This document shows, piece after piece, positions 1 to 64,000 of a stretch of DNA of 64,000 nucleotides. Every line of letters starts with the position of its first letter. Position 1 is the first letter of the stretch. Made by a program: the position numbers and the translations under genes. The stretch is from Streptosporangium sandarakinum (lineage in GTDB: Bacteria > Actinomycetota > Actinomycetes > Streptosporangiales > Streptosporangiaceae). Under the pieces are notes generated by a model that searched no databases, had not been told where the DNA came from, and worked only from the letters and a program-made list of their open reading frames with translations. The DNA lies in contig NZ_JACCCO010000003.1 of the NCBI RefSeq assembly GCF_013409935.1, positions 62,001 through 126,000 of the forward strand. Direction: 5' to 3'.

Positions 1-479
1 AGCTGCGCCGGTTCACCCACCGGACCGTCGACGAGGTGACCAAGCTGGCCGAGTCCCACCGCTTCAACGTCGCGGTGGCCCGCCTGATGGAGCTGACGAG
101 CGCGGCCCGCCGCGCCATCGACGCCGGTCCCGGCGCCGCCGACCCGGCGGTCCGCGAGGCGGCCGAGGCGCTGGCGGTCATGCTGTCGCTGGTCGCGCCG
201 TACACCGCCGAGGAGGGTTGGGAGCGGCTGGGCCGCTCCGCGTCGGTGGCCAGGGCGGGCTGGCCGGTGGTCGACCCGGCACTGCTGGTCCAGGAGTCGG
301 TCACCTGCGTGGTGCAGGTCGCGGGCAAGGTCCGCGACCGGCTGGAGGTCTCCCCGGAGATCTCCGAGGCCGAGCTGGAGGCGCTGGCGCTGGCCTCGGA
401 CAAGGTCCGAGCCTTCCTGGACGGCGACCCGCGCAAGGTCATCGTCCGCGCGCCGAAGCTGGTCAACATCGTCCCCTGA
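1..479 (+). CDS. leuS: Leucyl-tRNA synthetase, C-terminal end (partial)
   Basis: The gene enters from the left edge (reading frame starts at base 3) and ends with TGA at 477-479, leaving 158 residues. The sequence shows the helical anticodon-binding domain followed by the small C-terminal domain, including [10 protein letters not shown] and the terminal [14 protein letters not shown], both characteristic of bacterial LeuS. The enzyme charges tRNA-Leu in the cytoplasm; its catalytic and editing domains lie outside the window. It converges on lexA across a perfect hairpin. The family assignment rests on the C-terminal motifs only. Confidence 0.93.
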
Positions 480-645
480 GGCTCCGGGGCGTCCGTACGG
501 CGGATGCCTCCATTCCGGGGACCGGCGGCCTGCGGGCCGGACGGTCCCCGGCCGGCCCGGGCTCGCATCGAGCACGAAGGCGACCGGCGTGTGAAGCGGT
601 CCCCGGGCGGCCGGACGCGTGTGAAGACGACCGGCACGTGAAAAG

Positions 646-677
646 GAGCGGGCCCCGGTGGAGACCGGGGCCCGCTC
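646..677. terminator. Bidirectional hairpin between leuS and lexA
   Basis: A perfect 14-bp stem (646-659 paired with 664-677) with a 4-nt loop lies between the converging leuS and lexA genes. It is flanked by AAAA on the left and TT on the right, and probably terminates both transcripts. Confidence 0.8.
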
Positions 678-690
678 TTCCGGGGAAGGG

Positions 691-1395
691 TCAGAGCTTG
701 CGCAGCACCGCGACGACCTTGCCCAGGACGGTCGCCTCGTCGCCGGGGATCGGGTCGTAGTTCGGGTTGTGCGGGACCAGCCAGACGTGGCCGCCCTTGC
801 GCTTGAAGGTCTTCACCGTGGCCTCGCCGTCGATCATCGCGGCGACCACGTCGCCGTTGTCGGCCACCGGCTGCTGGCGGACGACGACCCAGTCGCCGTC
901 GGCGATGGCGGCCTCGATCATCGAGTCACCGGTCACCTGGAGCAGGAAGAGCGTGCCCTCGCCGACGAGCTGCTTGGGCAGGGCGAAGACGTCCTCGACG
1001 CTCTCCTCGGCGAGGATCGGGCCGCCGGCGGCGATCCGGCCGACGAGCGGGACATAGGCCGCGGTGGGGCGGCTGACGGTCTCCTGGGCGGCGTCCGGGT
1101 CCACCCACAGCACCGGCTCGCCGGGGAGACGCACCTCGAGCGCGCGGGGACGGTGCGGGTCGCGGCGCAGGTAGCCCTTGCGCTGCAACGCCGTCAGCTG
1201 GTGCGACACGCTGGAGGTGCTGGTGAGCTGCACCGCCTCGCCGATCTCCCGCATGGACGGCGGATAACCGCGCTGCTGCACCGAGTCGCGGATGACCTCC
1301 AGGATCTTCCGCTGCCTGGGGGTGAGGCCGAGGGAGTCACGTCTGCGCACCGCCAGGTCGTTGACGGCCGAACCGTTCTCGTCGTGCTCGCTCAT
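691..1395 (-). CDS. lexA: LexA repressor (SOS regulator)
   Basis: 234 residues. LexA represses DNA-damage genes and self-cleaves when RecA is activated. Residues about 22-88 form the winged helix that binds SOS boxes; the C-terminal half is the S24 protease fold. The scissile Ala123-Gly124 bond (RIAAGGP) and the catalytic dyad Ser158 (TGDSM) and Lys195 (TVKTF) are all present, so it should be self-cleavable. The ATG is preceded by AAGGAG at good spacing. A near-perfect SOS box lies about 75 bp upstream, in the region shared with the divergent small membrane gene, implying autoregulation. The neighbourhood lexA / small gene / nrdR matches other actinobacteria. Confidence 0.97.
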
Positions 1396-1467
1396 GCGAT
1401 CTCCTTGCCTCCCGGTCTGTATTGCCCGTGTCGCACACAGCGACCGTACCGCCGTCGAAGATCATGT

Positions 1468-1483
1468 TCAAACAACTGTTCGA
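1468..1483. promoter_or_regulatory. SOS box (LexA operator)
   Basis: TCAAACAACTGTTCGA differs at one base from the actinobacterial SOS consensus TCGAACANNTGTTCGA. It lies between divergent lexA and the small gene starting at 1608 and could control both. Further TGTTCGA half-sites at about 1547-1553 and 1575-1581 are weaker and lie nearer the small gene. Confidence 0.8.
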
Positions 1484-1607
1484 GTCTTCCTCGAAATGAC
1501 CGACGGCGTGGTGTACAACATCGTACGGGAGTTCGATCGACATCGTGTTCGATTCACCGATCTTTCCTCGACGTGTGTTCGACCAGGTCGGAGGGGGTGG
1601 GGTCAAT

Positions 1608-1886
1608 ATGAAGACGACCGCGGCGGAGATGGCGGCGCGACGGTCCCGGCGGCGGCCCGGCCGCAGGCCCGGGCCGCCGGGGAACGTCCGATACCCTGGT
1701 GCGCCGGTCCGGCTCACCAGGCGGGGCAGGGTCGTCGTGCTGGCGGTCCTCACGCTCGTCACCCTGGGGGCGCTGTGGCTCGCTCCCCGTGTCGACGCGA
1801 CCCTCGGGGTCGGCTATCCGGGGTGCGCCGACTCCTCGCGCGCCCCGGCCCCCGGCGACGCCGCGCCCTGGCGGGCGGCGCCGTGA
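1608..1886 (+). CDS. Small single-pass membrane protein at the divS/Rv2719c position
   Basis: 92 residues: a basic N-terminus (RRSRRRPGRRPG), one transmembrane helix at about 41-58 (VVVLAVLTLVTLGALWL) and a short Ala/Pro-rich tail. The ATG at 1608 follows a G-rich Shine-Dalgarno (GGAGGGGG). It is divergent from lexA across an SOS box and followed by nrdR. In Corynebacterium this slot holds the SOS-induced division inhibitor DivS, and in Mycobacterium the LysM cell-wall hydrolase Rv2719c (ChiZ). No LysM domain is visible here, so it is either a shortened relative or an analogous membrane division inhibitor. The position is seen; the function is inferred. Confidence 0.6.
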   Translation: MKTTAAEMAARRSRRRPGRRPGPPGNVRYPGAPVRLTRRGRVVVLAVLTLVTLGALWLAPRVDATLGVGYPGCADSSRAPAPGDAAPWRAAP

Positions 1887-1928
1887 TCATCGCGATCGCC
1901 GCGGCGACGCGCCCCGGAGGGTGACGGC

Positions 1929-1960
1929 GCGCCCCGGCGCCCCGCCGGCCGCCGGGGCGC
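1929..1960 (+). terminator. Hairpin after the SOS membrane gene
   Basis: A perfect 10-bp GC stem (1929-1938 with 1951-1960) with a 12-nt loop lies 43 bp past the stop. There is no U-tract, so it is a probable but weak terminator separating this gene from nrdR. Confidence 0.45.
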
Positions 1961-2140
1961 CAGGGCGCGACGGCGTCGTGGGTCGTGGGTCGTGAGGACG
2001 AAAAGGGGCAATGGGGGGTGTTACCACCGTGACCGGCGGGGCAGGAGGGGGAGACACGCCGAGGCGGCGCGCTGATCAGCGACTTCGGCGCGCGGGGTCC
2101 GGCTGACTTGCGTTCATGGTCCGACCCTCCTACCGTTGGA

Positions 2141-2187
2141 CCACAACATCTAGTGGCTCCACCGGCGAAGCTCACCATAGATTGTGT
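2141..2187. promoter_or_regulatory. Tandem NrdR boxes
   Basis: Two AT-rich imperfect palindromes, CCACAACATCTAGTGG (2141-2156) and TCACCATAGATTGTGT (2172-2187), fit the NrdR-box pattern. Their centres are 31 bp apart, three helical turns, the spacing expected for NrdR multimers bound on one face of DNA. They lie about 120-167 bp upstream of the nrdR start, implying autoregulation of nrdR and possibly co-control of nrdJ. Confidence 0.8.
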
Positions 2188-2307
2188 TTTCGTTACCGCA
2201 TTTCGACCTTTGGAAGATGTGCGCGAGCGCCCCTGCCATGGGATTTGCGGGACGCACGAGGCGAAACACAGGGTGCGGGGTCACGGCAGGCCAAGGAGGC
2301 GACCCGC

Positions 2308-2769
2308 GTGCACTGTCCGTTCTGTCGTCACCCTGACACGCGGGTCATCGACAGCCGGTCCACCGACGACGGCGGTGCCATCCGCCGCAGGCGCACGTGC
2401 CCCGAATGCGGCCGCAGGTTCACCACGCAGGAGACCGTCCTGCTCATGGTCAGCAAGCGCAGCGGGGTGACCGAGCCGTTCTTCCGGGACAAGGTGATCG
2501 CCGGAGTGCGGCGGGCCTGCCAGGGGCGTCCGGTGAGCGAGGACTCCCTCGCCCAGCTGGGCCAGCGGGTGGAGGAGAGCATCCGGGCGACGGGATCGGC
2601 CGAGATCGCGGCGCACGAGGTGGGGCTGGCGATCCTGGGCCCGCTGCGCGAGCTGGACGAGGTGGCGTATCTCCGGTTCGCCTCCGTCTACCGCGGCTTC
2701 GAGACCCTGGCCGACTTCGAGGCCGAGATCGAGCAGCTGCGCGCGGAACGCTCCGCCAAGCAGGACTGA
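2308..2769 (+). CDS. nrdR: NrdR, ribonucleotide reductase repressor
   Basis: 153 residues starting at GTG 2308, 8 bp after AAGGAGG; the open frame extends further upstream but the conserved family N-terminus (HCPFC) begins here. The zinc ribbon uses Cys3, Cys6, Cys31 and Cys34 (HCPFC...TCPECG), followed by an ATP-cone domain at about 48-138 that senses ATP and dATP. It represses ribonucleotide reductase operons. nrdJ starts 91 bp downstream on the same strand and tandem NrdR boxes lie upstream, so a nrdR-nrdJ transcription unit is likely. Confidence 0.96.
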
Positions 2770-2860
2770 ATTCAAACCCCGGGCGCCGGGGGCCAGAGCG
2801 GCGCGTTGATGTGGTCCGACTCGTGGGTTCCGCGAAGCGGGGCCCCGGAAGGGGGAAGTC

Positions 2861-5722
<2,862 letters not shown>

Positions 5723-5749
5723 TCACGGCGCCTCTTCGCGGAGGCGGAG

Positions 5750-5796
5750 GCGGGGGGCGGTGCGCCCGGCGGACGGCCGGGCGCACCGCCCCCCGC
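5750..5796 (+). terminator. Strong hairpin after nrdJ
   Basis: A perfect 20-bp stem (5750-5769 with 5777-5796) with a 7-nt loop lies 28 bp past the nrdJ stop, and would also serve the converging SapA-like gene. It is the longest perfect stem in this part of the window. Confidence 0.85.
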
Positions 5797-5894
5797 GTGT
5801 GAGCGGCGTGACGGGCGCCGGCGGTCGGCCGGCGCCCGTTCGCCTGACCGGGGGAGCGCGGCCTTCCGGGGCGCGGCGAGCTCCTCAGCGGCCG

Positions 5895-6401
5895 TCAGCC
5901 GCAGTTGTCCCAGGACGCCCGGCCGCCGGTCGCGATCTGGGACGCCTGGCCGCCGGTCGGGATCTGGGGGGCGCGGCCGCTGGACTTGATGATGCCCCAG
6001 TACTTCACGCAGTGGCCCTTGGCGTACAGCTTCACCGGGCCGGCGTAGTACTTGTACTTTCCCTCGGCGTGCTTTTCCACGGTCCGCATCGGCTCGCGCT
6101 TGATGCGCTTGGTCTGCACCTCCAGCCGGGCCATGGTGTAGGTGGCGCTGCCGATGAAGCTCGACTTGATGGTGGTCACGCAGTTGAAACCGGTCGAGCG
6201 GTTGTAGAGCAGGTAGACGCGGCCGTAGACCTTGCCGGTGGAGGTCTTGACCACCCGGCTGCCGTCGTTCACCCTGCCGAACCCGGCGCCGCAGACGCCC
6301 TCCGGGGTGTAGGAGGCCGCCACGGCGTACGCCGGGTTCGCCATGACCGCGCCCGCGGAGAGGGCTGCGGCGATGATGATCCTGCTTGTCGGCTTGAGCA
6401 C
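5895..6401 (-). CDS. Secreted SapA-like (spore-associated protein A) protein
   Basis: 168 residues from GTG 6401. A clear signal peptide (about 1-26, ending AYA) precedes a small cysteine-containing domain. Family-like segments include GVCGAGFGRV, VYLLYNRSTGFNCVTT, YYAGPVKLYAKGHCVKYWG and the C-terminal WDNCG, matching the layout of streptomycete spore-associated protein A. The role is unknown; the family is found in spore or aerial-hyphae extracts. Near the C-terminus a 27-bp tandem duplication inserts Gly/Ala-rich nonapeptides between the WG and WDNCG positions, which I do not recall in typical members. Confidence 0.75.
   Translation of the reverse strand: MLKPTSRIIIAAALSAGAVMANPAYAVAASYTPEGVCGAGFGRVNDGSRVVKTSTGKVYGRVYLLYNRSTGFNCVTTIKSSFIGSATYTMARLEVQTKRIKREPMRTVEKHAEGKYKYYAGPVKLYAKGHCVKYWGIIKSSGRAPQIPTGGQASQIATGGRASWDNCG
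5914..5967. repeat. 27-bp tandem repeat inside the SapA-like gene
   Basis: Copies at 5914-5940 and 5941-5967 differ at two positions; a partial third copy follows. The period is a multiple of three and adds nine-residue units to the protein C-terminus. Confidence 0.9.
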
Positions 6402-6654
6402 TTACTCATCCCATCGTCTTGCGACGCTCGTCGTCCGGACGAGCCAGGGAGCGATCTTCCCCGTCGTTCGACGCGGGAAGATCAGGATTTGTTCGGGATG
6501 TCCGGCTTTATTTCATGACGGATTCCGGCCGGTTCGCCCGTCGGCCGAGACCGGCCGGACCGCTCCCGCAGCTCACGTCGACCTGGATCGATCCAGCGGG
6601 GACGGGTGGCCGACGGGCGCGGAAACACCCGGGAGCGGGGAGGCCGACGGGGGC

Positions 6655-6698
6655 GGCGCGCGCCGGAGACCGGGATGACCGGCTCTCCGGCGCGCGCC
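6655..6698 (-). terminator. Hairpin after proline iminopeptidase
   Basis: A perfect 15-bp stem (6655-6669 with 6684-6698), with a further CCGG/CCGG pairing inside the loop, lies directly after the stop of the leftward peptidase gene. Confidence 0.75.
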
Positions 6699-6704
6699 GG
6701 AGGA

Positions 6705-7664
6705 TCACCGTACGGCGAAGCGGTCGAGCGCGGCGCGGATCTCGTCGCGCATGGTGTCGCTGCCGGTGTGGCCGGAGTCCTCGACGATGACCAGCTTCGC
6801 GTCCGGCCAGGCCTGGGCGAGCTCCCAGGCGGTGGAGACCGGGCTGCCCAGGTCGTGGCGGCCGTGGATCAGCACGCCCGGGATGCCGGCCAGCCGGTGC
6901 GCCTCCCGCAGCAGCACACCATCCTCCAGCCAGGCGTCGTGGGAGAAGTAGTGGGCGCAGATCCGGACGAACGCCAGCATCTCGTCGGACGGCCGGTCGC
7001 TGTAGGCACCCTTCTTGCCGTTCGGCTCCATGGAGATCACCGCGTCCTCCCAGGCAAGCCAGTCGGTCGCCGCCCTGGCCCGCACCTCGGCGTCGGGGTG
7101 CTCCATGAGCCGGGCGTAGGCGGCGAGCAGGTCGCCGTCGCGGTCGGCCTCGGGGACGCCGGCCCGGAACCGGTCCCACGCCTCGGGGAAGAACCGGCCG
7201 ACGCCCCGGTACAGCCAGTCGGTCTCCGAAGGCCGGGTCATGGTGACGGCGGGGATGACGATCTCCGACACCCGCTCGGGGTGGCGCTCGGCGTAGGCGA
7301 GGATGAGCGTGGATCCCCACGAGCCGCCGAACAGCAGCCAGCGGTCGATGCCCAGGTGCTCGCGCAGCCGTTCCATGTCGGCCAGCAGGTGCTCGGTGGT
7401 GTTGACGCTCATGTCGGCGGCGGGGTCGCTCGCGTGCGGGGTGCTGCGCCCGCAGCCGCGCTGGTCGAACAGGACGACCCGGTAACGCTCGGGGTCGAAG
7501 GAGCGGGGGTGGCGGGCCGAGGACCCCGCCCCGGGGCCGCCGTGCACGACGAGGGCGGGCTTCCCCTCGGGGTTGCCGTACACCTCCCAGTGGACGAGGT
7601 TGCCGTCGCCGACGTCGAGCATGCCGTGGTCGTAGGGCTCGATCGGAGCGGGGGGCCGGGTCAT
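6705..7664 (-). CDS. pip: Proline iminopeptidase (alpha/beta hydrolase, S33)
   Basis: 319 residues. It removes N-terminal proline from peptides in the cytoplasm. Visible: the oxyanion motif HGGPGAG, the family signature FDQRGCGRSTPH, the nucleophile elbow GGSWGS, the cap segment with TRPSETDWLYRGVGRFFPEAW, and a late conserved His in DSGHTGSD. Length matches the family. The ATG at 7664 follows AAGGGAA. It lies 175 bp downstream of a TetR gene on the same strand; a short dyad in that gap (7733-7744) may be an operator. Assignment to S33 is strong; substrate preference is inferred. Confidence 0.92.
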   Translation of the reverse strand: MTRPPAPIEPYDHGMLDVGDGNLVHWEVYGNPEGKPALVVHGGPGAGSSARHPRSFDPERYRVVLFDQRGCGRSTPHASDPAADMSVNTTEHLLADMERLREHLGIDRWLLFGGSWGSTLILAYAERHPERVSEIVIPAVTMTRPSETDWLYRGVGRFFPEAWDRFRAGVPEADRDGDLLAAYARLMEHPDAEVRARAATDWLAWEDAVISMEPNGKKGAYSDRPSDEMLAFVRICAHYFSHDAWLEDGVLLREAHRLAGIPGVLIHGRHDLGSPVSTAWELAQAWPDAKLVIVEDSGHTGSDTMRDEIRAALDRFAVR

Positions 7665-7732
7665 GTCGGATTCCCTTCGGTGGTGCGCCGTACGGTGTGA
7701 CGGCGCGGCTGGGCGAAGGATCCCGAAAATAC

Positions 7733-7744
7733 AACAGTGCTGTT
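7733..7744. promoter_or_regulatory. Short dyad upstream of pip
   Basis: AACAGTGCTGTT is a perfect 12-bp palindrome in an AT-richer stretch about 70 bp upstream of the peptidase start, in the gap below the TetR gene. It is a plausible operator; the sequence is unlike the TetR-gene dyad at 8494. Confidence 0.35.
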
Positions 7745-7839
7745 ACATCAGGCGAGTGGATTTCCCCGTCCCGGGCCGGAGCCGCTCGGCACCCGCCCGC
7801 GTCACCTGATCGACGCCGACCGGACCGGTGCGGCCCGGG

Positions 7840-8478
7840 TCAACGGGCCGTCCAGCGGCGGGTGACCTCCTCGGCGGTCGGCGGCGGGCCGGGCGGGGGA
7901 GGAGCCGAGGTCAGGCGCAGGGCGTCCAGCATCAGGGCGAGGTGGCGGCGCCGTATCTGCGCGGTGCGCTCCTCGTCGCCGAGGTGGAGGGCGGCGAGCT
8001 GGTCGAAGATCAGCGACATGTCGGAGGTGTTCAGGCCCGGCCTTACGGCACCCGCCCGGACGGCGCGGTCGAAGACCTGCTCGGCGAGCCCGCCGGCGCG
8101 GGCGGCCTCGCGCCCGAGATCCTCGGTCGGGGTGAAGGTCCCGGCGAGGTTGATCGTCAGGGAGTGGACGTCGGCGTCCACGACGCGCCGCATGAAACCG
8201 GCGAGCGCCTCCCACGGGTCGTCCTGGCCGGACAGGGCCGCCTCGGCCTCGGCGATGTAGGTCCGCAGGCCGTCGGAGCAGAGCTTGCGCAGAAGGTCCT
8301 CCTTGCCGGCGTAGCGGCGGTAGAGCGCGCTGATGCCCACCCCCGCCCGCTCGGCCACCGCCGAGATCGGAGCGTCGGGGTCGGCGACGAAGACCGCCCG
8401 CGCCGCTTCGAGGATCACCTGGTCGTTCCGGGCAGCCTGGGCCTTGCGGCCGCTCATCGGGGCCGGTGTCGTCTCCAT
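7840..8478 (-). CDS. TetR/AcrR family transcriptional regulator
   Basis: 212 residues from ATG 8478 (Shine-Dalgarno GTGGAG); the open frame continues upstream but lacks a comparable start signal. Residues about 15-60 form the TetR helix-turn-helix (AVAERAGVGISALYRRYAGKEDLLRKL). The remaining helical domain would bind a ligand; a proline-rich tail (APPPPGPPPTAEE) closes it. A 19-bp palindrome 16 bp upstream is a good autoregulatory operator. Ligand and targets are unknown; the next gene on the strand is the proline iminopeptidase. Confidence 0.9.
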   Translation of the reverse strand: METTPAPMSGRKAQAARNDQVILEAARAVFVADPDAPISAVAERAGVGISALYRRYAGKEDLLRKLCSDGLRTYIAEAEAALSGQDDPWEALAGFMRRVVDADVHSLTINLAGTFTPTEDLGREAARAGGLAEQVFDRAVRAGAVRPGLNTSDMSLIFDQLAALHLGDEERTAQIRRRHLALMLDALRLTSAPPPPGPPPTAEEVTRRWTAR

Positions 8479-8493
8479 GTCTCCACTATAGTC

Positions 8494-8512
8494 ACGGAAC
8501 ATAGTATTCCGT
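8494..8512. promoter_or_regulatory. Palindromic operator upstream of the TetR gene
   Basis: ACGGAACATAGTATTCCGT has 6-bp perfect arms (ACGGAA/TTCCGT) around 7 bp, in an AT-rich pocket. On the minus strand a TATAGT -10-like hexamer lies between it and the ATG. Placement and symmetry fit TetR autorepression. Confidence 0.6.
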
Positions 8513-8580
8513 TCTGTGGACTGCGGCGGGTCGCCGGGGAGATCCGCGACGATTCCGGGAAGAGCGGCCCCGGGAGAACA

Positions 8581-8607
8581 GAAAGACCCGCACCAGGCGG
8601 GTCTTTC
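8581..8607 (-). terminator. Intrinsic terminator after the micro-ORFs
   Basis: A perfect 11-bp stem (8581-8591 with 8597-8607), whose distal arm reads CGGGTCTTTC on the minus strand followed by T-rich sequence, lies 45 bp below the 57-aa ORF. It is the most classical rho-independent terminator in this region and supports a real leftward transcript over the micro-ORFs. Confidence 0.75.
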
Positions 8608-8651
8608 ACTGGAGTCCCGGCGGGGGAGCACCCCTGCCTTCTCCCGGGCGG

Positions 8652-8825
8652 TCAGGCCGCCGGTGTGGGGCCGCTCGTGCGCGGGAAGAGCACGACGTTC
8701 CGTCCGGCGTAGGCGCGAAGGTCCACGACCTTGCCGTCCCCGGCGGTCCTGCGGTGCTTCGCGGAACGGATATCTCTGATCTTGAGCCGTGCGACCTGAG
8801 GTGGCACGACCGCAAGTCTCCTCAT
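8652..8825 (-). CDS. 57-aa basic micro-protein, unknown
   Basis: The ATG at 8825 is preceded by a G-run (CCGGGGGGCTCA). The product is basic and non-membrane, beginning MRRLAVVPPQVARLKIRDIR and ending FPRTSGPTPAA. Codon choice at the 5' end (AGG, AGA, CTT, AGA, GAT) is less GC-biased than its neighbours, hinting at recent acquisition or weak selection. An intrinsic terminator follows. I recognise no family. It lies 75 bp below a second micro-ORF on the same strand and may share its transcript. Confidence 0.5.
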   Translation of the reverse strand: MRRLAVVPPQVARLKIRDIRSAKHRRTAGDGKVVDLRAYAGRNVVLFPRTSGPTPAA

Positions 8826-8900
8826 TGAGCCCCCCGGCGTGATGATTCCGTTACGCGAGTTGTCTACAGAGAATCGCGTAAAACCACTGTAAAGGGACGT

Positions 8901-9002
8901 TCAATAAGGGAGCATCCGGCCCGACGGGGTCCGCAGGTCCGGTTCGGTGCCGATGGTGCGGCGGCGCCGGTCGCGCGGCCTGATGGTCTTGCTGCGACGC
9001 AT
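8901..9002 (-). CDS. 33-aa Arg-rich micro-ORF, unknown
   Basis: The start at 9002 has one of the best Shine-Dalgarno sequences in the window (AAAAAGGAGGCGGACC then ATG). The 33-residue product is strongly basic (MRRSKTIRPRDRRRRTIG...) and ends MLPY. It has no family I know; it could be a leader peptide for the downstream 57-aa ORF or a small nucleic-acid-binding peptide. Confidence 0.45.
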   Translation of the reverse strand: MRRSKTIRPRDRRRRTIGTEPDLRTPSGRMLPY

Positions 9003-9133
9003 GGTCCGCCTCCTTTTTCCTCGCGCCCGGTGTGTCCGATATCACCCGGCATTCCCCTTCGCGGGCCCGCGTAAAAGGCCGGCTCGCACGGAAAGCCCGT
9101 GCGAGCCAACCTAGCCCCGTCATCCCCTCCGGA

Positions 9134-9598
9134 TCAACCGGTTTGGTGGCGGAGAGAACCCGCGATCTTACGTGTGGTGACGCAGATCCGGTTCCAGGCG
9201 TTGATCGTCGCGATCGCCACCACGAGCGAGGCCAGGAGCGGCGGCTCGAAGTGCCGGGCCGCCTCCTCCCACACGTGGTCCGGCACCGCCTCCGGTCGGT
9301 CGCTGAGCCGGGTGGCCTCCTCGGTCAGGGCCAGCGCCGCCCGCTCGGCGTCGGTGTAGTACGGCGCCTCCCGCCAGGCGACCACCGAGAACAGCCGCTC
9401 GTCGCTCTCGCCGGCCTTCTTGGCCTCATGGCTGTGCATGTCCACGCAGAAGCCGCAGCCGTTGATCTGGCTGGCCCGCAGCTTCACCAGCTCCAGCGTG
9501 GTCTTCGACAGGCCGCTGCGGTGGAGGTACTTCTCCAGGCCCCGCATGGCCTCGTAGCCCTCGGGGGCCAGCTCGGCGACGTTCATCCGTTCCTTCAT
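9134..9598 (-). CDS. AhpD-like / carboxymuconolactone decarboxylase family protein
   Basis: 154 residues. The AhpD core motif is complete: Glu36, then Cys48-x2-Cys51 and His55 (QINGCGFCVDMH), the E-x11-C-x2-C-x3-H pattern of thiol peroxidase-type members. It probably reduces peroxides or acts in thiol redox. Its ATG overlaps the TGA of the upstream ECF41 sigma gene (ATGA) and the Shine-Dalgarno AAGGAG lies inside that gene, so translation is coupled. ECF41 sigma factors are habitually linked to this protein family, making it the likely regulated output. Confidence 0.93.
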   Translation of the reverse strand: MKERMNVAELAPEGYEAMRGLEKYLHRSGLSKTTLELVKLRASQINGCGFCVDMHSHEAKKAGESDERLFSVVAWREAPYYTDAERAALALTEEATRLSDRPEAVPDHVWEEAARHFEPPLLASLVVAIATINAWNRICVTTRKIAGSLRHQTG

Positions 9599-10461
9599 GG
9601 AATGCTCCTTAGTTTCTCCGGGTTCATCACGATGTAGATCTCGGTGATCCGGCCGCCGGCCGTGTTCAGCGCGTAGACGGCGGGCGTCGCGTCCCGCCGG
9701 GACCGCAGCAGCCCCGGCCAGCCGTTGACCATGACCGGCGCGAACCCGTGGGAGGACCCGTACCGCCTGGTGACCCCGAGCAGGAAACGGGCCACCCGGT
9801 CGGCGCCGCGGACGGGCCGCCTGGCCGCGGTGACCAGGCCGCCCCCGTCGCTGCGCAGCACCACGTCGGGGTCGAGCAGCTCCATCAGCGCGCCGATGTC
9901 GTCTCCGGCGCCGGCCCGGGCGAACGCCTCGACCACCCTGCGGTGCTCGGCGGCGTCCACCTCGAACCGGGGCGCCCGCGCCGCGACGTGCCGGCGGGCC
10001 CGGGCGGCGAGCTGGCGGCAGGCGGCCGGTGAGCGGCCCACGGCCCGGCCCACCTCGTCGAACGGCAGCCCGAACACGTCGTGCAGCACGAACGCGGTGC
10101 GCTCGGCCGGGCTGAGCGACTCCAGCACGACGAGCATCGCCATGCTCATCGACTCGTCCAGCGTCACCCGGTCGGCAGGGTCGCCCCCGTCCACCACCGG
10201 CTCGGGCAGCCACGGCCCGACGTACTCCTCCCGGCGCACCCGCGCCGAGCGCAGCACGTCCAGCGCGAGCCGGGAGACCGTGACCACCAGCCAGCCCGTG
10301 ACGTCCCGGATCTCCGCGCGACCGACGCGGCCCAGCCGGAACCAGGCGTCCTGCACCACGTCCTCGGCCTCGTCGATGCTGCCGAGCAGGCCGTAGGCCA
10401 CGCCCACCAGGCGGGGCCGGATGGCGGCGAACTCGGCGGCGAGATCTTCATTGGTCTTCAC
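9595..10461 (-). CDS. ECF41-type sigma factor with fused SnoaL-like regulatory domain
   Basis: 288 residues if started at GTG 10461; an in-frame ATG at 10497 gives 300. Regions sigma-2 (DLAAEFAAIRPRLVGVAYGLLGS) and sigma-4 (LSPAERTAFVLHDVFGLPFDEV) are followed by a SnoaL-like C-terminal domain of about 110 residues. ECF41 markers are present: WLPEP in the linker, DGGG in the C-terminal domain and terminal NPEKL. Such factors carry their regulator in cis and need no anti-sigma protein. The upstream ATG overlaps an ECF41-type promoter whose start site would fall at about 10461, so the shorter, leaderless start is preferred. The 3' end overlaps the AhpD-like gene. Confidence 0.93.
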   Translation of the reverse strand: MKTNEDLAAEFAAIRPRLVGVAYGLLGSIDEAEDVVQDAWFRLGRVGRAEIRDVTGWLVVTVSRLALDVLRSARVRREEYVGPWLPEPVVDGGDPADRVTLDESMSMAMLVVLESLSPAERTAFVLHDVFGLPFDEVGRAVGRSPAACRQLAARARRHVAARAPRFEVDAAEHRRVVEAFARAGAGDDIGALMELLDPDVVLRSDGGGLVTAARRPVRGADRVARFLLGVTRRYGSSHGFAPVMVNGWPGLLRSRRDATPAVYALNTAGGRITEIYIVMNPEKLRSIP

Positions 10462-10469
10462 ACATGGAG

Positions 10470-10496
10470 GACGGGACACCCTCCGAGTGTGTGACA
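10470..10496 (-). promoter_or_regulatory. ECF41-type autoregulatory promoter
   Basis: On the minus strand TGTCACA (10496-10490) and CGTC (10473-10470) are separated by 16 bp, matching the published ECF41 promoter consensus. The predicted transcript would begin within a few bases of GTG 10461, giving a leaderless message for the sigma gene. Confidence 0.7.
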
Positions 10497-10624
10497 TCCA
10501 CCGGGCGGCGCCGCCGCCGGAGCCCCCGGGAGGGCCGGAAGGCCCGGGGAAGATGGTGATTGCGCCCTCTTACGCGGCGTGTGTTGACTTACCATGACGG
10601 AGACGTGAAAGGGGCGGGGGTGAA

Positions 10625-10819
10625 GTGAACGTCATCGAGCCCACTCCCGTCCACGCCGCGGCCTGCGAGACCGTTTCCGAGCACTGGTGCGGCCGGGGCA
10701 CGTGCCCCGTGGCCTGCAGCGACCCGGGCTGCTCCGTCTGCCATCCCGAGCCCGCCGGCCCGGTCATCGTCTTCCGCACGCGGCCCGCGGCCGCCCCCGG
10801 AATGCCGGCCTCCGCCTGA
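10625..10819 (+). CDS. 64-aa cysteine-rich protein, unknown
   Basis: The GTG at 10625 follows a purine-rich G-run. Between residues about 14 and 39 it carries six cysteines (ACETVSEHWCGRGTCPVAC, then DPGCSVC), resembling a small metal-binding or redox knuckle; the rest is Ala/Pro-rich. No family recognised. It lies 125 bp upstream of a metallothionein-like gene on the same strand, which makes a joint role in metal binding possible but unproven. Confidence 0.45.
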   Translation: MNVIEPTPVHAAACETVSEHWCGRGTCPVACSDPGCSVCHPEPAGPVIVFRTRPAAAPGMPASA

Positions 10820-10943
10820 CCCCGGTCCCGCCCGGGCACGGGACGGAGCCCCGCGGGGGCGGGTCAATGTTCGACCGGCTTCGTCTGAGGCCGCCCCCGG
10901 GCGGGTAGACCCACGGCGATGACGCCGGTTTTCGGGGGGAGAC

Positions 10944-11204
10944 ATGGCTCGGTGTGAGGTCTGCGACAACGACTACGACATGTGCTTCGAGGTGCACGCC
11001 CAGGGGGCCGTGCACGTCTTCGACAGCTTCGAGTGCGCGATCAGCAGCATGGCTCCGGTCTGCGAGCACTGCGGCGTGCGGATCGTCGGGCACGGGGTGG
11101 AGGCCGACGGGCGCTGGTACTGCTGCGCGAACTGCGCCCGGCAGGAGGGCGCGGAGGCGATCGTGGACCGGGTCGGGGTCCCGGCCCAGCAGCGCGGCCG
11201 GTAG
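10944..11204 (+). CDS. Metallothionein-like small zinc protein
   Basis: 86 residues. Cysteine pairs are spread through the chain: CEVC at the N-terminus, a Cys in DSFECAI, CEHCG in the middle and CCANC near the end, with His in between. This matches the prokaryotic metallothionein-type annotation common in actinomycetes and is compatible with two zinc knuckles. The ATG is preceded by GGGGGGAG. It converges on the flavin reductase-like gene with only 12 bp between stops. Metal specificity cannot be read from sequence. Confidence 0.7.
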   Translation: MARCEVCDNDYDMCFEVHAQGAVHVFDSFECAISSMAPVCEHCGVRIVGHGVEADGRWYCCANCARQEGAEAIVDRVGVPAQQRGR

Positions 11205-11216
11205 ACCGCCGGTCGG

Positions 11217-11921
11217 CTACGGCGCCGGGCGCGGACGGGAGTCCTCCCCGGCGCCCGGAGCCGGCTCCCCCGGGCGTGGGTGCAGCGTCTCGGAGCGGAA
11301 GCTGTGGCCCAGTTCGGGCCCGAGGCCGTGGTAGTGCCGGAAGTTGTAGATCAACGGGCTCCAGGCGGTGGGATCGACGTGCTGGGTCCCGGGGATCACG
11401 ATGTGCGGGGCGGCGTGCACCCGGAGCACCTCGGTCTCGATGATGAGGAACCGCCCGGCGGTGTCCGGCCGTACGCTCGTCGCCCGGGCCTCCAGCTGGA
11501 GCGGGCAGCCGGCCACGCGCGGCGGGCGGACCAGCTCGGAGGGTTCGGGGCACAGCCCCGCGGCGCCGAACTTGTCCGGCTCGAACCGGAACGCGTCTCG
11601 CTTCCGGGCGGGGATCGGGTCGCGCCCGGTCAGCGGCGCCAGACGTTCCACGGCCCGCCACTGCTCCGGTGAGGGGAGGCTGATCACGACGTCGGGGCGG
11701 ACGGCGAGGTTGCACGCGCCCTGTCCATCGGCGCCCAGGCCCAGCACCACCGTCGAGCCCAGTGCCCACGCCGAGGACATCGGCGTGAGGTTGAACGTCC
11801 CGTCCTCGTTCTCGGTGGAGAGCAGGACCACGGGGGTGCCGAAGTACAGGATGTTCGGAGTGATCACCACGTGGGGGTGGTGCGGGCGGACGAGCGGCTC
11901 GTCATGGGTCGCGCTGTTCAT
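11217..11921 (-). CDS. Flavin reductase-like FMN-binding protein
   Basis: 234 residues from ATG 11921. The fold signature of the FMN-binding split barrel is visible: NILYFGTPVVLLSTENEDGTFNLTPMSSAWALG and later CNLAVRPDVVISLPS, typical of the flavin_reductase domain. The Pro/Gly-rich tail is disordered. It probably uses FMN in an NAD(P)H-dependent reaction; substrate unknown. A dyad at 11938-11959 lies directly upstream. A nearby F420/NADP oxidoreductase-like gene and HxlR regulator suggest a small redox island. Confidence 0.8.
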   Translation of the reverse strand: MNSATHDEPLVRPHHPHVVITPNILYFGTPVVLLSTENEDGTFNLTPMSSAWALGSTVVLGLGADGQGACNLAVRPDVVISLPSPEQWRAVERLAPLTGRDPIPARKRDAFRFEPDKFGAAGLCPEPSELVRPPRVAGCPLQLEARATSVRPDTAGRFLIIETEVLRVHAAPHIVIPGTQHVDPTAWSPLIYNFRHYHGLGPELGHSFRSETLHPRPGEPAPGAGEDSRPRPAP

Positions 11922-11937
11922 GGTCCGACCGTAGGAA

Positions 11938-11959
11938 CGGAACGTTTCGGCGCGTTCCG
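11938..11959. promoter_or_regulatory. Inverted repeat upstream of the flavin reductase gene
   Basis: CGGAACG (11938-11944) and CGTTCCG (11953-11959) are perfect 7-bp arms around 8 bp, beginning 17 bp upstream of the ATG and surrounded by additional GGAAC/GGTTCC half-sites. Candidate repressor site. Confidence 0.4.
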
Positions 11960-12005
11960 AACGGTTCCGCCCGCGCCGCCCTGCCTCGTCCCGCACCGGT
12001 CCTGA

Positions 12006-12677
12006 TCAGCGGGCGGTCGCGGCGGGGTCGCCGAACGCGTACCGCGCCGGCGGCAGGACCGCCCGGGCGTCCGCGCCGCGGAACCACAGGCCGACCATGA
12101 ACGCCATCGTCGCCTCCAGCAGCCCGGCGCGGTCCAGCCCGCCGCCCTCGACGGCCGCGCAGCCCAGGTCCTCGACCAGGGAACGCACTGTCGCGAGCGC
12201 TCCGGGGTCGTCCCCGCACAGCGGGACGGCCAGCCGTTCGCCGTCGAAGACGGGCGGCGTCATCCGCCAGACGTCCTCGTGGCACAGGTTGAACGCCTTG
12301 ACGACACGGGCGCCGACGGCGATCTCCGCGACGCGCCGCGCCATCGAGGGGCCGCCTTCCGTGGCGAGGACGAATTTCCCGGGAACCACGGAGTTGGTGC
12401 AGTCGATCAGCACGCGCCCGCGCAGCGCCCCGTCCGCCGCGCCGGCCGCCGCGAGGACGTCGGGCACCGCCTCCGCGCGTACGGCCAGCAGCACCGTCTC
12501 CCCGAACCCGGCGGCCTCGGCCCAGGTGCCCGCGCGGGCGGCCGGTCCGAGGCGCTCCGCCAGGGTCGCGGCCTTCGCCGCGTCCCGGCCGCTCACCATG
12601 AGCTCGTGACCCGCGCGGGCCCAGTGCGTGCCGAGGGCGTCGGCCATGTTGCCCGCCCCCAGGATGCCGATGCGCAT
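12006..12677 (-). CDS. NADPH-dependent F420 reductase-like oxidoreductase
   Basis: 223 residues from ATG 12677 with Shine-Dalgarno GGGGAGG. The N-terminal Rossmann motif GILGAGNMADALG and the segment VLIDCTNSV plus VVKAFNL match the F420:NADP+ oxidoreductase-like family (also related to YcsK-type reductases). It would bind NAD(P) and transfer hydride to F420 or a small substrate. It is divergently transcribed from the HxlR regulator, a common regulator-target arrangement. Confidence 0.8.
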   Translation of the reverse strand: MRIGILGAGNMADALGTHWARAGHELMVSGRDAAKAATLAERLGPAARAGTWAEAAGFGETVLLAVRAEAVPDVLAAAGAADGALRGRVLIDCTNSVVPGKFVLATEGGPSMARRVAEIAVGARVVKAFNLCHEDVWRMTPPVFDGERLAVPLCGDDPGALATVRSLVEDLGCAAVEGGGLDRAGLLEATMAFMVGLWFRGADARAVLPPARYAFGDPAATAR

Positions 12678-12794
12678 CCGTCCTCCCCTGTCGTCATGGC
12701 CGGGCTCGGAGACCGGGCGTGATCCGGTCCGCGTGCCGTCCGGTCCGGCTCCGCGCCGCGGGCCGGTGGGAACGAACATAGGGAGGCCGTAAGG

Positions 12795-12806
12795 CACCGT
12801 TCGGTG
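12795..12806. promoter_or_regulatory. Dyad between the oxidoreductase and HxlR genes
   Basis: CACCGTTCGGTG is a perfect 12-bp palindrome in the 128-bp divergent gap. It touches the longest possible HxlR start, so if a later GTG is used it sits in the leader. Candidate HxlR operator. Confidence 0.4.
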
Positions 12807-13231
12807 TGCGACGGGACGCCATAATCGGGGACGTGGACGTGTTCCTCGCCGACTGCCGCGCACGGCTCGCCTTCGACCTGATCGGCAACACCTGGAACGC
12901 CGTCGTGCTGTGGGCACTGCGCTTCGGTCCGCGCAGGCCGGGGGAGCTGCGCGAGGAGATCGGCGGGATCAGCCCGAAGGTGCTCACCGAGACGCTCCGC
13001 AGGCTGGAGCACAACGGCCTCGTCGAACGGCGGGCCTACCCGGAGGCGCCCCCGCGGGTCGAGTACGGCCTGACCGGCCTGGGGCACAGCCTGGTGCCGC
13101 TGATCGGGGCGTTCGGGGAGTGGGCGTTCGAGCACGGCGACGACGTCCTCGCCGCACAGGACCGGGCCGAGGCCCCCACCCGCGAGCGTCCCGGCGGCCC
13201 CCGTCCCCGGCCCGGCGCGGGTCTCCGCTAG
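12806..13231 (+). CDS. HxlR family transcriptional regulator
   Basis: 141 residues from the farthest GTG; GTG 12833 and GTG 12839 are equally in frame and the last has a better-spaced G-run. The winged-helix HxlR domain spans about 20-105 (LIGNTWNAVVLWALRFGPRRPGEL, then GISPKVLTETLRRLEHNGLVERR). A conserved Cys precedes it (LADCRARL). Members sense oxidative or electrophile stress. It lies opposite the F420/NADP oxidoreductase-like gene. Its TAG stop shares the CTAG tetramer with the stop of the convergent RidA gene. Confidence 0.88.
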   Translation: MRRDAIIGDVDVFLADCRARLAFDLIGNTWNAVVLWALRFGPRRPGELREEIGGISPKVLTETLRRLEHNGLVERRAYPEAPPRVEYGLTGLGHSLVPLIGAFGEWAFEHGDDVLAAQDRAEAPTRERPGGPRPRPGAGLR

Positions 13232-13650
13232 CCGCGTCCGGCGGCGCGCGGGACGGCGGCCATGGCCTCCACCTCGACCGCCAGCTCGGGGGCGGCCAGG
13301 GCCGCGACCACCGCCAGCGACTGGGCCGGCCAGTCGCCGTCCGGGAACCACCTGCCGAACGCCTCGCCCATCGCCGCCCGGCAGCCCGGCAGGTGCTCGG
13401 TCCCCGCGACCATCGTGAACACCTTCACCAGGTGCGCCGGCGTCGCGCCGATCGATTCGAGCAGCAGCTCGATGTTGGCGTAGACCTGCCGCGCCTGGGA
13501 CTCCGCGTCCGGGCCCGCGAGGGTGCCGTCCGGCAGCACGCCGAGCTGCCCGGAGATCATCACCAGCTCGTGGCCCTCGGGCACCGTGGCCAGGTGGCTG
13601 TAGCGGCCGGCCGGGGCGGCCACGACGTCGGGGTTCCAGCGGCGGATCAT
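13228..13650 (-). CDS. RidA family (enamine/imine deaminase) protein
   Basis: 140 residues from ATG 13650 after GAGGAGAG. Family segments are clear: HELVMISGQLGVLPDG, QARQVYANIELLLESIGATPAHLVKV, and VAALAAPELAVEVEAMA. RidA-type proteins hydrolyse reactive enamines or imines released by PLP enzymes. The conserved arginine near the end of the archetype (RVEI-type segment) is not obvious here; the chain reads AVEVEAMAAV, so this may be a subgroup with a different substrate. Confidence 0.85.
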   Translation of the reverse strand: MIRRWNPDVVAAPAGRYSHLATVPEGHELVMISGQLGVLPDGTLAGPDAESQARQVYANIELLLESIGATPAHLVKVFTMVAGTEHLPGCRAAMGEAFGRWFPDGDWPAQSLAVVAALAAPELAVEVEAMAAVPRAAGRG

Positions 13651-13913
13651 CGGCTCTCCTCGCGTCCTGGTACGGCGGGCGCCGCCGTGCGGCGAACCTC
13701 CGGGTACGGCGAGCGCCGCCCGAGGTCTCCGCGCGACGCCATCCGCCGCATCCTCCCATGCCGCCCGAATCATCCCGGCCGAATTCCCGCCCGAGCACCT
13801 GTCCGGAACCCCCCGTCCGGAACGCCTCGTCCGCCGCGTCCTCCCACGCCGCCCAGGTGTCCCGCGCGGCGTCGATCGCCGCGCCCTTCCCGCGGTCGCG
13901 GCGGAAGGGCAGC

Positions 13914-14747
13914 TCAGTCTCTCCGGGGCTCGTCCCGTCGGGCCACCAGGACGTCGTCGTGGCTCCCGGCCGGGCCCGCGGGTCCGCCGTCCGGGACGTC
14001 ACGCGGATCCGCGGTGTCGCCCGGGGCGCTCCGCGGTCCGGGCGCGTCCCCGTCGGCGGTCTCTCCCGCCTCCCCGGTGTCCCGCGGGCCGCCGTACGGG
14101 TGCGCCCGCGGCCGGGCGGGGAGCTCCGCGGTGTCCCCGCCGGGCGCCCCCCGGTCGGCGCCTCCAGCTCCCGCGGAACCCGCAGGACCCGAGGAATTCG
14201 CAGGACCAGCGGAACCCATGGGGCCCGCGGCCCCGGCGGTTCCGGCGGTCCCGGTATCCCGGGCGGACTCCGGCTCGCGCAGCGCCGCGATGACGTCGTC
14301 GGCCTCCGCCTCGGCGGCGAAGTCCTGGGCGGCCTCGGCCTCCCGCCGCCTCATCACCAGCAGGTGGTCGACCGACAGGCGGCCCGCGCCGACGACCGCG
14401 AGGAGGACGGAGGCGGCGCCGAGCGCGACCACCAGGCTGACGTCCCCGCCGGTCAGCGGCAGGCCGTGCTCGCCGGTGGTCACGGCGAACACCGCGGCGG
14501 CCTCGGCGAACAGCACCAGCCCGCAGGCCGGCACCGCCAGCCCGGCCACCAGGAGCACCCCGCCGACGAGCTCGATCAGCATCGTCGCGGCGGCCCAGAT
14601 CCCGGGCGCGGGCGCTCCCAGGGACGTGAACTGGTCATTGGTGGCGGTCAGGCCCGCCTCCAGCTTGTGCCAGCCGTTCGCGAAGAAGATCCCGCCCACT
14701 CCCAGCCTGGCGGCCAGGGCGGCGAGATCGCGGAGGGTTTGTCGCAC
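13914..14747 (-). CDS. DoxX family membrane protein with long collagen-like tail
   Basis: 277 residues. Four transmembrane helices occupy about 8-125 (LGVGGIFFANGWHKLEAGL, ATMLIELVGGVLLVAGL, LVLFAEAAAVFAV, SLVVALGAASVLLAVVG), the DoxX layout. The last about 130 residues are hydrophilic, with a collagen-like Gly-X-X run (about 167-200, GTAGTAGAAGPMGSAGPA) and many Asp/Arg/Pro. DoxX proteins relate to redox homeostasis or quinone chemistry at the membrane; the tail is likely cytoplasmic and disordered. The function of the tail is unknown. Confidence 0.85.
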   Translation of the reverse strand: MRQTLRDLAALAARLGVGGIFFANGWHKLEAGLTATNDQFTSLGAPAPGIWAAATMLIELVGGVLLVAGLAVPACGLVLFAEAAAVFAVTTGEHGLPLTGGDVSLVVALGAASVLLAVVGAGRLSVDHLLVMRRREAEAAQDFAAEAEADDVIAALREPESARDTGTAGTAGAAGPMGSAGPANSSGPAGSAGAGGADRGAPGGDTAELPARPRAHPYGGPRDTGEAGETADGDAPGPRSAPGDTADPRDVPDGGPAGPAGSHDDVLVARRDEPRRD

Positions 14748-14902
14748 GGTTCCTCATTCTGGGGAGATTCCGCGTTCCTGCCCATAGCTGACCGCGAGCG
14801 GGTTTCTCAAACGCCCGGCGCGCGGCCGGGAAAGCGCCTCCCGTCCCCCGGGGCCCGGCTCGAGCACCTTGACCAGTCCGGTGGTCCCGGCCCCGGGCCG
14901 GT

Positions 14903-16447
14903 TCAGTCCGCGTCGTCCCGCCGGTCGCGCGGCACCAGCAGCGCCACGGCCGCGGCGGTGCCGGCCAGCAGGAGCAGGCTCACCAGGATCGTGGTGTGCA
15001 GGCCGGAGACGAAGGCGACGCGGGCGGCGTCCAGCAGCGCCGTACCGGTGTCGCCGCCGACCTCCCGCGCCACGTGCGCGGCGGCGGCGAGCGACTGGCG
15101 GGCCTCGTCCATCAGGGCGGGCGAGACGCCCGAGATCTGGGCCAGCGAGGGCGCGTAGACGAGGGTGGTGACCGTGCCGAGGATCGCCACGCCCAGGCCG
15201 GCGCCCAGTTCGTAGGCCGTCTCCTCGATCGCCGCGGCCCCGCCGGCGCGCTCCTCGGGGGCGGACGACATGATCGTGTCGGAGGCGGCCAGCAGGGTGA
15301 CCTGGATGCCGAAGCCGATCCCGACGAAGCAGAGCGCGAGGACCAGCGGGTGGCCCTCGGTACCCCAGGTGAGCGGGGGTATCAGCGACAGGGTGGTCAG
15401 CGTGAGCCCGCCGCTCATCGTGGCGCGCAGCCCGAACCAGCGCAGCAGCCGCGCGCCGGCCAGCCCGCCGGAGATGGCGGCGACCATCAGCGGCAGCATG
15501 CGGACCGCGGCTCCGAGCGGGCTGTCGCCGAGCACGAGCTGGAGGTACTGGGCGAGCATCAGCTCCAGGCCCACCAGGGCGAAGACGGTCAGCAGCACCG
15601 CGGCCACGCCGACGGAGAAGGCCCGCCGCCGGAACAGTTCGAGGTCGAGCAGAGGGAAGGGCAGCCTCCGCTGCCGGCGCACGAACCAGACCAGCAGCCC
15701 GGCCCCGCAGACGAACGCCGCGATCCCGGCCGGGTGGCCGGAGCCCGCCTCCTTCAGCCCGAAGGCCAGCGCGAGGATGCCCAGCACCGAAAGCAGCGCG
15801 CTGGGCGCGTCCCACGGCTTCGGGTCGCGCGGGCGGCACTCGGGCAGCAGCCTGGCGGCGGCGGGCAGCAGCACCAGCAGGATCGGCACGTTGATCAGGA
15901 AGACGGCGCCCCACCAGAAGTGCTCGACGAGCAGGCCGCCGATGACCGGCCCCACCGCGGCCCCGGCCGCCGCGACCGCGCTCCACACGCCCAGCGCGAG
16001 CGCGCGCTCCCTCCGGTCGGTGAAGACCTGCCGGATGATGGACAGCGTGGCAGGCATGATCATGGCGCCGCCGACGCCCAGGAGCACCCGCGCGGAGATG
16101 AGGGCGAGTGGGGTCGGCGCGAAGGCGGCCGCGGCCGAGGCGACGCCGAAGACCAGGTAACCGGCGAGCACCAGGCGCTTGCGCCCGTGGCGGTCGCCGA
16201 GCGTGCCGAAGGTCAGCAGCAGCGGCGCGACCACCAGCGAGTAGGCGTCGATGATCCACAGCAGTTCCACCGAGCTGGGCTCCAGCGCGGCGGTCAGCGC
16301 CGGGACCGCGATGTGCAGGACGGTGGCGTCCACCGCGATCAGCAGCAGACTGAAACAGAGGAGGGCGAGGACCGACCAGCGGCTCGTCTCGCCCCGCCGA
16401 TCCCCCTCGCGCCGCGAGGGCGCCACCGCGACCCTCATGGCGCTCAT
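14903..16447 (-). CDS. MFS drug exporter, DHA2 (14-TM) family
   Basis: 514 residues with about 14 transmembrane helices, as in QacA/SmvA-type multidrug antiporters. Motif D1 (AVDATVLHIAVPAL), motif A (GTLGDRHGRKRLVLAGY) and motif C (GVWSAVAAAGAAVGPVIGG) are readable. It would export cationic or other drugs using proton motive force. The ATG at 16447 has no strong Shine-Dalgarno; a second Met at residue 4 is possible. A perfect 12-bp palindrome lies 152 bp upstream, a position where a TetR regulator usually acts, but no regulator gene is adjacent. Confidence 0.92.
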   Translation of the reverse strand: MSAMRVAVAPSRREGDRRGETSRWSVLALLCFSLLLIAVDATVLHIAVPALTAALEPSSVELLWIIDAYSLVVAPLLLTFGTLGDRHGRKRLVLAGYLVFGVASAAAAFAPTPLALISARVLLGVGGAMIMPATLSIIRQVFTDRRERALALGVWSAVAAAGAAVGPVIGGLLVEHFWWGAVFLINVPILLVLLPAAARLLPECRPRDPKPWDAPSALLSVLGILALAFGLKEAGSGHPAGIAAFVCGAGLLVWFVRRQRRLPFPLLDLELFRRRAFSVGVAAVLLTVFALVGLELMLAQYLQLVLGDSPLGAAVRMLPLMVAAISGGLAGARLLRWFGLRATMSGGLTLTTLSLIPPLTWGTEGHPLVLALCFVGIGFGIQVTLLAASDTIMSSAPEERAGGAAAIEETAYELGAGLGVAILGTVTTLVYAPSLAQISGVSPALMDEARQSLAAAAHVAREVGGDTGTALLDAARVAFVSGLHTTILVSLLLLAGTAAAVALLVPRDRRDDAD

Positions 16448-16598
16448 CGGCGGCGGGGGGTCTTGCCGGCCTGGACGAACATGCGACGCAGCTTAGGCGA
16501 AGTCGGGCACTGATTGAGTCGGCATCGGGGTATCGGTCCACGACGGCATGCCCACGGCGGCGCCGCCGGCCGGCGTGGGGCGGGCCGGCGCGCGCGAC

Positions 16599-16610
16599 CT
16601 CTCTAGAGAG
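16599..16610. promoter_or_regulatory. Perfect palindrome, candidate operator of the MFS gene
   Basis: CTCTCTAGAGAG is an exact 12-bp palindrome with low GC for this genome, in the divergent region between the exporter (start 16447) and the TPR gene (start 16746). It resembles TetR-family operators. Confidence 0.5.
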
Positions 16611-16745
16611 ATACAGGCATGTGGCCGCCGTCTAGGCAAACGCCGTCTCCGCGCAGATCATGGCCATCGTGGCCGATGAGCGCGGGACCCGCGGCGAGCC
16701 CGGCGAGACACGTGACGCCCCCCGGCCCCCCGGGGGCCGCGGCCG

Positions 16746-18680
16746 GTGAGAACGAGATCCGCGGAGAACGGAACCCCCCTGTCGACGGACCCCGGCGACC
16801 CGCGCGAGTGGTGCGCCCTGGCCGCGCGCCGGCTGGCCGAGGACCGGCCCGAGGACGCGCTGGAGGCCGCCCGCCGGGCGGTGGACCACGACCCGGGCGC
16901 CGAGCACGCGGCCGGGTGGGGCTACCGCCTGGCCAGCCTCGCGTTCGAACGGCTCGGCCGCTCCGCCGAGGCCGTCGCGGCCGCGGAGGAGGCCGTACGG
17001 CTGGCCCCGGGGTCCTGGGCGGCGCGGCTGCGGCTGGGCGCGGCCCTGCGGCACGTGCCCGGCCGCTGGCGGGAGTCGCGGGCGCAGGCGGCGCGGGCCG
17101 TGCGCTACGCGCCGCAGGAGCCCGACCCCCACGTCCTCGCCGGCGACCTCGCGCTGCTGCGCGGCGAGCACCGCGCCGCCGAGGGCGCCTACCGGGAGGC
17201 GCTGCGCCTGCTGGACGGGCACGCCGGGGCGAGGGTCGGCCTGGGACTCGCGCTGCTGCGCTGGGAGAGTCCCAGGGACCACCACGACCCGGCGTGGCCG
17301 GTGGATCCGCGCGAGACCGGGCGGGCGAGACGGGCCCTGGAGTCGTGGGCCAGGCAGACCCGCCTGCTGCTGGCCGCGGCGCTCGTCGCGGCGGCCGTCA
17401 CGGCCTTCGCGACCGGCCTGACCACCTGGGCGGAGATCGGCGGCGGGGCGGTGCTCGCGGCCGTCGTGGCGATCACCCTCCGGCAGGCCCGCCGCGTCAG
17501 GCTCTGGCCCTACGTCCCCGGCATGCTCGCCCGGGACGTGTGGCTCGCGGCGTCCGTGTCGGTGACCCCGCTCGCGCTCGCCGCCTACGTCGCGGCGGTC
17601 GCCACCCTGCCGCGGGCCGTCTCCCGGTCCGCGGCGGGGGACCTCGACGGCACGTGGGCCGTCCTGGCCGGGACGGTCCTGCTCAACGGCGTCGCCGTGT
17701 TCGTGCTGCGCGTCCTGGCCGAGGCGTGGCGGGGACGGCCGGTCACCGCCCTGGCCCAGTTCGCCGCCGCCGGCGGGGACCGTACGGCCCGGCGTGCCGC
17801 CGACGTGACCCTGTGGCTGGTGGCGGGCCGGGCGTGGTCGGTGCTCGCCGCCGTCGCGGTGGCCGCCCGGATCACCGGGGAGCCGCGGTGGGCGGCGGTC
17901 GCGCCGGTGGTCCTGCTCGCGCCGGCCTGGGCGTACGGCGGGACCCGGCGATCGCGAAGCCCGCGAAGTCAGCGAAGCCCGCGAAGTCCGGGAAATCCGC
18001 ACGGTCCGCACGGCCCGCACGATTCACGCGGCCCGCGCGGTCGGCGCCTTTCCGGCCGGGCGCACGGCGGCGACCGGTGGCTGGTGGCGGCGGCGGTCAC
18101 GCTGGCCGCCGCGTCCGCGGCGCTCGGCGGGTCGGCGCTCCTGGCCGTGTACGGGCGTGGCCGGGCGGACGACCTGGCCTGGTGGTGCGGCGCGGGGGCG
18201 CTGGCGGCGTTCGCGGCGGTGTTCGCCGCCCGGTCGGCATGGGCGTGGTGGCAGGGGTCGCCGGGCCCCTGGCGGGCGTCCCTGATCATGCACGACGGTC
18301 GCGGCGACCGCCTGCCGGGCGATGCCGGGCCCCCGGTCGGCCTCAGCGGCGACGTGCGCCGGGCCTTCACCCACGCCCGGGAGGTGGTGCTCTCCTGCGC
18401 CGCCCCCGGCGGGCCGCGCGCGCTCGCGGTCGGCGCGGTCGGCGCGATCGGGCCGGGCGGCGAGCTGCGCCTGATCGCCGCCGCCGACGCGTGGGAGGCG
18501 GCCGAGCGGGATCCCCGGGTGGCGGTGTTCGCCGCCGGCCCCGCGGAACGCGGGTTCTGGGTCGAGGTGCGCGGCATCGCGGTGGGCGACCCCGAGGCCG
18601 GCGTGCTGCGCGTCACCCCCGAGCACGTCACGGTCGGCGAGTTCCCCGGACGCCACCAGGGCCGCGCCCGCGCCGGCTGA
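16746..18680 (+). CDS. TPR/polytopic membrane protein with split-barrel-like C-terminus
   Basis: 644 residues. Residues about 15-180 hold about four TPR-like repeats (RPEDALEAARRAVDHDPG, RSAEAVAAAEEAVRLAPG, EHRAAEGAYREALRLL). About eight hydrophobic segments follow between 205 and 500, interrupted by an Arg/Ser/Pro/His-rich loop (about 400-435) encoded by short imperfect repeats. The C-terminal about 125 residues (AAADAWEAAERDPRVAVFAA, WVEVRGIAVGD, GVLRVTPEHVTVGEFPGRH) resemble an FMN/F420-binding split barrel. GTG 16746 has a weak Shine-Dalgarno. I know no named family with this architecture; a membrane scaffold is inferred. Confidence 0.65.
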   Translation: MRTRSAENGTPLSTDPGDPREWCALAARRLAEDRPEDALEAARRAVDHDPGAEHAAGWGYRLASLAFERLGRSAEAVAAAEEAVRLAPGSWAARLRLGAALRHVPGRWRESRAQAARAVRYAPQEPDPHVLAGDLALLRGEHRAAEGAYREALRLLDGHAGARVGLGLALLRWESPRDHHDPAWPVDPRETGRARRALESWARQTRLLLAAALVAAAVTAFATGLTTWAEIGGGAVLAAVVAITLRQARRVRLWPYVPGMLARDVWLAASVSVTPLALAAYVAAVATLPRAVSRSAAGDLDGTWAVLAGTVLLNGVAVFVLRVLAEAWRGRPVTALAQFAAAGGDRTARRAADVTLWLVAGRAWSVLAAVAVAARITGEPRWAAVAPVVLLAPAWAYGGTRRSRSPRSQRSPRSPGNPHGPHGPHDSRGPRGRRLSGRAHGGDRWLVAAAVTLAAASAALGGSALLAVYGRGRADDLAWWCGAGALAAFAAVFAARSAWAWWQGSPGPWRASLIMHDGRGDRLPGDAGPPVGLSGDVRRAFTHAREVVLSCAAPGGPRALAVGAVGAIGPGGELRLIAAADAWEAAERDPRVAVFAAGPAERGFWVEVRGIAVGDPEAGVLRVTPEHVTVGEFPGRHQGRARAG

Positions 18681-18709
18681 ACGCCGGACCCCGGGCGCCG
18701 GGGCCGCGC

Positions 18710-18780
18710 CGTACGGGCTCAGCGCGGGCTCAGCACAGGCTCGATACGGGCTCAGCGCGGGCTCGGTACGGGCTCGGTAC
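18710..18780. repeat. 11-bp tandem repeat array (intergenic)
   Basis: Six copies with an exact 11-bp period, core GGGCTC at 18715, 18726, 18737 (AGGCTC), 18748, 18759 and 18770, alternating AGCGC and GGTAC/GATAC spacers. It lies just after the TPR gene within the 321-bp gap before the AAA gene; I see no gene in that gap. Confidence 0.9.
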
Positions 18781-19001
18781 GAGAACGCCGGGCGGGTCCG
18801 CGCGGGCTTGCCGGGCGGTGACATTCCCCTGCCGGTTTGCCGTGTCGCGTGGCGGGCAGGAGGCCGCCGCCCGGATCGTGGGGTTCATCCGGTCCCACCG
18901 CTTCGCCCGGTCGTGACCGAGCGGCGGCGTGGCGCGACGCTCAGGCGCGCGCGAACGCCTGTCCGGTGCGGTATAACCGGGTGGCAAACCGGGGAGGCGT
19001 G

Positions 19002-21365
19002 ATGCGGGAACCCGACATGGCCCGGCCGGCGGGGCGCGCGGCGGCACGTGACGCGTTCGAGCAGGTGCGGATGCGATACTTCCGCCTCCGCCCTCCGCTG
19101 CGGCGGCTGATCCACGTCGCGGTCCTGGTCGCCGCGGCCGGGCTGGCGCTCGGCATGGGCTGGTCGCTCCTCTTCGCGCTGCCCGCGACGATCGCCCTGC
19201 TCGGCTTCGTGTCGCTGGCCCTGCGCTACCCCCGCGCCGCCGCCACCGTGGCGGTCGTGGCCGCCTGGATGCTGACGCTGCCGATCTTCCAGGCCGTCTT
19301 CGGCGCCTCCGCGGCCCCGGTCGCGATGATGCTGCTGGCCCTGCCCGTGGCCGGCCTGGCGCACGTCGTCCGCTGGGTCCCCCCGTGGCTGACCACGCTC
19401 ATGGCCCTGGCCGCGGCCGGGGTGGTGGCCGTCGCCGCGGGGACGGCCGTGCCGGGCGCCGCCGTATGGGCCGCCTACGGCGCGGCCGCCGCGGTGCTGG
19501 TGTACCGCTTCGTCCAGGCGCGCCGGGCCAAGGCCGCGCTGGACGCCGCCGAGGGGCGCGGGCGGCCGGGACGGGCCGAGCGGGCCGAACGGCTCCGCGG
19601 CCGGGAGGGGGGCCCGCCGGCCGCCGCGTCCGCCGGCCGTACCGCGCCGCCGCCGATCTCGGTGGAGCAGGCGCTCGGCGAGCTGGACGCCATGATCGGC
19701 CTGGCCCCGGTGAAGGAGCAGGTGCGCTCCGTCGCCGCCTCGATCGAGGCGGCCCGGCTGCGCAGGGAGGCCGGATACGCGACCGAGCCGCCGATGCGCC
19801 ACTTCGTGTTCGCCGGTCCGCCGGGCACCGGCAAGACCAGCGTCGCCCGGACCGTCGCGAAGATCTTCTACGCCTTCGGCCTGCTGGAGACCCCGTACGT
19901 GGTGGAGGCCCAGCGGGCCGACCTGGTGGGGGAGTTCCTCGGCGCCACCGCGATCAAGACGAACGAGCTGGTCGACCGGGCGCTCGGCGGGGTGCTGTTC
20001 ATCGACGAGGCATACGGCCTCATCAACTCCGGTGACGGCCAGCCCGACCGGTTCGGCGCCGAGGCCGTGCAGACGCTGCTCAAGCGGGCCGAGGACGACC
20101 GTGACCGGCTGATCATCATCCTGGCCGGATACGAGAAGGAGATGGCCGCCTTCCTGTCCTCCAACCCCGGGCTGTCCAGCCGGTTCGCGAGCCGGATCCA
20201 CTTCCCCGGCTACGCGCCCGAGGAGCTGCTGAGCATCACCGAGCTGCTGCAGCGGGGACGCGGCGACCGGATGGCCGCGGACGCCGTGCCCGCGCTGCTC
20301 GCCCGGTTCGAGGACGTCCACCGGCGCGGGCTGGTCGACGAGCTGGGCAACGCCCGGTTCGCCCGCAGTCTCGTCGAGGCCGCCGCCCAGGCCCGCGACG
20401 TGCGCGTGGTGGGCGCGGGGGGCGCGCCGACCACCGAGGACCTGGTCACCGTCACCTCCGCCGACGTCACCAAGGCGTTCGACGAGCTGACCGCCCGCTA
20501 CCACGGCTACCAGGCGGCCCCCAGCCTGGAGGAGGCGCTCGCCGACCTGGACCGGATGGCCGGCCTGGAGCCGGTCAAACAGCAGGTGCACGCGATCACC
20601 GCGCAGCTCAGGGTGGCGAGGATGCGCCAGGAGCGCGGCCTGCCGACCCCGCCGCAGATGCGGCACTTCGTCTTCACCGGCCCGCCCGGCACCGGCAAGA
20701 CCACGGTGGCCCGCATCCTCGGCCGCATCTTCGCCGCGCTGGGCCTGCTCGCGCAGCCCGACGTGGTGGAGGCCCAGCGGGCCGACCTGGTGGGGCAGCA
20801 CCTCGGCGCCACCGCGATCAAGACGAACGAGCTGGTCGACCGGGCGCTCGGCGGGGTGCTGTTCATCGACGAGGCGTACAGCCTGGTCAACGCGGGCTAC
20901 GCCGGGGGCGACGCCTTCGGCACGGAGGCCGTGCAGACGCTGCTCAAGCGGGCCGAGGACGACCGTGACCGGCTGGTGGTCATCCTGGCCGGATACGAGG
21001 GCGAGATGGACCGCTTCCTGGCGACCAACCCCGGCCTGGCGAGCCGGTTCAACCAGCGGGTGCGGTTCCCCTCCTACGCGCCGGGCGAGCTCGCCGAGAT
21101 CGCCGAGCTGCTCGCCCGCCGGGCCGGCGACCGTTTCGACGAGGCCGCCCGCCGGGACCTGGCGGAGGTCTTCACCTGGGTCTGCGACAACGGCCTGATC
21201 GACGGCCTGGGCAACGGCCGGTTCGCCCGCTCGTTGTTCGAGCGCGCCACGATGTGCCGTGACGTCCGGCTGGCCGCCCTCGACGGCACCGCCAGCGCCG
21301 AGGAGCTGACCACCATCACCGGCGCGGACCTGCGGGCCGCCGTCGACGAGCTCGCCGGCCGCTGA
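19002..21365 (+). CDS. Membrane-anchored tandem CbxX/EccA-type AAA+ ATPase
   Basis: 787 residues. ATG 19002 follows GGGGAGG; an adjacent GTG at 18999 is too close to it. The N-terminal about 175 residues hold about five hydrophobic helices. Two CbxX/CfqX-type AAA modules follow, each with Walker A (GPPGTGKT at about 272 and about 560), a VVEAQRADLVG segment, Walker B GGVLFIDEAY, and sensor AGYE. Both modules look catalytically complete. Relatives act as rubisco activases or type VII secretion ATPases (EccA), but those lack such a membrane anchor and no secretion genes are near. The two modules share long nearly identical DNA. Substrate unknown; a membrane-bound remodeller is inferred. Confidence 0.85.
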   Translation: MREPDMARPAGRAAARDAFEQVRMRYFRLRPPLRRLIHVAVLVAAAGLALGMGWSLLFALPATIALLGFVSLALRYPRAAATVAVVAAWMLTLPIFQAVFGASAAPVAMMLLALPVAGLAHVVRWVPPWLTTLMALAAAGVVAVAAGTAVPGAAVWAAYGAAAAVLVYRFVQARRAKAALDAAEGRGRPGRAERAERLRGREGGPPAAASAGRTAPPPISVEQALGELDAMIGLAPVKEQVRSVAASIEAARLRREAGYATEPPMRHFVFAGPPGTGKTSVARTVAKIFYAFGLLETPYVVEAQRADLVGEFLGATAIKTNELVDRALGGVLFIDEAYGLINSGDGQPDRFGAEAVQTLLKRAEDDRDRLIIILAGYEKEMAAFLSSNPGLSSRFASRIHFPGYAPEELLSITELLQRGRGDRMAADAVPALLARFEDVHRRGLVDELGNARFARSLVEAAAQARDVRVVGAGGAPTTEDLVTVTSADVTKAFDELTARYHGYQAAPSLEEALADLDRMAGLEPVKQQVHAITAQLRVARMRQERGLPTPPQMRHFVFTGPPGTGKTTVARILGRIFAALGLLAQPDVVEAQRADLVGQHLGATAIKTNELVDRALGGVLFIDEAYSLVNAGYAGGDAFGTEAVQTLLKRAEDDRDRLVVILAGYEGEMDRFLATNPGLASRFNQRVRFPSYAPGELAEIAELLARRAGDRFDEAARRDLAEVFTWVCDNGLIDGLGNGRFARSLFERATMCRDVRLAALDGTASAEELTTITGADLRAAVDELAGR
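19897..20145 (+). repeat. Intragenic long repeat, copy 1 (AAA module 1)
   Basis: 249 bp aligning without gaps to 20761-21009. An approximately 75-bp core and two shorter runs are identical even at wobble positions. Confidence 0.85.
20761..21009 (+). repeat. Intragenic long repeat, copy 2 (AAA module 2)
   Basis: Partner of 19897-20145. Identity falls sharply outside the block, as expected for gene conversion between the two modules. Confidence 0.85.
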
Positions 21366-21620
21366 CCCGCGCGCCGCCTCCCGGGGCCCGCTCCGGAGGT
21401 CGTCCCGGAGCCACGGCTCCGCCGGCCCGGACCCCGGACAGTCCGCCCGGACCTCGGACAGGCCGCCGGGACCCCGTCTTTCAAGCTCCGGCCAGGGGCT
21501 TCGCCGTACCCGGGTGGGCGCTTGACCGAGACCGCACCCCCGATTGAGCACGCAGCGTGTTCGTGTTGCTGCATTATGTAGCAGGATGGCTGCCGACGGC
21601 GCGGACCGCGGAGGGGGACG

Positions 21621-22613
21621 ATGGCGGGATTCCTTTTCCGCAGGCTGCTCAACTACCTGGCGCTGATCGCCGTCGCCACGAGCCTGGCGTACGCGCTGGC
21701 GGCCACCGCGCTGAACCCGCGGGCCAACTACGAGGGCCGCAACCCGCCGATCCCGCCCGCGGTCGTCGACGCCCGCCTGGCGGAGCTGAACCTCGACGAC
21801 CGCACGCCGCTGCCCGAGCGCTACCTGAGGTGGGCGAGCGGGGTCGTGCGCGGCGACTTCGGCCGGACGGTCACCGGCGGGTCGGTCAACCAGGACCTCG
21901 GGCGGCGGATCGGCGTCACCCTGCGGCTGATCACCGCCGGGCTGCTCCTCGGCAGCGTCACCGGCGTGCTCGTCGGGGCCTACGCGGCCGTCCGGCAGTA
22001 CGGCCCGTTCGACCGGTTGGCGACCGGCGTGTCGTTCGCGGTGCTGGCCGTCCCCACGGTCGTGCTCGCCAACATCCTGATCATCGCCGCGGTCTGGTTC
22101 AACTACCTGGTGGGCGCCCACGTCTTCCTGGTCAGCGGCGAGGCGACGCCCGGCATGCCCGGCGGCTTCGCCGCGCAGGCGGCCGACCGCCTGCGGCACC
22201 TGGTCCTGCCCACGCTGTCGCTGTCGCTGGGCCTGGCCGCGGTCTACAGCCGCTACCAGCGCAACATGATGCTCGACGTGCTGGGGGCCGACTTCGTGCG
22301 CACGGCCATGGCCAAGGGGCTGCGCCGCCGTACCGCGCTGGTCAGGCACGCGCTGCGCACCGCGCTGATCCCGGCGGTCACCTACTTCGCCTTCACCTTC
22401 GGCGCTCTGCTGGTCGGCACGACCTTCACCGAGAAGATCTTCGGCTGGCACGGCATGGGGGAGCAGCTCGTCAACTCCATCTCCGCCAACGACGTCAACA
22501 CCGTCGCGGCGATCAGCTGCTTCGCCGCCCTCGCGGTGCTGGCCGCCGCCCTGGCCTCCGATCTGATGCAGGCCGTCCTCGACCCGCGGGTCCGGATGGG
22601 GGCGGACCGATGA
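21621..22613 (+). CDS. Peptide ABC transporter permease, DppB/OppB type
   Basis: 330 residues with six predicted transmembrane helices. An N-terminal cytoplasmic-membrane segment ([22 protein letters not shown]) is followed by the BPD_transp_1 domain with the EAA-like loop ([28 protein letters not shown]). ATG 21621 follows GGAGGGGGACG. It is the first gene of a four-gene operon for peptide uptake; its TGA overlaps the next ATG (ATGA). A long periplasmic insertion (about 45-75) fits the OppB family. Confidence 0.93.
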
Positions 22614-23521
22614 GCGTCACCGACGAGGAACTCGCCGAGCAGCGCGAGGCCGGGAACCGGCTCGGGGCGCCGTCGCGGCTGCGGGTGGTCGCGGGCCGCT
22701 TCTTCGGCTCGTTCCAGGGGCGGGCCGGGTTCGCGCTGCTGGCGCTGATGTTCCTGCTGGCCTTCGCCGGCCCGTTCCTCGGCCGGTGGAGCTACACCGA
22801 CCGGGACTTCACCGCCTTCCTCGCGCCGCCTTCGGCCGACCACTGGTGGGGCACGCTGCAGACCGGCGCCGACGTGTACGCCGTCACGCTACGCGGCATG
22901 CGGCGGTCACTGGTCGTCGGCCTGCTCGCCGCGGTCGTCGGCACCACGCTGGCGGCCGTGGTGGGCGCGTTCGCCGGATACTTCGCCGGATGGACCGACC
23001 GGGCGCTGACCTGGGCCACCGACCTGCTGCTGGTGCTCCCGGCCTTCCTGATCCTGGCGGTCATGTCGCCGCTCTTCGCGAGCGGCCAGTGGCCGCTGTT
23101 CGTGCTGGTGCTGGCGCTGTTCCTGTGGATGGTCACCTCCAAGATCGTGCGGGGCGTGACGATCTCGCTCCGGGAGCGGGAGTTCGTGCACGCGGCCCGG
23201 TTCATGGGGGTGCGGCCCACCACGATCATCTTCCGGCACATCCTGCCGAACATGTCCTCGCTGCTGGTCGTGGACGCCACGCTCAACGTCAGCGCCGCGA
23301 TCCTCACCGAGACCTCCCTGTCCTACTTCGGCTTCGGCATCCAGCCGCCCGACGTCTCGCTGGGCAGCCTCATCGCCGACGGCACCAGGACGGCCCTGTA
23401 CGCCCCGTGGACGTTCTGGTTCTGCGCCGGGCTGCTGGTCGTGACGGTGCTCGCGGTCAACATGGTCGGCGACTCCCTGCGGGACGCCTTCGACCCCGCC
23501 TCCGGGAGGGGACGCCGATGA
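22610..23521 (+). CDS. Peptide ABC transporter permease, DppC/OppC type
   Basis: 303 residues, translationally coupled to the preceding permease (ATGA) and to the ATPase gene downstream (ATGA at 23518). It has an N-terminal OppC-type cytosolic segment, a TM helix ([18 protein letters not shown]), an acidic external region with [20 protein letters not shown], and an EAA loop ([24 protein letters not shown]). It pairs with the DppB-type subunit to form the channel. Confidence 0.93.
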
Positions 23522-25734
23522 AGGGGTACGGCGGGCTGCGGGCGGAGTCGGCGGGCCGGCCCGGGACGGGCCGGGCGGCCCGGGACGACCCGGCGGAGCC
23601 GCCCGGCCCGGTGCTGGAGGTGACCGACCTTCACGTGACCTTCGGCGCGGGGGCCGGGGCGGTGCGCGCCGTACGGGGGGTGAGCTACGCCGTCCGGCCG
23701 GGAGAGGTGCTCGGCGTCGTCGGCGAGTCGGGGTCCGGCAAGTCGGTCACCTCGCTGGCCGTGATGGGCCTGCTGCCGCCGCACGCCCGCGTCACCGGCT
23801 CGGTGCGGCTGCACGGCCGGGAGATCCTCGGGGCGGACGAGAAGACCCTCTCGGCCGTCCGGGGCGGGACGATCTCGATGGTCTTCCAGGACCCGCTCTC
23901 CGCGCTCACCCCTGTCTACCGGGTGGGCGACCAGATCGCCGAGGCGGTCAGGATCCACCGGCGGGTGAGCCGGCGGGACGCCGCCCGGCGGGCCGTCGAG
24001 CTGCTCGACCTGGTCGGCATCCCCGACGCCGCGCGGCGCGCCCGGGCCTTCCCGCACGAGTTCTCCGGCGGCATGCGCCAGCGCGTCATGATCGCGATGG
24101 CGATCGCCAACGACCCCGACGTGCTCCTCTGCGACGAGCCCACCACCGCCCTCGACGTCACCGTCCAGGCCCAGGTGCTGGAGGTGCTGCGGCGGGCGCG
24201 GCGCGAGACCGGCGCGGCGATCGTGCTGATCACCCACGACCTGGGGGTGGTGGCCGGGTTCGCCGACCGGGTGATGGTCATGTACGCCGGGCGGCCCGTC
24301 GAGGCCGGGACGGTGGACGACGTCTACCTGCGGCCGCGCATGCCGTACACCGCGGGCCTGCTCGCCGCGGTCCCGCGCCTGGACGCCGCGGAGCGGCCCG
24401 TGCCGATCGAGGGGGCGCCGCCGTCGCCCGCGGCGCTGCCCCCCGGCTGCCCGTTCGAGCCGCGCTGCCCCCTGGCCGTCCCCGCCTGCTCCGCCGCCGA
24501 GCCCGCCCTGGAGCCGGTCGGCTCGCCCGGCCACCTGGCCGCGTGCATCCGCGCGGAGGAGATCGAGGCCGCGGGCGGGGCCCCGCTCGCGGTCCGCCCC
24601 CCGGGCGCCCTCCCGGCGGAGACCGGCGCGGAGGTCGCGGCGGGCGTCCTTCCGGCGTCGGGCGTCCCCCCGGTGGCGGCGGGCGTCCCGGAGGAGCCCG
24701 GCGGGCGCGCGGCACCGCCGCCTCGGCGGGACCGCGAGGTGGTCCTCGCGGTGGACGGCCTGGTCAGGCACTACCCCCTGACGAAGGGGACGCTCCTGCG
24801 GCGGCGGATCGGCACGGTCCAGGCGGTGGACGGCGTCTCCTTCGACGTCCGGGAACGCGAGACGCTCGCGCTCGTCGGGGAGTCCGGCTGCGGCAAGACG
24901 ACGACGCTGATGGAGATCCTGAGGCTGGCCAGGCCGCAGCGCGGCACGGTCACCGTGCTGGGCCGCGACACCGCGGCGCTGGGCGCCCGCGACCGGATGG
25001 CGATCCGGCGCGACCTGCAGGTCGTCTTCCAGGACCCGATGGCCTCGCTCGACCCCAGGATGACGGTCTACGACATCGTCGCCGAGCCGCTGCGCACCCA
25101 CGGGGTCCGGCGGCCGGGACCGCGGGTCCGCGAGCTGCTGCGCCTGGTCGGCCTGGAACCCGGTCACGCCGCGCGCCACCCGCAGGACTTCTCCGGGGGG
25201 CAGCGCCAGCGCGTCGGCATCGCCCGCGCGCTCGCGCTGGAGCCCCGCCTGGTCGTACTGGACGAGCCGGTCTCCGCGCTCGACGTGTCGATCCGGGCGG
25301 GCGTGCTCGACCTCCTCGCGGACCTGAAGGCGCGGCTGGGCCTGTCCTACCTGTTCGTCGCGCACGACCTGGCCGTGGTCCGGCACCTCGCCGACCGGGT
25401 CGCGGTCATGTACCTCGGGGTGATCGCCGAGATCGGGCGGGTCGAGCGGGTCTACGCCGCGCCGCTGCACCCCTACACGCGCGCCCTGCTGTCGGCCGTC
25501 CCGGTGCCCGACCCCGGCGCGGAGCGCTCGCGCCGGCACATCCTGCTGGAGGGCGACCTGCCCAGCCCGGCCGACCCGCCCTCCGGCTGCCGGTTCCGCA
25601 CCCGCTGCCCGCTGTTCCGAATGCTCAACGGGGCGGAGCAGGCACGGTGCGTGGGCGAGCGGCCCCCGCTCCGGATGCTCGACGACGACCACGCCGCCTC
25701 GTGCCACTTCGCGGAGAGATCCGGCGCCATATGA
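23518..25734 (+). CDS. Fused peptide ABC transporter ATPase (DppD-DppF in one chain)
   Basis: 738 residues with two complete ATPase domains. Domain 1 (about 40-300): Walker [10 protein letters not shown], signature FSGGMRQRV, Walker [10 protein letters not shown]. Domain 2 (about 420-690): Walker [10 protein letters not shown], signature FSGGQRQRV, Walker [10 protein letters not shown]. Each is followed by the oligopeptide C-terminal cysteine motif ([10 protein letters not shown] and [10 protein letters not shown]) that can hold an iron-sulfur cluster. A Pro/Ala/Gly-rich linker joins them. In the archetype these are two separate genes; the fusion fixes a 1:1 ratio. It energises uptake through the two upstream permeases. 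Confidence 0.95.
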
Positions 25735-25753
25735 GGATGAAGGAGGAAGAAGC

Positions 25754-27463
25754 GTGACATCATTCCGGCGCGCGACCGCGTCCGCCGCCGTGCTGGCCAC
25801 GGCCTGGACGCTCGCCCTGACCGGCTGCGCCGGCGGGCGGGGAGCCGGGCCGGGCGGGGACGACAAGGCCGCCCCGGTCCGCGCCTACGACATCAACCCC
25901 GTCCCGCGCGAGCGGATCAGGAACGGCGGGCGGCTCCGCTGGGGCCTCAACGAGTATCCGGCCAACTGGAACCTCAACCACGTCGACGGCAACTCCGCGA
26001 TGGTCAAGAAGGTCATCGACGGGCTGATGCCCTCCGCCTTCCGCTCCGACGAGCAGGGCCACGTCTCGGCGAACACCGACTACGTGCTCTCCGGCGGGAT
26101 CACCGCGCGCACCCCCAGGCAGGTCGTCACACTGCGGCTCAACCCCCGGGCCCGGTGGTCCGACGGAACCCCGGTCACCTGGGAGGACTACCGCGCCCAG
26201 TGGCGGGCGCTGAACGGCTCCGACCCCGCCTACCGCGTCGCCGGGACCACCGGCTACCAGGACATCCAGGACGTCGCCAGGGGCCGGGACGACCACGAGG
26301 TCGTCATCACCTTCGCCCGTCCCTTCGGCGACTGGCAGTCGCTGTTCGGGCCGCTGTACCCGAGGTCCACCAACGCCACCCCCCAGGCGTTCAACACCGC
26401 CTGGCTGAACCGCATCCCGGTGACCGCGGGCCCCTTCCGGCTCGGGTCGTTCGACCAGACCGCCAAGACCGTCACGCTCCTCAGGGACGACCGCTGGTGG
26501 GGTGACCGGGCCAAGCTGGACCAGATCATCTTCCAGGCCATGGAGAGCGACGCGCTGGTCGGCGCGTTCAGCAACGGCGAGCTGGACACCTTCGACGTCG
26601 GCCCGTCCGCGCCCGACTACATGCGGGCCCGGAGCACCCCGGACGCGGTCGTACGGCAGGCCGCCGGACCGGACTTCCGGCACATCACGATGAACGGCGA
26701 GAGCGCGGCGCTCTCCGACGTCCGGGTGCGCCGGGCCGTCGCGATGGGCATCGACCGGCAGGTCATCGCCCGGTCCGACCTGCAGGGCCTCGACTGGCCC
26801 ATCACCCTGCTGGGCAACCACTTCCTGATGAACACCCAGGAGGGCTACCGCGACAACGCCGGGAGGGTCGGCGTCTACGACCCCGCCGAGGCCGGGCGGC
26901 TGCTGGACGCCGCCGGATGGCGGCTGTCCGGCCAGACCCGCCGCAAGGACGGCCGCGACCTGACCCTGCGCTTCGTCGTGCCGTCCGGCCTGCAGCTCAC
27001 CAAGTCCGAGGCCGAGCTCGTGCAGAGCATGCTCGCCCGGATCGGCGTCGGGGTCGCCATCCAGTCGGTGCCCAGCGACGACTACTTCACGAGATACATC
27101 ATCCCCGGCAACTACGACGTCACCGCGTTCTCCTACGTGGGCACCCCCTTCCCCGTCTCCAGCGGCTACGGCCAGTACGCCGACGCGTCCAAGGACGCCG
27201 CGGGGCACCTCCAGTGGAACGCCAACCTGGGCCGCATCGGCTCCCCCCGGATCGACGCCGCCATGCAGAAGGCGACCGCCGAACTCGACCCGGAGCGGGC
27301 GCTGGCCGCCACCAACGCCGCCGACCGGCTGATCTGGGAGGAGGTCAACGTGCTGACGCTCTACCAGCGCCCGCAGAACGTCGCGGTCGGCCGCGACGTG
27401 GCCAACTACGGCGCCCGTGGCTTCTACGACCTGCGCTACCAGGACATCGGCTTCACCCGCTGA
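25754..27463 (+). CDS. Peptide-binding lipoprotein (SBP family 5)
   Basis: 569 residues from GTG 25754, 6 bp after a strong GAAGGAGGAAG. A lipoprotein signal (about 1-25) ends in lipobox LTGC with Cys25 for lipid attachment. The extracellular solute-binding family 5 fold is evident (LRLNPRARWSDGTPVTWEDY, and VRRAVAMGIDRQVIA). It captures peptides or a related ligand outside the membrane and delivers them to the permeases encoded 5' in the same operon. The ligand cannot be read from the sequence. Confidence 0.94.
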   Translation: MTSFRRATASAAVLATAWTLALTGCAGGRGAGPGGDDKAAPVRAYDINPVPRERIRNGGRLRWGLNEYPANWNLNHVDGNSAMVKKVIDGLMPSAFRSDEQGHVSANTDYVLSGGITARTPRQVVTLRLNPRARWSDGTPVTWEDYRAQWRALNGSDPAYRVAGTTGYQDIQDVARGRDDHEVVITFARPFGDWQSLFGPLYPRSTNATPQAFNTAWLNRIPVTAGPFRLGSFDQTAKTVTLLRDDRWWGDRAKLDQIIFQAMESDALVGAFSNGELDTFDVGPSAPDYMRARSTPDAVVRQAAGPDFRHITMNGESAALSDVRVRRAVAMGIDRQVIARSDLQGLDWPITLLGNHFLMNTQEGYRDNAGRVGVYDPAEAGRLLDAAGWRLSGQTRRKDGRDLTLRFVVPSGLQLTKSEAELVQSMLARIGVGVAIQSVPSDDYFTRYIIPGNYDVTAFSYVGTPFPVSSGYGQYADASKDAAGHLQWNANLGRIGSPRIDAAMQKATAELDPERALAATNAADRLIWEEVNVLTLYQRPQNVAVGRDVANYGARGFYDLRYQDIGFTR

Positions 27464-27595
27464 TCCCGCGCCCGCGCGGGCGTCCCGGCATACGCTCCCG
27501 TGCCCGGTGCCGGGGCCGGGGCCGGACCGTCGTGCGTCACGGCGGCGGGCCCGCACGGTCCGGCCACCGCCGCCCCTTTCGCCGGGACGGTGGTG

Positions 27596-27601
27596 TAGAA
27601 C
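27596..27601 (+). promoter_or_regulatory. -10 element giving a probable leaderless mRNA
   Basis: TAGAAC ends 7 bp before the ATG at 27609, and no Shine-Dalgarno is present, so transcription probably begins at or beside the start codon. Confidence 0.4.
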
Positions 27602-27608
27602 CTGATCC

Positions 27609-28715
27609 ATGTCTGTTTCCGTAACATGGCCGCAGGCGCTCGCCTGGCGGCTGAGGCGGCAGTTCGTCGACCCGGTGGCCGGCCCGGACGCGGTCTCGGT
27701 GGTCCGCCGCCTGACCGGGGTGCAGGCGCAGGTGGCCTCCTCGGCCGAGCTGGCCGTGGCCGTACGGCACGCCGCCCCCCGCCCCGGTGAGATCGACGAC
27801 GCCCTGTGGCGCGACCGCACCCTGGTGAAGACGTGGACGGCGCGCGGCACCCTGCACCTGGTCCCCGCCGACGAGCTGGCCGCCCACACCGCGGTCCTCG
27901 GCTCCTTCCGCCACTGGGAGAAGGGGTCCTGGCAGCGGGGCCACGGTGTCGGCGCCGCCGAGGTCGCCGCCATCCTGGAGGCGGTCCCCGCGGCGCTCGC
28001 GGGCCGCGCCCTCACCCGCGAGGAGCTGGTCGAGGCGGTCATCGCGGCCACCGGCGACGCCCACCTGCGGGAGGCGCTCACGTCCGGCTGGGGCGCTCTG
28101 CTGAAACCGCTGAGCTTCCTCGGTGAGCTCTGCTACGGCCCGCCGCGCGCGGGCCGGGTGACCTTCGTCAGCCCCCGCGACTGGCTGGCCGGGCACCGGC
28201 CCGGATCGCTCCCGCCCGAGGAGGCCGGTGTGCGGCTGGTCCGCTCCTTCCTCGGCGCGCACGGCCCCGCCACCCCCGAGGCATTCGACGCCTGGCTCTA
28301 CCGCGGGGGCGCCCGCAAGGCGGCGCTGCGCGGCTGGTTCGGCGAACTCGCCCCCGAGCTGGCCGAGGTCGAGGTCGAGGGCCGGCCGATGACGATCCTC
28401 GCCGAGCACCTCGACGACCTGGCCGCGACCGCCCCCACCGCCGGGGTCCACCTGCTGCCCGGTTTCGACCAGTACATCCTGGGCGCTCCGCGCGACCTCA
28501 CGCCGCTCCTGCCCGCGGCGGTCCGGCCGAAGGTCAGCCGGGCGGCCGGCTGGATCTCCCCTGTCGTGGTCCATCAGGGCCGGGTGGCCGGGGTCTGGGA
28601 GGCGAAGGACGGCGGGATCGTCCTCGACCTCTTCGAGGACGTGCCCGCCGCCCCCCTGGCCGCCGCGGTCGAACGCGTCGAAGCCCTGCTGCGGCGGGAC
28701 CGGCCCGGCGCCTGA
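27609..28715 (+). CDS. AlkZ/YcaQ-like winged-helix DNA glycosylase family protein
   Basis: 368 residues of the HTH_42 (winged helix DNA-binding) family. The N-terminal segment VVRRLTGVQAQVASSAELAV carries the Gln-x-Gln motif (QAQ, about residues 38-40) that is catalytic in AlkZ, which unhooks interstrand crosslinks; HLVPADEL and LLPGFDQYILG are other family blocks. Streptomyces AlkZ protects against its own alkylating antibiotic, but most genomes have paralogues with a general role. No alkylator biosynthesis genes are nearby, so a housekeeping repair role is likelier. It converges on nadR across a perfect hairpin. Confidence 0.82.
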   Translation: MSVSVTWPQALAWRLRRQFVDPVAGPDAVSVVRRLTGVQAQVASSAELAVAVRHAAPRPGEIDDALWRDRTLVKTWTARGTLHLVPADELAAHTAVLGSFRHWEKGSWQRGHGVGAAEVAAILEAVPAALAGRALTREELVEAVIAATGDAHLREALTSGWGALLKPLSFLGELCYGPPRAGRVTFVSPRDWLAGHRPGSLPPEEAGVRLVRSFLGAHGPATPEAFDAWLYRGGARKAALRGWFGELAPELAEVEVEGRPMTILAEHLDDLAATAPTAGVHLLPGFDQYILGAPRDLTPLLPAAVRPKVSRAAGWISPVVVHQGRVAGVWEAKDGGIVLDLFEDVPAAPLAAAVERVEALLRRDRPGA

Positions 28716-28736
28716 GCCGCGGCACGCCCGGCCACC

Positions 28737-28762
28737 CCGGCGCCCCGCCGTCGGGGCGCCGG
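28737..28762. terminator. Bidirectional hairpin between the AlkZ-like gene and nadR
   Basis: A perfect 11-bp stem (28737-28747 with 28752-28762) with a 4-nt loop lies immediately before the stop of the leftward nadR gene. Confidence 0.7.
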
Positions 28763-29905
28763 TCACAGCGGTTCGGTGAACGCCCAGCCGCGTGCCAGCA
28801 GGGCGTCGACCGCCTCGACGGCCCGCTCCAGCCGCGCGGCCGGCGGGCCGGACGCCACCACGTGCGGCAGCCCCCGCGCGCGGAGCTCCTCGCGGAAGCG
28901 GGCGTCCATCCGGTGCCGGACCGCCTCGCCGTCCCGCCAGCCGTCCTGCTCGAACGGCACGTCCTCCACCGAGGTGTGGATCCACAGGTCGTGCCGGGCG
29001 CGCGGGTGAACGGCGCAGGCCGTCCCGAGGTAGCGCTCGTGCCACAGCGAGGTGGCGAACGCGTCGGTGTCGCACACCAGCAGCGGAGAGCCCACGCGGG
29101 CGGCGGCGTCCTCCCACGCGAGCTGGCGGTCGGCGATCTCCGCGAACTCCGCCGTCTCCCACTCCAGGTCGTCCAGCCACGGCTCCGGAAGCCCGGCCGC
29201 CTTCGCCCGGCGGCGGGCCAGGGCGAGCTTCTCCTCGCAGTACGTCCTGCCGTACTCGGGGACCCAGCGGGTCGCCGCCCAGGGTCCGCCCCGGGCGGCG
29301 TAATGAGCGGCCAGGTCCCTGGCCAGGGTGGTGGTGCCGCTGGACTCGGCGCCGACGACCACCACGCGGCGGGCCAGGTGGCCACGGACCGCCGGGGACA
29401 GCCATGGCCAGCACGCCACCGGGTCGTTCCTGACCATCGTTCCGCTCACCGGGAACCGCTCCCGGGCCGCGTCGACGCTCACGTGGACGGCGCCGAACCG
29501 GCGGGCCAGCTCCGCGCCGTACTCCTCCGAGGAGAAGACCGCGTCGATCCGCGGGACGGTACCGTGCGCCAGGGCGAGCGCGTGACGGAACACCGCCACG
29601 TGCGCGGCCCAGATCTCCGGATCGCCGTAGTCGATCTCGACGTCGTCGACCACCGGGGCGATCGTCACGCCGGGCTGCGGGTGGGCCTCGCGCAGCCAGG
29701 CGGCGCGCAACGCCAGCGGGACGCTCTCGGCCGACGAGGCGGCCACCACCACGCTCACCCGGGCGCACCGGGCCGCCGCGGTGTCGACGAGGTGGTGGTG
29801 GCCCATGTGCGGGGGGTAGAACTTGCCGATCACCAGCCCGTGGGCGAAGACCCCGGGCACATCGCCCGCCCCGCTCACATCACCCGGACCGCTCGCCCCG
29901 CTCAC
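28763..29905 (-). CDS. nadR: NadR-like NMN adenylyltransferase / ribosylnicotinamide kinase
   Basis: 380 residues from GTG 29905, which overlaps the pnuC stop (GTGA). Domain 1 (about 22-175) is an adenylyltransferase with GKFYPPHMGH (His33, His36) and SGTMVRNDP. Domain 2 (about 180-375) is the kinase with the P-loop-like GAESSGTTTL at 185-194. The usual Walker A lysine is replaced by Thr191, so the ATP grip may differ. Together they convert nicotinamide riboside to NMN and then NAD. No DNA-binding helix-turn-helix is present, unlike the enterobacterial regulator. Coupling to pnuC shows it processes imported riboside. Confidence 0.88.
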   Translation of the reverse strand: MSGASGPGDVSGAGDVPGVFAHGLVIGKFYPPHMGHHHLVDTAAARCARVSVVVAASSAESVPLALRAAWLREAHPQPGVTIAPVVDDVEIDYGDPEIWAAHVAVFRHALALAHGTVPRIDAVFSSEEYGAELARRFGAVHVSVDAARERFPVSGTMVRNDPVACWPWLSPAVRGHLARRVVVVGAESSGTTTLARDLAAHYAARGGPWAATRWVPEYGRTYCEEKLALARRRAKAAGLPEPWLDDLEWETAEFAEIADRQLAWEDAAARVGSPLLVCDTDAFATSLWHERYLGTACAVHPRARHDLWIHTSVEDVPFEQDGWRDGEAVRHRMDARFREELRARGLPHVVASGPPAARLERAVEAVDALLARGWAFTEPL

Positions 29906-30543
29906 GCCGTCACCGGAACCGGCCGGGCCGCGAGCTCTCCGCGCCAGGCCCGCAGGCCCGAGACGCAGAGCGCGAGGAAGACCACGTACAGGACGGCGGT
30001 GAGGTGCAGCCCCTTGTAGGCGTAGAGCGGGATGTAGATCAGGTCGGCCGCGATCCACAGCCACCACGACTCCACGAGCTTGCGGGTCTGCCCGTAGGTG
30101 GCCGTCAGCGACAGCGCGGTGGTCAGCGCGTCCCAGAAGGGCACGGTGGAGTCGGTCCAGGTTGCGAGGGCGACGGTGAGCACGGCGGTGGCGGCGGCGC
30201 CGCAGACGGCCAGCGCGGCCCACTCGGCCCGGCGGGTCCGGCGCACCGCGGGGCGGGTGCGGCCCGCCCCGCCGTACATCCACTGCCACCAGCCGTACGC
30301 GCCGAGCGCCACGTAGAGGACCTGCAGGGCCGCGTCGGCGTACAGCCCGACGGCCAGGAACACCAGTCCCAGCAGGATCACGTTGGCGATCCCGATCGGC
30401 CAGTTGGCGATGTGCTGGCGGGCCACCAGCCAGACCGTGAGGATGCCGCTGGCGAAGCCCAGCAGCTCGGCCCAGCTGGTCGGCGTCCCGGCGAGGGTGA
30501 AGGCGGGCTGGAGGAGGGGGTCCAGCAGTTCGGCGAGGGACAT
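29902..30543 (-). CDS. pnuC: PnuC nicotinamide riboside transporter
   Basis: 213 residues with about seven hydrophobic segments. PnuC family blocks are clear: SWAELLGFASGILTVWLVARQ, NWPIGIANVILLGLVFL, YVALGAYGWWQWMYGG (WQW motif) and ESWWLWIAADLIYIPLYAYKGL. It facilitates riboside entry, which is trapped by phosphorylation by the coupled nadR product. The Shine-Dalgarno AAAGGAG is embedded in the right arm of a perfect palindrome, so either a repressor or mRNA folding is expected to control it. Confidence 0.94.
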   Translation of the reverse strand: MSLAELLDPLLQPAFTLAGTPTSWAELLGFASGILTVWLVARQHIANWPIGIANVILLGLVFLAVGLYADAALQVLYVALGAYGWWQWMYGGAGRTRPAVRRTRRAEWAALAVCGAAATAVLTVALATWTDSTVPFWDALTTALSLTATYGQTRKLVESWWLWIAADLIYIPLYAYKGLHLTAVLYVVFLALCVSGLRAWRGELAARPVPVTA

Positions 30544-30550
30544 GCGATCT

Positions 30551-30577
30551 CCTTTATCGTCTATATGACGATAAAGG
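30551..30577. promoter_or_regulatory. Perfect palindrome covering the pnuC promoter, Shine-Dalgarno and pxpC stop
   Basis: 11-bp perfect arms (30551-30561 and 30567-30577) around TATAT, markedly AT-rich. On the minus strand it contains a TATAGA -10-like hexamer; its distal arm carries AAAGG of the pnuC Shine-Dalgarno, and it includes the pxpC stop codon. It may be an operator for an NAD-metabolism regulator (NrtR-like) or a hairpin occluding pnuC translation. Confidence 0.75.
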
Positions 30578-31505
30578 GTCGGTGAAGACGGAACCAGACC
30601 CGGTCCCCGGGGCGCAGCTGCGCGGCCACGGGCAGGTCGGCCGAAGCGACGACGGCGATGACCGGATAGCCGCCGGTCGGGGGATGGTCGGCGAGGAAGA
30701 CGATCGGCTGGCCGCTCGGCGGCACCTGCACCGCCCCGGCCACCATTCCCTCGCTGGGCAGCTCATCGTCGCGGACGCGCCGCAGGGCCGTCCCCGTCAG
30801 CCGTACGCCCACCCGGTTGCTGTGCCGGCTCACCTGGTACGGCGCGGCGCACAGCGCCTCCAGCGCGTCCGGGGCGAACCAGTCGTCGCGGGGGCCGGGA
30901 AGCACCCGCAGCACGCCCCGCGGGACCGGAGGCGGCGGGGCGGCGTCGACGACGATCGGCGGCAGGCCGGCGGCCGGTCCCAGGGGCAGGCGCAGCCCCG
31001 GGGCCAGCGGCGCCGGGCCCAGGCCGGAGAGCGCGTCGGTCGAGCGGCTGCCCAGGACGGCCGGCACGTCGAGGCCGCCGCGGACCGCGACGTAGGTGCG
31101 CAGCCCCGCGGTGGGCGTGCCCACCCGCAGCTCGCCGCCGGACGGCACCCACACCGGCGCGTACGGCCCCGCCGCTCCGGGCCGCTCCGGGGACCCCGGC
31201 CCTTCGGAACCGTCCGCGCCCTCGGGGAGGCGGAGCGTGAGAGGGCAGGGCGCCCCGGTGACGGCGACCCAGGCCCCGGCGGGGAACCGCAGGCAGGCGC
31301 CGCCGAAGGTCAGCTCGATCCCGGCGGCGTCCTCGGGGTTGCCGACCAGCCGGTTGGCCAGCCGCAGGCTCGGCGCGTCCGCGGCGCCGGAGCACGGCAC
31401 CCCGAGGTGGCCGAGGCCGGGGCGGCCCAGGTCCTGCACGGTGGCGTACGGGCCGGGCGCGACCACCTCGACCACGCGGGGGACGGGATCCGCCTCCGGA
31501 CTCAT
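30561..31505 (-). CDS. pxpC: 5-oxoprolinase subunit C
   Basis: 314 residues. Family blocks: VVAPGPYATVQDLGRPGLGHLGVPCSGAAD near the start, ANRLVGNPEDAAGIELTFGG, and late QVSRHSNRVGVRL and PSEGMVAGAVQVPPSGQPI. With PxpA and PxpB it hydrolyses 5-oxoproline to glutamate using ATP. Its ATG overlaps the pxpB TGA (ATGA). A variable Gly/Ser/Pro-rich insert (about 100-118) is longer than usual. The last codons and stop lie within the pnuC palindrome. Confidence 0.93.
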   Translation of the reverse strand: MSPEADPVPRVVEVVAPGPYATVQDLGRPGLGHLGVPCSGAADAPSLRLANRLVGNPEDAAGIELTFGGACLRFPAGAWVAVTGAPCPLTLRLPEGADGSEGPGSPERPGAAGPYAPVWVPSGGELRVGTPTAGLRTYVAVRGGLDVPAVLGSRSTDALSGLGPAPLAPGLRLPLGPAAGLPPIVVDAAPPPPVPRGVLRVLPGPRDDWFAPDALEALCAAPYQVSRHSNRVGVRLTGTALRRVRDDELPSEGMVAGAVQVPPSGQPIVFLADHPPTGGYPVIAVVASADLPVAAQLRPGDRVWFRLHRPFIVI

Positions 31506-32155
31506 CCCCGCACCGCCCGGAAGCGGACCCGGGTGCCGGGGGTGAGCAGCGCGGGCGGGTCGGCGGCCGTGTCCCACACGACCAGGGAAGAGCGGCCGAG
31601 CAGCCGCCAGCCGCCCGGCGAGGCCGCGGGGTAGACGGCCGAGTACGGGCCGGCGATCGCCACCGCCCCGGCGGGCACCGAGGTCCGGGGCGTGGAGAGG
31701 CGCGGCACGTGCAGCGCCGGGTCCAGCCCGGTGAGGTAGGCGAAACCCGGGGCGAACCCCAGCCAGCCCACCACCAGCTCCACGCCGGTGTGCCGCTCGA
31801 CCACCTCCCGGACCGGCAGCCCGCTCAGCTCGGCCACGTCGGCGAGGTCGGGGCCGTCGTAGACCACCGGGACCGTCACCGTCCCGCGCGCGCCGGAGGG
31901 GGCCGGGGCGGCGTCGCATGCCGTGCCCAGCAGCAGGGACAGCCGGGCCCGCAGCGCGGCCGGGTCGGCGCCCGGGGCGACGACGAGGACGGTGGCGGGG
32001 CCGGGCACGATCTCGGTCACCCCCGCCGGGCGGCGTTCCCGCAGCAGGGCGTCCAGCCGGTGGGAGACCTCCAGAGAGCCGGTCTCCACCAGCAGGGCGG
32101 ACTCCCCGGCCCGGCGGATCACCGCCCGGTCGCCGGAGCCCGGCCGGGACGTCAT
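31502..32155 (-). CDS. pxpB: 5-oxoprolinase subunit B
   Basis: 217 residues. The subunit B pattern is readable: AGESALLVE at the start, TVTVPVVYDGPDLADVAELSGLPVREVVERHTGVE, and GFAPGFAYLTGLDPALHVPRLSTPRTSVPAGAVAIAG. It partners PxpC (overlapping genes) and PxpA. The B-A gap is 79 bp, suggesting internal ribosome entry for this subunit but still one operon. Confidence 0.93.
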   Translation of the reverse strand: MTSRPGSGDRAVIRRAGESALLVETGSLEVSHRLDALLRERRPAGVTEIVPGPATVLVVAPGADPAALRARLSLLLGTACDAAPAPSGARGTVTVPVVYDGPDLADVAELSGLPVREVVERHTGVELVVGWLGFAPGFAYLTGLDPALHVPRLSTPRTSVPAGAVAIAGPYSAVYPAASPGGWRLLGRSSLVVWDTAADPPALLTPGTRVRFRAVRG

Positions 32156-32234
32156 CCGGCCATCCGGCGGGCCGGGCCGGCCGGCCGTACCCGCGCCGCG
32201 CCCGGACCGGTGGACCGCGTCGCCGGCGGAGTCC

Positions 32235-33014
32235 TCACCGGAACGCCCGCAGCGTCACCCCGGCGGCCTCCAGCGCCTCGCGGACGGCCCGCGCCAGCGC
32301 CACCGCGCCGGGGGTGTCGCCGTGCACGCAGATGGACCGGGCGTCCACCGCCACCTCCGAGCCGTCGGCCGCGGTGACCGTCCCGGCCGTCGCCATCCGC
32401 ACGGCGCGGGCCGCGACCGCGGCGGGGTCGTGCAGCACCGCGCCGGGGGAGCGACGGGGGACCAGCGTTCCGGCCGGGGTGTAGGCGCGGTCGGCGAACG
32501 CCTCGGTGACGGTGGCCAGGCCCGCGCGGGCCGCGACGGCGTGGACGGCCGAGCCGGGCAGCGTGAGCACCGGCAGGCCCGGGTCGTAGTCGGCCACGGC
32601 CGCCACGACGGCCTCGGCCTGCTCGCTGTCACGGCAGATCCGGTTGTACAGCGCGCCGTGCGGCTTGACGTAGGTGACCCGGCCGCCCATCGCCCTGGCG
32701 ATCCCGTCCACCGCGGCGAGCTGGTACAGCACCTCGGCGCACAGATCCTCGGGGTCGACCTCCATCTCGCGCCGCCCGAAGCCGGCCAGGTCGCGGTAGG
32801 ACACCTGGGCGCCGATGGCCACCCCCCGGTCGACCGCGGCCGCGCAGGTGCGGCGGATCGTGCGGGGGTCACCGGCGTGGAAGCCGCAGGCGATGTTCGC
32901 GCTGGTCACGATGTCCAGCAGGGCCATGTCGTCGCCCAGCGACCAGATGCCGAACCCCTCGCCGAGGTCGGCGTTCAGGTCGATCACCGCGCCGGTCGCC
33001 GCGCGGGTCACCAC
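32235..33014 (-). CDS. pxpA: 5-oxoprolinase subunit A (LamB/YcsF family)
   Basis: 259 residues from GTG 33014, which overlaps the 3' end of the upstream gene by 7 bp. The family signature is strong: IDLNADLGEGFGIW, ITSANIACGFHAGDP-like TSANIACGFHAGDP, VKPHGALYN and ICVHGDTPGA, with the metal or substrate residues Asp, Glu and His retained. It forms the TIM-barrel-like half of 5-oxoprolinase. Detoxified 5-oxoproline is returned as glutamate. Confidence 0.95.
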   Translation of the reverse strand: MVTRAATGAVIDLNADLGEGFGIWSLGDDMALLDIVTSANIACGFHAGDPRTIRRTCAAAVDRGVAIGAQVSYRDLAGFGRREMEVDPEDLCAEVLYQLAAVDGIARAMGGRVTYVKPHGALYNRICRDSEQAEAVVAAVADYDPGLPVLTLPGSAVHAVAARAGLATVTEAFADRAYTPAGTLVPRRSPGAVLHDPAAVAARAVRMATAGTVTAADGSEVAVDARSICVHGDTPGAVALARAVREALEAAGVTLRAFR

Positions 33015-34597
33015 GGCCCTCCCGTCCCCGGCGGCTCATCGGGGATGTCGGCGATGTCGTCGAGGGCGACGGCGAGCTCCTCCGGGTCGTCGCCGATCCG
33101 CTCGACGATCTCCATCAGCACGTGCAGCACGTCGTGCCGGTCGTGGCCCAGGTCCAGCAGCCGCTGCGCGGCCTCCCACAGCTGCGGGGGGTCGCCCTCC
33201 CACAGCCGGGCGGCGATCTCCTCGTGCCAGGCGAGGTGCTCGTCGCGGTCGGGCCGGCGCCGCTCGTCCGCGTGGTCGATCTCCAGCAGGATCCGCCGGT
33301 CGGCGTCGTCGGCCGGGTTGAGCCGGTCGAGCTTGATCTCGCCGTGCGTGCCCTGCAGGAAGGGGAACGCGAAGACGCGCCGGGCCAGCGCCGACAGGTC
33401 GCCGTCCGGCAGCAGCCTCTCCAGCAGGTCGCGGTCGATGCCGAAGGTGGTCGGGTCGCGGTAGGCCTCGGCGAACTTCCCCGTCGCCTCCCAGATCCCG
33501 TCCAGCGTGGCGCGCAGGCCCTCATCCGGCAGCCCGGTCCGGCGGGCCGCGAAGCGCGCCCAGGCGCTGAGCACGTACGGCACCGCCTCCTGCTCGGCCG
33601 GGCTGAGCATCACCTTGCGCGGCAGCCAGTCGAGCAGGAACGCCTCGCACTTGGCCGGGCTGACCCGCAGGGGACGCCCGAAGTCCTGGTCGCAGCCGTA
33701 GTCGATGATGTGGTCGGCGCACCGCGAGGCCGCCGACGGGTCCGACAGGTGCTCGGCCGCGTCGGAGGACAGGAACTCCGCGGCGAGCATCGCCCGGCGG
33801 TCGCGGCTGTAGGGGGCCTCGCTGTGCAGCGGGGCCGGGCGCTTGCGGCCGGGCGGCAACGCCTTGATCCGGGAACGGGCGAAGGCGTGGTAGGCGCTGT
33901 AGCTGTCGCTGACCGGCGCGGTCGTCCTGCGGTCGCCGTACTCGGCGGTGGCCTTCATGGCCGACTCCAGCAGCGCCCGCGCCTGCTGCGGCTCGATCTC
34001 CTCGAACCGGAGCATCGGGTTGGCCTCGGCCTCGGCCCGGGCCTGCTCCAGCAGCTTGTCGACGTGCGAGGAGACCCAGGCGTCGCGGGCGATGCCCCGC
34101 ATGTTGTAGTCGACGACCATGACCAGCGCGTGCGGCTCCTCGGCGGCCTCGGCCCCGCGGTATCCGAAGGTGCACACGACGGTGTCCTGGTCGCCGTAGG
34201 CGTCGCGGGAGACGTAGCAGCCGGTGGGCTTGACCGCGCCCAGCCGGTCGGCCCAGCGGGGCCTGGCCACGTCGCGCTCGATGAGCGCCAGCGCCGCGCC
34301 CTCGGCCTTGGCGGCCTGGCGGGCCGTGCCGAGATAGGCCAGCGCGATCAGCAGGGTCAGCGCGGCGGGGGAGCCGGCCTTGGCGGCGTAGTCGACCAGT
34401 CCCTCGCCGAGGACCTGCTCGGCGTCGCCGCCCTTCAGGCGGCGCCCCCACCAGGCCCCGACCATGTCGGAGACCATGAGCTCGGCGTCCAGAGGGCTGC
34501 GTACGGCCAGCAGTTCGCGCGCGGCCACCAGCATCTCGGAGAACACCTCGTCAGGAGACCGGCTCTCGCGGGGGTCTCGACGGTGTCGCCGGCTCAA
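33008..34597 (-). CDS. 529-aa conserved hypothetical protein
   Basis: I choose TTG 34597 because GGGGGAGG precedes it by 5 bp; no ATG has a comparable signal. The chain is soluble and helical, without signal peptide or TM segment. Landmarks are an N-terminal helical region (DEVFSEMLVAARELLAV), a beta-rich middle (DTVVCTFGYRG, HALVMVVDYNMRGIARD), and a C-terminal acidic helical region (HLAWHEEIAARLWEGDPPQLWEAAQRLLDLGHDRHDVLHVLMEIV) resembling DUF1841-type repeats. It is common in actinomycetes as far as I recall, but I cannot name a function. It begins the leftward run that continues into pxpA with overlap. Confidence 0.7.
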   Translation of the reverse strand: MSRRHRRDPRESRSPDEVFSEMLVAARELLAVRSPLDAELMVSDMVGAWWGRRLKGGDAEQVLGEGLVDYAAKAGSPAALTLLIALAYLGTARQAAKAEGAALALIERDVARPRWADRLGAVKPTGCYVSRDAYGDQDTVVCTFGYRGAEAAEEPHALVMVVDYNMRGIARDAWVSSHVDKLLEQARAEAEANPMLRFEEIEPQQARALLESAMKATAEYGDRRTTAPVSDSYSAYHAFARSRIKALPPGRKRPAPLHSEAPYSRDRRAMLAAEFLSSDAAEHLSDPSAASRCADHIIDYGCDQDFGRPLRVSPAKCEAFLLDWLPRKVMLSPAEQEAVPYVLSAWARFAARRTGLPDEGLRATLDGIWEATGKFAEAYRDPTTFGIDRDLLERLLPDGDLSALARRVFAFPFLQGTHGEIKLDRLNPADDADRRILLEIDHADERRRPDRDEHLAWHEEIAARLWEGDPPQLWEAAQRLLDLGHDRHDVLHVLMEIVERIGDDPEELAVALDDIADIPDEPPGTGGPW

Positions 34598-34719
34598 GCG
34601 ACCTCCCCCATCCGCCGGATCCCGGTGCCGCCGCACTGATCGGTTCGCTCGCTCACGCCCCAACCCTCTCGCATTCCCGGGCCAAACGGTGCGTAGGACG
34701 CGCTCCGGTGATCTCGATG

Positions 34720-34962
34720 TTACCGAGGACTTCGGGGCGGCGGCGCGGAGTTGACGAGCGCGAGCAGATGCTCGCGGGCGACGCGTTCCACCACCTCGGG
34801 CGTCGCGTCGATCCCCAGATGCTCCGCGCAGGCGCGGACGTCGGCCACGCACCTGCTGACGGTGCCGAGGGGAACGGTGAGGAACTCATCGGCCAGGCGG
34901 GCGCTCACCGGATCGTGGAGCTTCGTTGCGCCGTCGGCGAGATGGGTGACCAGAGCGGACAT
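34720..34962 (-). CDS. 80-aa small helical protein, unknown
   Basis: ATG 34962 follows GGAGG. The chain is predicted as a three-helix bundle (LADGATKLHDPVSARLADEF, VSRCVADVRACAEHLG, ATPEVVERVAREHLLALVNS) with a short Pro/Ser tail. Similar small proteins with an H-L-G-I-D-x-T-P-E motif occur in actinomycetes. No function known. It lies upstream of, and on the same strand as, the 529-aa gene, and faces the long gap with the inverted repeat at 35049-35089. Confidence 0.6.
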   Translation of the reverse strand: MSALVTHLADGATKLHDPVSARLADEFLTVPLGTVSRCVADVRACAEHLGIDATPEVVERVAREHLLALVNSAPPPRSPR

Positions 34963-35541
34963 GTATGTCGCATTCCTCCGGGTTCCCGGGGCAAACCCCC
35001 GGACGGACGACGGGGACGTGCGTTCTCATTCCACAGCTTATCGCGTGAGTGTCAACCCCAGATGCCGCCTGGCATGTTCGGGTTGACACGGATTCTGACA
35101 GATTTGCGAGACCGCGGAGTAAACGAATGTCCCCGAAGAGGGAGCCAAATCGGGATTGAGTCAGTAGCCTGATCTTGTTCGGGGCGCGCGCGGGGTCGAG
35201 GTGGACGGTTGTCGGGACGGTCCGGCTTGATCCTGCTAGGGTCCTGGCGGCATACGGAGGTGGACGCGGAGGGGAACGGCGCCACCATTCGGCTTCGGCG
35301 GAATGCTGGTCGGGCGATGCCCGTGCTGGGAACCCGGCGCGTCAGCGTGCGGGCCCGGTCCCGGACCGGGGAGGGCCCGCGGGATGCGCGCTTCGCCGCA
35401 TCTTGGGCGGGGCTTCCGTCCGCACGCACCCATCGCCGATGATGTACTGCAGATCCGGTCCCCCGGAGCTGCGCTACGCCGATTCGCAAGTTTGGAGATG
35501 TGCCTCGTGGGAGACCCTGGCACGCGACGGAGGTGCCGACC
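34963..35541. other. 579-bp non-coding gap
   Basis: No convincing gene on either strand: candidate frames lack Shine-Dalgarno sequences and recognisable sequence. It holds the long inverted repeat at 35049-35089 and presumably the promoters of the divergent 34962 (leftward) and 35542 (rightward) genes. The right half is ordinary GC-rich sequence in which I see no motif. Confidence 0.6.
35049..35089. promoter_or_regulatory. Large inverted repeat with TTGACA in both arms
   Basis: Perfect 10-bp arms GTGTCAACCC (35049-35058) and GGGTTGACAC (35080-35089) enclose a nested 5-bp repeat ATGCC/GGCAT (35062-35066, 35071-35075). Each strand therefore carries a consensus TTGACA -35 hexamer pointing outward, an arrangement suited to divergent promoters under one regulator. 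Confidence 0.6.
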
Positions 35542-37635
35542 ATGAGCGCCGAAACCTCCGTGCCCCGTCCCCGGGAGTCGGGTGTGGACATCTCGGACTC
35601 CGGACTGCTCCATGGCCTGTTGTCGCAGTCGCCCTTCGCCTTCGCGTTCTTCGGCCCCGACGGCCGCTTCCACCGGGTGGACGAGGTCTTCGCCGACGTG
35701 GTCGGCCTTCCCGCCGAGCGGCTGGTCGGCCGGACGCCGGGCGAGCTGCTCCCGGCCGACCTCACCGCGCTCCTGGAGAGCGCGGTCCGCGACGTCGTCG
35801 CGGGCGCCGACGTCGAGACCGACCAGCGGATCCGGGTACGCGCGGCTGACGGCGGCACCCGCCACTGGTCGCTGACCTTCTCCCCGGTCCACGACGACAA
35901 GGACGCGCTGCGCGCGGTCTGCCTGGTCGGGGTGGACGTCACCGGCAGCCGGCAGGTCGAGGAGGACCTGCGGCGCAGCGAGGAGCGCTACCGCTCGCTG
36001 GTGGAGGCCCAGTCGCAGCTCGTGTGGATCACCTCGCCGAGCGGCGCCGTCGTGGAGGACGCGCCGCAGTGGCGGGCCATCACCGGCCAGGGCCTGGAGG
36101 AGTATCTCGCCCACGGCTGGCTGGAGGCCGTCCACCCCGACGACCGCCCGCACACCGAGGAGGCGTGGCGCGAGGCGCTGCGCGGCCGGACCATGTTCGA
36201 GTGGAGCTACCGCGTCCGCACCCGCGCCAGCGGCTACCGCCACTTCGAGGTGCGCGCGGTCCCCATCATCCGGCACGGCCGGGTGGTCGAGTGGGTCGGC
36301 GCCAACACCGGCGTCACCCCGCAGCGCGAGGCTGAGGAGATGCGCGGCCGCCTCACCGACCAGCTCGGCGCCGCCGCGCTGCGCACCGCCCGTCTCCAGG
36401 GCGCCACCGCGATGCTCGCCGAGGCGCTCACCGTCGAGCAGGTGGTCCAGGTCATCATCGACGTGGGCCGTACGGCGGTGGCGGCGGACCGGTCCGCGGT
36501 GGCCCTGCTCGACGTCGACCGGGCCGCCCTGAAGCTGGTCAACAACGGCGGCATCCCCGATGTCCCCGGCGCGCCGGGGGAGGAGATCCCGCTGGCGCAC
36601 TCCAGCGTGATGACCATGGCCGTCAACAGCCGCCGCCCGGTCTTCGCCGAGTCTCCCGAGAGCCTGCGCGCCCAGCTCGTCGAGGCCGGGGGCGACGAGG
36701 AGCTCATCTCCGGGTTCATCGCGCACAGCGACGAGCGGGCCTGGGTGGGGCTGCCGCTGCTGGCCGCCGGCCGCGCGCTCGGCGCCCTGCGGTTCTCCTT
36801 CACCCGTCCCCAGAAGATCTCCCAGGAGGACGGCGTCTTCCTGGAGGCGCTGGCCGGCCAGTGCGCGCTCGCCGTCGAGCGCGCCACGCTGTTCGAGCGC
36901 GAGCACCGCACCGCCGAGACGCTCCAGCGCAGCCTGCTGCCCGACCGCCTGCCGGTGGTGCGGGGCCTGGTGCTGGCCCAGCGGTTCCGCTCGGGCAGCC
37001 GCCACGTCCAGGTCGGCGGCGACTGGTACGACGCCTTCGTCCTGCAGGACGGCAGGGTCGCGGCGGTGGTCGGTGACGTCATGGGCAAGGGCGTCAAGGC
37101 CGCGGCCGGCATGGGCCGGATCCGCAACGCCATGCGGGCCCTGGCGCTGACCAACCCGCCGCCCGCGGCCGTCCTCACCGGCCTGGACCGGGTGTTCGAG
37201 GCGACCGAGGAGGAGGAGCAGGTCACCACCCTCGCCTACATGGTCGTCGAGCCCGGCACGGGAGAGGGCACGCTGGCCCTGGCCGGACACCCGCCGCCCC
37301 TGCTGGTCTCACCCCAGGGCGTGCCGATCCTGTGCGACGGCGAGCCGGGCACCCCGCTCGGCTGGCCGACGAGCCGCAGGCAGTTCCGGTTCTGCGTGCC
37401 GCCCGGCCACACCGCGGTCCTGTACTCCGACGGCCTGGTGGAGAACCGCAAGCGCGGACTGGACGCGGGACTCGCCGATCTGTGCTCCGTCGTGACCGAA
37501 GCGCCTCCTGAGGTCGTGGGAAGTCCTCACATGTTGCTCGACTTCCTCGTTGATCGCATGTTGGCGGGATATGAGCAGGATGACGACGTCACGGTGCTGG
37601 CGATCCACGTCCCGCCAGCCACGAAGAGTGACTGA
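35542..37635 (+). CDS. PAS-PAS-GAF-PP2C (SpoIIE-type) serine phosphatase
   Basis: 697 residues from ATG 35542 (CGGAGG upstream). Order: PAS 1 (about 17-135), PAS 2 (about 148-275, SEERYRSLVEAQSQLVWITSPSG), GAF (about 295-450), and a SpoIIE-type PP2C phosphatase (about 470-690) with metal motifs VGGDWYDAF and VGDVMGKGVKAA, and the late TAVLYSDGLVE and QDDDVTVLAI. Such proteins dephosphorylate anti-anti-sigma factors to activate stress sigma factors; the PAS/GAF domains sense a ligand or redox state. No partner switch genes are adjacent. No TM segment, so cytoplasmic. Confidence 0.93.
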   Translation: MSAETSVPRPRESGVDISDSGLLHGLLSQSPFAFAFFGPDGRFHRVDEVFADVVGLPAERLVGRTPGELLPADLTALLESAVRDVVAGADVETDQRIRVRAADGGTRHWSLTFSPVHDDKDALRAVCLVGVDVTGSRQVEEDLRRSEERYRSLVEAQSQLVWITSPSGAVVEDAPQWRAITGQGLEEYLAHGWLEAVHPDDRPHTEEAWREALRGRTMFEWSYRVRTRASGYRHFEVRAVPIIRHGRVVEWVGANTGVTPQREAEEMRGRLTDQLGAAALRTARLQGATAMLAEALTVEQVVQVIIDVGRTAVAADRSAVALLDVDRAALKLVNNGGIPDVPGAPGEEIPLAHSSVMTMAVNSRRPVFAESPESLRAQLVEAGGDEELISGFIAHSDERAWVGLPLLAAGRALGALRFSFTRPQKISQEDGVFLEALAGQCALAVERATLFEREHRTAETLQRSLLPDRLPVVRGLVLAQRFRSGSRHVQVGGDWYDAFVLQDGRVAAVVGDVMGKGVKAAAGMGRIRNAMRALALTNPPPAAVLTGLDRVFEATEEEEQVTTLAYMVVEPGTGEGTLALAGHPPPLLVSPQGVPILCDGEPGTPLGWPTSRRQFRFCVPPGHTAVLYSDGLVENRKRGLDAGLADLCSVVTEAPPEVVGSPHMLLDFLVDRMLAGYEQDDDVTVLAIHVPPATKSD

Positions 37636-37740
37636 ATGAAACAGTCATAACGGTTGCTTTCGGGTATCGGTGGCGCGCTTACGTACGCACTACTCTCTTG
37701 GTCGGCCTAGGGTGGAGGACAACCGCCAGGAGGCGGCCGT

Positions 37741-38085
37741 ATGGATCACGGTGTCATGTCACAATGCTTGACAGGTGCGTCGCGGTTCGCGCGGCCTCGT
37801 CCAGCACAACCAGAGGTATTCGCCCCTAGCGGGCATCTGGGTCCATTCTCGTCACGCTTTCCTTCGAGAGGTGTTCGTGTCGCCTGCAAGTTCGACTCGC
37901 TCGAAGCCATCCGAGCTGAACGAGCCCGTCATTCAGCAGCTGATGGAGCGGGGACGCTCGCAGGGGTTCCTCGAGTCCGAGGATGTCCGCAAGGCCGTCG
38001 AGGAAGCGGACATTCCGATGGCGCAGGTCGCTGGGATCCTGCGCAACCTCAGCAAAGAGGGCATCACCGTACGGTTGACTGCTGA
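37741..38085 (+). other. Possible upstream ORF overlapping hrdB
   Basis: AGGAGG (37730-37735) lies 5 bp before ATG 37741, opening a 114-codon frame that begins [16 protein letters not shown] and overlaps the hrdB start in another frame. The Shine-Dalgarno sits in a small hairpin (CCGCC-AGGA-GGCGG, 37725-37738). The overlapping part has no independent protein character, so a regulatory leader rather than a product is likelier. Confidence 0.3.
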
Positions 38086-39511
38086 GGACTCCAAGGCTCC
38101 CAAGAAGTCCCGGACTCCGGCCAAGCGCCGTACCCCCGCCGCCCCCGCCCCCGTCAAGAAGACCAAGACCGCCGCCGCGGCCAAGGAGCAGCCGGAGACC
38201 GTCACCGCGGTCGTCGGCGGCTCCGAGCCCGCTCCCGCGGCCAAGAAGCCCGCGCCGCCGGCCAAGAAGGCCGCCCCGACGGCGAAGAAGCCCGTGCCCG
38301 CGCAGCCCAAGCGGCCCACCGCCGAGGCGGTCACGCCCAAGCCCGAGCCGAAGCCCAAGTCCGCCGGCGCCGAGGACGACGAGGTCATCGACCTTGAGGA
38401 CGTCGAGATCGAGGACTTCGACCTAGAGGTCGAGGAAGTCGAGGAGGTCGAGGTCGAGGCGGAGGGCGACGCCGAGCCCGAGGCCGAGGTCGAGACCGAG
38501 GAGCCCAAGGGCGAGGCCCTCGGGCAGAACGAGGACGAGGTCCTCATCCTCTCCGATGACGACGACGACGCCCCCGTGCCGCAGGTCGCCGCCGCCGGCG
38601 CCACCGCCGACCCGGTCAAGGACTACCTCAAGCAGATCGGCAAGGTCCCCCTGCTCAACGCCGAGCAGGAGGTGGAGCTGGCCAAGCGCATCGAGGCCGG
38701 CCTGTTCGCCGAGGAGCAGCTCGCCACCGACGGCGAGGTGCTCCCGGTGGACGTCCGCGCCGAGCTGGAGTGGATCGCCGAGGACGGCCGCCGGGCCAAG
38801 AACCACCTGCTGGAGGCCAACCTCCGCCTGGTGGTCTCGCTGGCCAAGCGCTACACCGGCCGCGGCATGCTGTTCCTGGACCTCATCCAGGAGGGCAACC
38901 TCGGCCTGATCCGCGCGGTGGAGAAGTTCGACTACACCAAGGGCTACAAGTTCTCCACCTACGCCACCTGGTGGATCCGGCAGGCGATCACCCGGGCCAT
39001 GGCCGACCAGGCGCGGACCATCCGCATCCCGGTCCACATGGTCGAAGTGATCAACAAGCTGGCCCGCGTGCAGCGGCAGATGCTGCAGGACCTCGGCCGT
39101 GAGCCCACGCCCGAGGAACTGGCCCGCGAGCTCGACATGACCCCCGAGAAGGTCGTCGAGGTCCAGAAGTACGGCCGCGAGCCGATCTCCTTGCACACCC
39201 CCCTGGGTGAGGAGGGCGACAGCGAGTTCGGCGACCTCATCGAGGACTCCGAGGCGATCGTCCCGGCCGACGCGGTCAGCTTCACGCTCCTGCAGGAGCA
39301 GCTGCACTCGGTGCTCGACACGCTGTCGGAGCGCGAGGCGGGCGTGGTGTCCATGCGGTTCGGCCTGACCGACGGTCAGCCCAAGACGCTCGACGAGATC
39401 GGCAAGGTCTACGGCGTGACGCGCGAGCGCATCCGGCAGATCGAGTCCAAGACCATGTCGAAGCTGCGTCACCCGTCGCGGTCGCAGGTCCTGCGCGACT
39501 ACCTCGACTGA
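37877..39511 (+). CDS. hrdB: Principal RNA polymerase sigma factor (HrdB/RpoD)
   Basis: 544 residues from GTG 37877 (GAGAGG 6 bp upstream; GTG 37871 also in frame). A long variable N-terminus contains Lys/Ala/Pro-rich repeats (about 75-160) then an acidic stretch (about 165-225). Region 1.2 starts at [16 protein letters not shown], region 2 is [20 protein letters not shown] through [13 protein letters not shown], region 3 follows, and region 4 is [20 protein letters not shown]. It directs housekeeping transcription. The downstream perfect palindrome terminates it. Confidence 0.97.
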
Positions 39512-39530
39512 TCCGGCCGGAAGACCGACG

Positions 39531-39566
39531 CGAGGGGGCCCACGCCGTACGGCGTGGGCCCCCTCG
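39531..39566 (+). terminator. Perfect palindromic terminator after hrdB
   Basis: A 16-bp perfect stem with GTAC loop (the whole 36 bp is an exact palindrome), followed by CGTCGT, lies 20 bp past the hrdB stop. Confidence 0.85.
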
Positions 39567-39607
39567 TCGTGTCGGAACCTGTCGGAACCTAGTGGAACCT
39601 CCCGGAA

Positions 39608-39750
39608 CCGTCGTCTCGCGTAATGGCCGAACGGCGGGCCGGCGCGGGTGTGAGCGCGTCAGGCGTCCTTGCGCCGCGAGCCTCCTCGCCGTGTCACGGG
39701 CCGTCGTCTCGTGGGACGGCCGAACGGCGGGACGGCGCGGGCGTGTCAGG
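39608..39750. repeat. Imperfect direct repeat at the yaaA 3' end
   Basis: Copies at 39608-39663 (56 bp) and 39701-39750 (50 bp) share CCGTCGTCTCG, GGCCGAACGGCGGG, CGGCGCGGG and GTCAGG. The second covers the yaaA stop codon, so the first looks like a duplicated gene end. Confidence 0.75.
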
Positions 39751-40498
39751 CCCCGTCGCGTGCGGCGACGTCGAGGACCCACGGCCGCCCGGCGGCCGGT
39801 TCGGGGCCGAGCACGACGTCGTGGCCCATGCCGTCCAGCACCTTCACCAGCTCCTCCGGCGTCCCCGGGTCGTCGCCCGACTCCAGCAGCGAGCGGGCGA
39901 CCGCCCCCCGGGTGGCCTTCGCCATGTGGCTGATGACCCTGCCGTTCCTGAGCACACGCACCGCGACCGCCCGGCCACCCGGACGCCAGGCCGGCGCGTA
40001 GGTGCCGGAGCGGAGGTCGACGACCAGGCCGGGTTCGGCGTCGAGGAGCGGGGTCACCGGGCGGCGCCACCAGGCCGCGAGGCCGCCGAGCGGCGGCAGC
40101 CGTACGCCCATGGACAGCCGGTAGGACGGGATCCGGTCGGCGGGCCGCAGCAGGCCCCACAGACCGGAGAAGATCACCAGGTTCCGGGCCGCCCGGTCCG
40201 CGGCCCCGGGGGACAGCGTGGCGAGGCCGAGATTGTCGTAGAGCACGCCGGTGTAGAGCTCGGCGGCCGGCAGCGTGGGCGCGGTCCGCAGCATGAGATT
40301 CTTGCCGATCTCGCCGAGCAGTCCCGGCGACAGACCGAGTACCGCCTGCGCCCGGGGACCCTCGCACAGGGTGATGAGCGCGGACAGGACGGCCTCCCGC
40401 GACGGGTTCAGCGACGGGAAGCTCAGCCGGGACGGGTCGAGGGCGGGACCGTCGGCGGGCTCGGCCTTCCCCTCCGACGGCGGCAGCAGGATCAGCAC
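39746..40498 (-). CDS. yaaA: YaaA-like peroxide-stress protein
   Basis: 250 residues from GTG 40498, where the family start motif VLILLPPSEGKAEP begins; the longer open frame upstream lacks family sequence. Later blocks LVIFSGLWGLLRPADRIPSYRLSMG, VVDLRSGTYAPAW, and VISHMAKATRGAVARSLL match YaaA (DUF328), reported to limit Fenton chemistry and bind DNA in peroxide-stressed cells. A strong hairpin lies 54 bp upstream. No Shine-Dalgarno is obvious. Confidence 0.9.
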   Translation of the reverse strand: MLILLPPSEGKAEPADGPALDPSRLSFPSLNPSREAVLSALITLCEGPRAQAVLGLSPGLLGEIGKNLMLRTAPTLPAAELYTGVLYDNLGLATLSPGAADRAARNLVIFSGLWGLLRPADRIPSYRLSMGVRLPPLGGLAAWWRRPVTPLLDAEPGLVVDLRSGTYAPAWRPGGRAVAVRVLRNGRVISHMAKATRGAVARSLLESGDDPGTPEELVKVLDGMGHDVVLGPEPAAGRPWVLDVAARDGA

Positions 40499-40551
40499 AG
40501 TCGCCGAGCGTAGTGGGCCGGACGTCTGTGGGTGTGAGGGGTGGGTCACCG

Positions 40552-40589
40552 CATGGCCGTGGCACCACGTGCGTGGTGCCACGGCCATG
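40552..40589 (-). terminator. Strong hairpin between the DUF7455 gene and yaaA
   Basis: A perfect 17-bp stem (40552-40568 with 40573-40589) with loop GTGC. It may end the upstream leftward transcript or act in the yaaA 5' region; there is no U-tract. Confidence 0.65.
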
Positions 40590-40747
40590 GACGGGTGAGA
40601 GCGCGTTCCCCACCCCGGTGTGCCCGGGGGAGGGCGGCGCGGTGGATATATCGGATCAAGCCAGAGCCGGACGCCTGGCCCGGCCGCCGGACGGGCGGTG
40701 GGAAGGCGCCGTGGTGGGGCGATATCACTACCGGCTCCCGTCGGCTT

Positions 40748-40978
40748 CTAGCGTTCGTTGTCTTTCGCGGTCGCAGAGGTGTCGCTGAGGCGCGCCGACT
40801 CGTCCTGGATGTCGGCGCCCTTGTCGCGCAGCACGGCCACGTGCTGACGCCCGTGGTGGGCGCAGAACAGCAGCTCTCCGCCCGCGGGCAGGGTCGCGCG
40901 GATGTAGGCCTGTGCGCCGCACCGGTCGCAACGGTCCGCGGCCGTCAGCTGCTTGGTGGGGGCGAGAATTCCAGTCAC
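40748..40978 (-). CDS. DUF7455-type small zinc-ribbon protein
   Basis: 76 residues. CDRCGAQAY followed by LLFCAHHGRQHV gives a Cys-x2-Cys ... Cys-x2-His zinc ribbon (Cys17, Cys20, Cys39, His42). The family is common in actinomycetes near the principal sigma factor and parE. It is likely an RNA- or RNAP-associated small protein, but no function is established. It is divergent from parE with about 240 bp between starts. Confidence 0.8.
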   Translation of the reverse strand: MTGILAPTKQLTAADRCDRCGAQAYIRATLPAGGELLFCAHHGRQHVAVLRDKGADIQDESARLSDTSATAKDNER

Positions 40979-41185
40979 GTATCGCCTTTCAGGTCATCCC
41001 CGAGTGGAGGGATCTGGCGTCAGTCACTTGAGAGAACATCTAACCCGATGCGAACGTTCCCAACCGGCCCCTCGCTACGCCCAGAGCGGAAAGCGCCCGG
41101 AGGTAAGAGAGATCACACCGGAGGTAACACCGGAGCCTCCTCGGTGGCAAGCTTGTACCCGGCGCGGCGGGAAGGACGGTAGGCT

Positions 41186-41201
41186 GCGCACACGTGTTCG
41201 A
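41186..41201. promoter_or_regulatory. SOS-box-like site at the parE start
   Basis: GCGCACACGTGTTCGA matches the SOS consensus TCGAACANNTGTTCGA at all but two informative positions (1 and 4). It begins directly after a TAGGCT -10-like hexamer (41180-41185), covers the expected transcription start and contains the earlier possible GTG start 41194. Confidence 0.35.
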
Positions 41202-41217
41202 GCGAAGTGGAGTGGGT

Positions 41218-43290
41218 GTGACCGCGGTCAGTACGGAGACGGCTTATACCGCTCGTCATCTGTCGGTGCTGGAGGGTCTGGAGGCCGTCCGCAAGCGCCC
41301 GGGCATGTACATCGGGTCCACCGACAGCCGCGGCCTCATGCACTGTCTCTGGGAGATCGTCGACAACGGCGTGGACGAGGCCCTGGCGGGGCACTGCACC
41401 CGCATCGAGGTCGAGCTGCACCCCGACGGGTCGATCGAGGTCCGAGACAACGGCCGTGGCATCCCGGTGGACATCGAGCCCAAGACCGGCCTCGCCGGAG
41501 TCGAGCTGGTCTACACCAAGCTGCACGCCGGCGGTAAGTTCGGCGGCGGCGCCTACGCCGCGTCGGGCGGTCTGCACGGCGTCGGCGCCTCCGTGGTCAA
41601 CGCCCTGTCCTCCCGGCTCGACGTCGAGGTCGACCTCAACGGCACGACCCACGCGATCAGCTTCCGCCGCGGCGTCCCCGGCGTCTTCGACGGCGACGGA
41701 CCCATCGGCAAGTTCAAGAAGAAGTCCGGCCTGCGCGAGACCGGCACGGTCGCCCGCAAGGTCACCGGCACGCGCGTCCGCTTCTGGGCCGACCGCCAGA
41801 TCTTCCTCCCCGAGGCCGAGGTCTCCCTCGACGAGATCCACGTCCGCCTCCGCCAGACCGCCTTCCTGGTCCCCGGCCTGACCCTGTCCGTGCGCGACAG
41901 CCGCGGCGAGGAGCCGGCCGAGGAGGAGTTCCGCTTCGACGGCGGCATCTCGGAGTTCACCGAGTTCCTCGCCCGCGACGAGGCGATCTGCGAGGTGCTG
42001 CGCATCCAGGGCGTCGGCCACTTCCACGAGACCGTGCCGGTCCTCGACGACCTGGGCCACATGACCCCCACCGAGATCCAGCGCGAGCTGACCGTGGACG
42101 TGGCGCTGCGCTGGGGCAAGGGCTACGACAACACCGTCCGGTCGTTCGTCAACGTGATCGCCACCTCCAAGGGCGGCACCCACGTCAACGGGTTCGAGCG
42201 GGCGCTGGTCCGCACGCTCAACGAACTGCTCCGCGAGGGCCGTCTGCTGAAGAACGGCGACGCCCCGGTCACCCGCGAGGACATCATGGAGGGCCTCACC
42301 GCCGTGGTGACCGTCCGGGTGCCCGAGCCGCAGTTCGAGGGGCAGACCAAGGAGATCCTCGGCACCGCCGCGGCCTCCCGGATCGTCTCCCACGTCGTCT
42401 CCCGCGAGCTCAGGGAGCTGTTCACCGACCCGCCGCGCCGCGCCAAGCAGCAGATGCGGGCGGTCCTGGAGAAGATCGCCGCGGCGGCCAAGGCCCGCAT
42501 CGCCGCCCGCGAGCACCGCGACACCCAGCGGCGCAAGACCGCCCTGGAGAACTCGGCGCTCCCCGCCAAGCTGGTCGACTGCCGCAGCGACGACGTCGAC
42601 CGCACCGAGCTGTTCATCGTCGAGGGCGACTCGGCGCTGGGCACCGCCCGCGCCGCCCGCGACTCGGAGTTCCAGGCGCTGCTGCCGATCCGCGGCAAGA
42701 TCCTGAACGTGCAGAAGGCGTCCGTCGCCGACATGCTGAAGAACGCCGAGTGCGCCGCGATCATCCAGGTCATCGGCGCGGGCTCGGGCCGCTCGTTCGA
42801 CATCGAGGCCGCCCGGTACGGCAAGGTCATCCTCATGGCCGACGCCGACGTCGACGGCGCCCACATCCGCTGCCTGCTGCTGACCCTGTTCCACCGCTAC
42901 ATGCGGCCGATGGTCGAGGCCGGCCGGGTCTTCGCGGCCGTCCCGCCGCTGCACCGGATCGAGGTCACCAACCCCGGCCGGGGGCAGAGCAAGTACGTCT
43001 ACTGCTACTCCGACGCCGAGCTGCATAAGGTCCTGCGCGACCTGGAGCGCCGCGGCAAGCGCTGGAAGGACCCGGTGCAGCGCTACAAGGGCCTCGGTGA
43101 GATGGACGCCGACCAGCTCGCCGAGACCACCATGGAGCCCCGCCACCGCACCCTGCGCCGGGTGCGGATCGAGGACGTCGCGGAGGCCGAGCACATCTTC
43201 AACCTCCTGATGGGCAGCGACGTGGCCCCGCGCCGGGAGTTCATCGTGGGCAACGCCGCCGAGGTCGACCGCGACCACATCGACGCCTGA
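41218..43290 (+). CDS. parE: DNA topoisomerase IV subunit B (ParE)
   Basis: 690 residues from GTG 41218 (GGAG 5 bp upstream); GTG 41194 would add eight residues. GHKL ATPase motifs (WEIVDNGVDEAL, VRDNGRGIPVD, GGLHGVGASVVNALS) are followed by the transducer and TOPRIM domains (FIVEGDSALG, MADADVDGAHI), and by a C-terminal block ERRGKRWKDPVQRYKGLGEMDADQL. It decatenates chromosomes with ParC, encoded leftward about 4.5 kb away at 47787. A complete gyrase pair should exist elsewhere. Possible LexA control at the start site is noted. Confidence 0.95.
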   Translation: MTAVSTETAYTARHLSVLEGLEAVRKRPGMYIGSTDSRGLMHCLWEIVDNGVDEALAGHCTRIEVELHPDGSIEVRDNGRGIPVDIEPKTGLAGVELVYTKLHAGGKFGGGAYAASGGLHGVGASVVNALSSRLDVEVDLNGTTHAISFRRGVPGVFDGDGPIGKFKKKSGLRETGTVARKVTGTRVRFWADRQIFLPEAEVSLDEIHVRLRQTAFLVPGLTLSVRDSRGEEPAEEEFRFDGGISEFTEFLARDEAICEVLRIQGVGHFHETVPVLDDLGHMTPTEIQRELTVDVALRWGKGYDNTVRSFVNVIATSKGGTHVNGFERALVRTLNELLREGRLLKNGDAPVTREDIMEGLTAVVTVRVPEPQFEGQTKEILGTAAASRIVSHVVSRELRELFTDPPRRAKQQMRAVLEKIAAAAKARIAAREHRDTQRRKTALENSALPAKLVDCRSDDVDRTELFIVEGDSALGTARAARDSEFQALLPIRGKILNVQKASVADMLKNAECAAIIQVIGAGSGRSFDIEAARYGKVILMADADVDGAHIRCLLLTLFHRYMRPMVEAGRVFAAVPPLHRIEVTNPGRGQSKYVYCYSDAELHKVLRDLERRGKRWKDPVQRYKGLGEMDADQLAETTMEPRHRTLRRVRIEDVAEAEHIFNLLMGSDVAPRREFIVGNAAEVDRDHIDA

Positions 43291-43342
43291 GACACCCCGA
43301 ACGCCCCGAGCACGCCGGGCGCCCGAGACGTCAGGGACGCCC

Positions 43343-43378
43343 TGAGACACGCCCGGGAGACACCCGGGCGGGGTCTCA
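43343..43378 (+). terminator. Composite hairpin after parE
   Basis: TGAGAC/GTCTCA outer pairs (43343-43348, 43373-43378) and CGCCCGGG/CCCGGGCG inner pairs (43350-43357, 43363-43370) form one stem with a small internal loop, in the 233-bp convergent gap. Confidence 0.7.
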
Positions 43379-43523
43379 CCCGGGAGGAGCCGCCGCGCGC
43401 CGCCACCGGGCCCCTCGTGCCCGCTGCGCGCCGTCATCCGACCCGGTACGGCTCGCGGGCCGTACCGGGGCGTCACGGGCCGTTCCGCGCCGATGGCGGC
43501 GGTCCCCTCCGGGACGACTCCCC

Positions 43524-44048
43524 TCAGGAGTCGACGTCCGCCTCGACGGGCGCGAGCTTCCCGGTGCGCACGTCGTAGATGGCGCCCCCGACGGACAGGT
43601 CCGCCGGCAGGAACGGACTGGTCCTGATCCGGGTCAGATCGTGGCGCAGGGCGGCGTCCTGATCGGGGACGGTGTGGAACTCCAGGCTCCTGGTGTCGAC
43701 GCCCTGCCGGGCGGCGAGCTGGTGCACGTCCTCGTCGGTCGCCTTGGCCATGCCGCAGTCGGTGTGCGGCATGACGAGCACCCGGTTCACCCCCAACAGG
43801 TAGACGGCCAGCACCAGCGTGCGCAGGACGTCGTCGGTGACCCGCGCCCCGGCGTTGCGCAGGATCTTGGCGTCACCCGGCTTGAGCCCGAAGACCCCCA
43901 GCGGGTCGATTCGGGAGTCCATGCAGGTGACCACCGCCAACCCGCGGGCGGCCCGGCCGGTCAGCTCGGAGTCCGTGAACGTGGCCGAGAACCTCTCGTT
44001 GGCCGTCAGCAGATCGTCGAAGACGCCCCCGGAAAACCCGTGCGGCAT
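43524..44048 (-). CDS. Beta-class carbonic anhydrase
   Basis: 174 residues from ATG 44048 (GAGGGGGG upstream); an earlier ATG at 44093 lacks a ribosome site. Zinc ligands Cys42, His95 and Cys98 and the Asp44-Arg46 dyad (TCMDSRID, MPHTDCGM) are present, so the active site is complete. It interconverts CO2 and bicarbonate, supplying carboxylases such as the one encoded at the right edge. Length is short for the class, as in the Rv1284-like group. Confidence 0.94.
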   Translation of the reverse strand: MPHGFSGGVFDDLLTANERFSATFTDSELTGRAARGLAVVTCMDSRIDPLGVFGLKPGDAKILRNAGARVTDDVLRTLVLAVYLLGVNRVLVMPHTDCGMAKATDEDVHQLAARQGVDTRSLEFHTVPDQDAALRHDLTRIRTSPFLPADLSVGGAIYDVRTGKLAPVEADVDS

Positions 44049-44179
44049 TGAACCCCCCTCTGGTCGTCGGTCGATGAGCCAATGATCCTGCATGTCCTTT
44101 TCATCGAAGTTTCCGGGGTGGCGTCCGTGCCGACTTCATGGAGATCCCACAGGCGTGGTTGACTGTGCGTGATGGTTCT

Positions 44180-44189
44180 GTGACGTCAC
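44180..44189. promoter_or_regulatory. GTGACGTCAC palindrome
   Basis: A perfect 10-bp palindrome in the divergent region between carbonic anhydrase and the 105-aa gene, 23 bp before the latter's ATG. Candidate operator. Confidence 0.35.
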
Positions 44190-44211
44190 GTACGGATAGC
44201 TGGAGCTGGTC

Positions 44212-44529
44212 ATGAGCAGGATCGAGTCCCTGGCCGAATATCTGCGTGCCGAGGGCAGGCGGAAACTGGACCGGGTGGAGGTCCGCGACGGGGGGCGCAA
44301 CGCGCGCTCGGCGCTCGCGCTGCTCGACGCCGCGATCCACGCCCGGTCGCTCGGTGACGACGACCCCCTGATCGCCGTCCTCGTCGGCGCGGGCTGCTTC
44401 GGCCCGTCGGGGCGGGAGGAGCTCCGGCCCGATGAGCGGGTCACCCGGATCGTGCGCTCCTGGGAGTCAGGCGACCCGCAGGAACTGCTGACGAGGATCG
44501 GCCTGGCCCTGCAGGAGGCGCCGGTCTGA
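44212..44529 (+). CDS. 105-aa hypothetical protein
   Basis: ATG 44212 follows CTGGAG. The chain is soluble, alpha-rich and charged (RIESLAEYLRAEGRRKLDRVEV, ARSALALLDAAIHARSLGDDDP) with a Gly/Cys loop (VGAGCFGPSGRE). No domain recognised. It is divergent from carbonic anhydrase and followed, 129 bp later, by a glyoxalase-fold gene. Confidence 0.6.
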   Translation: MSRIESLAEYLRAEGRRKLDRVEVRDGGRNARSALALLDAAIHARSLGDDDPLIAVLVGAGCFGPSGREELRPDERVTRIVRSWESGDPQELLTRIGLALQEAPV

Positions 44530-44658
44530 GCGGCCCCGCGGCCCGCCGCCGCGCGCCCGGCGGGGTTTGAGCCGTCGCCGCGGGGAAGCGGAGGAGGAAG
44601 CGGCGGCCGTGCCCCGGGCATCGTCGCCCCAGGCCGACGTCCCCTGTCAGGAGAGCTC

Positions 44659-45030
44659 ATGGCGGTAGCGCGGATGCGATCGGTGGTCATCGACTGCCCC
44701 GACCCGAAGGGTCTCGCCGACTTCTACGGCGCGCTTCTGGACTGGAAGATCACCAATGTGGAGGACGACTGGGTGACGCTCACCGACGGGGAGTCGGGCG
44801 CGCGCCTCTGCTTCCAGCTGGCTCCCGACCACCGGCCGCCCAGCTGGCCCGATTCCGAGCTTCCCCAGCAGTTCCACCTGGACCTGGCCGTGGACGACCT
44901 GGACGAGGCCGAGGCCAGGACGCTCGCGCTGGGCGCGGTCAAGCACTCCCACCGGCCCGACGCCGAGGACGACGACTTCCGGGTGTTCCTCGATCCCGCC
45001 GGGCACCCCTTCTGTCTCTGCCTGGTCTGA
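44659..45030 (+). CDS. VOC (glyoxalase/bleomycin-resistance) family protein
   Basis: 123 residues from ATG 44659 after CAGGAGAG. The vicinal-oxygen-chelate fold shows as MRSVVIDCPDPKGLADFYGALLDWKI, HLDLAVDDLDEAEARTLALG and FRVFLDPAGHPFCLCL. Metal ligand positions (His/Glu) are partly visible. Substrate unknown; members resist drugs or degrade small aldehydes. It converges on parC. Confidence 0.88.
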   Translation: MAVARMRSVVIDCPDPKGLADFYGALLDWKITNVEDDWVTLTDGESGARLCFQLAPDHRPPSWPDSELPQQFHLDLAVDDLDEAEARTLALGAVKHSHRPDAEDDDFRVFLDPAGHPFCLCLV

Positions 45031-45134
45031 CGCCGCCGTCCGCCCTCCCGCCCGGCGCGGTCGCGCCGCGGGGACCGGCCGGGCCGTGACGCCCGCCGTA
45101 CGCCCCGCCGACGACCGCGGCGGCACCTACGGCG

Positions 45135-45166
45135 GAGCCCTCCTCCCCGGCCGGGAAGGAGGGCTC
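45135..45166. terminator. Bidirectional hairpin between the VOC gene and parC
   Basis: GAGCCCTCCT (45135-45144) pairs with AGGAGGGCTC (45157-45166) and continues, after one mismatch, into CCCGG/CCGGG. Confidence 0.75.
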
Positions 45167-45249
45167 TACGCGGCATCGGCGCCCCGGACCGGCACGGGCA
45201 CGGAGCCCCGGTCCCGCGCCCGGCCGTACGGTGGCCTCCGGGCGGGCGG

Positions 45250-47787
45250 TCAGTCCCGCGCGGGCGTCGGCGCGGGGACCTGCCCGGCGCCGGGGGTCCC
45301 GCCCGGCGGGTCGTCCGGCGTGTCGTCCGGCGCGCCGGACGTGGGGCCGAGCGGACCGCCCACGGCCGCCACCGTGTGGGTGAGTCGCAGCCCCGAGCCG
45401 TCGCGGCGGCCCAGCTCCTCGGGCAGCGGGACGGGCTTGCCGACGGCCGAGGCCGCGCGGACCGGCGCCGGGCCCGCCCAGGCGAGCAGCAGCACGTCCT
45501 CGCCCTTCAGGAAGCGCTGCGCCCGGACGCCTCCGGTGGCGCGGCCCTTGGTCGGGTATTCGGCGTAGTCGGAGATCTTGGCGCCGCCGACCTGGGTGCC
45601 GGGCAGGGCGGTCGAGGACCCCGCGATCGTCACCACCCTGGACTCGCGCGTGGGATCGACCACGCCGAACCAGATCACCGAGGCGCCGCCGTCCAGCCGG
45701 ATGCCCGCCATGCCGCCGGCCGGTCGGCCCTGCGGGCGGACGCTGGTCGCCGGGTAGCGCAGCAGCTGCGCGTCGGAGGTGATGAACACCAGGTCGTGAT
45801 CCTCGGAGGTCAGCTCCGCGGCGCCCACCACCCGGTCGCCCTCCTTGAGCCCGATCACCTCGAACTCGTCGCGGTTGGCCGGATAGTCGGGGACGACCCG
45901 CTTGACCACTCCCTGTACGGTGCCCAGCGCCAGGCCGGGGCCGTCGGGGTCGAGCGAGCCGATGCCGACGACCGTCTCCCCGGGGGAGAGGCTGACGTAC
46001 TCCGAAACCGGGTGGCCGCCGGACAGCGAGGGCGGGTCGGCCGTCGGGGGCAGCGTCGGCAGGTCGACGACCTGGACGCGGATCATCCGGCCCTCGCTGG
46101 TGACCGCTCCGATCTCGCCCCTGACCGTGCTGCGCACCACCGACACCAGCACGTCGTGCGCCGACCGCTCGCCGCCGGCCGGCAGCGGGGAGGCGTCGGT
46201 CGTGCGGGCCAGCAGGCCGGTGGAGGAGAACAGGACCAGGCACGGGTCGTCGGCGACCTCCAGGGTCACCGCGGCGCTCCTGGTGACGCCGGAGGACTCC
46301 AGCAGGACCGTGCGGCGCGGCGTGCCGAAGGTCTTGGCGACCTGGGCCAGCTCGTCGGAGACGACCTTGCGCAGCCGGGTGTCGGAGGACAGGATCTCGG
46401 TCAGCTCGGCGATCTCCGCCTGCAGCGTCTCCTTCTCCCGGTCGAGCTCCAGCTTGTCGTAGCGGGTCAGCCGGCGCAGCGGGGTGTCGAGGATGTAGGC
46501 GGCCTGGATCTCCGACAGGTCGAAGATCTCCATCAGCCGGGTGCGGGCCTGGGCCGAGTCGTCGGAGGCGCGGATGACCTGGATGACCTCGTCGATGTTG
46601 AGCAGCGCGACGATGAGGCCGTCGACGAGGTGCAGGCGCTCCTCGCGCTTGCGGCGGCGGTGGGCCGAGCGGCGGCGGACCACGTCGAGGCGGTGGTCGA
46701 CGTACACCTGGAGCAGCTCGCGCAGGCCCAGCGTACGCGGCTGGCCGTCGACCAGCGCCACGTTGTTGATGCCGAAGCTCTCCTCCATCGGGGTGAGGCG
46801 GTAGAGCTCCTCCAGCACGGCCTCGGGGATGAAGCCGTTCTTGATCTCGATGATCAGCCTCAGGCCCTTGTGGCGGTCGCTGAGGTCCTTTAGGTCGGAG
46901 ATGCCCTGGAGCTTCTTGGCCGTCACCAGCTCCCGGATCTTGGTGACGACCCGCTCGGGACCGACGTTGAACGGCAGCTCGGTGACGACGATGCCCTTGC
47001 GGCGGGGGCTGACCTGCTCGACGACGCACTTGGCGCGCATCCGGAAGGTGCCGCGCCCGCGGGCGTAGGCGTCGCGGATGCCGTCCAGGCCGATGATGAT
47101 GCCGCCGGTCGGCAGGTCGGGGCCCGGGACGAACCGCATCAGGTCGTCGAGCGTGGCGTCCGGCTTCTTGATCAGGTGCCGGGCGGCGGCGACGACCTCG
47201 ACGAGGTTGTGCGGCGCCATGTTGGTCGCCATTCCGACCGCGATGCCGGTGGCGCCGTTGACCAGGAGGTTGGGGAACGCCGACGGCATGACCGTGGGCT
47301 CGGTCTCCTGGCCGTCGTAGTTGGGCTTGAAGTCGACGGTGTCCTCGTCGATCGACTGCACCATGGCCATGGCCGCGGAGGCCAGGCGGGCCTCGGTGTA
47401 GCGCATCGCGGCGGGCAGGTCGTCGGGGGAGCCGAAGTTGCCGTGCCCGTCGATCAACGGCAGCCGCATGGAGAACGGCTGCGCCATGCGGACCAGCGCG
47501 TCGTAGATGGCCGTGTCGCCGTGCGGGTGCAGCTTGCCCATCACGTCGCCGACGACCCGCGACGACTTGACGTGTCCCCGGTCGGGCCGCAGGCCCATCT
47601 CGCTCATCGAGTAGAGGATGCGCCGCTGGACGGGCTTGAGGCCGTCCCTGGCGTCCGGCAGCGCGCGCTGGTAGATGACCGAGTACGCGTATTCGAGGAA
47701 GCTGGTGCGCATCTCGGCGGACACGTCGATGTCGACGATCCGCTCCTCGAAATCCTCAGTCGGGGGTGTGGTCGTCCGTCGGGCCAT
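45250..47787 (-). CDS. parC: DNA topoisomerase IV subunit A (ParC)
   Basis: 845 residues from ATG 47787 (GAGGAGAA upstream). Catalytic Tyr130 ([10 protein letters not shown]) forms the DNA link. The quinolone-determining stretch [13 protein letters not shown] has Thr92 where E. coli GyrA has Ser83, and Asp96 at the GyrA Asp87 position. The C-terminal beta-pinwheel includes [16 protein letters not shown] and lacks a canonical GyrA box (QRRGGKG), consistent with decatenase rather than gyrase. A Pro/Asp/Gly tail ends it. It converges on parE across small genes. Confidence 0.94.
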
Positions 47788-48125
47788 CAGATTCTCCTCG
47801 CGCGGGCACCTCGGCCCGGGGGCCGAGAGGGAAGCGCGTCCTCCTTGTCGTCTTCCTCGTCTTCGTGGTGTCACAACCGCCGGCCCCGGCGCGCCCGGGA
47901 AGGGCTCGGGCGGTGCGCGGGGCGTGTGCGGACGGCGCCGGCGGCCGTTCCGCGTCTCGTTACCATACTCACGCCCGGTGACACTTCCGGACGCCCGTGC
48001 GCGCCGCCGGGCGCGGCGGGCGCGCCGGTCGCGGCCGGGAACATCCGGGAGCGGCCCCGGCGCCCCGTCCGCGGTCCGGAGCGCCCCGTGGGCCCGCCCC
48101 GCGTCCGGGGGAGCGGGCAGGCGTC
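47788..48125. other. 338-bp gap upstream of parC
   Basis: No gene seen. On the minus strand TATGGT (47967-47962) could be a -10 for parC with a long leader; the rest is GC-rich filler reaching the end of the GNAT gene. Confidence 0.4.
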
Positions 48126-48731
48126 CTATCCGTGCTCCGGGGCGGCCTCCGAGCCTCCGTACGGCCGCGCCCCCGCCCCCGGCCACGCGCCGGCCGGTGG
48201 GCCGTCGTAGGCGTCGTCCGGGACGTTGACCTTCGTGTCGTAGACCCGGAATCCCCGCGCCCGGTAGTTGGGCAGCGCGGCGGAGCCGTCGAGGGAGCAG
48301 GTGTGCAGCCACACCCGCCGGGTCGGCGCGAGGCTCGGCCTGCGGTCGGCGATGTCCCAGGCGCGGGCCGTGCCGGTCTCCAGCAGGCGCCCGCCGGCGC
48401 CCCTGCCGATCGCCCACGGCAGCAGGCCGAAGGAGGTGATCTCCACCGCCCCGTCGTCGCAGGGCAGGAGCTCGACGTAGCCCGCCGGGGTGCCGCGGTG
48501 GTAGGCCACCCAGGTCTCCACTCCGCCCGCCAGCCAGTCGGCCCACTGCTGCCAGGTCCACGGGAGCCGCTCGCTCCAGTGCCAGTCGCCGCCCACCGCC
48601 GTGTACAGGAACCGGCTGAACTCGGGGGAGGGCACCTCGGCGAGTGCGATGTCGAGCCCGATCGCCGGAGGCCGGGCCGCGATCAGGTCGGAGGGGGAGG
48701 TCTGTTCGAGGTACCAGGTGGTCACGTCCAT
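48126..48731 (-). CDS. GNAT family N-acetyltransferase
   Basis: 201 residues from ATG 48731. The acetyltransferase core is recognisable: [41 protein letters not shown] (the acetyl-CoA loop with GRGAGG) and [17 protein letters not shown] conserved N-terminal block [15 protein letters not shown] occurs in a recurrent actinobacterial subfamily. The substrate is unknown. The tail (about 178-201) is Gly/Pro-rich. It is divergent from the RecQ-type helicase. Confidence 0.85.
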
Positions 48732-48839
48732 GATGCCTGAATCCAACCACGCCGCGGGGGTCGCCGGTCCGCCGCCGGATGAACCCGGGAGATCCCGGTG
48801 ATGCGGAAAACAGTCCGCCGGAACTGGTAGCAATGAGCC

Positions 48840-50924
48840 GTGAGCGAAGAGCAGATGCTGCGCGAAGAGGCCGAGGAACGGCTGCGGGCGCTGGCCGGTG
48901 AGCACGCCCGGCTGCGCGAGGACCAGTGGTCGGCCATAAAGGCGCTGGTGATGGACCGCGGCCGGGCGCTCGTGGTGCAGCGCACCGGCTGGGGCAAGTC
49001 GGCGGTCTACTTCGTCGCCACCGCCCTGCTGCGCGAGCTGGGCGAGGGGCCGACCGTCATCGTCTCGCCGCTGCTGGCCCTGATGCGCAACCAGATCGCC
49101 GCCGCCGAGCGCGCCGGGATCCACGCCGTCACCGTCAACTCCGCCAACCCCGAGGAGTGGGAGCAGGTCTACGGCCAGGTCGCCGAGGGCATGGTCGACG
49201 TGCTGCTGGTCAGCCCCGAGCGGCTCAACAACCCCGAGTTCCGCGACCAGGTCCTGCCCGAGCTGGCCGAGAGCGCGGGCCTGGTCGTGGTGGACGAGGC
49301 GCACTGCATCTCCGACTGGGGCCACGACTTCCGCCCCGACTACCGCAGGCTGCGCACGCTGTTCGAGGGGCTGCCGGAGGGCGTGCCGGTCCTGGCCACC
49401 ACCGCCACCGCCAACGCACGCGTCACCCGCGACGTCGCCGAGCAGCTCGGCGAGGACACCCTCGTCCTGCGCGGCCCGCTGGAGCGCGAGAGCCTCCACC
49501 TGAGCGTCGTACGGCTGCGCGGCGCCGAGGAGCGCCTGGCCTGGCTCGCGCAGACGCTGCACGAGCTGCCGGGCTCGGGCATCGTCTACACCCTCACCGT
49601 GGCCGCGGCCCAGGAGATCGCCGCCTACCTCCGCGGGCAGGGCCACGAGGTGATCGCCTACTCCGGGCAGACCGAGCAGGCCGAGCGGCTGGCCGCCGAG
49701 CAGGCCCTGCTGGACAACAAGGTCAAGGCGCTGGTCGCCACCTCCGCGCTCGGCATGGGATACGACAAGCCCGACCTCGGCTTCGTCGTCCACGTCGGAG
49801 CGCCCCAGTCGCCCGTCGCCTACTACCAGCAGGTCGGCCGGGCCGGCCGCGGGGTCGAGCGGGCCGAGGTGATCCTGCTGCCCGGCCCCGAGGACCGCGA
49901 GATCTGGGCCTACTTCGCCTCCCTGGCGTTCCCCCCGGAGCCGGTCGTGCGGGCCGTGCTGGCGGCCCTGGAGGAGGGCGGCGTGCTGTCCACGGCCGCG
50001 CTGGAGAACCGCGTCGACCTCAGCCGCAGCCGCCTGGAGACCATGCTCAAGGTCCTCGACGTGGACGGTGCGGTGCGCCGGGTCAGGGGCGGCTGGGAGG
50101 CCACCGGCGAGCCGTGGCACTACGACGCCGACCGCTACGCCCGGGTGGCCGCGGCCCGCGAGGCCGAGCAGAAGGCCATGCTCGAATACCTCGGCACCAC
50201 CGAGTGCCGCGAGGTGTTCCTGCGCCGCTGCCTGGACGACGACACCGCCGTGCCCTGCGGCCGTTGTGACAACTGCACCGGCGCGCACCGCTCGCCCGAG
50301 GTGGCCGCGGAGGAGGTGGAGCGGGCGGCGGCGACCCTGCACCGGCCCGGCGTGGAGATCGAGCCGCGCAGGCAGTGGCCGACCGGGCTGGCCGACCTCA
50401 AGGGCCGGATCAAGCCGGAGCTGGGCGCCGGGACCGGCCGGGCGCTGGGCCGGCTGACCGACATCGGCTGGGGCAACCGCCTGCGCGGCATGCTGGCCGA
50501 GAACGCCCCCGACGGCCCGGTGCCCGACGACGTCTTCGCCGCGGTGGTGAAGGTGCTGTCGTCGTGGGAGTGGGCCGAGCGGCCGACGGCGGTGGTCGCG
50601 ATGCCCTCGGCGAGCAGGCCGCTGCTCGTCCGCAGCCTGGCCGAGCGGCTGGCCCAGGTCGGCAGGCTGTCCTTCCTGGGCGAGCTGGGCTACCGCTCCG
50701 GCCCGCCGGGACGCCAGTTCAACAGCGCCCAGCGGGTCCAGGCGGTCCGCGCCACCCTGGCCATGCCCTCGGCGCTCGGCGCGGCCGTGGCCCAGGCGGG
50801 CGGCCCGGTCCTGCTGGTCGACGACCGCGTCGACACGGGCTGGAGCATGACCCTCGGCGCCGCGATGATCCGCCACGCCGGGGCCCCGGCCGTGCTGCCG
50901 CTGGCCCTCGCCGTGACGAGCTGA
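48840..50924 (+). CDS. RecQ-family DNA helicase with C-terminal phosphoribosyltransferase-like domain
   Basis: 694 residues from GTG 48840. Helicase motifs: Walker [11 protein letters not shown] (Lys53), DEAH at 152-155, motif III ATTATAN, motif [12 protein letters not shown] zinc site CREVFLRRC ... CGRCDNC (about 456-480) and a RecQ-like winged region follow. The last about 190 residues end in a PRPP-binding-type motif [14 protein letters not shown] (Asp661, Asp662), as in ComF-like transferases. The helicase should unwind recombination intermediates; the role of the transferase-like tail is unknown. Confidence 0.88.
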
Positions 50925-50944
50925 CCCCGTCCGCGGCCGGCCCA

Positions 50945-50986
50945 CGGGTACGGCGGAGCCGGCCGCGGCAGGCTCCGCCGTACCCG
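50945..50986. terminator. Bidirectional hairpin between the RecQ-type and PfkB genes
   Basis: A perfect 16-bp stem (50945-50960 with 50971-50986) with a 10-nt loop, in a convergent gap. Confidence 0.75.
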
Positions 50987-51046
50987 GCCACCGGGCCACC
51001 GGGCCGGCCGTACGAGCCGGTCGCGGGGCGGGACGTGCGGGAGAGG

Positions 51047-51940
51047 TCAGAGGCGGGGGCGGGCGCCGAGGTGTGAGATCGCCTTGGCGGCCAGCCGGCA
51101 GCCGGCGGCGAGTGCCTCCGCCGGGGGCTTCTTGTCCAGCCAGGAGGGCAGGAACCCGGCGACGAAGGCGTCGCCGGCGCCGGTGCCGTCCACCACGCGG
51201 TCCACCGCCTCGGCCGGGCACCTCACCGGCTCACCGCGGCCGTTGGCGTACCACAGGGCGCCCTCGTCGGCGAGCTTGACGACGACCTGGGGGAACCACG
51301 CGGTGAGCACCTTGGCCGCCGCGGCGGGGTCGTCGCGGCCGGTCAGCACCTTGGCCTGGTCGGCGTTGGCGAACAGCAGCTTGGCGTCCTCGGTCCACTC
51401 CAGGAACGGCTCGGCGCCCGTCCGCTCCAGGGGCGCGGAGGAGGAGCAGTCGACCGAGACGGTCATCCCGGCGCGGCCGGCCAGCTTCAGGGCGGCGAGC
51501 CCCGCCTCGCGGGAGCCCTCGTTGATCAGGGTGTAGCCCGACAGGTGCAGGTGGCCGCCCTGGACGAACAGGTCGCGCGGCAGGTCCTCGGGCGACAGGG
51601 CGGCGTTGGCCCCGGGGTCGGACAGCATGGTGCGCTCACCCTTGTGGGTGATGAGCACCACGCACGTGCCGGTCGGCCGCTCGGGGTCCATGACCAGGCG
51701 GGCGTCGACGCCGTAGCCCATCAACTCCATGTCGCGGTTGCGGCCGGTGATGTCGGCCCCCCGGCGCCCGATGAAGGCGACCTCGGCGCCCTCGACGGCG
51801 AGCCAGGAGGAGATGTTGGCGCCCGAGCCGCCGCCGTGCATGGTGACGATCGCCGGTGTGTCGCTGGCGCGGGCCAGCGGGTAGCGAGCCCGCGCGACGG
51901 CGTCGGTCATGAGATCGCCCACCACGACCACCCGCGTCAT
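51047..51940 (-). CDS. PfkB/ribokinase family sugar kinase
   Basis: 297 residues from ATG 51940 (AAGGTGGTGA upstream). The N-terminal GGGSGANISSWLAVEGAEVAFIGRRG and C-terminal DGTGAGDAFVAGFLPSWL (catalytic Asp in GAGD) are the two PfkB signatures. It phosphorylates a sugar or nucleoside; specificity cannot be told. It is divergent from the GNAT/ACS fusion gene. Confidence 0.92.
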   Translation of the reverse strand: MTRVVVVGDLMTDAVARARYPLARASDTPAIVTMHGGGSGANISSWLAVEGAEVAFIGRRGADITGRNRDMELMGYGVDARLVMDPERPTGTCVVLITHKGERTMLSDPGANAALSPEDLPRDLFVQGGHLHLSGYTLINEGSREAGLAALKLAGRAGMTVSVDCSSSAPLERTGAEPFLEWTEDAKLLFANADQAKVLTGRDDPAAAAKVLTAWFPQVVVKLADEGALWYANGRGEPVRCPAEAVDRVVDGTGAGDAFVAGFLPSWLDKKPPAEALAAGCRLAAKAISHLGARPRL

Positions 51941-52115
51941 GATGTCACCACCTTGCTGCCTTCGATACTGAAGTGCCTCTAGCCGCGAAAAACTTAACAG
52001 CTTCCGGACCGCGTATGGGGTCGGGAGCGAAGAGCGGAGCGTAGTCGATGCACAAGCGTTGTGGGAATCCGCCCGGCAGGTCCGGCTTGTGTGATTCACG
52101 TTTACTCTCGGGACT

Positions 52116-54746
52116 GTGGAGGCTGCTCAGTACCCCGCCCACTGGGAGGCGGACGTCGTCCTGTCGGACGGCGGGACCGCCCATGTCCGCCCGATCCATC
52201 CGGCCGACGCCGACCTGCTGCGCGCGTTCTACTCGCGGCTGTCGGAGGAGTCGATCTACTTCCGCTTCTTCGGCCCCAGACCCCGCCTCTCGGACCGGGA
52301 GATCACCTGGTTCACCAACGTCGACTACACCGACCGGGTGGCACTGATCGCCACGATCGGCACGGAGATGGTGGCGGTCATCCGCTACGACCGGATCGAC
52401 CCGGCCGAGGCCGAGGTGGCCTTCCTCGTCGAGGACGCCCACCAGGGCCGCGGAGTCGCCTCGGTGCTGCTGGAGCACCTGGCCGCGACGGCCCGGGAGC
52501 GGGGGATCTCCCGGTTCGTCGCCGACGTGCTGCCGGCCAACCAGAAGATGATGACCGTCCTCAAACAGGCCGGCTACACCGCGCAGAGCCGCTTCGCCGA
52601 CGGCGTGGTCCGGATGACCCTCGACCTCACCCCCACCGAGACCTCCCAGGAGGTGACCGCCGCCCGCGAGCACCGGGCCGAGGCGCGCTCGATCAAGCGG
52701 CTGCTGTCCCCGGGATCGGTGGCCGTCGTCGGCGCCGGCCGCGAACCCGGCGGGGTCGGGCAGACCGTGCTGCGCAACCTGCTCGCCGCCGACTTCACCG
52801 GGCCGGTGTACCCGGTGCACCGTGAGGCCCGGGCGGTCGCCGGGGTGCGGGCCTACCCCAGCGTGACGGCCATCGACGGCGAGGTGGACCTCGCCGTGCT
52901 GGCCGTACCCGCCGAAGGGGTGATCGAGGTGGTCAAGGAGTGCGCGGAGAAGGGCGTGCGCGGGCTGATCGTGGTCTCCTCCGGGTTCGGCGAGACCGGC
53001 CCCGAGGGTCGGGCCAGGCAGGACGAGCTGGTCCGCATCGCCCGCGCGTACGGCCTGCGCGTCGTCGGCCCCAACTGCCTCGGCGTCGCCAACACCGACC
53101 CGGCGGTCCGGCTGAACGCCACGCTCGCCGCGACCGTCCCCGGCCGGGGGCGGGTCGGCTTCTTCAGCCAGTCCGGCGCGCTGGGCACCGCCCTGCTGCA
53201 GCGGGTGGCCCAGCGTGGCATGGGCATCTCCTCCTTCGTGTCGGCGGGCAACCGGGCCGACGTCTCGGGCAACGACCTGCTGCAGTACTGGGAGGAGGAC
53301 CCGGCCACCGACGTGATCCTGCTCTACCTGGAGTCGCTGGGGAACCCCCGCAAGTTCGCCCGCCTCACCCGGCGGATCTCCCGGCGCAAGCCGATCGTGG
53401 TGGTCAAGAGCGGCGGCGCCACCCAGAACGTGCCGACCGGCCACGCCGCGCCGGTGCTCGGTCTGCCCGACACCGCGCTCAGCTCGCTGTTCGAGCAGGC
53501 GGGGGTGATCCGGGTGGACGACCTGGTCCAGCAGTTCGACGTGGCGCAGTTGCTGGCCCACCAGCCGCTGCCGGCCGGGCCCCGGGTGGGCCTGGTCAGC
53601 AACTCCGACGCGATGGCGCTGCTCGCGGCGGACGCCTGCGTGCGGGCCGGGCTGGAGCCCCGGCCGCCGGTCAACCTCGGCGCGGCCGCGGGGGCGGCCG
53701 AGTTCGGCGGGGCCCTCGCGTCGGTGCTGCCGGACGTGGACGCGGTCGTCGTGATCTACATGCCGCCGATCCCCGGCCCGGCCGCCGAGGTCGCCGCCGA
53801 GCTGCTCCGGGTCTCGCGCGACCAGGGCAAGCCGGTGCTGGCCACGTTCGAGGGCCGGACCGGCATGCCGCCGGAGCTGCGGACGGACCCGGTGCCCGGG
53901 TGGGGGTCCATCCCGTCGTACCCGGCGCCGGAGGAGGCGGTCCGCGCGCTGTCCCACGCCGTGCGGTACGCCCGCTGGCGGGAGCGGCCCGCCGGGGTCC
54001 CGGAGGAGCCGGACGGCGTGGACACCGCCGCCGCGCGGCGGCTGGTGCGGGCCGGGCTGCGGGAGGGGGCCGCCGAGACCGACGCCGCCGGGCTGCTCGC
54101 CTGCTACGGGGTACGGGTGTGGCCGGCCGAGCGGGTGGACTCCGCGGAGCACGCCGTGGCGGCGGCGGAGCGGCTGGGCTGGCCGGTGGCGCTCAAGGCC
54201 GCCGACCCCGAGGCGGCCAAGCGCGCCGGGACCGTACGGCTCGGCCTGACCGGCCCCGACGGGGTGCGCGAGGCGTTCGAGGGGCTGTCCCGGCAGCTCG
54301 GCCTGGACGCCGCCCTCGCGGTGCAGCGGATGGTCCCGCAGCCCGCGGTGCCGACGGTGATCGGAGTCGTCGAGGACGCCGCGTTCGGCGCGGTCGTGTC
54401 GTTCGGGCTGGGCGAGGTCACCGCCCGGCTGCTGCGCGACGAGGCGTACGGGCTCGCCCCGCTCAGCAGGGAGGACGCCGCGGCCCTGGTGCGGGTGCCG
54501 CGCACGGCGCCCCTGCTGCTGGGCGGGTACGGCTACCCGCCGGTCGCGGTGGAGGCCCTCACGGACCTGCTGGTCCGGGTCGGGCGGCTGGCCGACGACC
54601 TGCCCGAGGTGGTCAGGCTCGACCTCGACCCGGTGCTGGTGGGGGAGTCGGAGGCGATCGTCCTGGGGGCGCGCGCCGTGCTGCGCGAGCCGCCCGGTCC
54701 ACGGATCGACGGCGGCCCGCGCCGCCTGGGCGGGTTCCCGGCGTGA
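52116..54746 (+). CDS. GNAT / NDP-forming acyl-CoA synthetase fusion (Pat-like lysine acyltransferase)
   Basis: 876 residues from GTG 52116. An N-terminal GNAT domain (about 15-165) has VAFLVEDAHQGRGVASVLLEHL. It is fused to a CoA-binding/ligase region (SVAVVGAGREPGGVGQTVLRN, VVGPNCLGVAN, GFFSQSGALGTALL) and an ATP-grasp-like C-terminal part (ACYGVRVWPAERV, WPVALKAADP). This is the reverse order of E. coli Pat (PatZ) but recurs in actinobacteria, where such proteins acetylate and inactivate acyl-CoA synthetases. The catalytic His of the ligase half is not evident, as expected for a regulatory, non-synthetase half. Confidence 0.88.
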   Translation: MEAAQYPAHWEADVVLSDGGTAHVRPIHPADADLLRAFYSRLSEESIYFRFFGPRPRLSDREITWFTNVDYTDRVALIATIGTEMVAVIRYDRIDPAEAEVAFLVEDAHQGRGVASVLLEHLAATARERGISRFVADVLPANQKMMTVLKQAGYTAQSRFADGVVRMTLDLTPTETSQEVTAAREHRAEARSIKRLLSPGSVAVVGAGREPGGVGQTVLRNLLAADFTGPVYPVHREARAVAGVRAYPSVTAIDGEVDLAVLAVPAEGVIEVVKECAEKGVRGLIVVSSGFGETGPEGRARQDELVRIARAYGLRVVGPNCLGVANTDPAVRLNATLAATVPGRGRVGFFSQSGALGTALLQRVAQRGMGISSFVSAGNRADVSGNDLLQYWEEDPATDVILLYLESLGNPRKFARLTRRISRRKPIVVVKSGGATQNVPTGHAAPVLGLPDTALSSLFEQAGVIRVDDLVQQFDVAQLLAHQPLPAGPRVGLVSNSDAMALLAADACVRAGLEPRPPVNLGAAAGAAEFGGALASVLPDVDAVVVIYMPPIPGPAAEVAAELLRVSRDQGKPVLATFEGRTGMPPELRTDPVPGWGSIPSYPAPEEAVRALSHAVRYARWRERPAGVPEEPDGVDTAAARRLVRAGLREGAAETDAAGLLACYGVRVWPAERVDSAEHAVAAAERLGWPVALKAADPEAAKRAGTVRLGLTGPDGVREAFEGLSRQLGLDAALAVQRMVPQPAVPTVIGVVEDAAFGAVVSFGLGEVTARLLRDEAYGLAPLSREDAAALVRVPRTAPLLLGGYGYPPVAVEALTDLLVRVGRLADDLPEVVRLDLDPVLVGESEAIVLGARAVLREPPGPRIDGGPRRLGGFPA

Positions 54747-54783
54747 GGTGAAAGCGCTGCCCCGGACAGGGCAGGATGGACCC

Positions 54784-55374
54784 ATGAGGGATACCCGACT
54801 CTCGGCATCCGGACTGCGCGACGCCATCGACCGCAGCGGCTACTACCCCGACCTGGTCACCGACGCGGTCGAATCCGCCCTGGGCAAGGAGCCGGTGACG
54901 GCGTACGTGGTGCACCACGAGGCCACCTTCGACCCGGCGATGGAGGTGCGCAGGCACGTCACCGTCCTGGTGCTCTCACCCACCCGGCTGCTCGTCTGCC
55001 ACACCGACGAGCACCCCGCGGTGGAGGGGGTCTCGGCGTCGCACGCCTCCACGACCACCGAGGCGGTGCGTCTCAGCCGGATCCAATCGGTCTCCGTCAC
55101 CCGGGTGGTCCCCGACCCCGCCTCCTACGTGCCGGGCGTGCCGCCCACGGAGGTGACGCTCACCATCGGCTGGGGGGCCATCTCCCACGTCGATCTGGAG
55201 CCCGCCACCTGCGGCGACGAGAACTGCGAGGCCGACCACGGCTACACCGGTGCCGTCACGGCCGACGACCTGTCGCTGCGCGTGAGCGAGGCGGCCGACG
55301 GCCCCGAGGCGGTCACCCACGTGCTGACCTTCGCCAAGGCGCTGTCGGAGGCCACCGCCCGCGCCGCCTCCTAG
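54784..55374 (+). CDS. DUF5998 family protein
   Basis: 196 residues from ATG 54784. Conserved actinobacterial blocks: GYYPDLVTDAVESALGKEPVTAYVVHHEATFD, RRHVTVLVLSPTRLLVCHTDEH and TLTIGWGAISHVDLEPATCG. The fold looks like a beta-rich PH-like domain; no enzymatic motif. Function unknown. Stop-to-start distance from the fusion gene is 37 bp, suggesting co-transcription. Confidence 0.85.
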   Translation: MRDTRLSASGLRDAIDRSGYYPDLVTDAVESALGKEPVTAYVVHHEATFDPAMEVRRHVTVLVLSPTRLLVCHTDEHPAVEGVSASHASTTTEAVRLSRIQSVSVTRVVPDPASYVPGVPPTEVTLTIGWGAISHVDLEPATCGDENCEADHGYTGAVTADDLSLRVSEAADGPEAVTHVLTFAKALSEATARAAS

Positions 55375-55473
55375 CCGTCTCCACGGCCCGGACACGGCGC
55401 GCGTGCCCACCGCCCGCGCCGCCTCGTGGCCGTCCGCCCCGGATCCCGAACTCCTTGCGAAGGTGAGCACCTG

Positions 55474-56286
55474 ATGAGCCCGCTGATCACTCCGGCCGAG
55501 CTGGCGGCCCTGGACGACCCGGCCGTCCTGGACGTGCGATGGAGGCTCGGGGGCCCGCCCGGGCGCGACGCCTACCGCGAGGGCCACATTCCCGGCGCGG
55601 TCTTCTGCGATCTCAACGCCGACCTCGCGGCGCCGCCCGGACCGGAGGGCCGCCACCCGCTGCCGGCGGCCGGGGCGTTCCAGGAGGCGATGCGCCGACT
55701 GGGCGTGTCCGGCTCCCGCCCGGTCGTCGTCTACGACGAGGCCGACGCCACCGCCGCCGCGCGGGCGTGGTGGACGCTGCGCTACTTCGGCCACCCCGAC
55801 GTCCGCGTCCTCGACGGCGGCCTGCGCGCCTGGGTCGCCGAGGGGCGGCCCGTCGCGGCGGGGGAGGAGTCCGCGCGGCCCGGTGACTTCGTCGCGCGGC
55901 CGGGCGGGATGCCCGTCCTCGACGCGGGCCAGGCGCTGGAGCTGGCCACCGAAGGGGTACTGCTGGACGCCCGCGCCGCCGAGCGCTACCGGGGCGAGGT
56001 CGAGCCGATCGACCCCGTCGCCGGGCACATCCCCGGCGCGGTGAGCGCCCCCACCTTCGAGAACGTCGATCCCGCCGGGCGCTTCCACCAGCCGGAGTTC
56101 CTGCGCGAGCGGTTCAACACCCTGGGCGCCGTGCCGGGCGTCGCGGTCGGCGCCTACTGCGGCTCAGGCGTGACGGCGGCGCACCAGGTGCTCGCGCTGG
56201 ACGTGGCGGGCCTCCCCGCCGCCCTCTACGTCGGCTCCTGGTCCAACTGGGTGGCCGACCCCTCCCGGCCGATCGCCACCGGCTGA
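55474..56286 (+). CDS. Sulfurtransferase (two rhodanese domains)
   Basis: 270 residues from ATG 55474. Rhodanese domain 1 (about 5-125) is inactive-type (DVRWRLGGPPGRDAYREGHIPGA, no Cys loop). Domain 2 (about 140-268) carries the active-site Cys229 in CGSGVTAAH, the CxSGVT pattern of thiosulfate/3-mercaptopyruvate sulfurtransferases. It transfers sulfane sulfur to cyanide or thiols in the cytoplasm. It converges on the CHAT gene. Confidence 0.93.
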   Translation: MSPLITPAELAALDDPAVLDVRWRLGGPPGRDAYREGHIPGAVFCDLNADLAAPPGPEGRHPLPAAGAFQEAMRRLGVSGSRPVVVYDEADATAAARAWWTLRYFGHPDVRVLDGGLRAWVAEGRPVAAGEESARPGDFVARPGGMPVLDAGQALELATEGVLLDARAAERYRGEVEPIDPVAGHIPGAVSAPTFENVDPAGRFHQPEFLRERFNTLGAVPGVAVGAYCGSGVTAAHQVLALDVAGLPAALYVGSWSNWVADPSRPIATG

Positions 56287-56422
56287 CCCGGTCCCGGCCG
56301 GGCGGCTCCCGCCGGCCGGCCGGGATGGACGGTTCTGGTCCGGCCGGTTCCCGGTGATCGTCCGGGACGGCCGGTTCAGGTCCGGCCGGAGCCGGTTCCG
56401 ATCCGATGAGGCGGCCGGGGCC

Positions 56423-58912
56423 CTACGGCCGGGCGGCCGGGACCGGCCGGTCGCCGTACCCGAAGCAGGCGAACCCCGCCACCCCGGTCTTCGCGCTCGC
56501 CGCGGCCAGCGCCCGGGCCGGCGGATGCCCGGCGGCCAGCAGCTCGTGGAAGACCTCCATCAGCGCCAGCGCCGGCTCGTCGCGCACCGGCACCAGGCTG
56601 GCCACCACGCACCGCGACCCCACCGACAGGAAGGCCCCGGCCAGCCCCAGCGGCGCCCCGTCGGCGGGCACCCGCGCCATGCCCGCGTCGCACGCCGACA
56701 GCACCGCCAGCGTGGGCGGCCGGCGCAGCCGCAGCAGGTCGTAGGCCATCAGCGGCCCGTCGTCGAGATGGATGCTGGACAACAGCGGGCTGCCCGGGGA
56801 GAACACCCCGTGCGCGGCCAGGTGCGCCACCTCGGCGCCCTCCAGCGCCGCCAGCACCTCGGCCCGCCGCGCCGCCACCCGCTCCGTGCCGGGACGGCGG
56901 GCGGCGACCATGGCCGCCTCGGCGCCGGCGCAGCGCAGCGCGGGACCGGCGACCGCCACGGTCCTTCCGCCCGGTCCGTCGGGCGCCCGGTGCCCGGCCA
57001 GCCAGGCCGCCGCGGCGGACGCCACGGTGACGGGACGACCGGCGTTCAGCGGCAGCACCGGCCAGGGCAGGGTGTGCAGCGAACCGGTCGGCACGACGAC
57101 CAGCGGCCGGTCGCCGAGCGGCCGGCGCAGCGCGCCGAACAGCAGCCGCTCCAGCAGCGCCGCGTCGCCGTCCAGTCCCGGGACCCGGCCGTCGCGCAGG
57201 TGTGCCCGGCGCAGGCCGTACCGGAGCCGTACGGTGGCCTCGGCGACGGCGGTGAAGGGGCCGAGCCGGCGCAGCGCGACGCGCTCGGGGGTGACGGCGA
57301 CGGCCACCAGCCCGTCGCCGTCGCGGACGAACTCCACCAGCGCCGCCTCCCCCAGAGCGGCCCGCAGCTCCTCGACATCGGGCGCCGCGGGCCGCCCGGC
57401 GCCCCCGGCGACCGCCCGCCACCGTTCGGCCCAGGCGAGGACCGCGCGGCCCCGCCCCGTCTCCAGCGCGAGCGCCAGCCCGAAGCGGGCCAGCGGCTCA
57501 CCGGCGCCGACGGCGTACGCCCGGATCGCGGGATCGCCGAGGGCCGACGCGGCGGAGCCCGCCTCGACCAGCCCGGCGCGGACGGCCGCGAACGCGCCGC
57601 GCCGGTCGCCGGACAGCGCCCGGTGCAGCGCGGCGGCCCGGTGGCGCAGCAGCCCCGGGGCGCGGCGGGCGAGGACGGCGAGCTGCTCGCGGGCGCCCGC
57701 CCGGTCGCCCAGCCACAGGACGGTCTCGGCCGCGGTGAACCGCAGCTCACGGGACAGGTCGGGGCGGCCCGCGCCGTCGAGGTCGGCCGCGCACGAGAGC
57801 AGCTCGGCGGCCAGCTCCCGGGACGGTGGGCCGGACGCCAGGCGAGCCCGCAGCAGCACCTCGGCGGCGAGCGGCACCAGCGCCGTCCTGCCCTGCGCGG
57901 CCAGGGCGGCCGCGGCCGGCTCGGCGTGCTCGGCGGCGCGGCGCGGGTCGCCGGTGCGCAGCTCCACCCGGGCGAGCAGCAGCCGGGCGTCGGCCAGCGC
58001 CACCTCCGCCCCCGCCGCCGAGAGCTCCGGCACCGCCAGGTCGAGCAGCGCCCGCGCCTCACCCGGCAGGTGGGCGTCGACCAGCGCCTCCGCCAGATCG
58101 CAGCGCATCGTCGCAAGCCGCTCCGGAAAGCCGAACAGGTTGTTCTCGGCGCGCCGGTAGGCGGCGAACGCGGCGGGCAGGTCGCCGCGCCGGGCGGCCA
58201 GGAACGGCAGGTTGCCCTCGGCGAGGGCGAGCACGTGGTCCAGGCCCGCGCCCCGCGCCAGCTCCGCGCAGCGGCGCAGGTCGGCCTCGGCCTCCCCGAA
58301 GCACCCCAGGAACACCCTGCTCAGCCCCCGGTTCAGCAGGGCCCCGGCGAGATAGTGGGCGTCGCCGTCCAGGGCGCCCACGGCCCGGTCGCACTGGGCG
58401 AGGGCCTCGGCGTAGCGGCCCAGGCGGGTCAGCGCCCCGGCCCGGTGCACGGCGAGCCTGGCCGTCTCGGCGGGCGGCAGGCACGGCTCGGCCGCCGTCG
58501 CGACGGCCAGCGCCCGCCGGGGGTGGCCCAGCTCGGTGAGGACGTGCACCAGCGACAGCCGAGCCTGCGCCGCCCGGTACGGCAGGCCCGCCCGCAGCGC
58601 CACACGCACCGCGCGCCGCAGGTGCTCCTCGGCCAGTGGCAGGTCGCCCAGCTCCCGCGCGGCCACCGCCAGCGCCCGGTGGGCGACCGCCGCGGCCTCC
58701 GCGGAGCTCCAAGGGTTCGCGGAGCTCCAAGGGTTCGCGGAGCTCCAGGGGTCCGCGGAGCTCCAGGGGTTCGCGGAGCTCTCGGGGTCCGCGGAGCTCC
58801 AGGGGTCCGCGGAGCGGAGCACGTCGCGGGCCAGCTCCCGTGCGGCGGCCGGGTCGCTGCCGGACAGCTCCAGTGCCCGCTCGGCGGCGGCGAGCGCTTC
58901 GTCGGTGGTCAC
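56423..58912 (-). CDS. TPR-CHAT caspase-like protease
   Basis: 829 residues from GTG 58912, immediately after the stop of the small beta-rich gene (TAG-GTG). N-terminal about 480 residues form TPR-like helical repeats; a six-fold hexapeptide repeat (NPWSSA-type, about 35-70) interrupts them. The C-terminal CHAT domain (about 530-829) keeps His701 (HLAAHGVFSPGSP) and Cys741 (LSACDAG), spaced as in active caspase-like CHAT proteases. The TPR part probably recognises a partner or substrate. It is the last gene of the leftward set starting with the subtilase. Confidence 0.92.
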   Translation of the reverse strand: MTTDEALAAAERALELSGSDPAAARELARDVLRSADPWSSADPESSANPWSSADPWSSANPWSSANPWSSAEAAAVAHRALAVAARELGDLPLAEEHLRRAVRVALRAGLPYRAAQARLSLVHVLTELGHPRRALAVATAAEPCLPPAETARLAVHRAGALTRLGRYAEALAQCDRAVGALDGDAHYLAGALLNRGLSRVFLGCFGEAEADLRRCAELARGAGLDHVLALAEGNLPFLAARRGDLPAAFAAYRRAENNLFGFPERLATMRCDLAEALVDAHLPGEARALLDLAVPELSAAGAEVALADARLLLARVELRTGDPRRAAEHAEPAAAALAAQGRTALVPLAAEVLLRARLASGPPSRELAAELLSCAADLDGAGRPDLSRELRFTAAETVLWLGDRAGAREQLAVLARRAPGLLRHRAAALHRALSGDRRGAFAAVRAGLVEAGSAASALGDPAIRAYAVGAGEPLARFGLALALETGRGRAVLAWAERWRAVAGGAGRPAAPDVEELRAALGEAALVEFVRDGDGLVAVAVTPERVALRRLGPFTAVAEATVRLRYGLRRAHLRDGRVPGLDGDAALLERLLFGALRRPLGDRPLVVVPTGSLHTLPWPVLPLNAGRPVTVASAAAAWLAGHRAPDGPGGRTVAVAGPALRCAGAEAAMVAARRPGTERVAARRAEVLAALEGAEVAHLAAHGVFSPGSPLLSSIHLDDGPLMAYDLLRLRRPPTLAVLSACDAGMARVPADGAPLGLAGAFLSVGSRCVVASLVPVRDEPALALMEVFHELLAAGHPPARALAAASAKTGVAGFACFGYGDRPVPAARP
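58701..58808. repeat. 18-bp tandem repeats in the CHAT gene
   Basis: Six copies at an exact 18-bp period (starts 58701, 58719, 58737, 58755, 58773, 58791), core GCGGAGCTCC, plus a partial copy. They encode the hexapeptide run and keep the frame, so copy number can vary without loss of function. Confidence 0.92.
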
Positions 58913-59377
58913 CTACGGGCGGATCCTGGTCCAGCTGGTGACGACGGGGACCTGCCCCGGCCGGTGGCACACCACGCTGAACCAGCCCGGGGGCAGGCCC
59001 GTCACGGCGAACTGACCGGTCGCCGACAGCTCCCGCGCCTCGGTGAGGTGCGGGGTGCGGACCTCGACCCGCGTCCCCTCCTCCGGGCAGGGGGAGACCT
59101 GCCCGGCCAGATCGACCAGGCCGTCCATCGAGGTGACCTCCAGGTCGACGGTGAGCCCGGCCGTGGTGAAGCGGAGCAGCCGCTCCTCCCCGCCGTCGCG
59201 GACGCCCCGCGGTGCCGGCGCCGCCACGGGCAGGGCCGTGGCGGCGCCGGGCAGCCGCAGGCCGAAGGCAGCGCGCGCGGTCGCCGGGACGTGACCTGGC
59301 ACGGGATCCCGGCCGGCCGCCAGGCGGAGCGCGGCGATCAGGGACTCGTCGTCGATCGCGGCGGGACGTCGGGTCAA
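58913..59377 (-). CDS. 154-aa beta-rich protein of the ECF/CHAT operon
   Basis: TTG 59377 lies 7 bp after CAGGAGG and overlaps the sigma stop (TTGA). The N-terminal about 55 residues are helical with DPVPGHVPATARAAFGLR, a motif found in the small partner proteins of ECF-CHAT loci. The C-terminal about 95 residues are beta-rich (GLTVDLEVTSMDGLVDLAGQV, RVEVRTPHLTE, GQFAVTGLPPGWFSVVC, VVTSWTRI), like a carboxypeptidase-regulatory or transthyretin-type sandwich. It may restrain the sigma factor or be a protease target; neither is proven. Confidence 0.7.
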   Translation of the reverse strand: MTRRPAAIDDESLIAALRLAAGRDPVPGHVPATARAAFGLRLPGAATALPVAAPAPRGVRDGGEERLLRFTTAGLTVDLEVTSMDGLVDLAGQVSPCPEEGTRVEVRTPHLTEARELSATGQFAVTGLPPGWFSVVCHRPGQVPVVTSWTRIRP

Positions 59378-59943
59378 GATGCGGCCTCCTGGGCGGTGAG
59401 CATGGTGCGTAGTCGGTTCAGGCACCGGCCCCGGGTGGGGCCGTAGCTGCCGCTGGGCATGCCCAGGCGTCCGGCGAGCTGGTGGACGCCCGCGTCGGGC
59501 GCCGTCGCCATCAGCCGGAACAGCGAGCGGCACGGCTCCTGCATCGCCTCGACGGCCAGCCAGAGACGGCGGCCCTCGTCGGCGCTGAGCACGAGCAGGG
59601 CCGGGTCGGGGGCGTCCTCGGCCGGCGACGAACCGGGGCGGAACCCGCCGGCGTCGGCCGGATCGGCGACCGGCCGCTCGCCGCGGCTCCGCCTGCCGAG
59701 CAGGGACGCCTCCCGCCGGACCGTGGTGAACAGCCATGAACCGAGCCGGCCGGGGTCGCGGATGGTGTGCAGGCTCTCCAGCAGTCGCAGCCAGGTGCCC
59801 TGCACCGCGTCCGCGGCGTCCGCCGCGCTCAGCCCGTAGGCGCGGGCCACCGACCACAGGGGGCCGGAGAACCGGTTCACCAGCGTGTCCCATGCCGCCT
59901 GGTCGCCCGCCAGCGCGGCGTCGATCGTGTGCTGGTCGCTCAC
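59374..59943 (-). CDS. ECF sigma factor of the CHAT locus
   Basis: 189 residues from GTG 59943 (CGGAGG 6 bp upstream); GTG 59970 is a poorer start. Sigma-2 (AWDTLVNRFSGPLWSVARAYGLSAADAADAVQGTWLRLLES) and sigma-4 (VEAMQEPCRSLFRLMATAPDAGVHQLAGRLGMPSGSYGPTRGRCLNRLR) are clear. There is no classical anti-sigma gene; the overlapping small gene takes that place. It probably drives its own operon. Confidence 0.9.
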   Translation of the reverse strand: MSDQHTIDAALAGDQAAWDTLVNRFSGPLWSVARAYGLSAADAADAVQGTWLRLLESLHTIRDPGRLGSWLFTTVRREASLLGRRSRGERPVADPADAGGFRPGSSPAEDAPDPALLVLSADEGRRLWLAVEAMQEPCRSLFRLMATAPDAGVHQLAGRLGMPSGSYGPTRGRCLNRLRTMLTAQEAAS

Positions 59944-60004
59944 CGGCGCCTCCGAAGCCGTCCCGGACACTCTGTGTGTCTCAATGGTGACTTTGGGTGA
60001 GACT

Positions 60005-61168
60005 TTACCTTGGTCCGGCCACGACGACGCCGAGATCTGAGATTTTGCGGTTCCGTTCCGGATCGAGAACGTACGCGGCGGCCTCGGCGGGCGTCCGCTC
60101 CCGGGCCGCGGCGGCGATCGCGCCGCTGACCACGGCGGCGGCGAAGGAGGTGCCGCTCCAGCGCGCGTAGCCGTGGAACGCCCCGTGCTCCAGGAAGGAG
60201 CTGGTCAGCCACTCGCCGGGGGCGCAGGCGTCGACCCAGGGGCCGTGGGCCGAGAACGGCGCCCGGTCCCGCCCGGCCGCGTCCAGCGCGCCGACGGCGA
60301 TCACCCCGGGCAGCGCGGCCGGCCAGAACGGCCGGTCGGAGGCGGTGTTGCCCGCGCAGGCCACCGCGACGGTGCCCGGCAGGCCGGCCAGGGCGGCCTC
60401 CAGCAGGGGGGAGGGCCGGTCGTCGTAGGTGTGCCCGCCCATGGAGAGGTTGAGCACCTGGGGCGGCTCGTCCCGCAGCCGCGCCAGCGCCCGCAGCAGC
60501 CCGGCCTCGTCCCCGACGCCTCGGCCGTCCAGCACCCGCAGCGGGCGCATCCGCGCCTCCGGGGCCGACCGCAGGATCAGCCCGGTGACGAACGTGCCGT
60601 GCCCGGCCTGGGCGTCCAGCCGCCCGTCGCCGTCGGCGTCGGGCACCTCGGCGGCATCGTGCCGCCGTTCGAGGAACCACGGGAGGTCCCGCCACCAGGG
60701 GTGCGCGGCCAGGCCGGTGTCGGCGACCGCGACGGTCACCGGCCCGCCCGGCCCGCCCGGCCCGCCGGGTCCGCCCGGTCCGCCGCCCGGGACATCGCCG
60801 GGCACCCCGCCGTTCCCGCCGTCTCCGGCGTCCCCCGGGCCGTCCGGCCCGTCCCCCGGCACGGCGCCGGGCGGCGGAGGAGGCGGCGCGGGGAAGGGGC
60901 GGGAGGCCGGGCCGCCGAAGAAGAGGGGCTGGCCCACCAGGATGTGGTTGGGCGAGGCCGCGTGCCCGCGGTCGCGAACCGTGGCGGCCAGATCGCAGAC
61001 GTCGACGCCGGGCAGGAGCCGTATCCGGAAGACCCCGTCGGCCTCGGCCGCCGCGGCGGTCCACCGGGCGACGGCGGCCATGCCCGCGGCGTCCGTGAGC
61101 AACTGGTCGCGCCTGATCAGGGCCGGTGCTCCCGGGACGGGCTCCACCCGTTCGATGTCGGCGTCCAT
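60005..61168 (-). CDS. Subtilisin-like (S8) serine protease without signal peptide
   Basis: 387 residues from ATG 61168 (GGAGAG upstream). The catalytic triad is complete: Asp150 (VAVADTGL), His190 (AGHGTFV), Ser341 (GTSFAAAV), with oxyanion Asn274 (CAGNTAS). An N-terminal prodomain-like region (about 15-85) is followed by a Pro/Gly-rich linker (about 88-145) encoded partly by 9-bp repeats. No signal peptide or TM helix is seen, so it is probably cytoplasmic, unusual for subtilases. It lies 61 bp upstream of the ECF gene on the same strand. Confidence 0.93.
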   Translation of the reverse strand: MDADIERVEPVPGAPALIRRDQLLTDAAGMAAVARWTAAAAEADGVFRIRLLPGVDVCDLAATVRDRGHAASPNHILVGQPLFFGGPASRPFPAPPPPPPGAVPGDGPDGPGDAGDGGNGGVPGDVPGGGPGGPGGPGGPGGPVTVAVADTGLAAHPWWRDLPWFLERRHDAAEVPDADGDGRLDAQAGHGTFVTGLILRSAPEARMRPLRVLDGRGVGDEAGLLRALARLRDEPPQVLNLSMGGHTYDDRPSPLLEAALAGLPGTVAVACAGNTASDRPFWPAALPGVIAVGALDAAGRDRAPFSAHGPWVDACAPGEWLTSSFLEHGAFHGYARWSGTSFAAAVVSGAIAAAARERTPAEAAAYVLDPERNRKISDLGVVVAGPR

Positions 61169-61372
61169 GTTGCTCTCCGGAGGGTCGGGCGGCGGGTCGC
61201 GGGATCGTCCTCCTTCGAGGATGCCCCAGCCGGAGGACGGTCGCACGGCATCTCGGTATGACCCCCCTCTGGTGCGACGTCACAACCGACGGTAGTCTCT
61301 CCTACAGTCACTTGTGATCATCCTGGGCGAGGCCGTTGGGGAAGGCGCACCTCGTACGAAACGGGAGGTCCG

Positions 61373-61867
61373 GTGTCTGCTCGTGGCGTGCTTTACGTCC
61401 ACTCGGCTCAGCCTGCGCTGTGCCCGCATATCGAATGGGCGGTCGCGGGTGTCCTTGGCGTGCCCGTTGACCTGAACTGGACCCCGCAGCCGGCCGCGCC
61501 CGGCCACGTGCGCGCGCAGGCCGAATGGGTCGGCCGCCCGGGGACGGCGGCGGCCATCACCTCGTCCCTGATGGGCTGGCAGCGCATCAGGTTCGAGATC
61601 ACCGAGGACCCCTCAACGGGTGCCGACGGGTCCCGGCACGCCTACACGCCGTCCCTCGGCGCCTTCACGGCGGTGATCGGCGCCTCGGGTGACATCCTGG
61701 TGCCCGAGGACCGCCTGCGCTCGGTCATGCTCATGGCGCGGCAGGGCCGGGTGGTGCTGGAGGAGGAGCTCGACAAGCTGCTCGGCAAGCAGTGGGACGC
61801 CGAGCTGGAGTCGTTCCGGTACGCCGGCGAGGGCGCGCCGGTCCGCTGGCTGCACGCCGCCGTCTGA
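61373..61867 (+). CDS. DUF3145 family protein
   Basis: 164 residues from GTG 61373 (GGGAGG upstream). Family blocks: RGVLYVHSAQPALCPHIEWAV, VRAQAEWVGRPGTAAAITSSL, RFEITEDPSTGADGSRHAYTPSLG and LDKLLGKQWDAELESFRYAGEG. The family is found next to the fatty-acid synthase genes fabF and accD in actinomycetes, as here. Function not established; a regulatory or acyl-carrier-associated role is possible. Confidence 0.9.
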   Translation: MSARGVLYVHSAQPALCPHIEWAVAGVLGVPVDLNWTPQPAAPGHVRAQAEWVGRPGTAAAITSSLMGWQRIRFEITEDPSTGADGSRHAYTPSLGAFTAVIGASGDILVPEDRLRSVMLMARQGRVVLEEELDKLLGKQWDAELESFRYAGEGAPVRWLHAAV

Positions 61868-62017
61868 CGGCGCGCGGATCCCGCCGCCCCGCGCGGCCAC
61901 TCGGCGGCGCGCGGCACAGCCTTCTGACGGCGCGCGCCCCTTCATACAGCCGTCCGGCGGCGCCGACCTCCCCGCACGGCCGCCCGGCGGCGCGCCGACC
62001 CCTCCCCGTGCAAGCAG

Positions 62018-62051
62018 GACGCCCCCGCCGGCATCGGCCGGCGGGGGCGTC
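62018..62051. terminator. Hairpin 1 between DUF3145 and accD
   Basis: A perfect 14-bp stem (62018-62031 with 62038-62051) with loop CATCGG. The upstream 61868-62017 stretch holds degenerate GGCGGCGCGC-type repeats and no gene. Confidence 0.8.
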
Positions 62052-62066
62052 GCGTGTCACGCGGGT

Positions 62067-62099
62067 CTTCCGGAACCCGCGGGCCGCGGGTTCCGGAAG
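62067..62099. terminator. Hairpin 2 between DUF3145 and accD
   Basis: A perfect 15-bp stem (62067-62081 with 62085-62099) with a 3-nt loop, ending 4 bp before the leftward accD stop. With hairpin 1 it forms back-to-back terminators for the convergent pair. Confidence 0.8.
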
Positions 62100-62103
62100 G
62101 GGG

Positions 62104-63525
62104 TCAGAGCGGGATGTTGCCGTGGGCGCCGCGCGCCGGGGTGGCCTGGGCGAGGACCTTGGCGATGGCGCCGCGGGTCTCCTCCGGCTTGATCACCTCG
62201 TCCACCACGCCGATCTCGACCGCCCGGTCCAGGCCGCCCGCCACGACCTCGTGCTCCTCGGCGAGCCGGGCCTCCAGAGCCGCCCGCTCCGGCTCGGGGG
62301 CGGCCGCGAGCTCCCTCCGCTTGAGGATGCGCACCGCGGCCACCGAGCCCATCACCGCGATCTGCGTGGTGGGCCAGCCGAACACCTTGGTCGCGCCCAG
62401 GGCGCGGGAGTTCATCGCGATGTAGGCGCCGCCGTACGCCTTGCGGGTGACCAGCGTGACGCGCGGCACCGACGCCTCGGCGAAGGCGTGCAGCAGCTTG
62501 GCGCCGCGGCGCACCACGCCGTCGTGTTCCTGGCCGACGCCCGGGAGGTAGCCGGGGACGTCCACCACCACGACCAGCGGCACTCCGAAGGCGTCGCACA
62601 TGCGGACGAACCGCGCCGCCTTCTCGGCGGAGGTCGAGTCCAGGCAGCCGCCCAGCCGCATCGGGTTGTTGGCGATGACCCCGACGGTCCGGCCGTCGAG
62701 GCGGCCCAGCGTGGTGACGATGTTCGGCGCCCACTTGGGCTGCAGTTCCACGCCCGGCTCGTCGAGCAGTCCCTTGACCAGCGGCTTGATGTCGTAGGCG
62801 CGGCGGGGGTTCTCGGGGAGCAGGTCGGAGAAGTCGACCTCCTCCGCCTCGCCGCGGAAGCGGCCCTGGTGGCCGAGCAGCACGGCCAGGCGCCGGGCCT
62901 GGACGTACGCCTCGGTCTCGGTCTTGGTCACCACGTGCACCACGCCGCTGCGCTTGCTGTGCGGCTCCGGTCCGCCGAGGGCGGCCATGTCGATCTGCTC
63001 GCCGGTGACGCTGCGCACCACGTCGGGGCCGGTGACGAAGATGCGCCCCTCGTCGGAGAGGATCACGATGTCGGTCAGCGCCGGGCCGTAGGCGGCGCCG
63101 CCGGCCGCGGGGCCCACCACGACCGACAACTGCGGCACCACGCCGGAGGCCCTGGTCATCGCGGCGAAGACGCGGCCGACCGCGTGCAGCGACTCCACGC
63201 CCTCGGCCAGTCGCGCGCCGCCGGAGTGCCACACCCCGATGATCGGGACCCGCTCGCGGACCGCCACGTCGTAGGCGTGCACGATGTGTTCGCATCCCGC
63301 CGAGCCCATCGCGCCGCCCTGGACCCGGGCGTCGCTGACGAAGACCACGACCGGCACGCCCTCGACGCGGCCCATGGCCGCCAGGGCGCCGCTGCGGTCG
63401 ACCGGGGTGATCAGCCGGATCGAGCCCTCGTCGAGCAGCGCCGCCATCCGCACCTGGGGGTCGCGGGGATCGGCCGCCTCCCCGTCGGGGGAGCCGCTCA
63501 CCACCCTGTTGTCGAGCACGGTCAT
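62104..63525 (-). CDS. accD: Acyl-CoA carboxylase carboxyltransferase (beta) subunit
   Basis: 473 residues. It carboxylates acetyl- or propionyl-CoA, making malonyl- or methylmalonyl-CoA with a biotinylated alpha subunit encoded elsewhere. The two crotonase-fold halves show GGARLAEGVESL, GPAAGGAAYGPALTDIVILSD, and later DVPGYLPGVGQEHDGVVRRGAKLLHAF and VTRKAYGGAYIAMNSR. It lies 13 bp after fabF on the same strand, so it belongs to the fatty-acid operon. Confidence 0.94.
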   Translation of the reverse strand: MTVLDNRVVSGSPDGEAADPRDPQVRMAALLDEGSIRLITPVDRSGALAAMGRVEGVPVVVFVSDARVQGGAMGSAGCEHIVHAYDVAVRERVPIIGVWHSGGARLAEGVESLHAVGRVFAAMTRASGVVPQLSVVVGPAAGGAAYGPALTDIVILSDEGRIFVTGPDVVRSVTGEQIDMAALGGPEPHSKRSGVVHVVTKTETEAYVQARRLAVLLGHQGRFRGEAEEVDFSDLLPENPRRAYDIKPLVKGLLDEPGVELQPKWAPNIVTTLGRLDGRTVGVIANNPMRLGGCLDSTSAEKAARFVRMCDAFGVPLVVVVDVPGYLPGVGQEHDGVVRRGAKLLHAFAEASVPRVTLVTRKAYGGAYIAMNSRALGATKVFGWPTTQIAVMGSVAAVRILKRRELAAAPEPERAALEARLAEEHEVVAGGLDRAVEIGVVDEVIKPEETRGAIAKVLAQATPARGAHGNIPL

Positions 63526-63538
63526 CTCGGGGCTCCTG

Positions 63539-64000
63539 TCAGACGCTGGTGAAGGCCACGGCGACGTCGTGGCCGCCGAACCCGAACGAGTTGTTGATCG
63601 CGGCGATCCGTCCGCCGGGGAGCTCGCGCGGGTCGCGGCGCACGATGTCCACCTCGACGCCGTCGTCGAGGTCGTCCACGTTGATCGTGGCGGGGACGAC
63701 CCGCTCCTGCAGGGCGAGGACGGTGAAGACCGACTCGATGCCCCCGGCGCCGCCGAGGAGGTGGCCGGTCATCGACTTGGTGGAGGTGACCAGCGGGTGG
63801 CCGCCGACGACCTCCTTGATCGCGATGGTCTCCACCACGTCCCCGGCGGGGGTGGAGGTGGCGTGCGCGTTCACGTGCCTGATGTCCTCGGGGGCCAGGC
63901 GCGCGTCCTGCAGGGCGCGGCGCATGGCGAGCATCACCCCCGCGCCGGTCGGCTCGGGCTGGGCGATGTGGTGGGCGTCGGCGGAGTAGCCGACACCTGC
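63539..64000 (-). CDS. fabF: Beta-ketoacyl-ACP synthase II, C-terminal part (partial)
   Basis: The last 153 residues; the start and active-site Cys lie beyond the right edge. The catalytic histidines are visible in VNAHATSTPAGD and STKSMTGHLLGGAGG, and the terminal NNSFGFGGHDVAVAF is a KAS signature. It extends fatty-acid chains and is co-transcribed with accD. Confidence 0.95.
   Translation of the reverse strand, partial: AGVGYSADAHHIAQPEPTGAGVMLAMRRALQDARLAPEDIRHVNAHATSTPAGDVVETIAIKEVVGGHPLVTSTKSMTGHLLGGAGGIESVFTVLALQERVVPATINVDDLDDGVEVDIVRRDPRELPGGRIAAINNSFGFGGHDVAVAFTSV

Follow-up and report, generated by a model that had tools for sequence, protein, structure and literature searches.

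The closest catalogued relatives of the locus described here are the ECF54 sigma factors (Huang et al. 2015; Casas-Pastor et al. 2021; both as reported in PMC8999054), for which a 2022 review describes a gene context of CHAT, subtilase, and 'carboxypeptidase' proteins and proposes proteolysis (PMC8999054). We found no test of the ECF54 mechanism in the literature, and the review names no experimentally tested member. In the type III-E system, the protease Csx29 cleaves the sigma inhibitor Csx30, and the set of Csx29, CASP-sigma, and Csx30 has been demonstrated experimentally (PMC10028731). In Myxococcus xanthus, DdvA is the anti-sigma factor of the ECF sigma factor DdvS (PMC4374960); its PDB entries (8rot, 8rw5) describe a transmembrane anti-sigma factor annotated as 'CHAT domain-containing protein'.

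The window, a stretch of 64,000 nucleotides from a Streptosporangium sandarakinum contig (NZ_JACCCO010000003.1), carries on its minus strand the genes of an S8 protease (subtilase; 60005..61168, 387 aa), an ECF-type sigma factor (59374..59943, GTG start, 189 aa), a small beta protein (58913..59377, TTG start, 154 aa), and a TPR-CHAT protease (56423..58912, GTG start, 829 aa). The open reading frames and coordinates agree with the preliminary description, which had reported four leftward genes with a 61-bp gap (S8 to sigma), a stop/start overlap (four nucleotides, TTGA, shared by sigma and beta), and a 0-bp junction (beta to CHAT). It had also reported that neither protease has an export signal, and a hydropathy scan extends this to all four proteins, none of which has a signal-peptide-like or transmembrane-like segment (highest 19-residue mean, 1.6); the maximum of the TPR-CHAT protein (1.62) lies within its conserved catalytic domain. 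Since this gene context has already been described for ECF54 (PMC8999054), which the preliminary description had not noted, the four-gene set is not new. As in ECF54, an actinobacterial ECF sigma factor without a classical anti-sigma factor is accompanied by CHAT, subtilase, and 'carboxypeptidase' proteins, the third being represented here by a weak CarboxypepD_reg match, and the locus is assigned to this already catalogued type by gene context rather than by group-model score. Unlike part of its relatives, the window copy lacks a GTATC-N17/18-CTC promoter, and an RNA-like leader precedes its sigma gene.

The sigma factor matches Sigma70_r2 of Pfam (6.9e-12) and, over residues 17-181, the NCBIfam sigma70-ECF model (E 1.2e-10), with a score of 41.3 bits that is slightly below the cut-off of 42.9. 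It has the ECF architecture of a region 2 followed by a region 4, the latter divergent (GSYGPTRGRCLNRLR) and seen in the alignment. The beta protein is modeled by AF2 (pLDDT 88.9) as two short helices (residues 10-21 and 29-39) and a beta sandwich like that of CarboxypepD_reg, which is also its sole Pfam match, at a sub-threshold E of 0.013; 4 of 25 family members match this domain at E<0.01, and no catalytic family is matched by the beta protein. Fold searches against the PDB returned no anti-sigma factor among the matches, which we regard as common beta-sandwich resemblances only (best VIA Z 9.4, CrdA; best Foldseek E 0.04), and the sequence profile found a single PDB match (E 0.97).

Both proteases retain their catalytic residues, at the positions given in the preliminary description. 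In the S8 protease (Pfam Peptidase_S8, 1.2e-25), a region of about 140 residues without Pfam match precedes the catalytic domain, and the triad is Asp150, His190, and Ser341. His and Ser are present in all 65 aligned sequences and Asp in 64, the remaining one being a gapped fragment; the known prodomain family Inhibitor_I9 was found in the N-terminal region of 0 of 20 members. The TPR-CHAT protein matches TPRs and CHAT (Pfam, 1.2e-29; aa 587-806, 56495..57154, minus strand), and the His701-Cys741 dyad of CHAT peptidases is kept in 72 of 72 aligned sequences. Its AF2 model (pLDDT 92.8) shows a helical-repeat (TPR) superhelix at about residues 1-503 and a caspase/separase-like C-terminal part at 524-829. 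An 18-bp tandem repeat of 6.6 copies lies in frame within this gene (58698..58815, minus strand) and encodes PWSSAN/PWSSAD units, where the model has low confidence.

The model of the CHAT protein resembles Csx29 (Foldseek E 7e-14; VIA Z 29.1 over 526 residues, rmsd 14.3), even though the protein fails the NCBIfam Csx29 family model, scoring 12.3 bits where 300 are required. By analogy, the locus recalls the type III-E CASP/Craspase system, with a TPR-CHAT protein of similar fold, an ECF sigma factor, and a proposed cleavable sigma partner, here beta; it differs by the added S8 protease. DdvA (8rot, 8rw5) is matched both by structure (Z 22.9 over 530 residues, rmsd 5.0) and by profile (E 7.7e-10), and both systems would combine an ECF sigma factor with a CHAT-domain regulator; DdvA, however, is a transmembrane anti-sigma factor, whereas the window CHAT protein is predicted to be soluble and a separate beta gene lies behind sigma. 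The model also resembles eukaryotic separase, with its helical-repeat superhelix and separase-type C-terminal protease, but identity in the fold alignments is only about 9-17%, the regulatory context in the window is bacterial, and no securin-like partner was identified for the window CHAT protein.

Among loci collected with sigma as bait, 51 of the 80 that are well flanked and non-redundant contain the complete four-gene set, in about ten gene orders, bearing out the co-occurrence on which the preliminary description had staked its model. ECF54-type loci of this kind are spread across Actinomycetota. The four associated genes form two sub-modules, sigma with beta and CHAT with S8. Sigma and beta remain coupled across loci, and at 44 of the 89 loci compared their genes share exactly 4 nt; this supports the beta-rich protein as the closest partner of sigma, in line with the earlier model in which the two act together. 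The other pair, CHAT and S8, is in some genomes separate from the sigma-beta locus: where sigma-beta loci lack both, CHAT adjoins S8 at another place in 7 of 7 genomes. On the strength of gene arrangement, beta is the best candidate for the sigma partner; a comparison of protein distances among the four did not discriminate between partners (correlation of 0.51 for sigma-beta vs 0.55 for sigma-CHAT). Given recurrent four-gene sets in many orders, detached CHAT-S8 pairs, and essentially invariant catalytic residues, a chance cluster of unrelated genes or an annotation artefact has virtually no standing as an explanation. In the window's genus, all 16 sampled genomes have the locus, in conserved order and adjoining DUF3145. 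The conserved block that lies ahead of S8 probably represents promoter sequence of DUF3145.

The motif GTATC-N17/18-CTC was discovered without prior and scored 18.6, whereas the best of the shuffles reached 4.1. The matrix derived from this motif matches 171 times, and 162 of the matches avoid called genes even though these make up 80% of the DNA. When sites scoring at least 17 are counted, the motif occurs before sigma or S8 in 32 of 103 non-redundant loci, about a third. Within these 32 loci, it precedes S8 in 20 of the 24 cases where S8 is the lead gene and sigma in 17 of 19, but CHAT in 0 of 21 (CHAT vs S8, Fisher 5e-9); several detached S8 genes are also preceded by it (scores 23.6, 23.6, 18.7, and 15.5). 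In many members, an autoregulatory-type promoter thus precedes sigma(-beta) and S8, not CHAT, and this puts CHAT upstream of a sigma factor that regulates itself. Judged by their promoter sequences, S8 and CHAT appear to be differently regulated, a point absent from the preliminary description, and both the motif and its asymmetry are new in this analysis. The earlier proposal that the sigma factor turns on its own genes is supported by these relatives. The preliminary description had not recorded that the window copy lacks the motif: it is absent from the window's genus, the best site upstream of S8 in the window scores 2.7 and was rejected, and TGTATC-N17/18-CTCT has 0 sites in its own genome. 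A wide regulon was also rejected, genome-wide counts in eight genomes being not above the reversed-pattern control, and the other genes found behind motif sites (matrixin, haem peroxidase, DUF5995, DoxX, and several without family) have no common theme.

We tentatively prefer, as a possibility short of probable, a self-amplifying switch of the ECF54 type that operates in the cytoplasm and in which proteolysis controls the ECF sigma factor. Beta would bind sigma as a soluble anti-sigma factor, and the TPR-CHAT protease, made independently of sigma, would act as the sensor. Once the TPR superhelix is triggered, CHAT would cut beta or the sigma-beta complex, and the freed sigma would transcribe its own operon and S8, which might serve as the amplified output or act in feedback as a protease. 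Release of sigma through proteolytic cleavage of beta is plausible. Several points count against this switch: the window lacks the motif, for which sites are found in only 32 of the 103 loci; the distance comparison favors no partner and the folds matched by beta include no anti-sigma factor; and the published ECF54 proposal is the opposite one, in which proteases keep sigma low (PMC8999054). In that proposal there is no anti-sigma factor, the proteases degrade sigma, and induction occurs when proteolysis stops, with S8 as negative feedback, CHAT as constant clearance, and beta as an adaptor or protease regulator. It was drawn from the same gene context, and a CHAT gene without and an S8 gene with a sigma-type promoter would also fit standing clearance and feedback. 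Nevertheless, we consider it unlikely, as it leaves unexplained why beta, which matches no catalytic family, is the protein most tightly coupled to sigma; the 'carboxypeptidase' of the review is probably this CarboxypepD_reg-like beta protein and no peptidase.

The matches to DdvA and its role as the anti-sigma factor of DdvS suggest another arrangement, in which the TPR-CHAT protein itself holds sigma on its TPR or CHAT surface, its protease serving for release or for another substrate and beta being auxiliary. The lack of a transmembrane-like segment in the window CHAT protein, and the fact that CHAT is often away from sigma and not behind the motif while beta stays with sigma, make this quite unlikely. 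The preliminary description had also raised a death programme. In a conflict or death module of this sort, CHAT and S8 would be executioners released by sigma during phage attack or stress to kill or halt the cell. Two intact intracellular proteases, a motif before S8 in many loci, and weak matches of the CHAT and subtilase domains to profiles of a defence library would suit such a module. Yet these protease-domain matches are the only ones to the defence-system models, none of them specific, and the fixed place beside DUF3145 in every sampled genome of the genus differs from mobile defence islands. Nor did genome-wide motif counts rise above the reversed control; the claim found no support, and we regard it as improbable.

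The protease-controlled switch can be given a more specific form, which we consider somewhat unlikely: a CRISPR-free counterpart of the Craspase signalling arm, in which a vertically kept chromosomal TPR-CHAT sensor would cut a soluble beta-sandwich anti-sigma factor, with sigma amplifying itself and S8, and in which the loop would be replaced in the window's genus by a start-codon-sequestering leader coupling sigma to S8 translation. In positions 46000-64000 of the window, direct repeats of at least 22 nt with short spacing comprise only one tandem repeat, which is coding, and two families of 2 copies each, and no CRISPR-like array was seen. The asymmetry of the promoters, the separation of sigma-beta from CHAT-S8, and the Csx29-, separase-, and DdvA-like fold make a testable circuit of a context-only ECF54 entry and suggest that protease-controlled sigma switching by TPR-CHAT proteins may extend beyond CRISPR systems.

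In the window's genus, S8 is the first gene of the row. An 18-nt leader element (TAAAGTCTCACCCAAAGT; 59990..60007, minus strand) begins at the S8 stop codon and occurs once per genome in 15 of 16 congeneric genomes, with zero control matches; no other copy was found in its own genome at up to 3 mismatches. Near the S8-sigma region, Rfam gave two matches only, both below gathering scores. CUCACC in the leader can pair with GGUGAG over the GTG start codon of sigma (59939-59944), which suggests a coupling between the translation of sigma and that of S8 via this conserved leader, in place of a sigma-type promoter. The pairing is largely retained in 17 aligned sequences. A small inverted repeat or hairpin (59965..59982, minus strand; GAACAC...GTGTTC in congeners) follows the leader element, ahead of the sigma start, and shows compensatory changes from A-T to G-C at one pair.

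The four leftward genes encode a subtilase (S8, 60005-61168), an ECF-type sigma factor of 189 aa (59374-59943), a 154-aa beta-sandwich protein (beta, 58913-59377) and a TPR-CHAT protease (CHAT, 56423-58912), and their placement, junctions and catalytic residues are all as given in the preliminary description. Family scans recovered a subtilase, an ECF-like sigma and a TPR-CHAT protein, and the sole family match of beta was a sub-threshold one to CarboxypepD_reg. Both proteases were said to lack an export signal, which holds, and no signal-peptide-like or membrane segment was found in any of the four proteins. Near its N-terminus, the TPR-CHAT gene contains an in-frame 18-bp tandem repeat of 6.6 copies (58698-58815), over which the alignment with G001 (locus L005), a near-identical relative, takes up more DNA than residues, suggesting a length difference. 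The window's own genome has two further CHAT-domain ORFs, C1:2145682-2146563 (L001) and C1:310154-310288 (L003), with open frames 1460 and 881 aa long; around the former (stretch L073), sigma and beta gave no match.

Used as a query, the sigma factor gave strong matches in 15 of 15 congeneric relatives, with identical order of all four genes and with DUF3145 adjoining S8 wherever the retrieved stretch extends far enough, and more distant matches in other families. A further 80 loci came from one scan of named genomes; almost all belong to Actinomycetota, among them Amycolatopsis, Catenulispora, Catellatospora, Dactylosporangium, Kribbella, Solirubrobacteraceae and Acidimicrobiia. Dropping near-duplicates left 103 loci, 80 of them with at least 4.5 kb on each side. 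The proposed search for homologous neighbourhoods bears out conserved co-occurrence: the complete set lies inside 6.5 kb in 51 of these 80 non-redundant, well-flanked loci, in about ten gene orders, counts that describe companions of this sigma because it was the bait. Sigma and beta are adjacent and codirectional in all but two non-redundant loci having both, and overlap by exactly 4 nt in 44/89 loci. The beta family occurs in 30 of 296 evenly drawn Actinomycetota genomes, so the system is patchy across the phylum, though every genome sampled from the window's genus has it. The S8 His and Ser are conserved in 65/65 aligned sequences and Asp in 64/65, the remaining one being gapped there; the CHAT His and Cys are conserved in 72/72. 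Sigma relatives L065 and L067 lack a beta gene and have neighbours resembling a polysaccharide cluster. In the case of L115 and L116, an "Acidobacteriota" metagenome bin, probably mis-binned, has a locus very similar to that of an Actinomycetes bin.

When the DNA ahead of the lead gene (the first of a row) in 74 loci was searched for two-part words without any preset pattern, GTATC, a gap and CTC came out on top, scoring 18.6 versus 4.1 for the best shuffle. Aligned instances read approximately gaTGTATCAG...CTCTGT, with a GTATC-CTC spacing of 17 or 18 nt. A matrix of 27 instances found 171 sites in 1.88 Mb of loci, some of them near-duplicates; 162 sites lie outside called genes, which make up 80% of the DNA, an excess that is partly circular because the matrix was trained partly on the same loci and upstream regions. 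More independent are the shuffle comparison and the sites at detached S8 genes (below); shuffled sequence gave 0.01 sites per kb at score 15. Among the 32 loci with a site at a set gene, sites precede the lead S8 in 20/24 cases, the lead sigma in 17/19 and the lead CHAT in 0/21, and over all loci 0/46 CHAT genes have one. An autoregulated ECF sigma also driving S8, with CHAT made independently, would leave this pattern, and we infer that this sigma recognises the motif. In L091 (Catellatospora vulcania), L096 and L111, a gene downstream of CHAT for a 230-aa protein, which matches CarboxypepD_reg where tested (L091), has its own motif copy. Strong sites near the sigma locus also precede matrixin-type metallopeptidase and haem peroxidase genes (L068:8078-9904, L088:4534-6087).

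The set also comes apart into sigma-beta and CHAT-S8. Whole-genome search of seven genomes whose sigma-beta locus is without nearby CHAT and S8 found a same-kind CHAT gene with adjoining S8 in 7/7, divergent in six of the longer stretches and convergent in one (L210). Detachment is cleanest in genomes G355, G356 and G357, where a single CHAT was found, with neither sigma nor beta beside it; stretch L212 carries a sigma and a beta of its own and L213 a sigma of its own, and genomes G353 and G354 each have an additional S8-sigma-beta set. Motif sites lie upstream of the detached S8 in L210, L213 (positioned relative to the S8 domain only), L214 and, weakly, L215; L209 and L211 have no site there.

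We tentatively favour, at somewhat under even chances, a whole in which CHAT would be a constitutive sensor protease, beta a soluble anti-sigma, sigma a self-amplifying switch, and S8 an induced output or feedback protease. Among analogues, the one studied in most depth is the Craspase arm: there Csx30, inhibitor of CASP-sigma, is cut by Csx29 (PMC10028731). The predicted TPR-CHAT structure (pLDDT 92.8) matches Csx29, separases and the anti-sigma DdvA. A match of folds speaks to arrangement or ancestry rather than to function, and rmsd is large in several of the alignments. A DdvA-like role for CHAT itself seems improbable. A 2022 review already describes members of sigma group ECF54 as having a conserved context of proteins with carboxypeptidase, subtilase and CHAT domains (PMC8999054), so the four-gene set is not a new discovery. 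The review's "carboxypeptidase" is, we infer, beta, which resembles CarboxypepD_reg and gives no indication of being an enzyme; the predicted beta structure (pLDDT 88.9) is an N-terminal helix pair plus a beta sandwich, and its PDB matches are of a common sandwich type without functional information. The review gives proteolysis as the mechanism proposed for the group (PMC8999054), and this published degradation model seems less likely than the favoured reading, though more likely than the DdvA-like role. The death programme suggested in the preliminary description found no support, and a death or defence role for the set lacks it likewise.

In the window itself, no motif lies upstream of S8 or sigma (best score 2.7), and the tested pattern has zero occurrences in its genome; region 4 of its sigma reads GSYGPTRGR versus the group consensus GSIGPTRxR. 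The 61-bp S8-sigma gap holds an 18-nt element beginning at the S8 stop codon, present as a single copy, at this locus, in 15/16 genomes of the genus. Its CUCACC is complementary to GGUGAG spanning the sigma start codon, a pairing that is suggestive, not proven, as the start-codon side is also under coding constraint; between element and start lies a small hairpin, one pair of which shows compensatory changes. Alternatively, the element is possibly a promoter or operator. On the other side of S8, the interval to DUF3145 (61169-61372) is strongly conserved within the genus and beyond, and is probably the DUF3145 promoter and leader.
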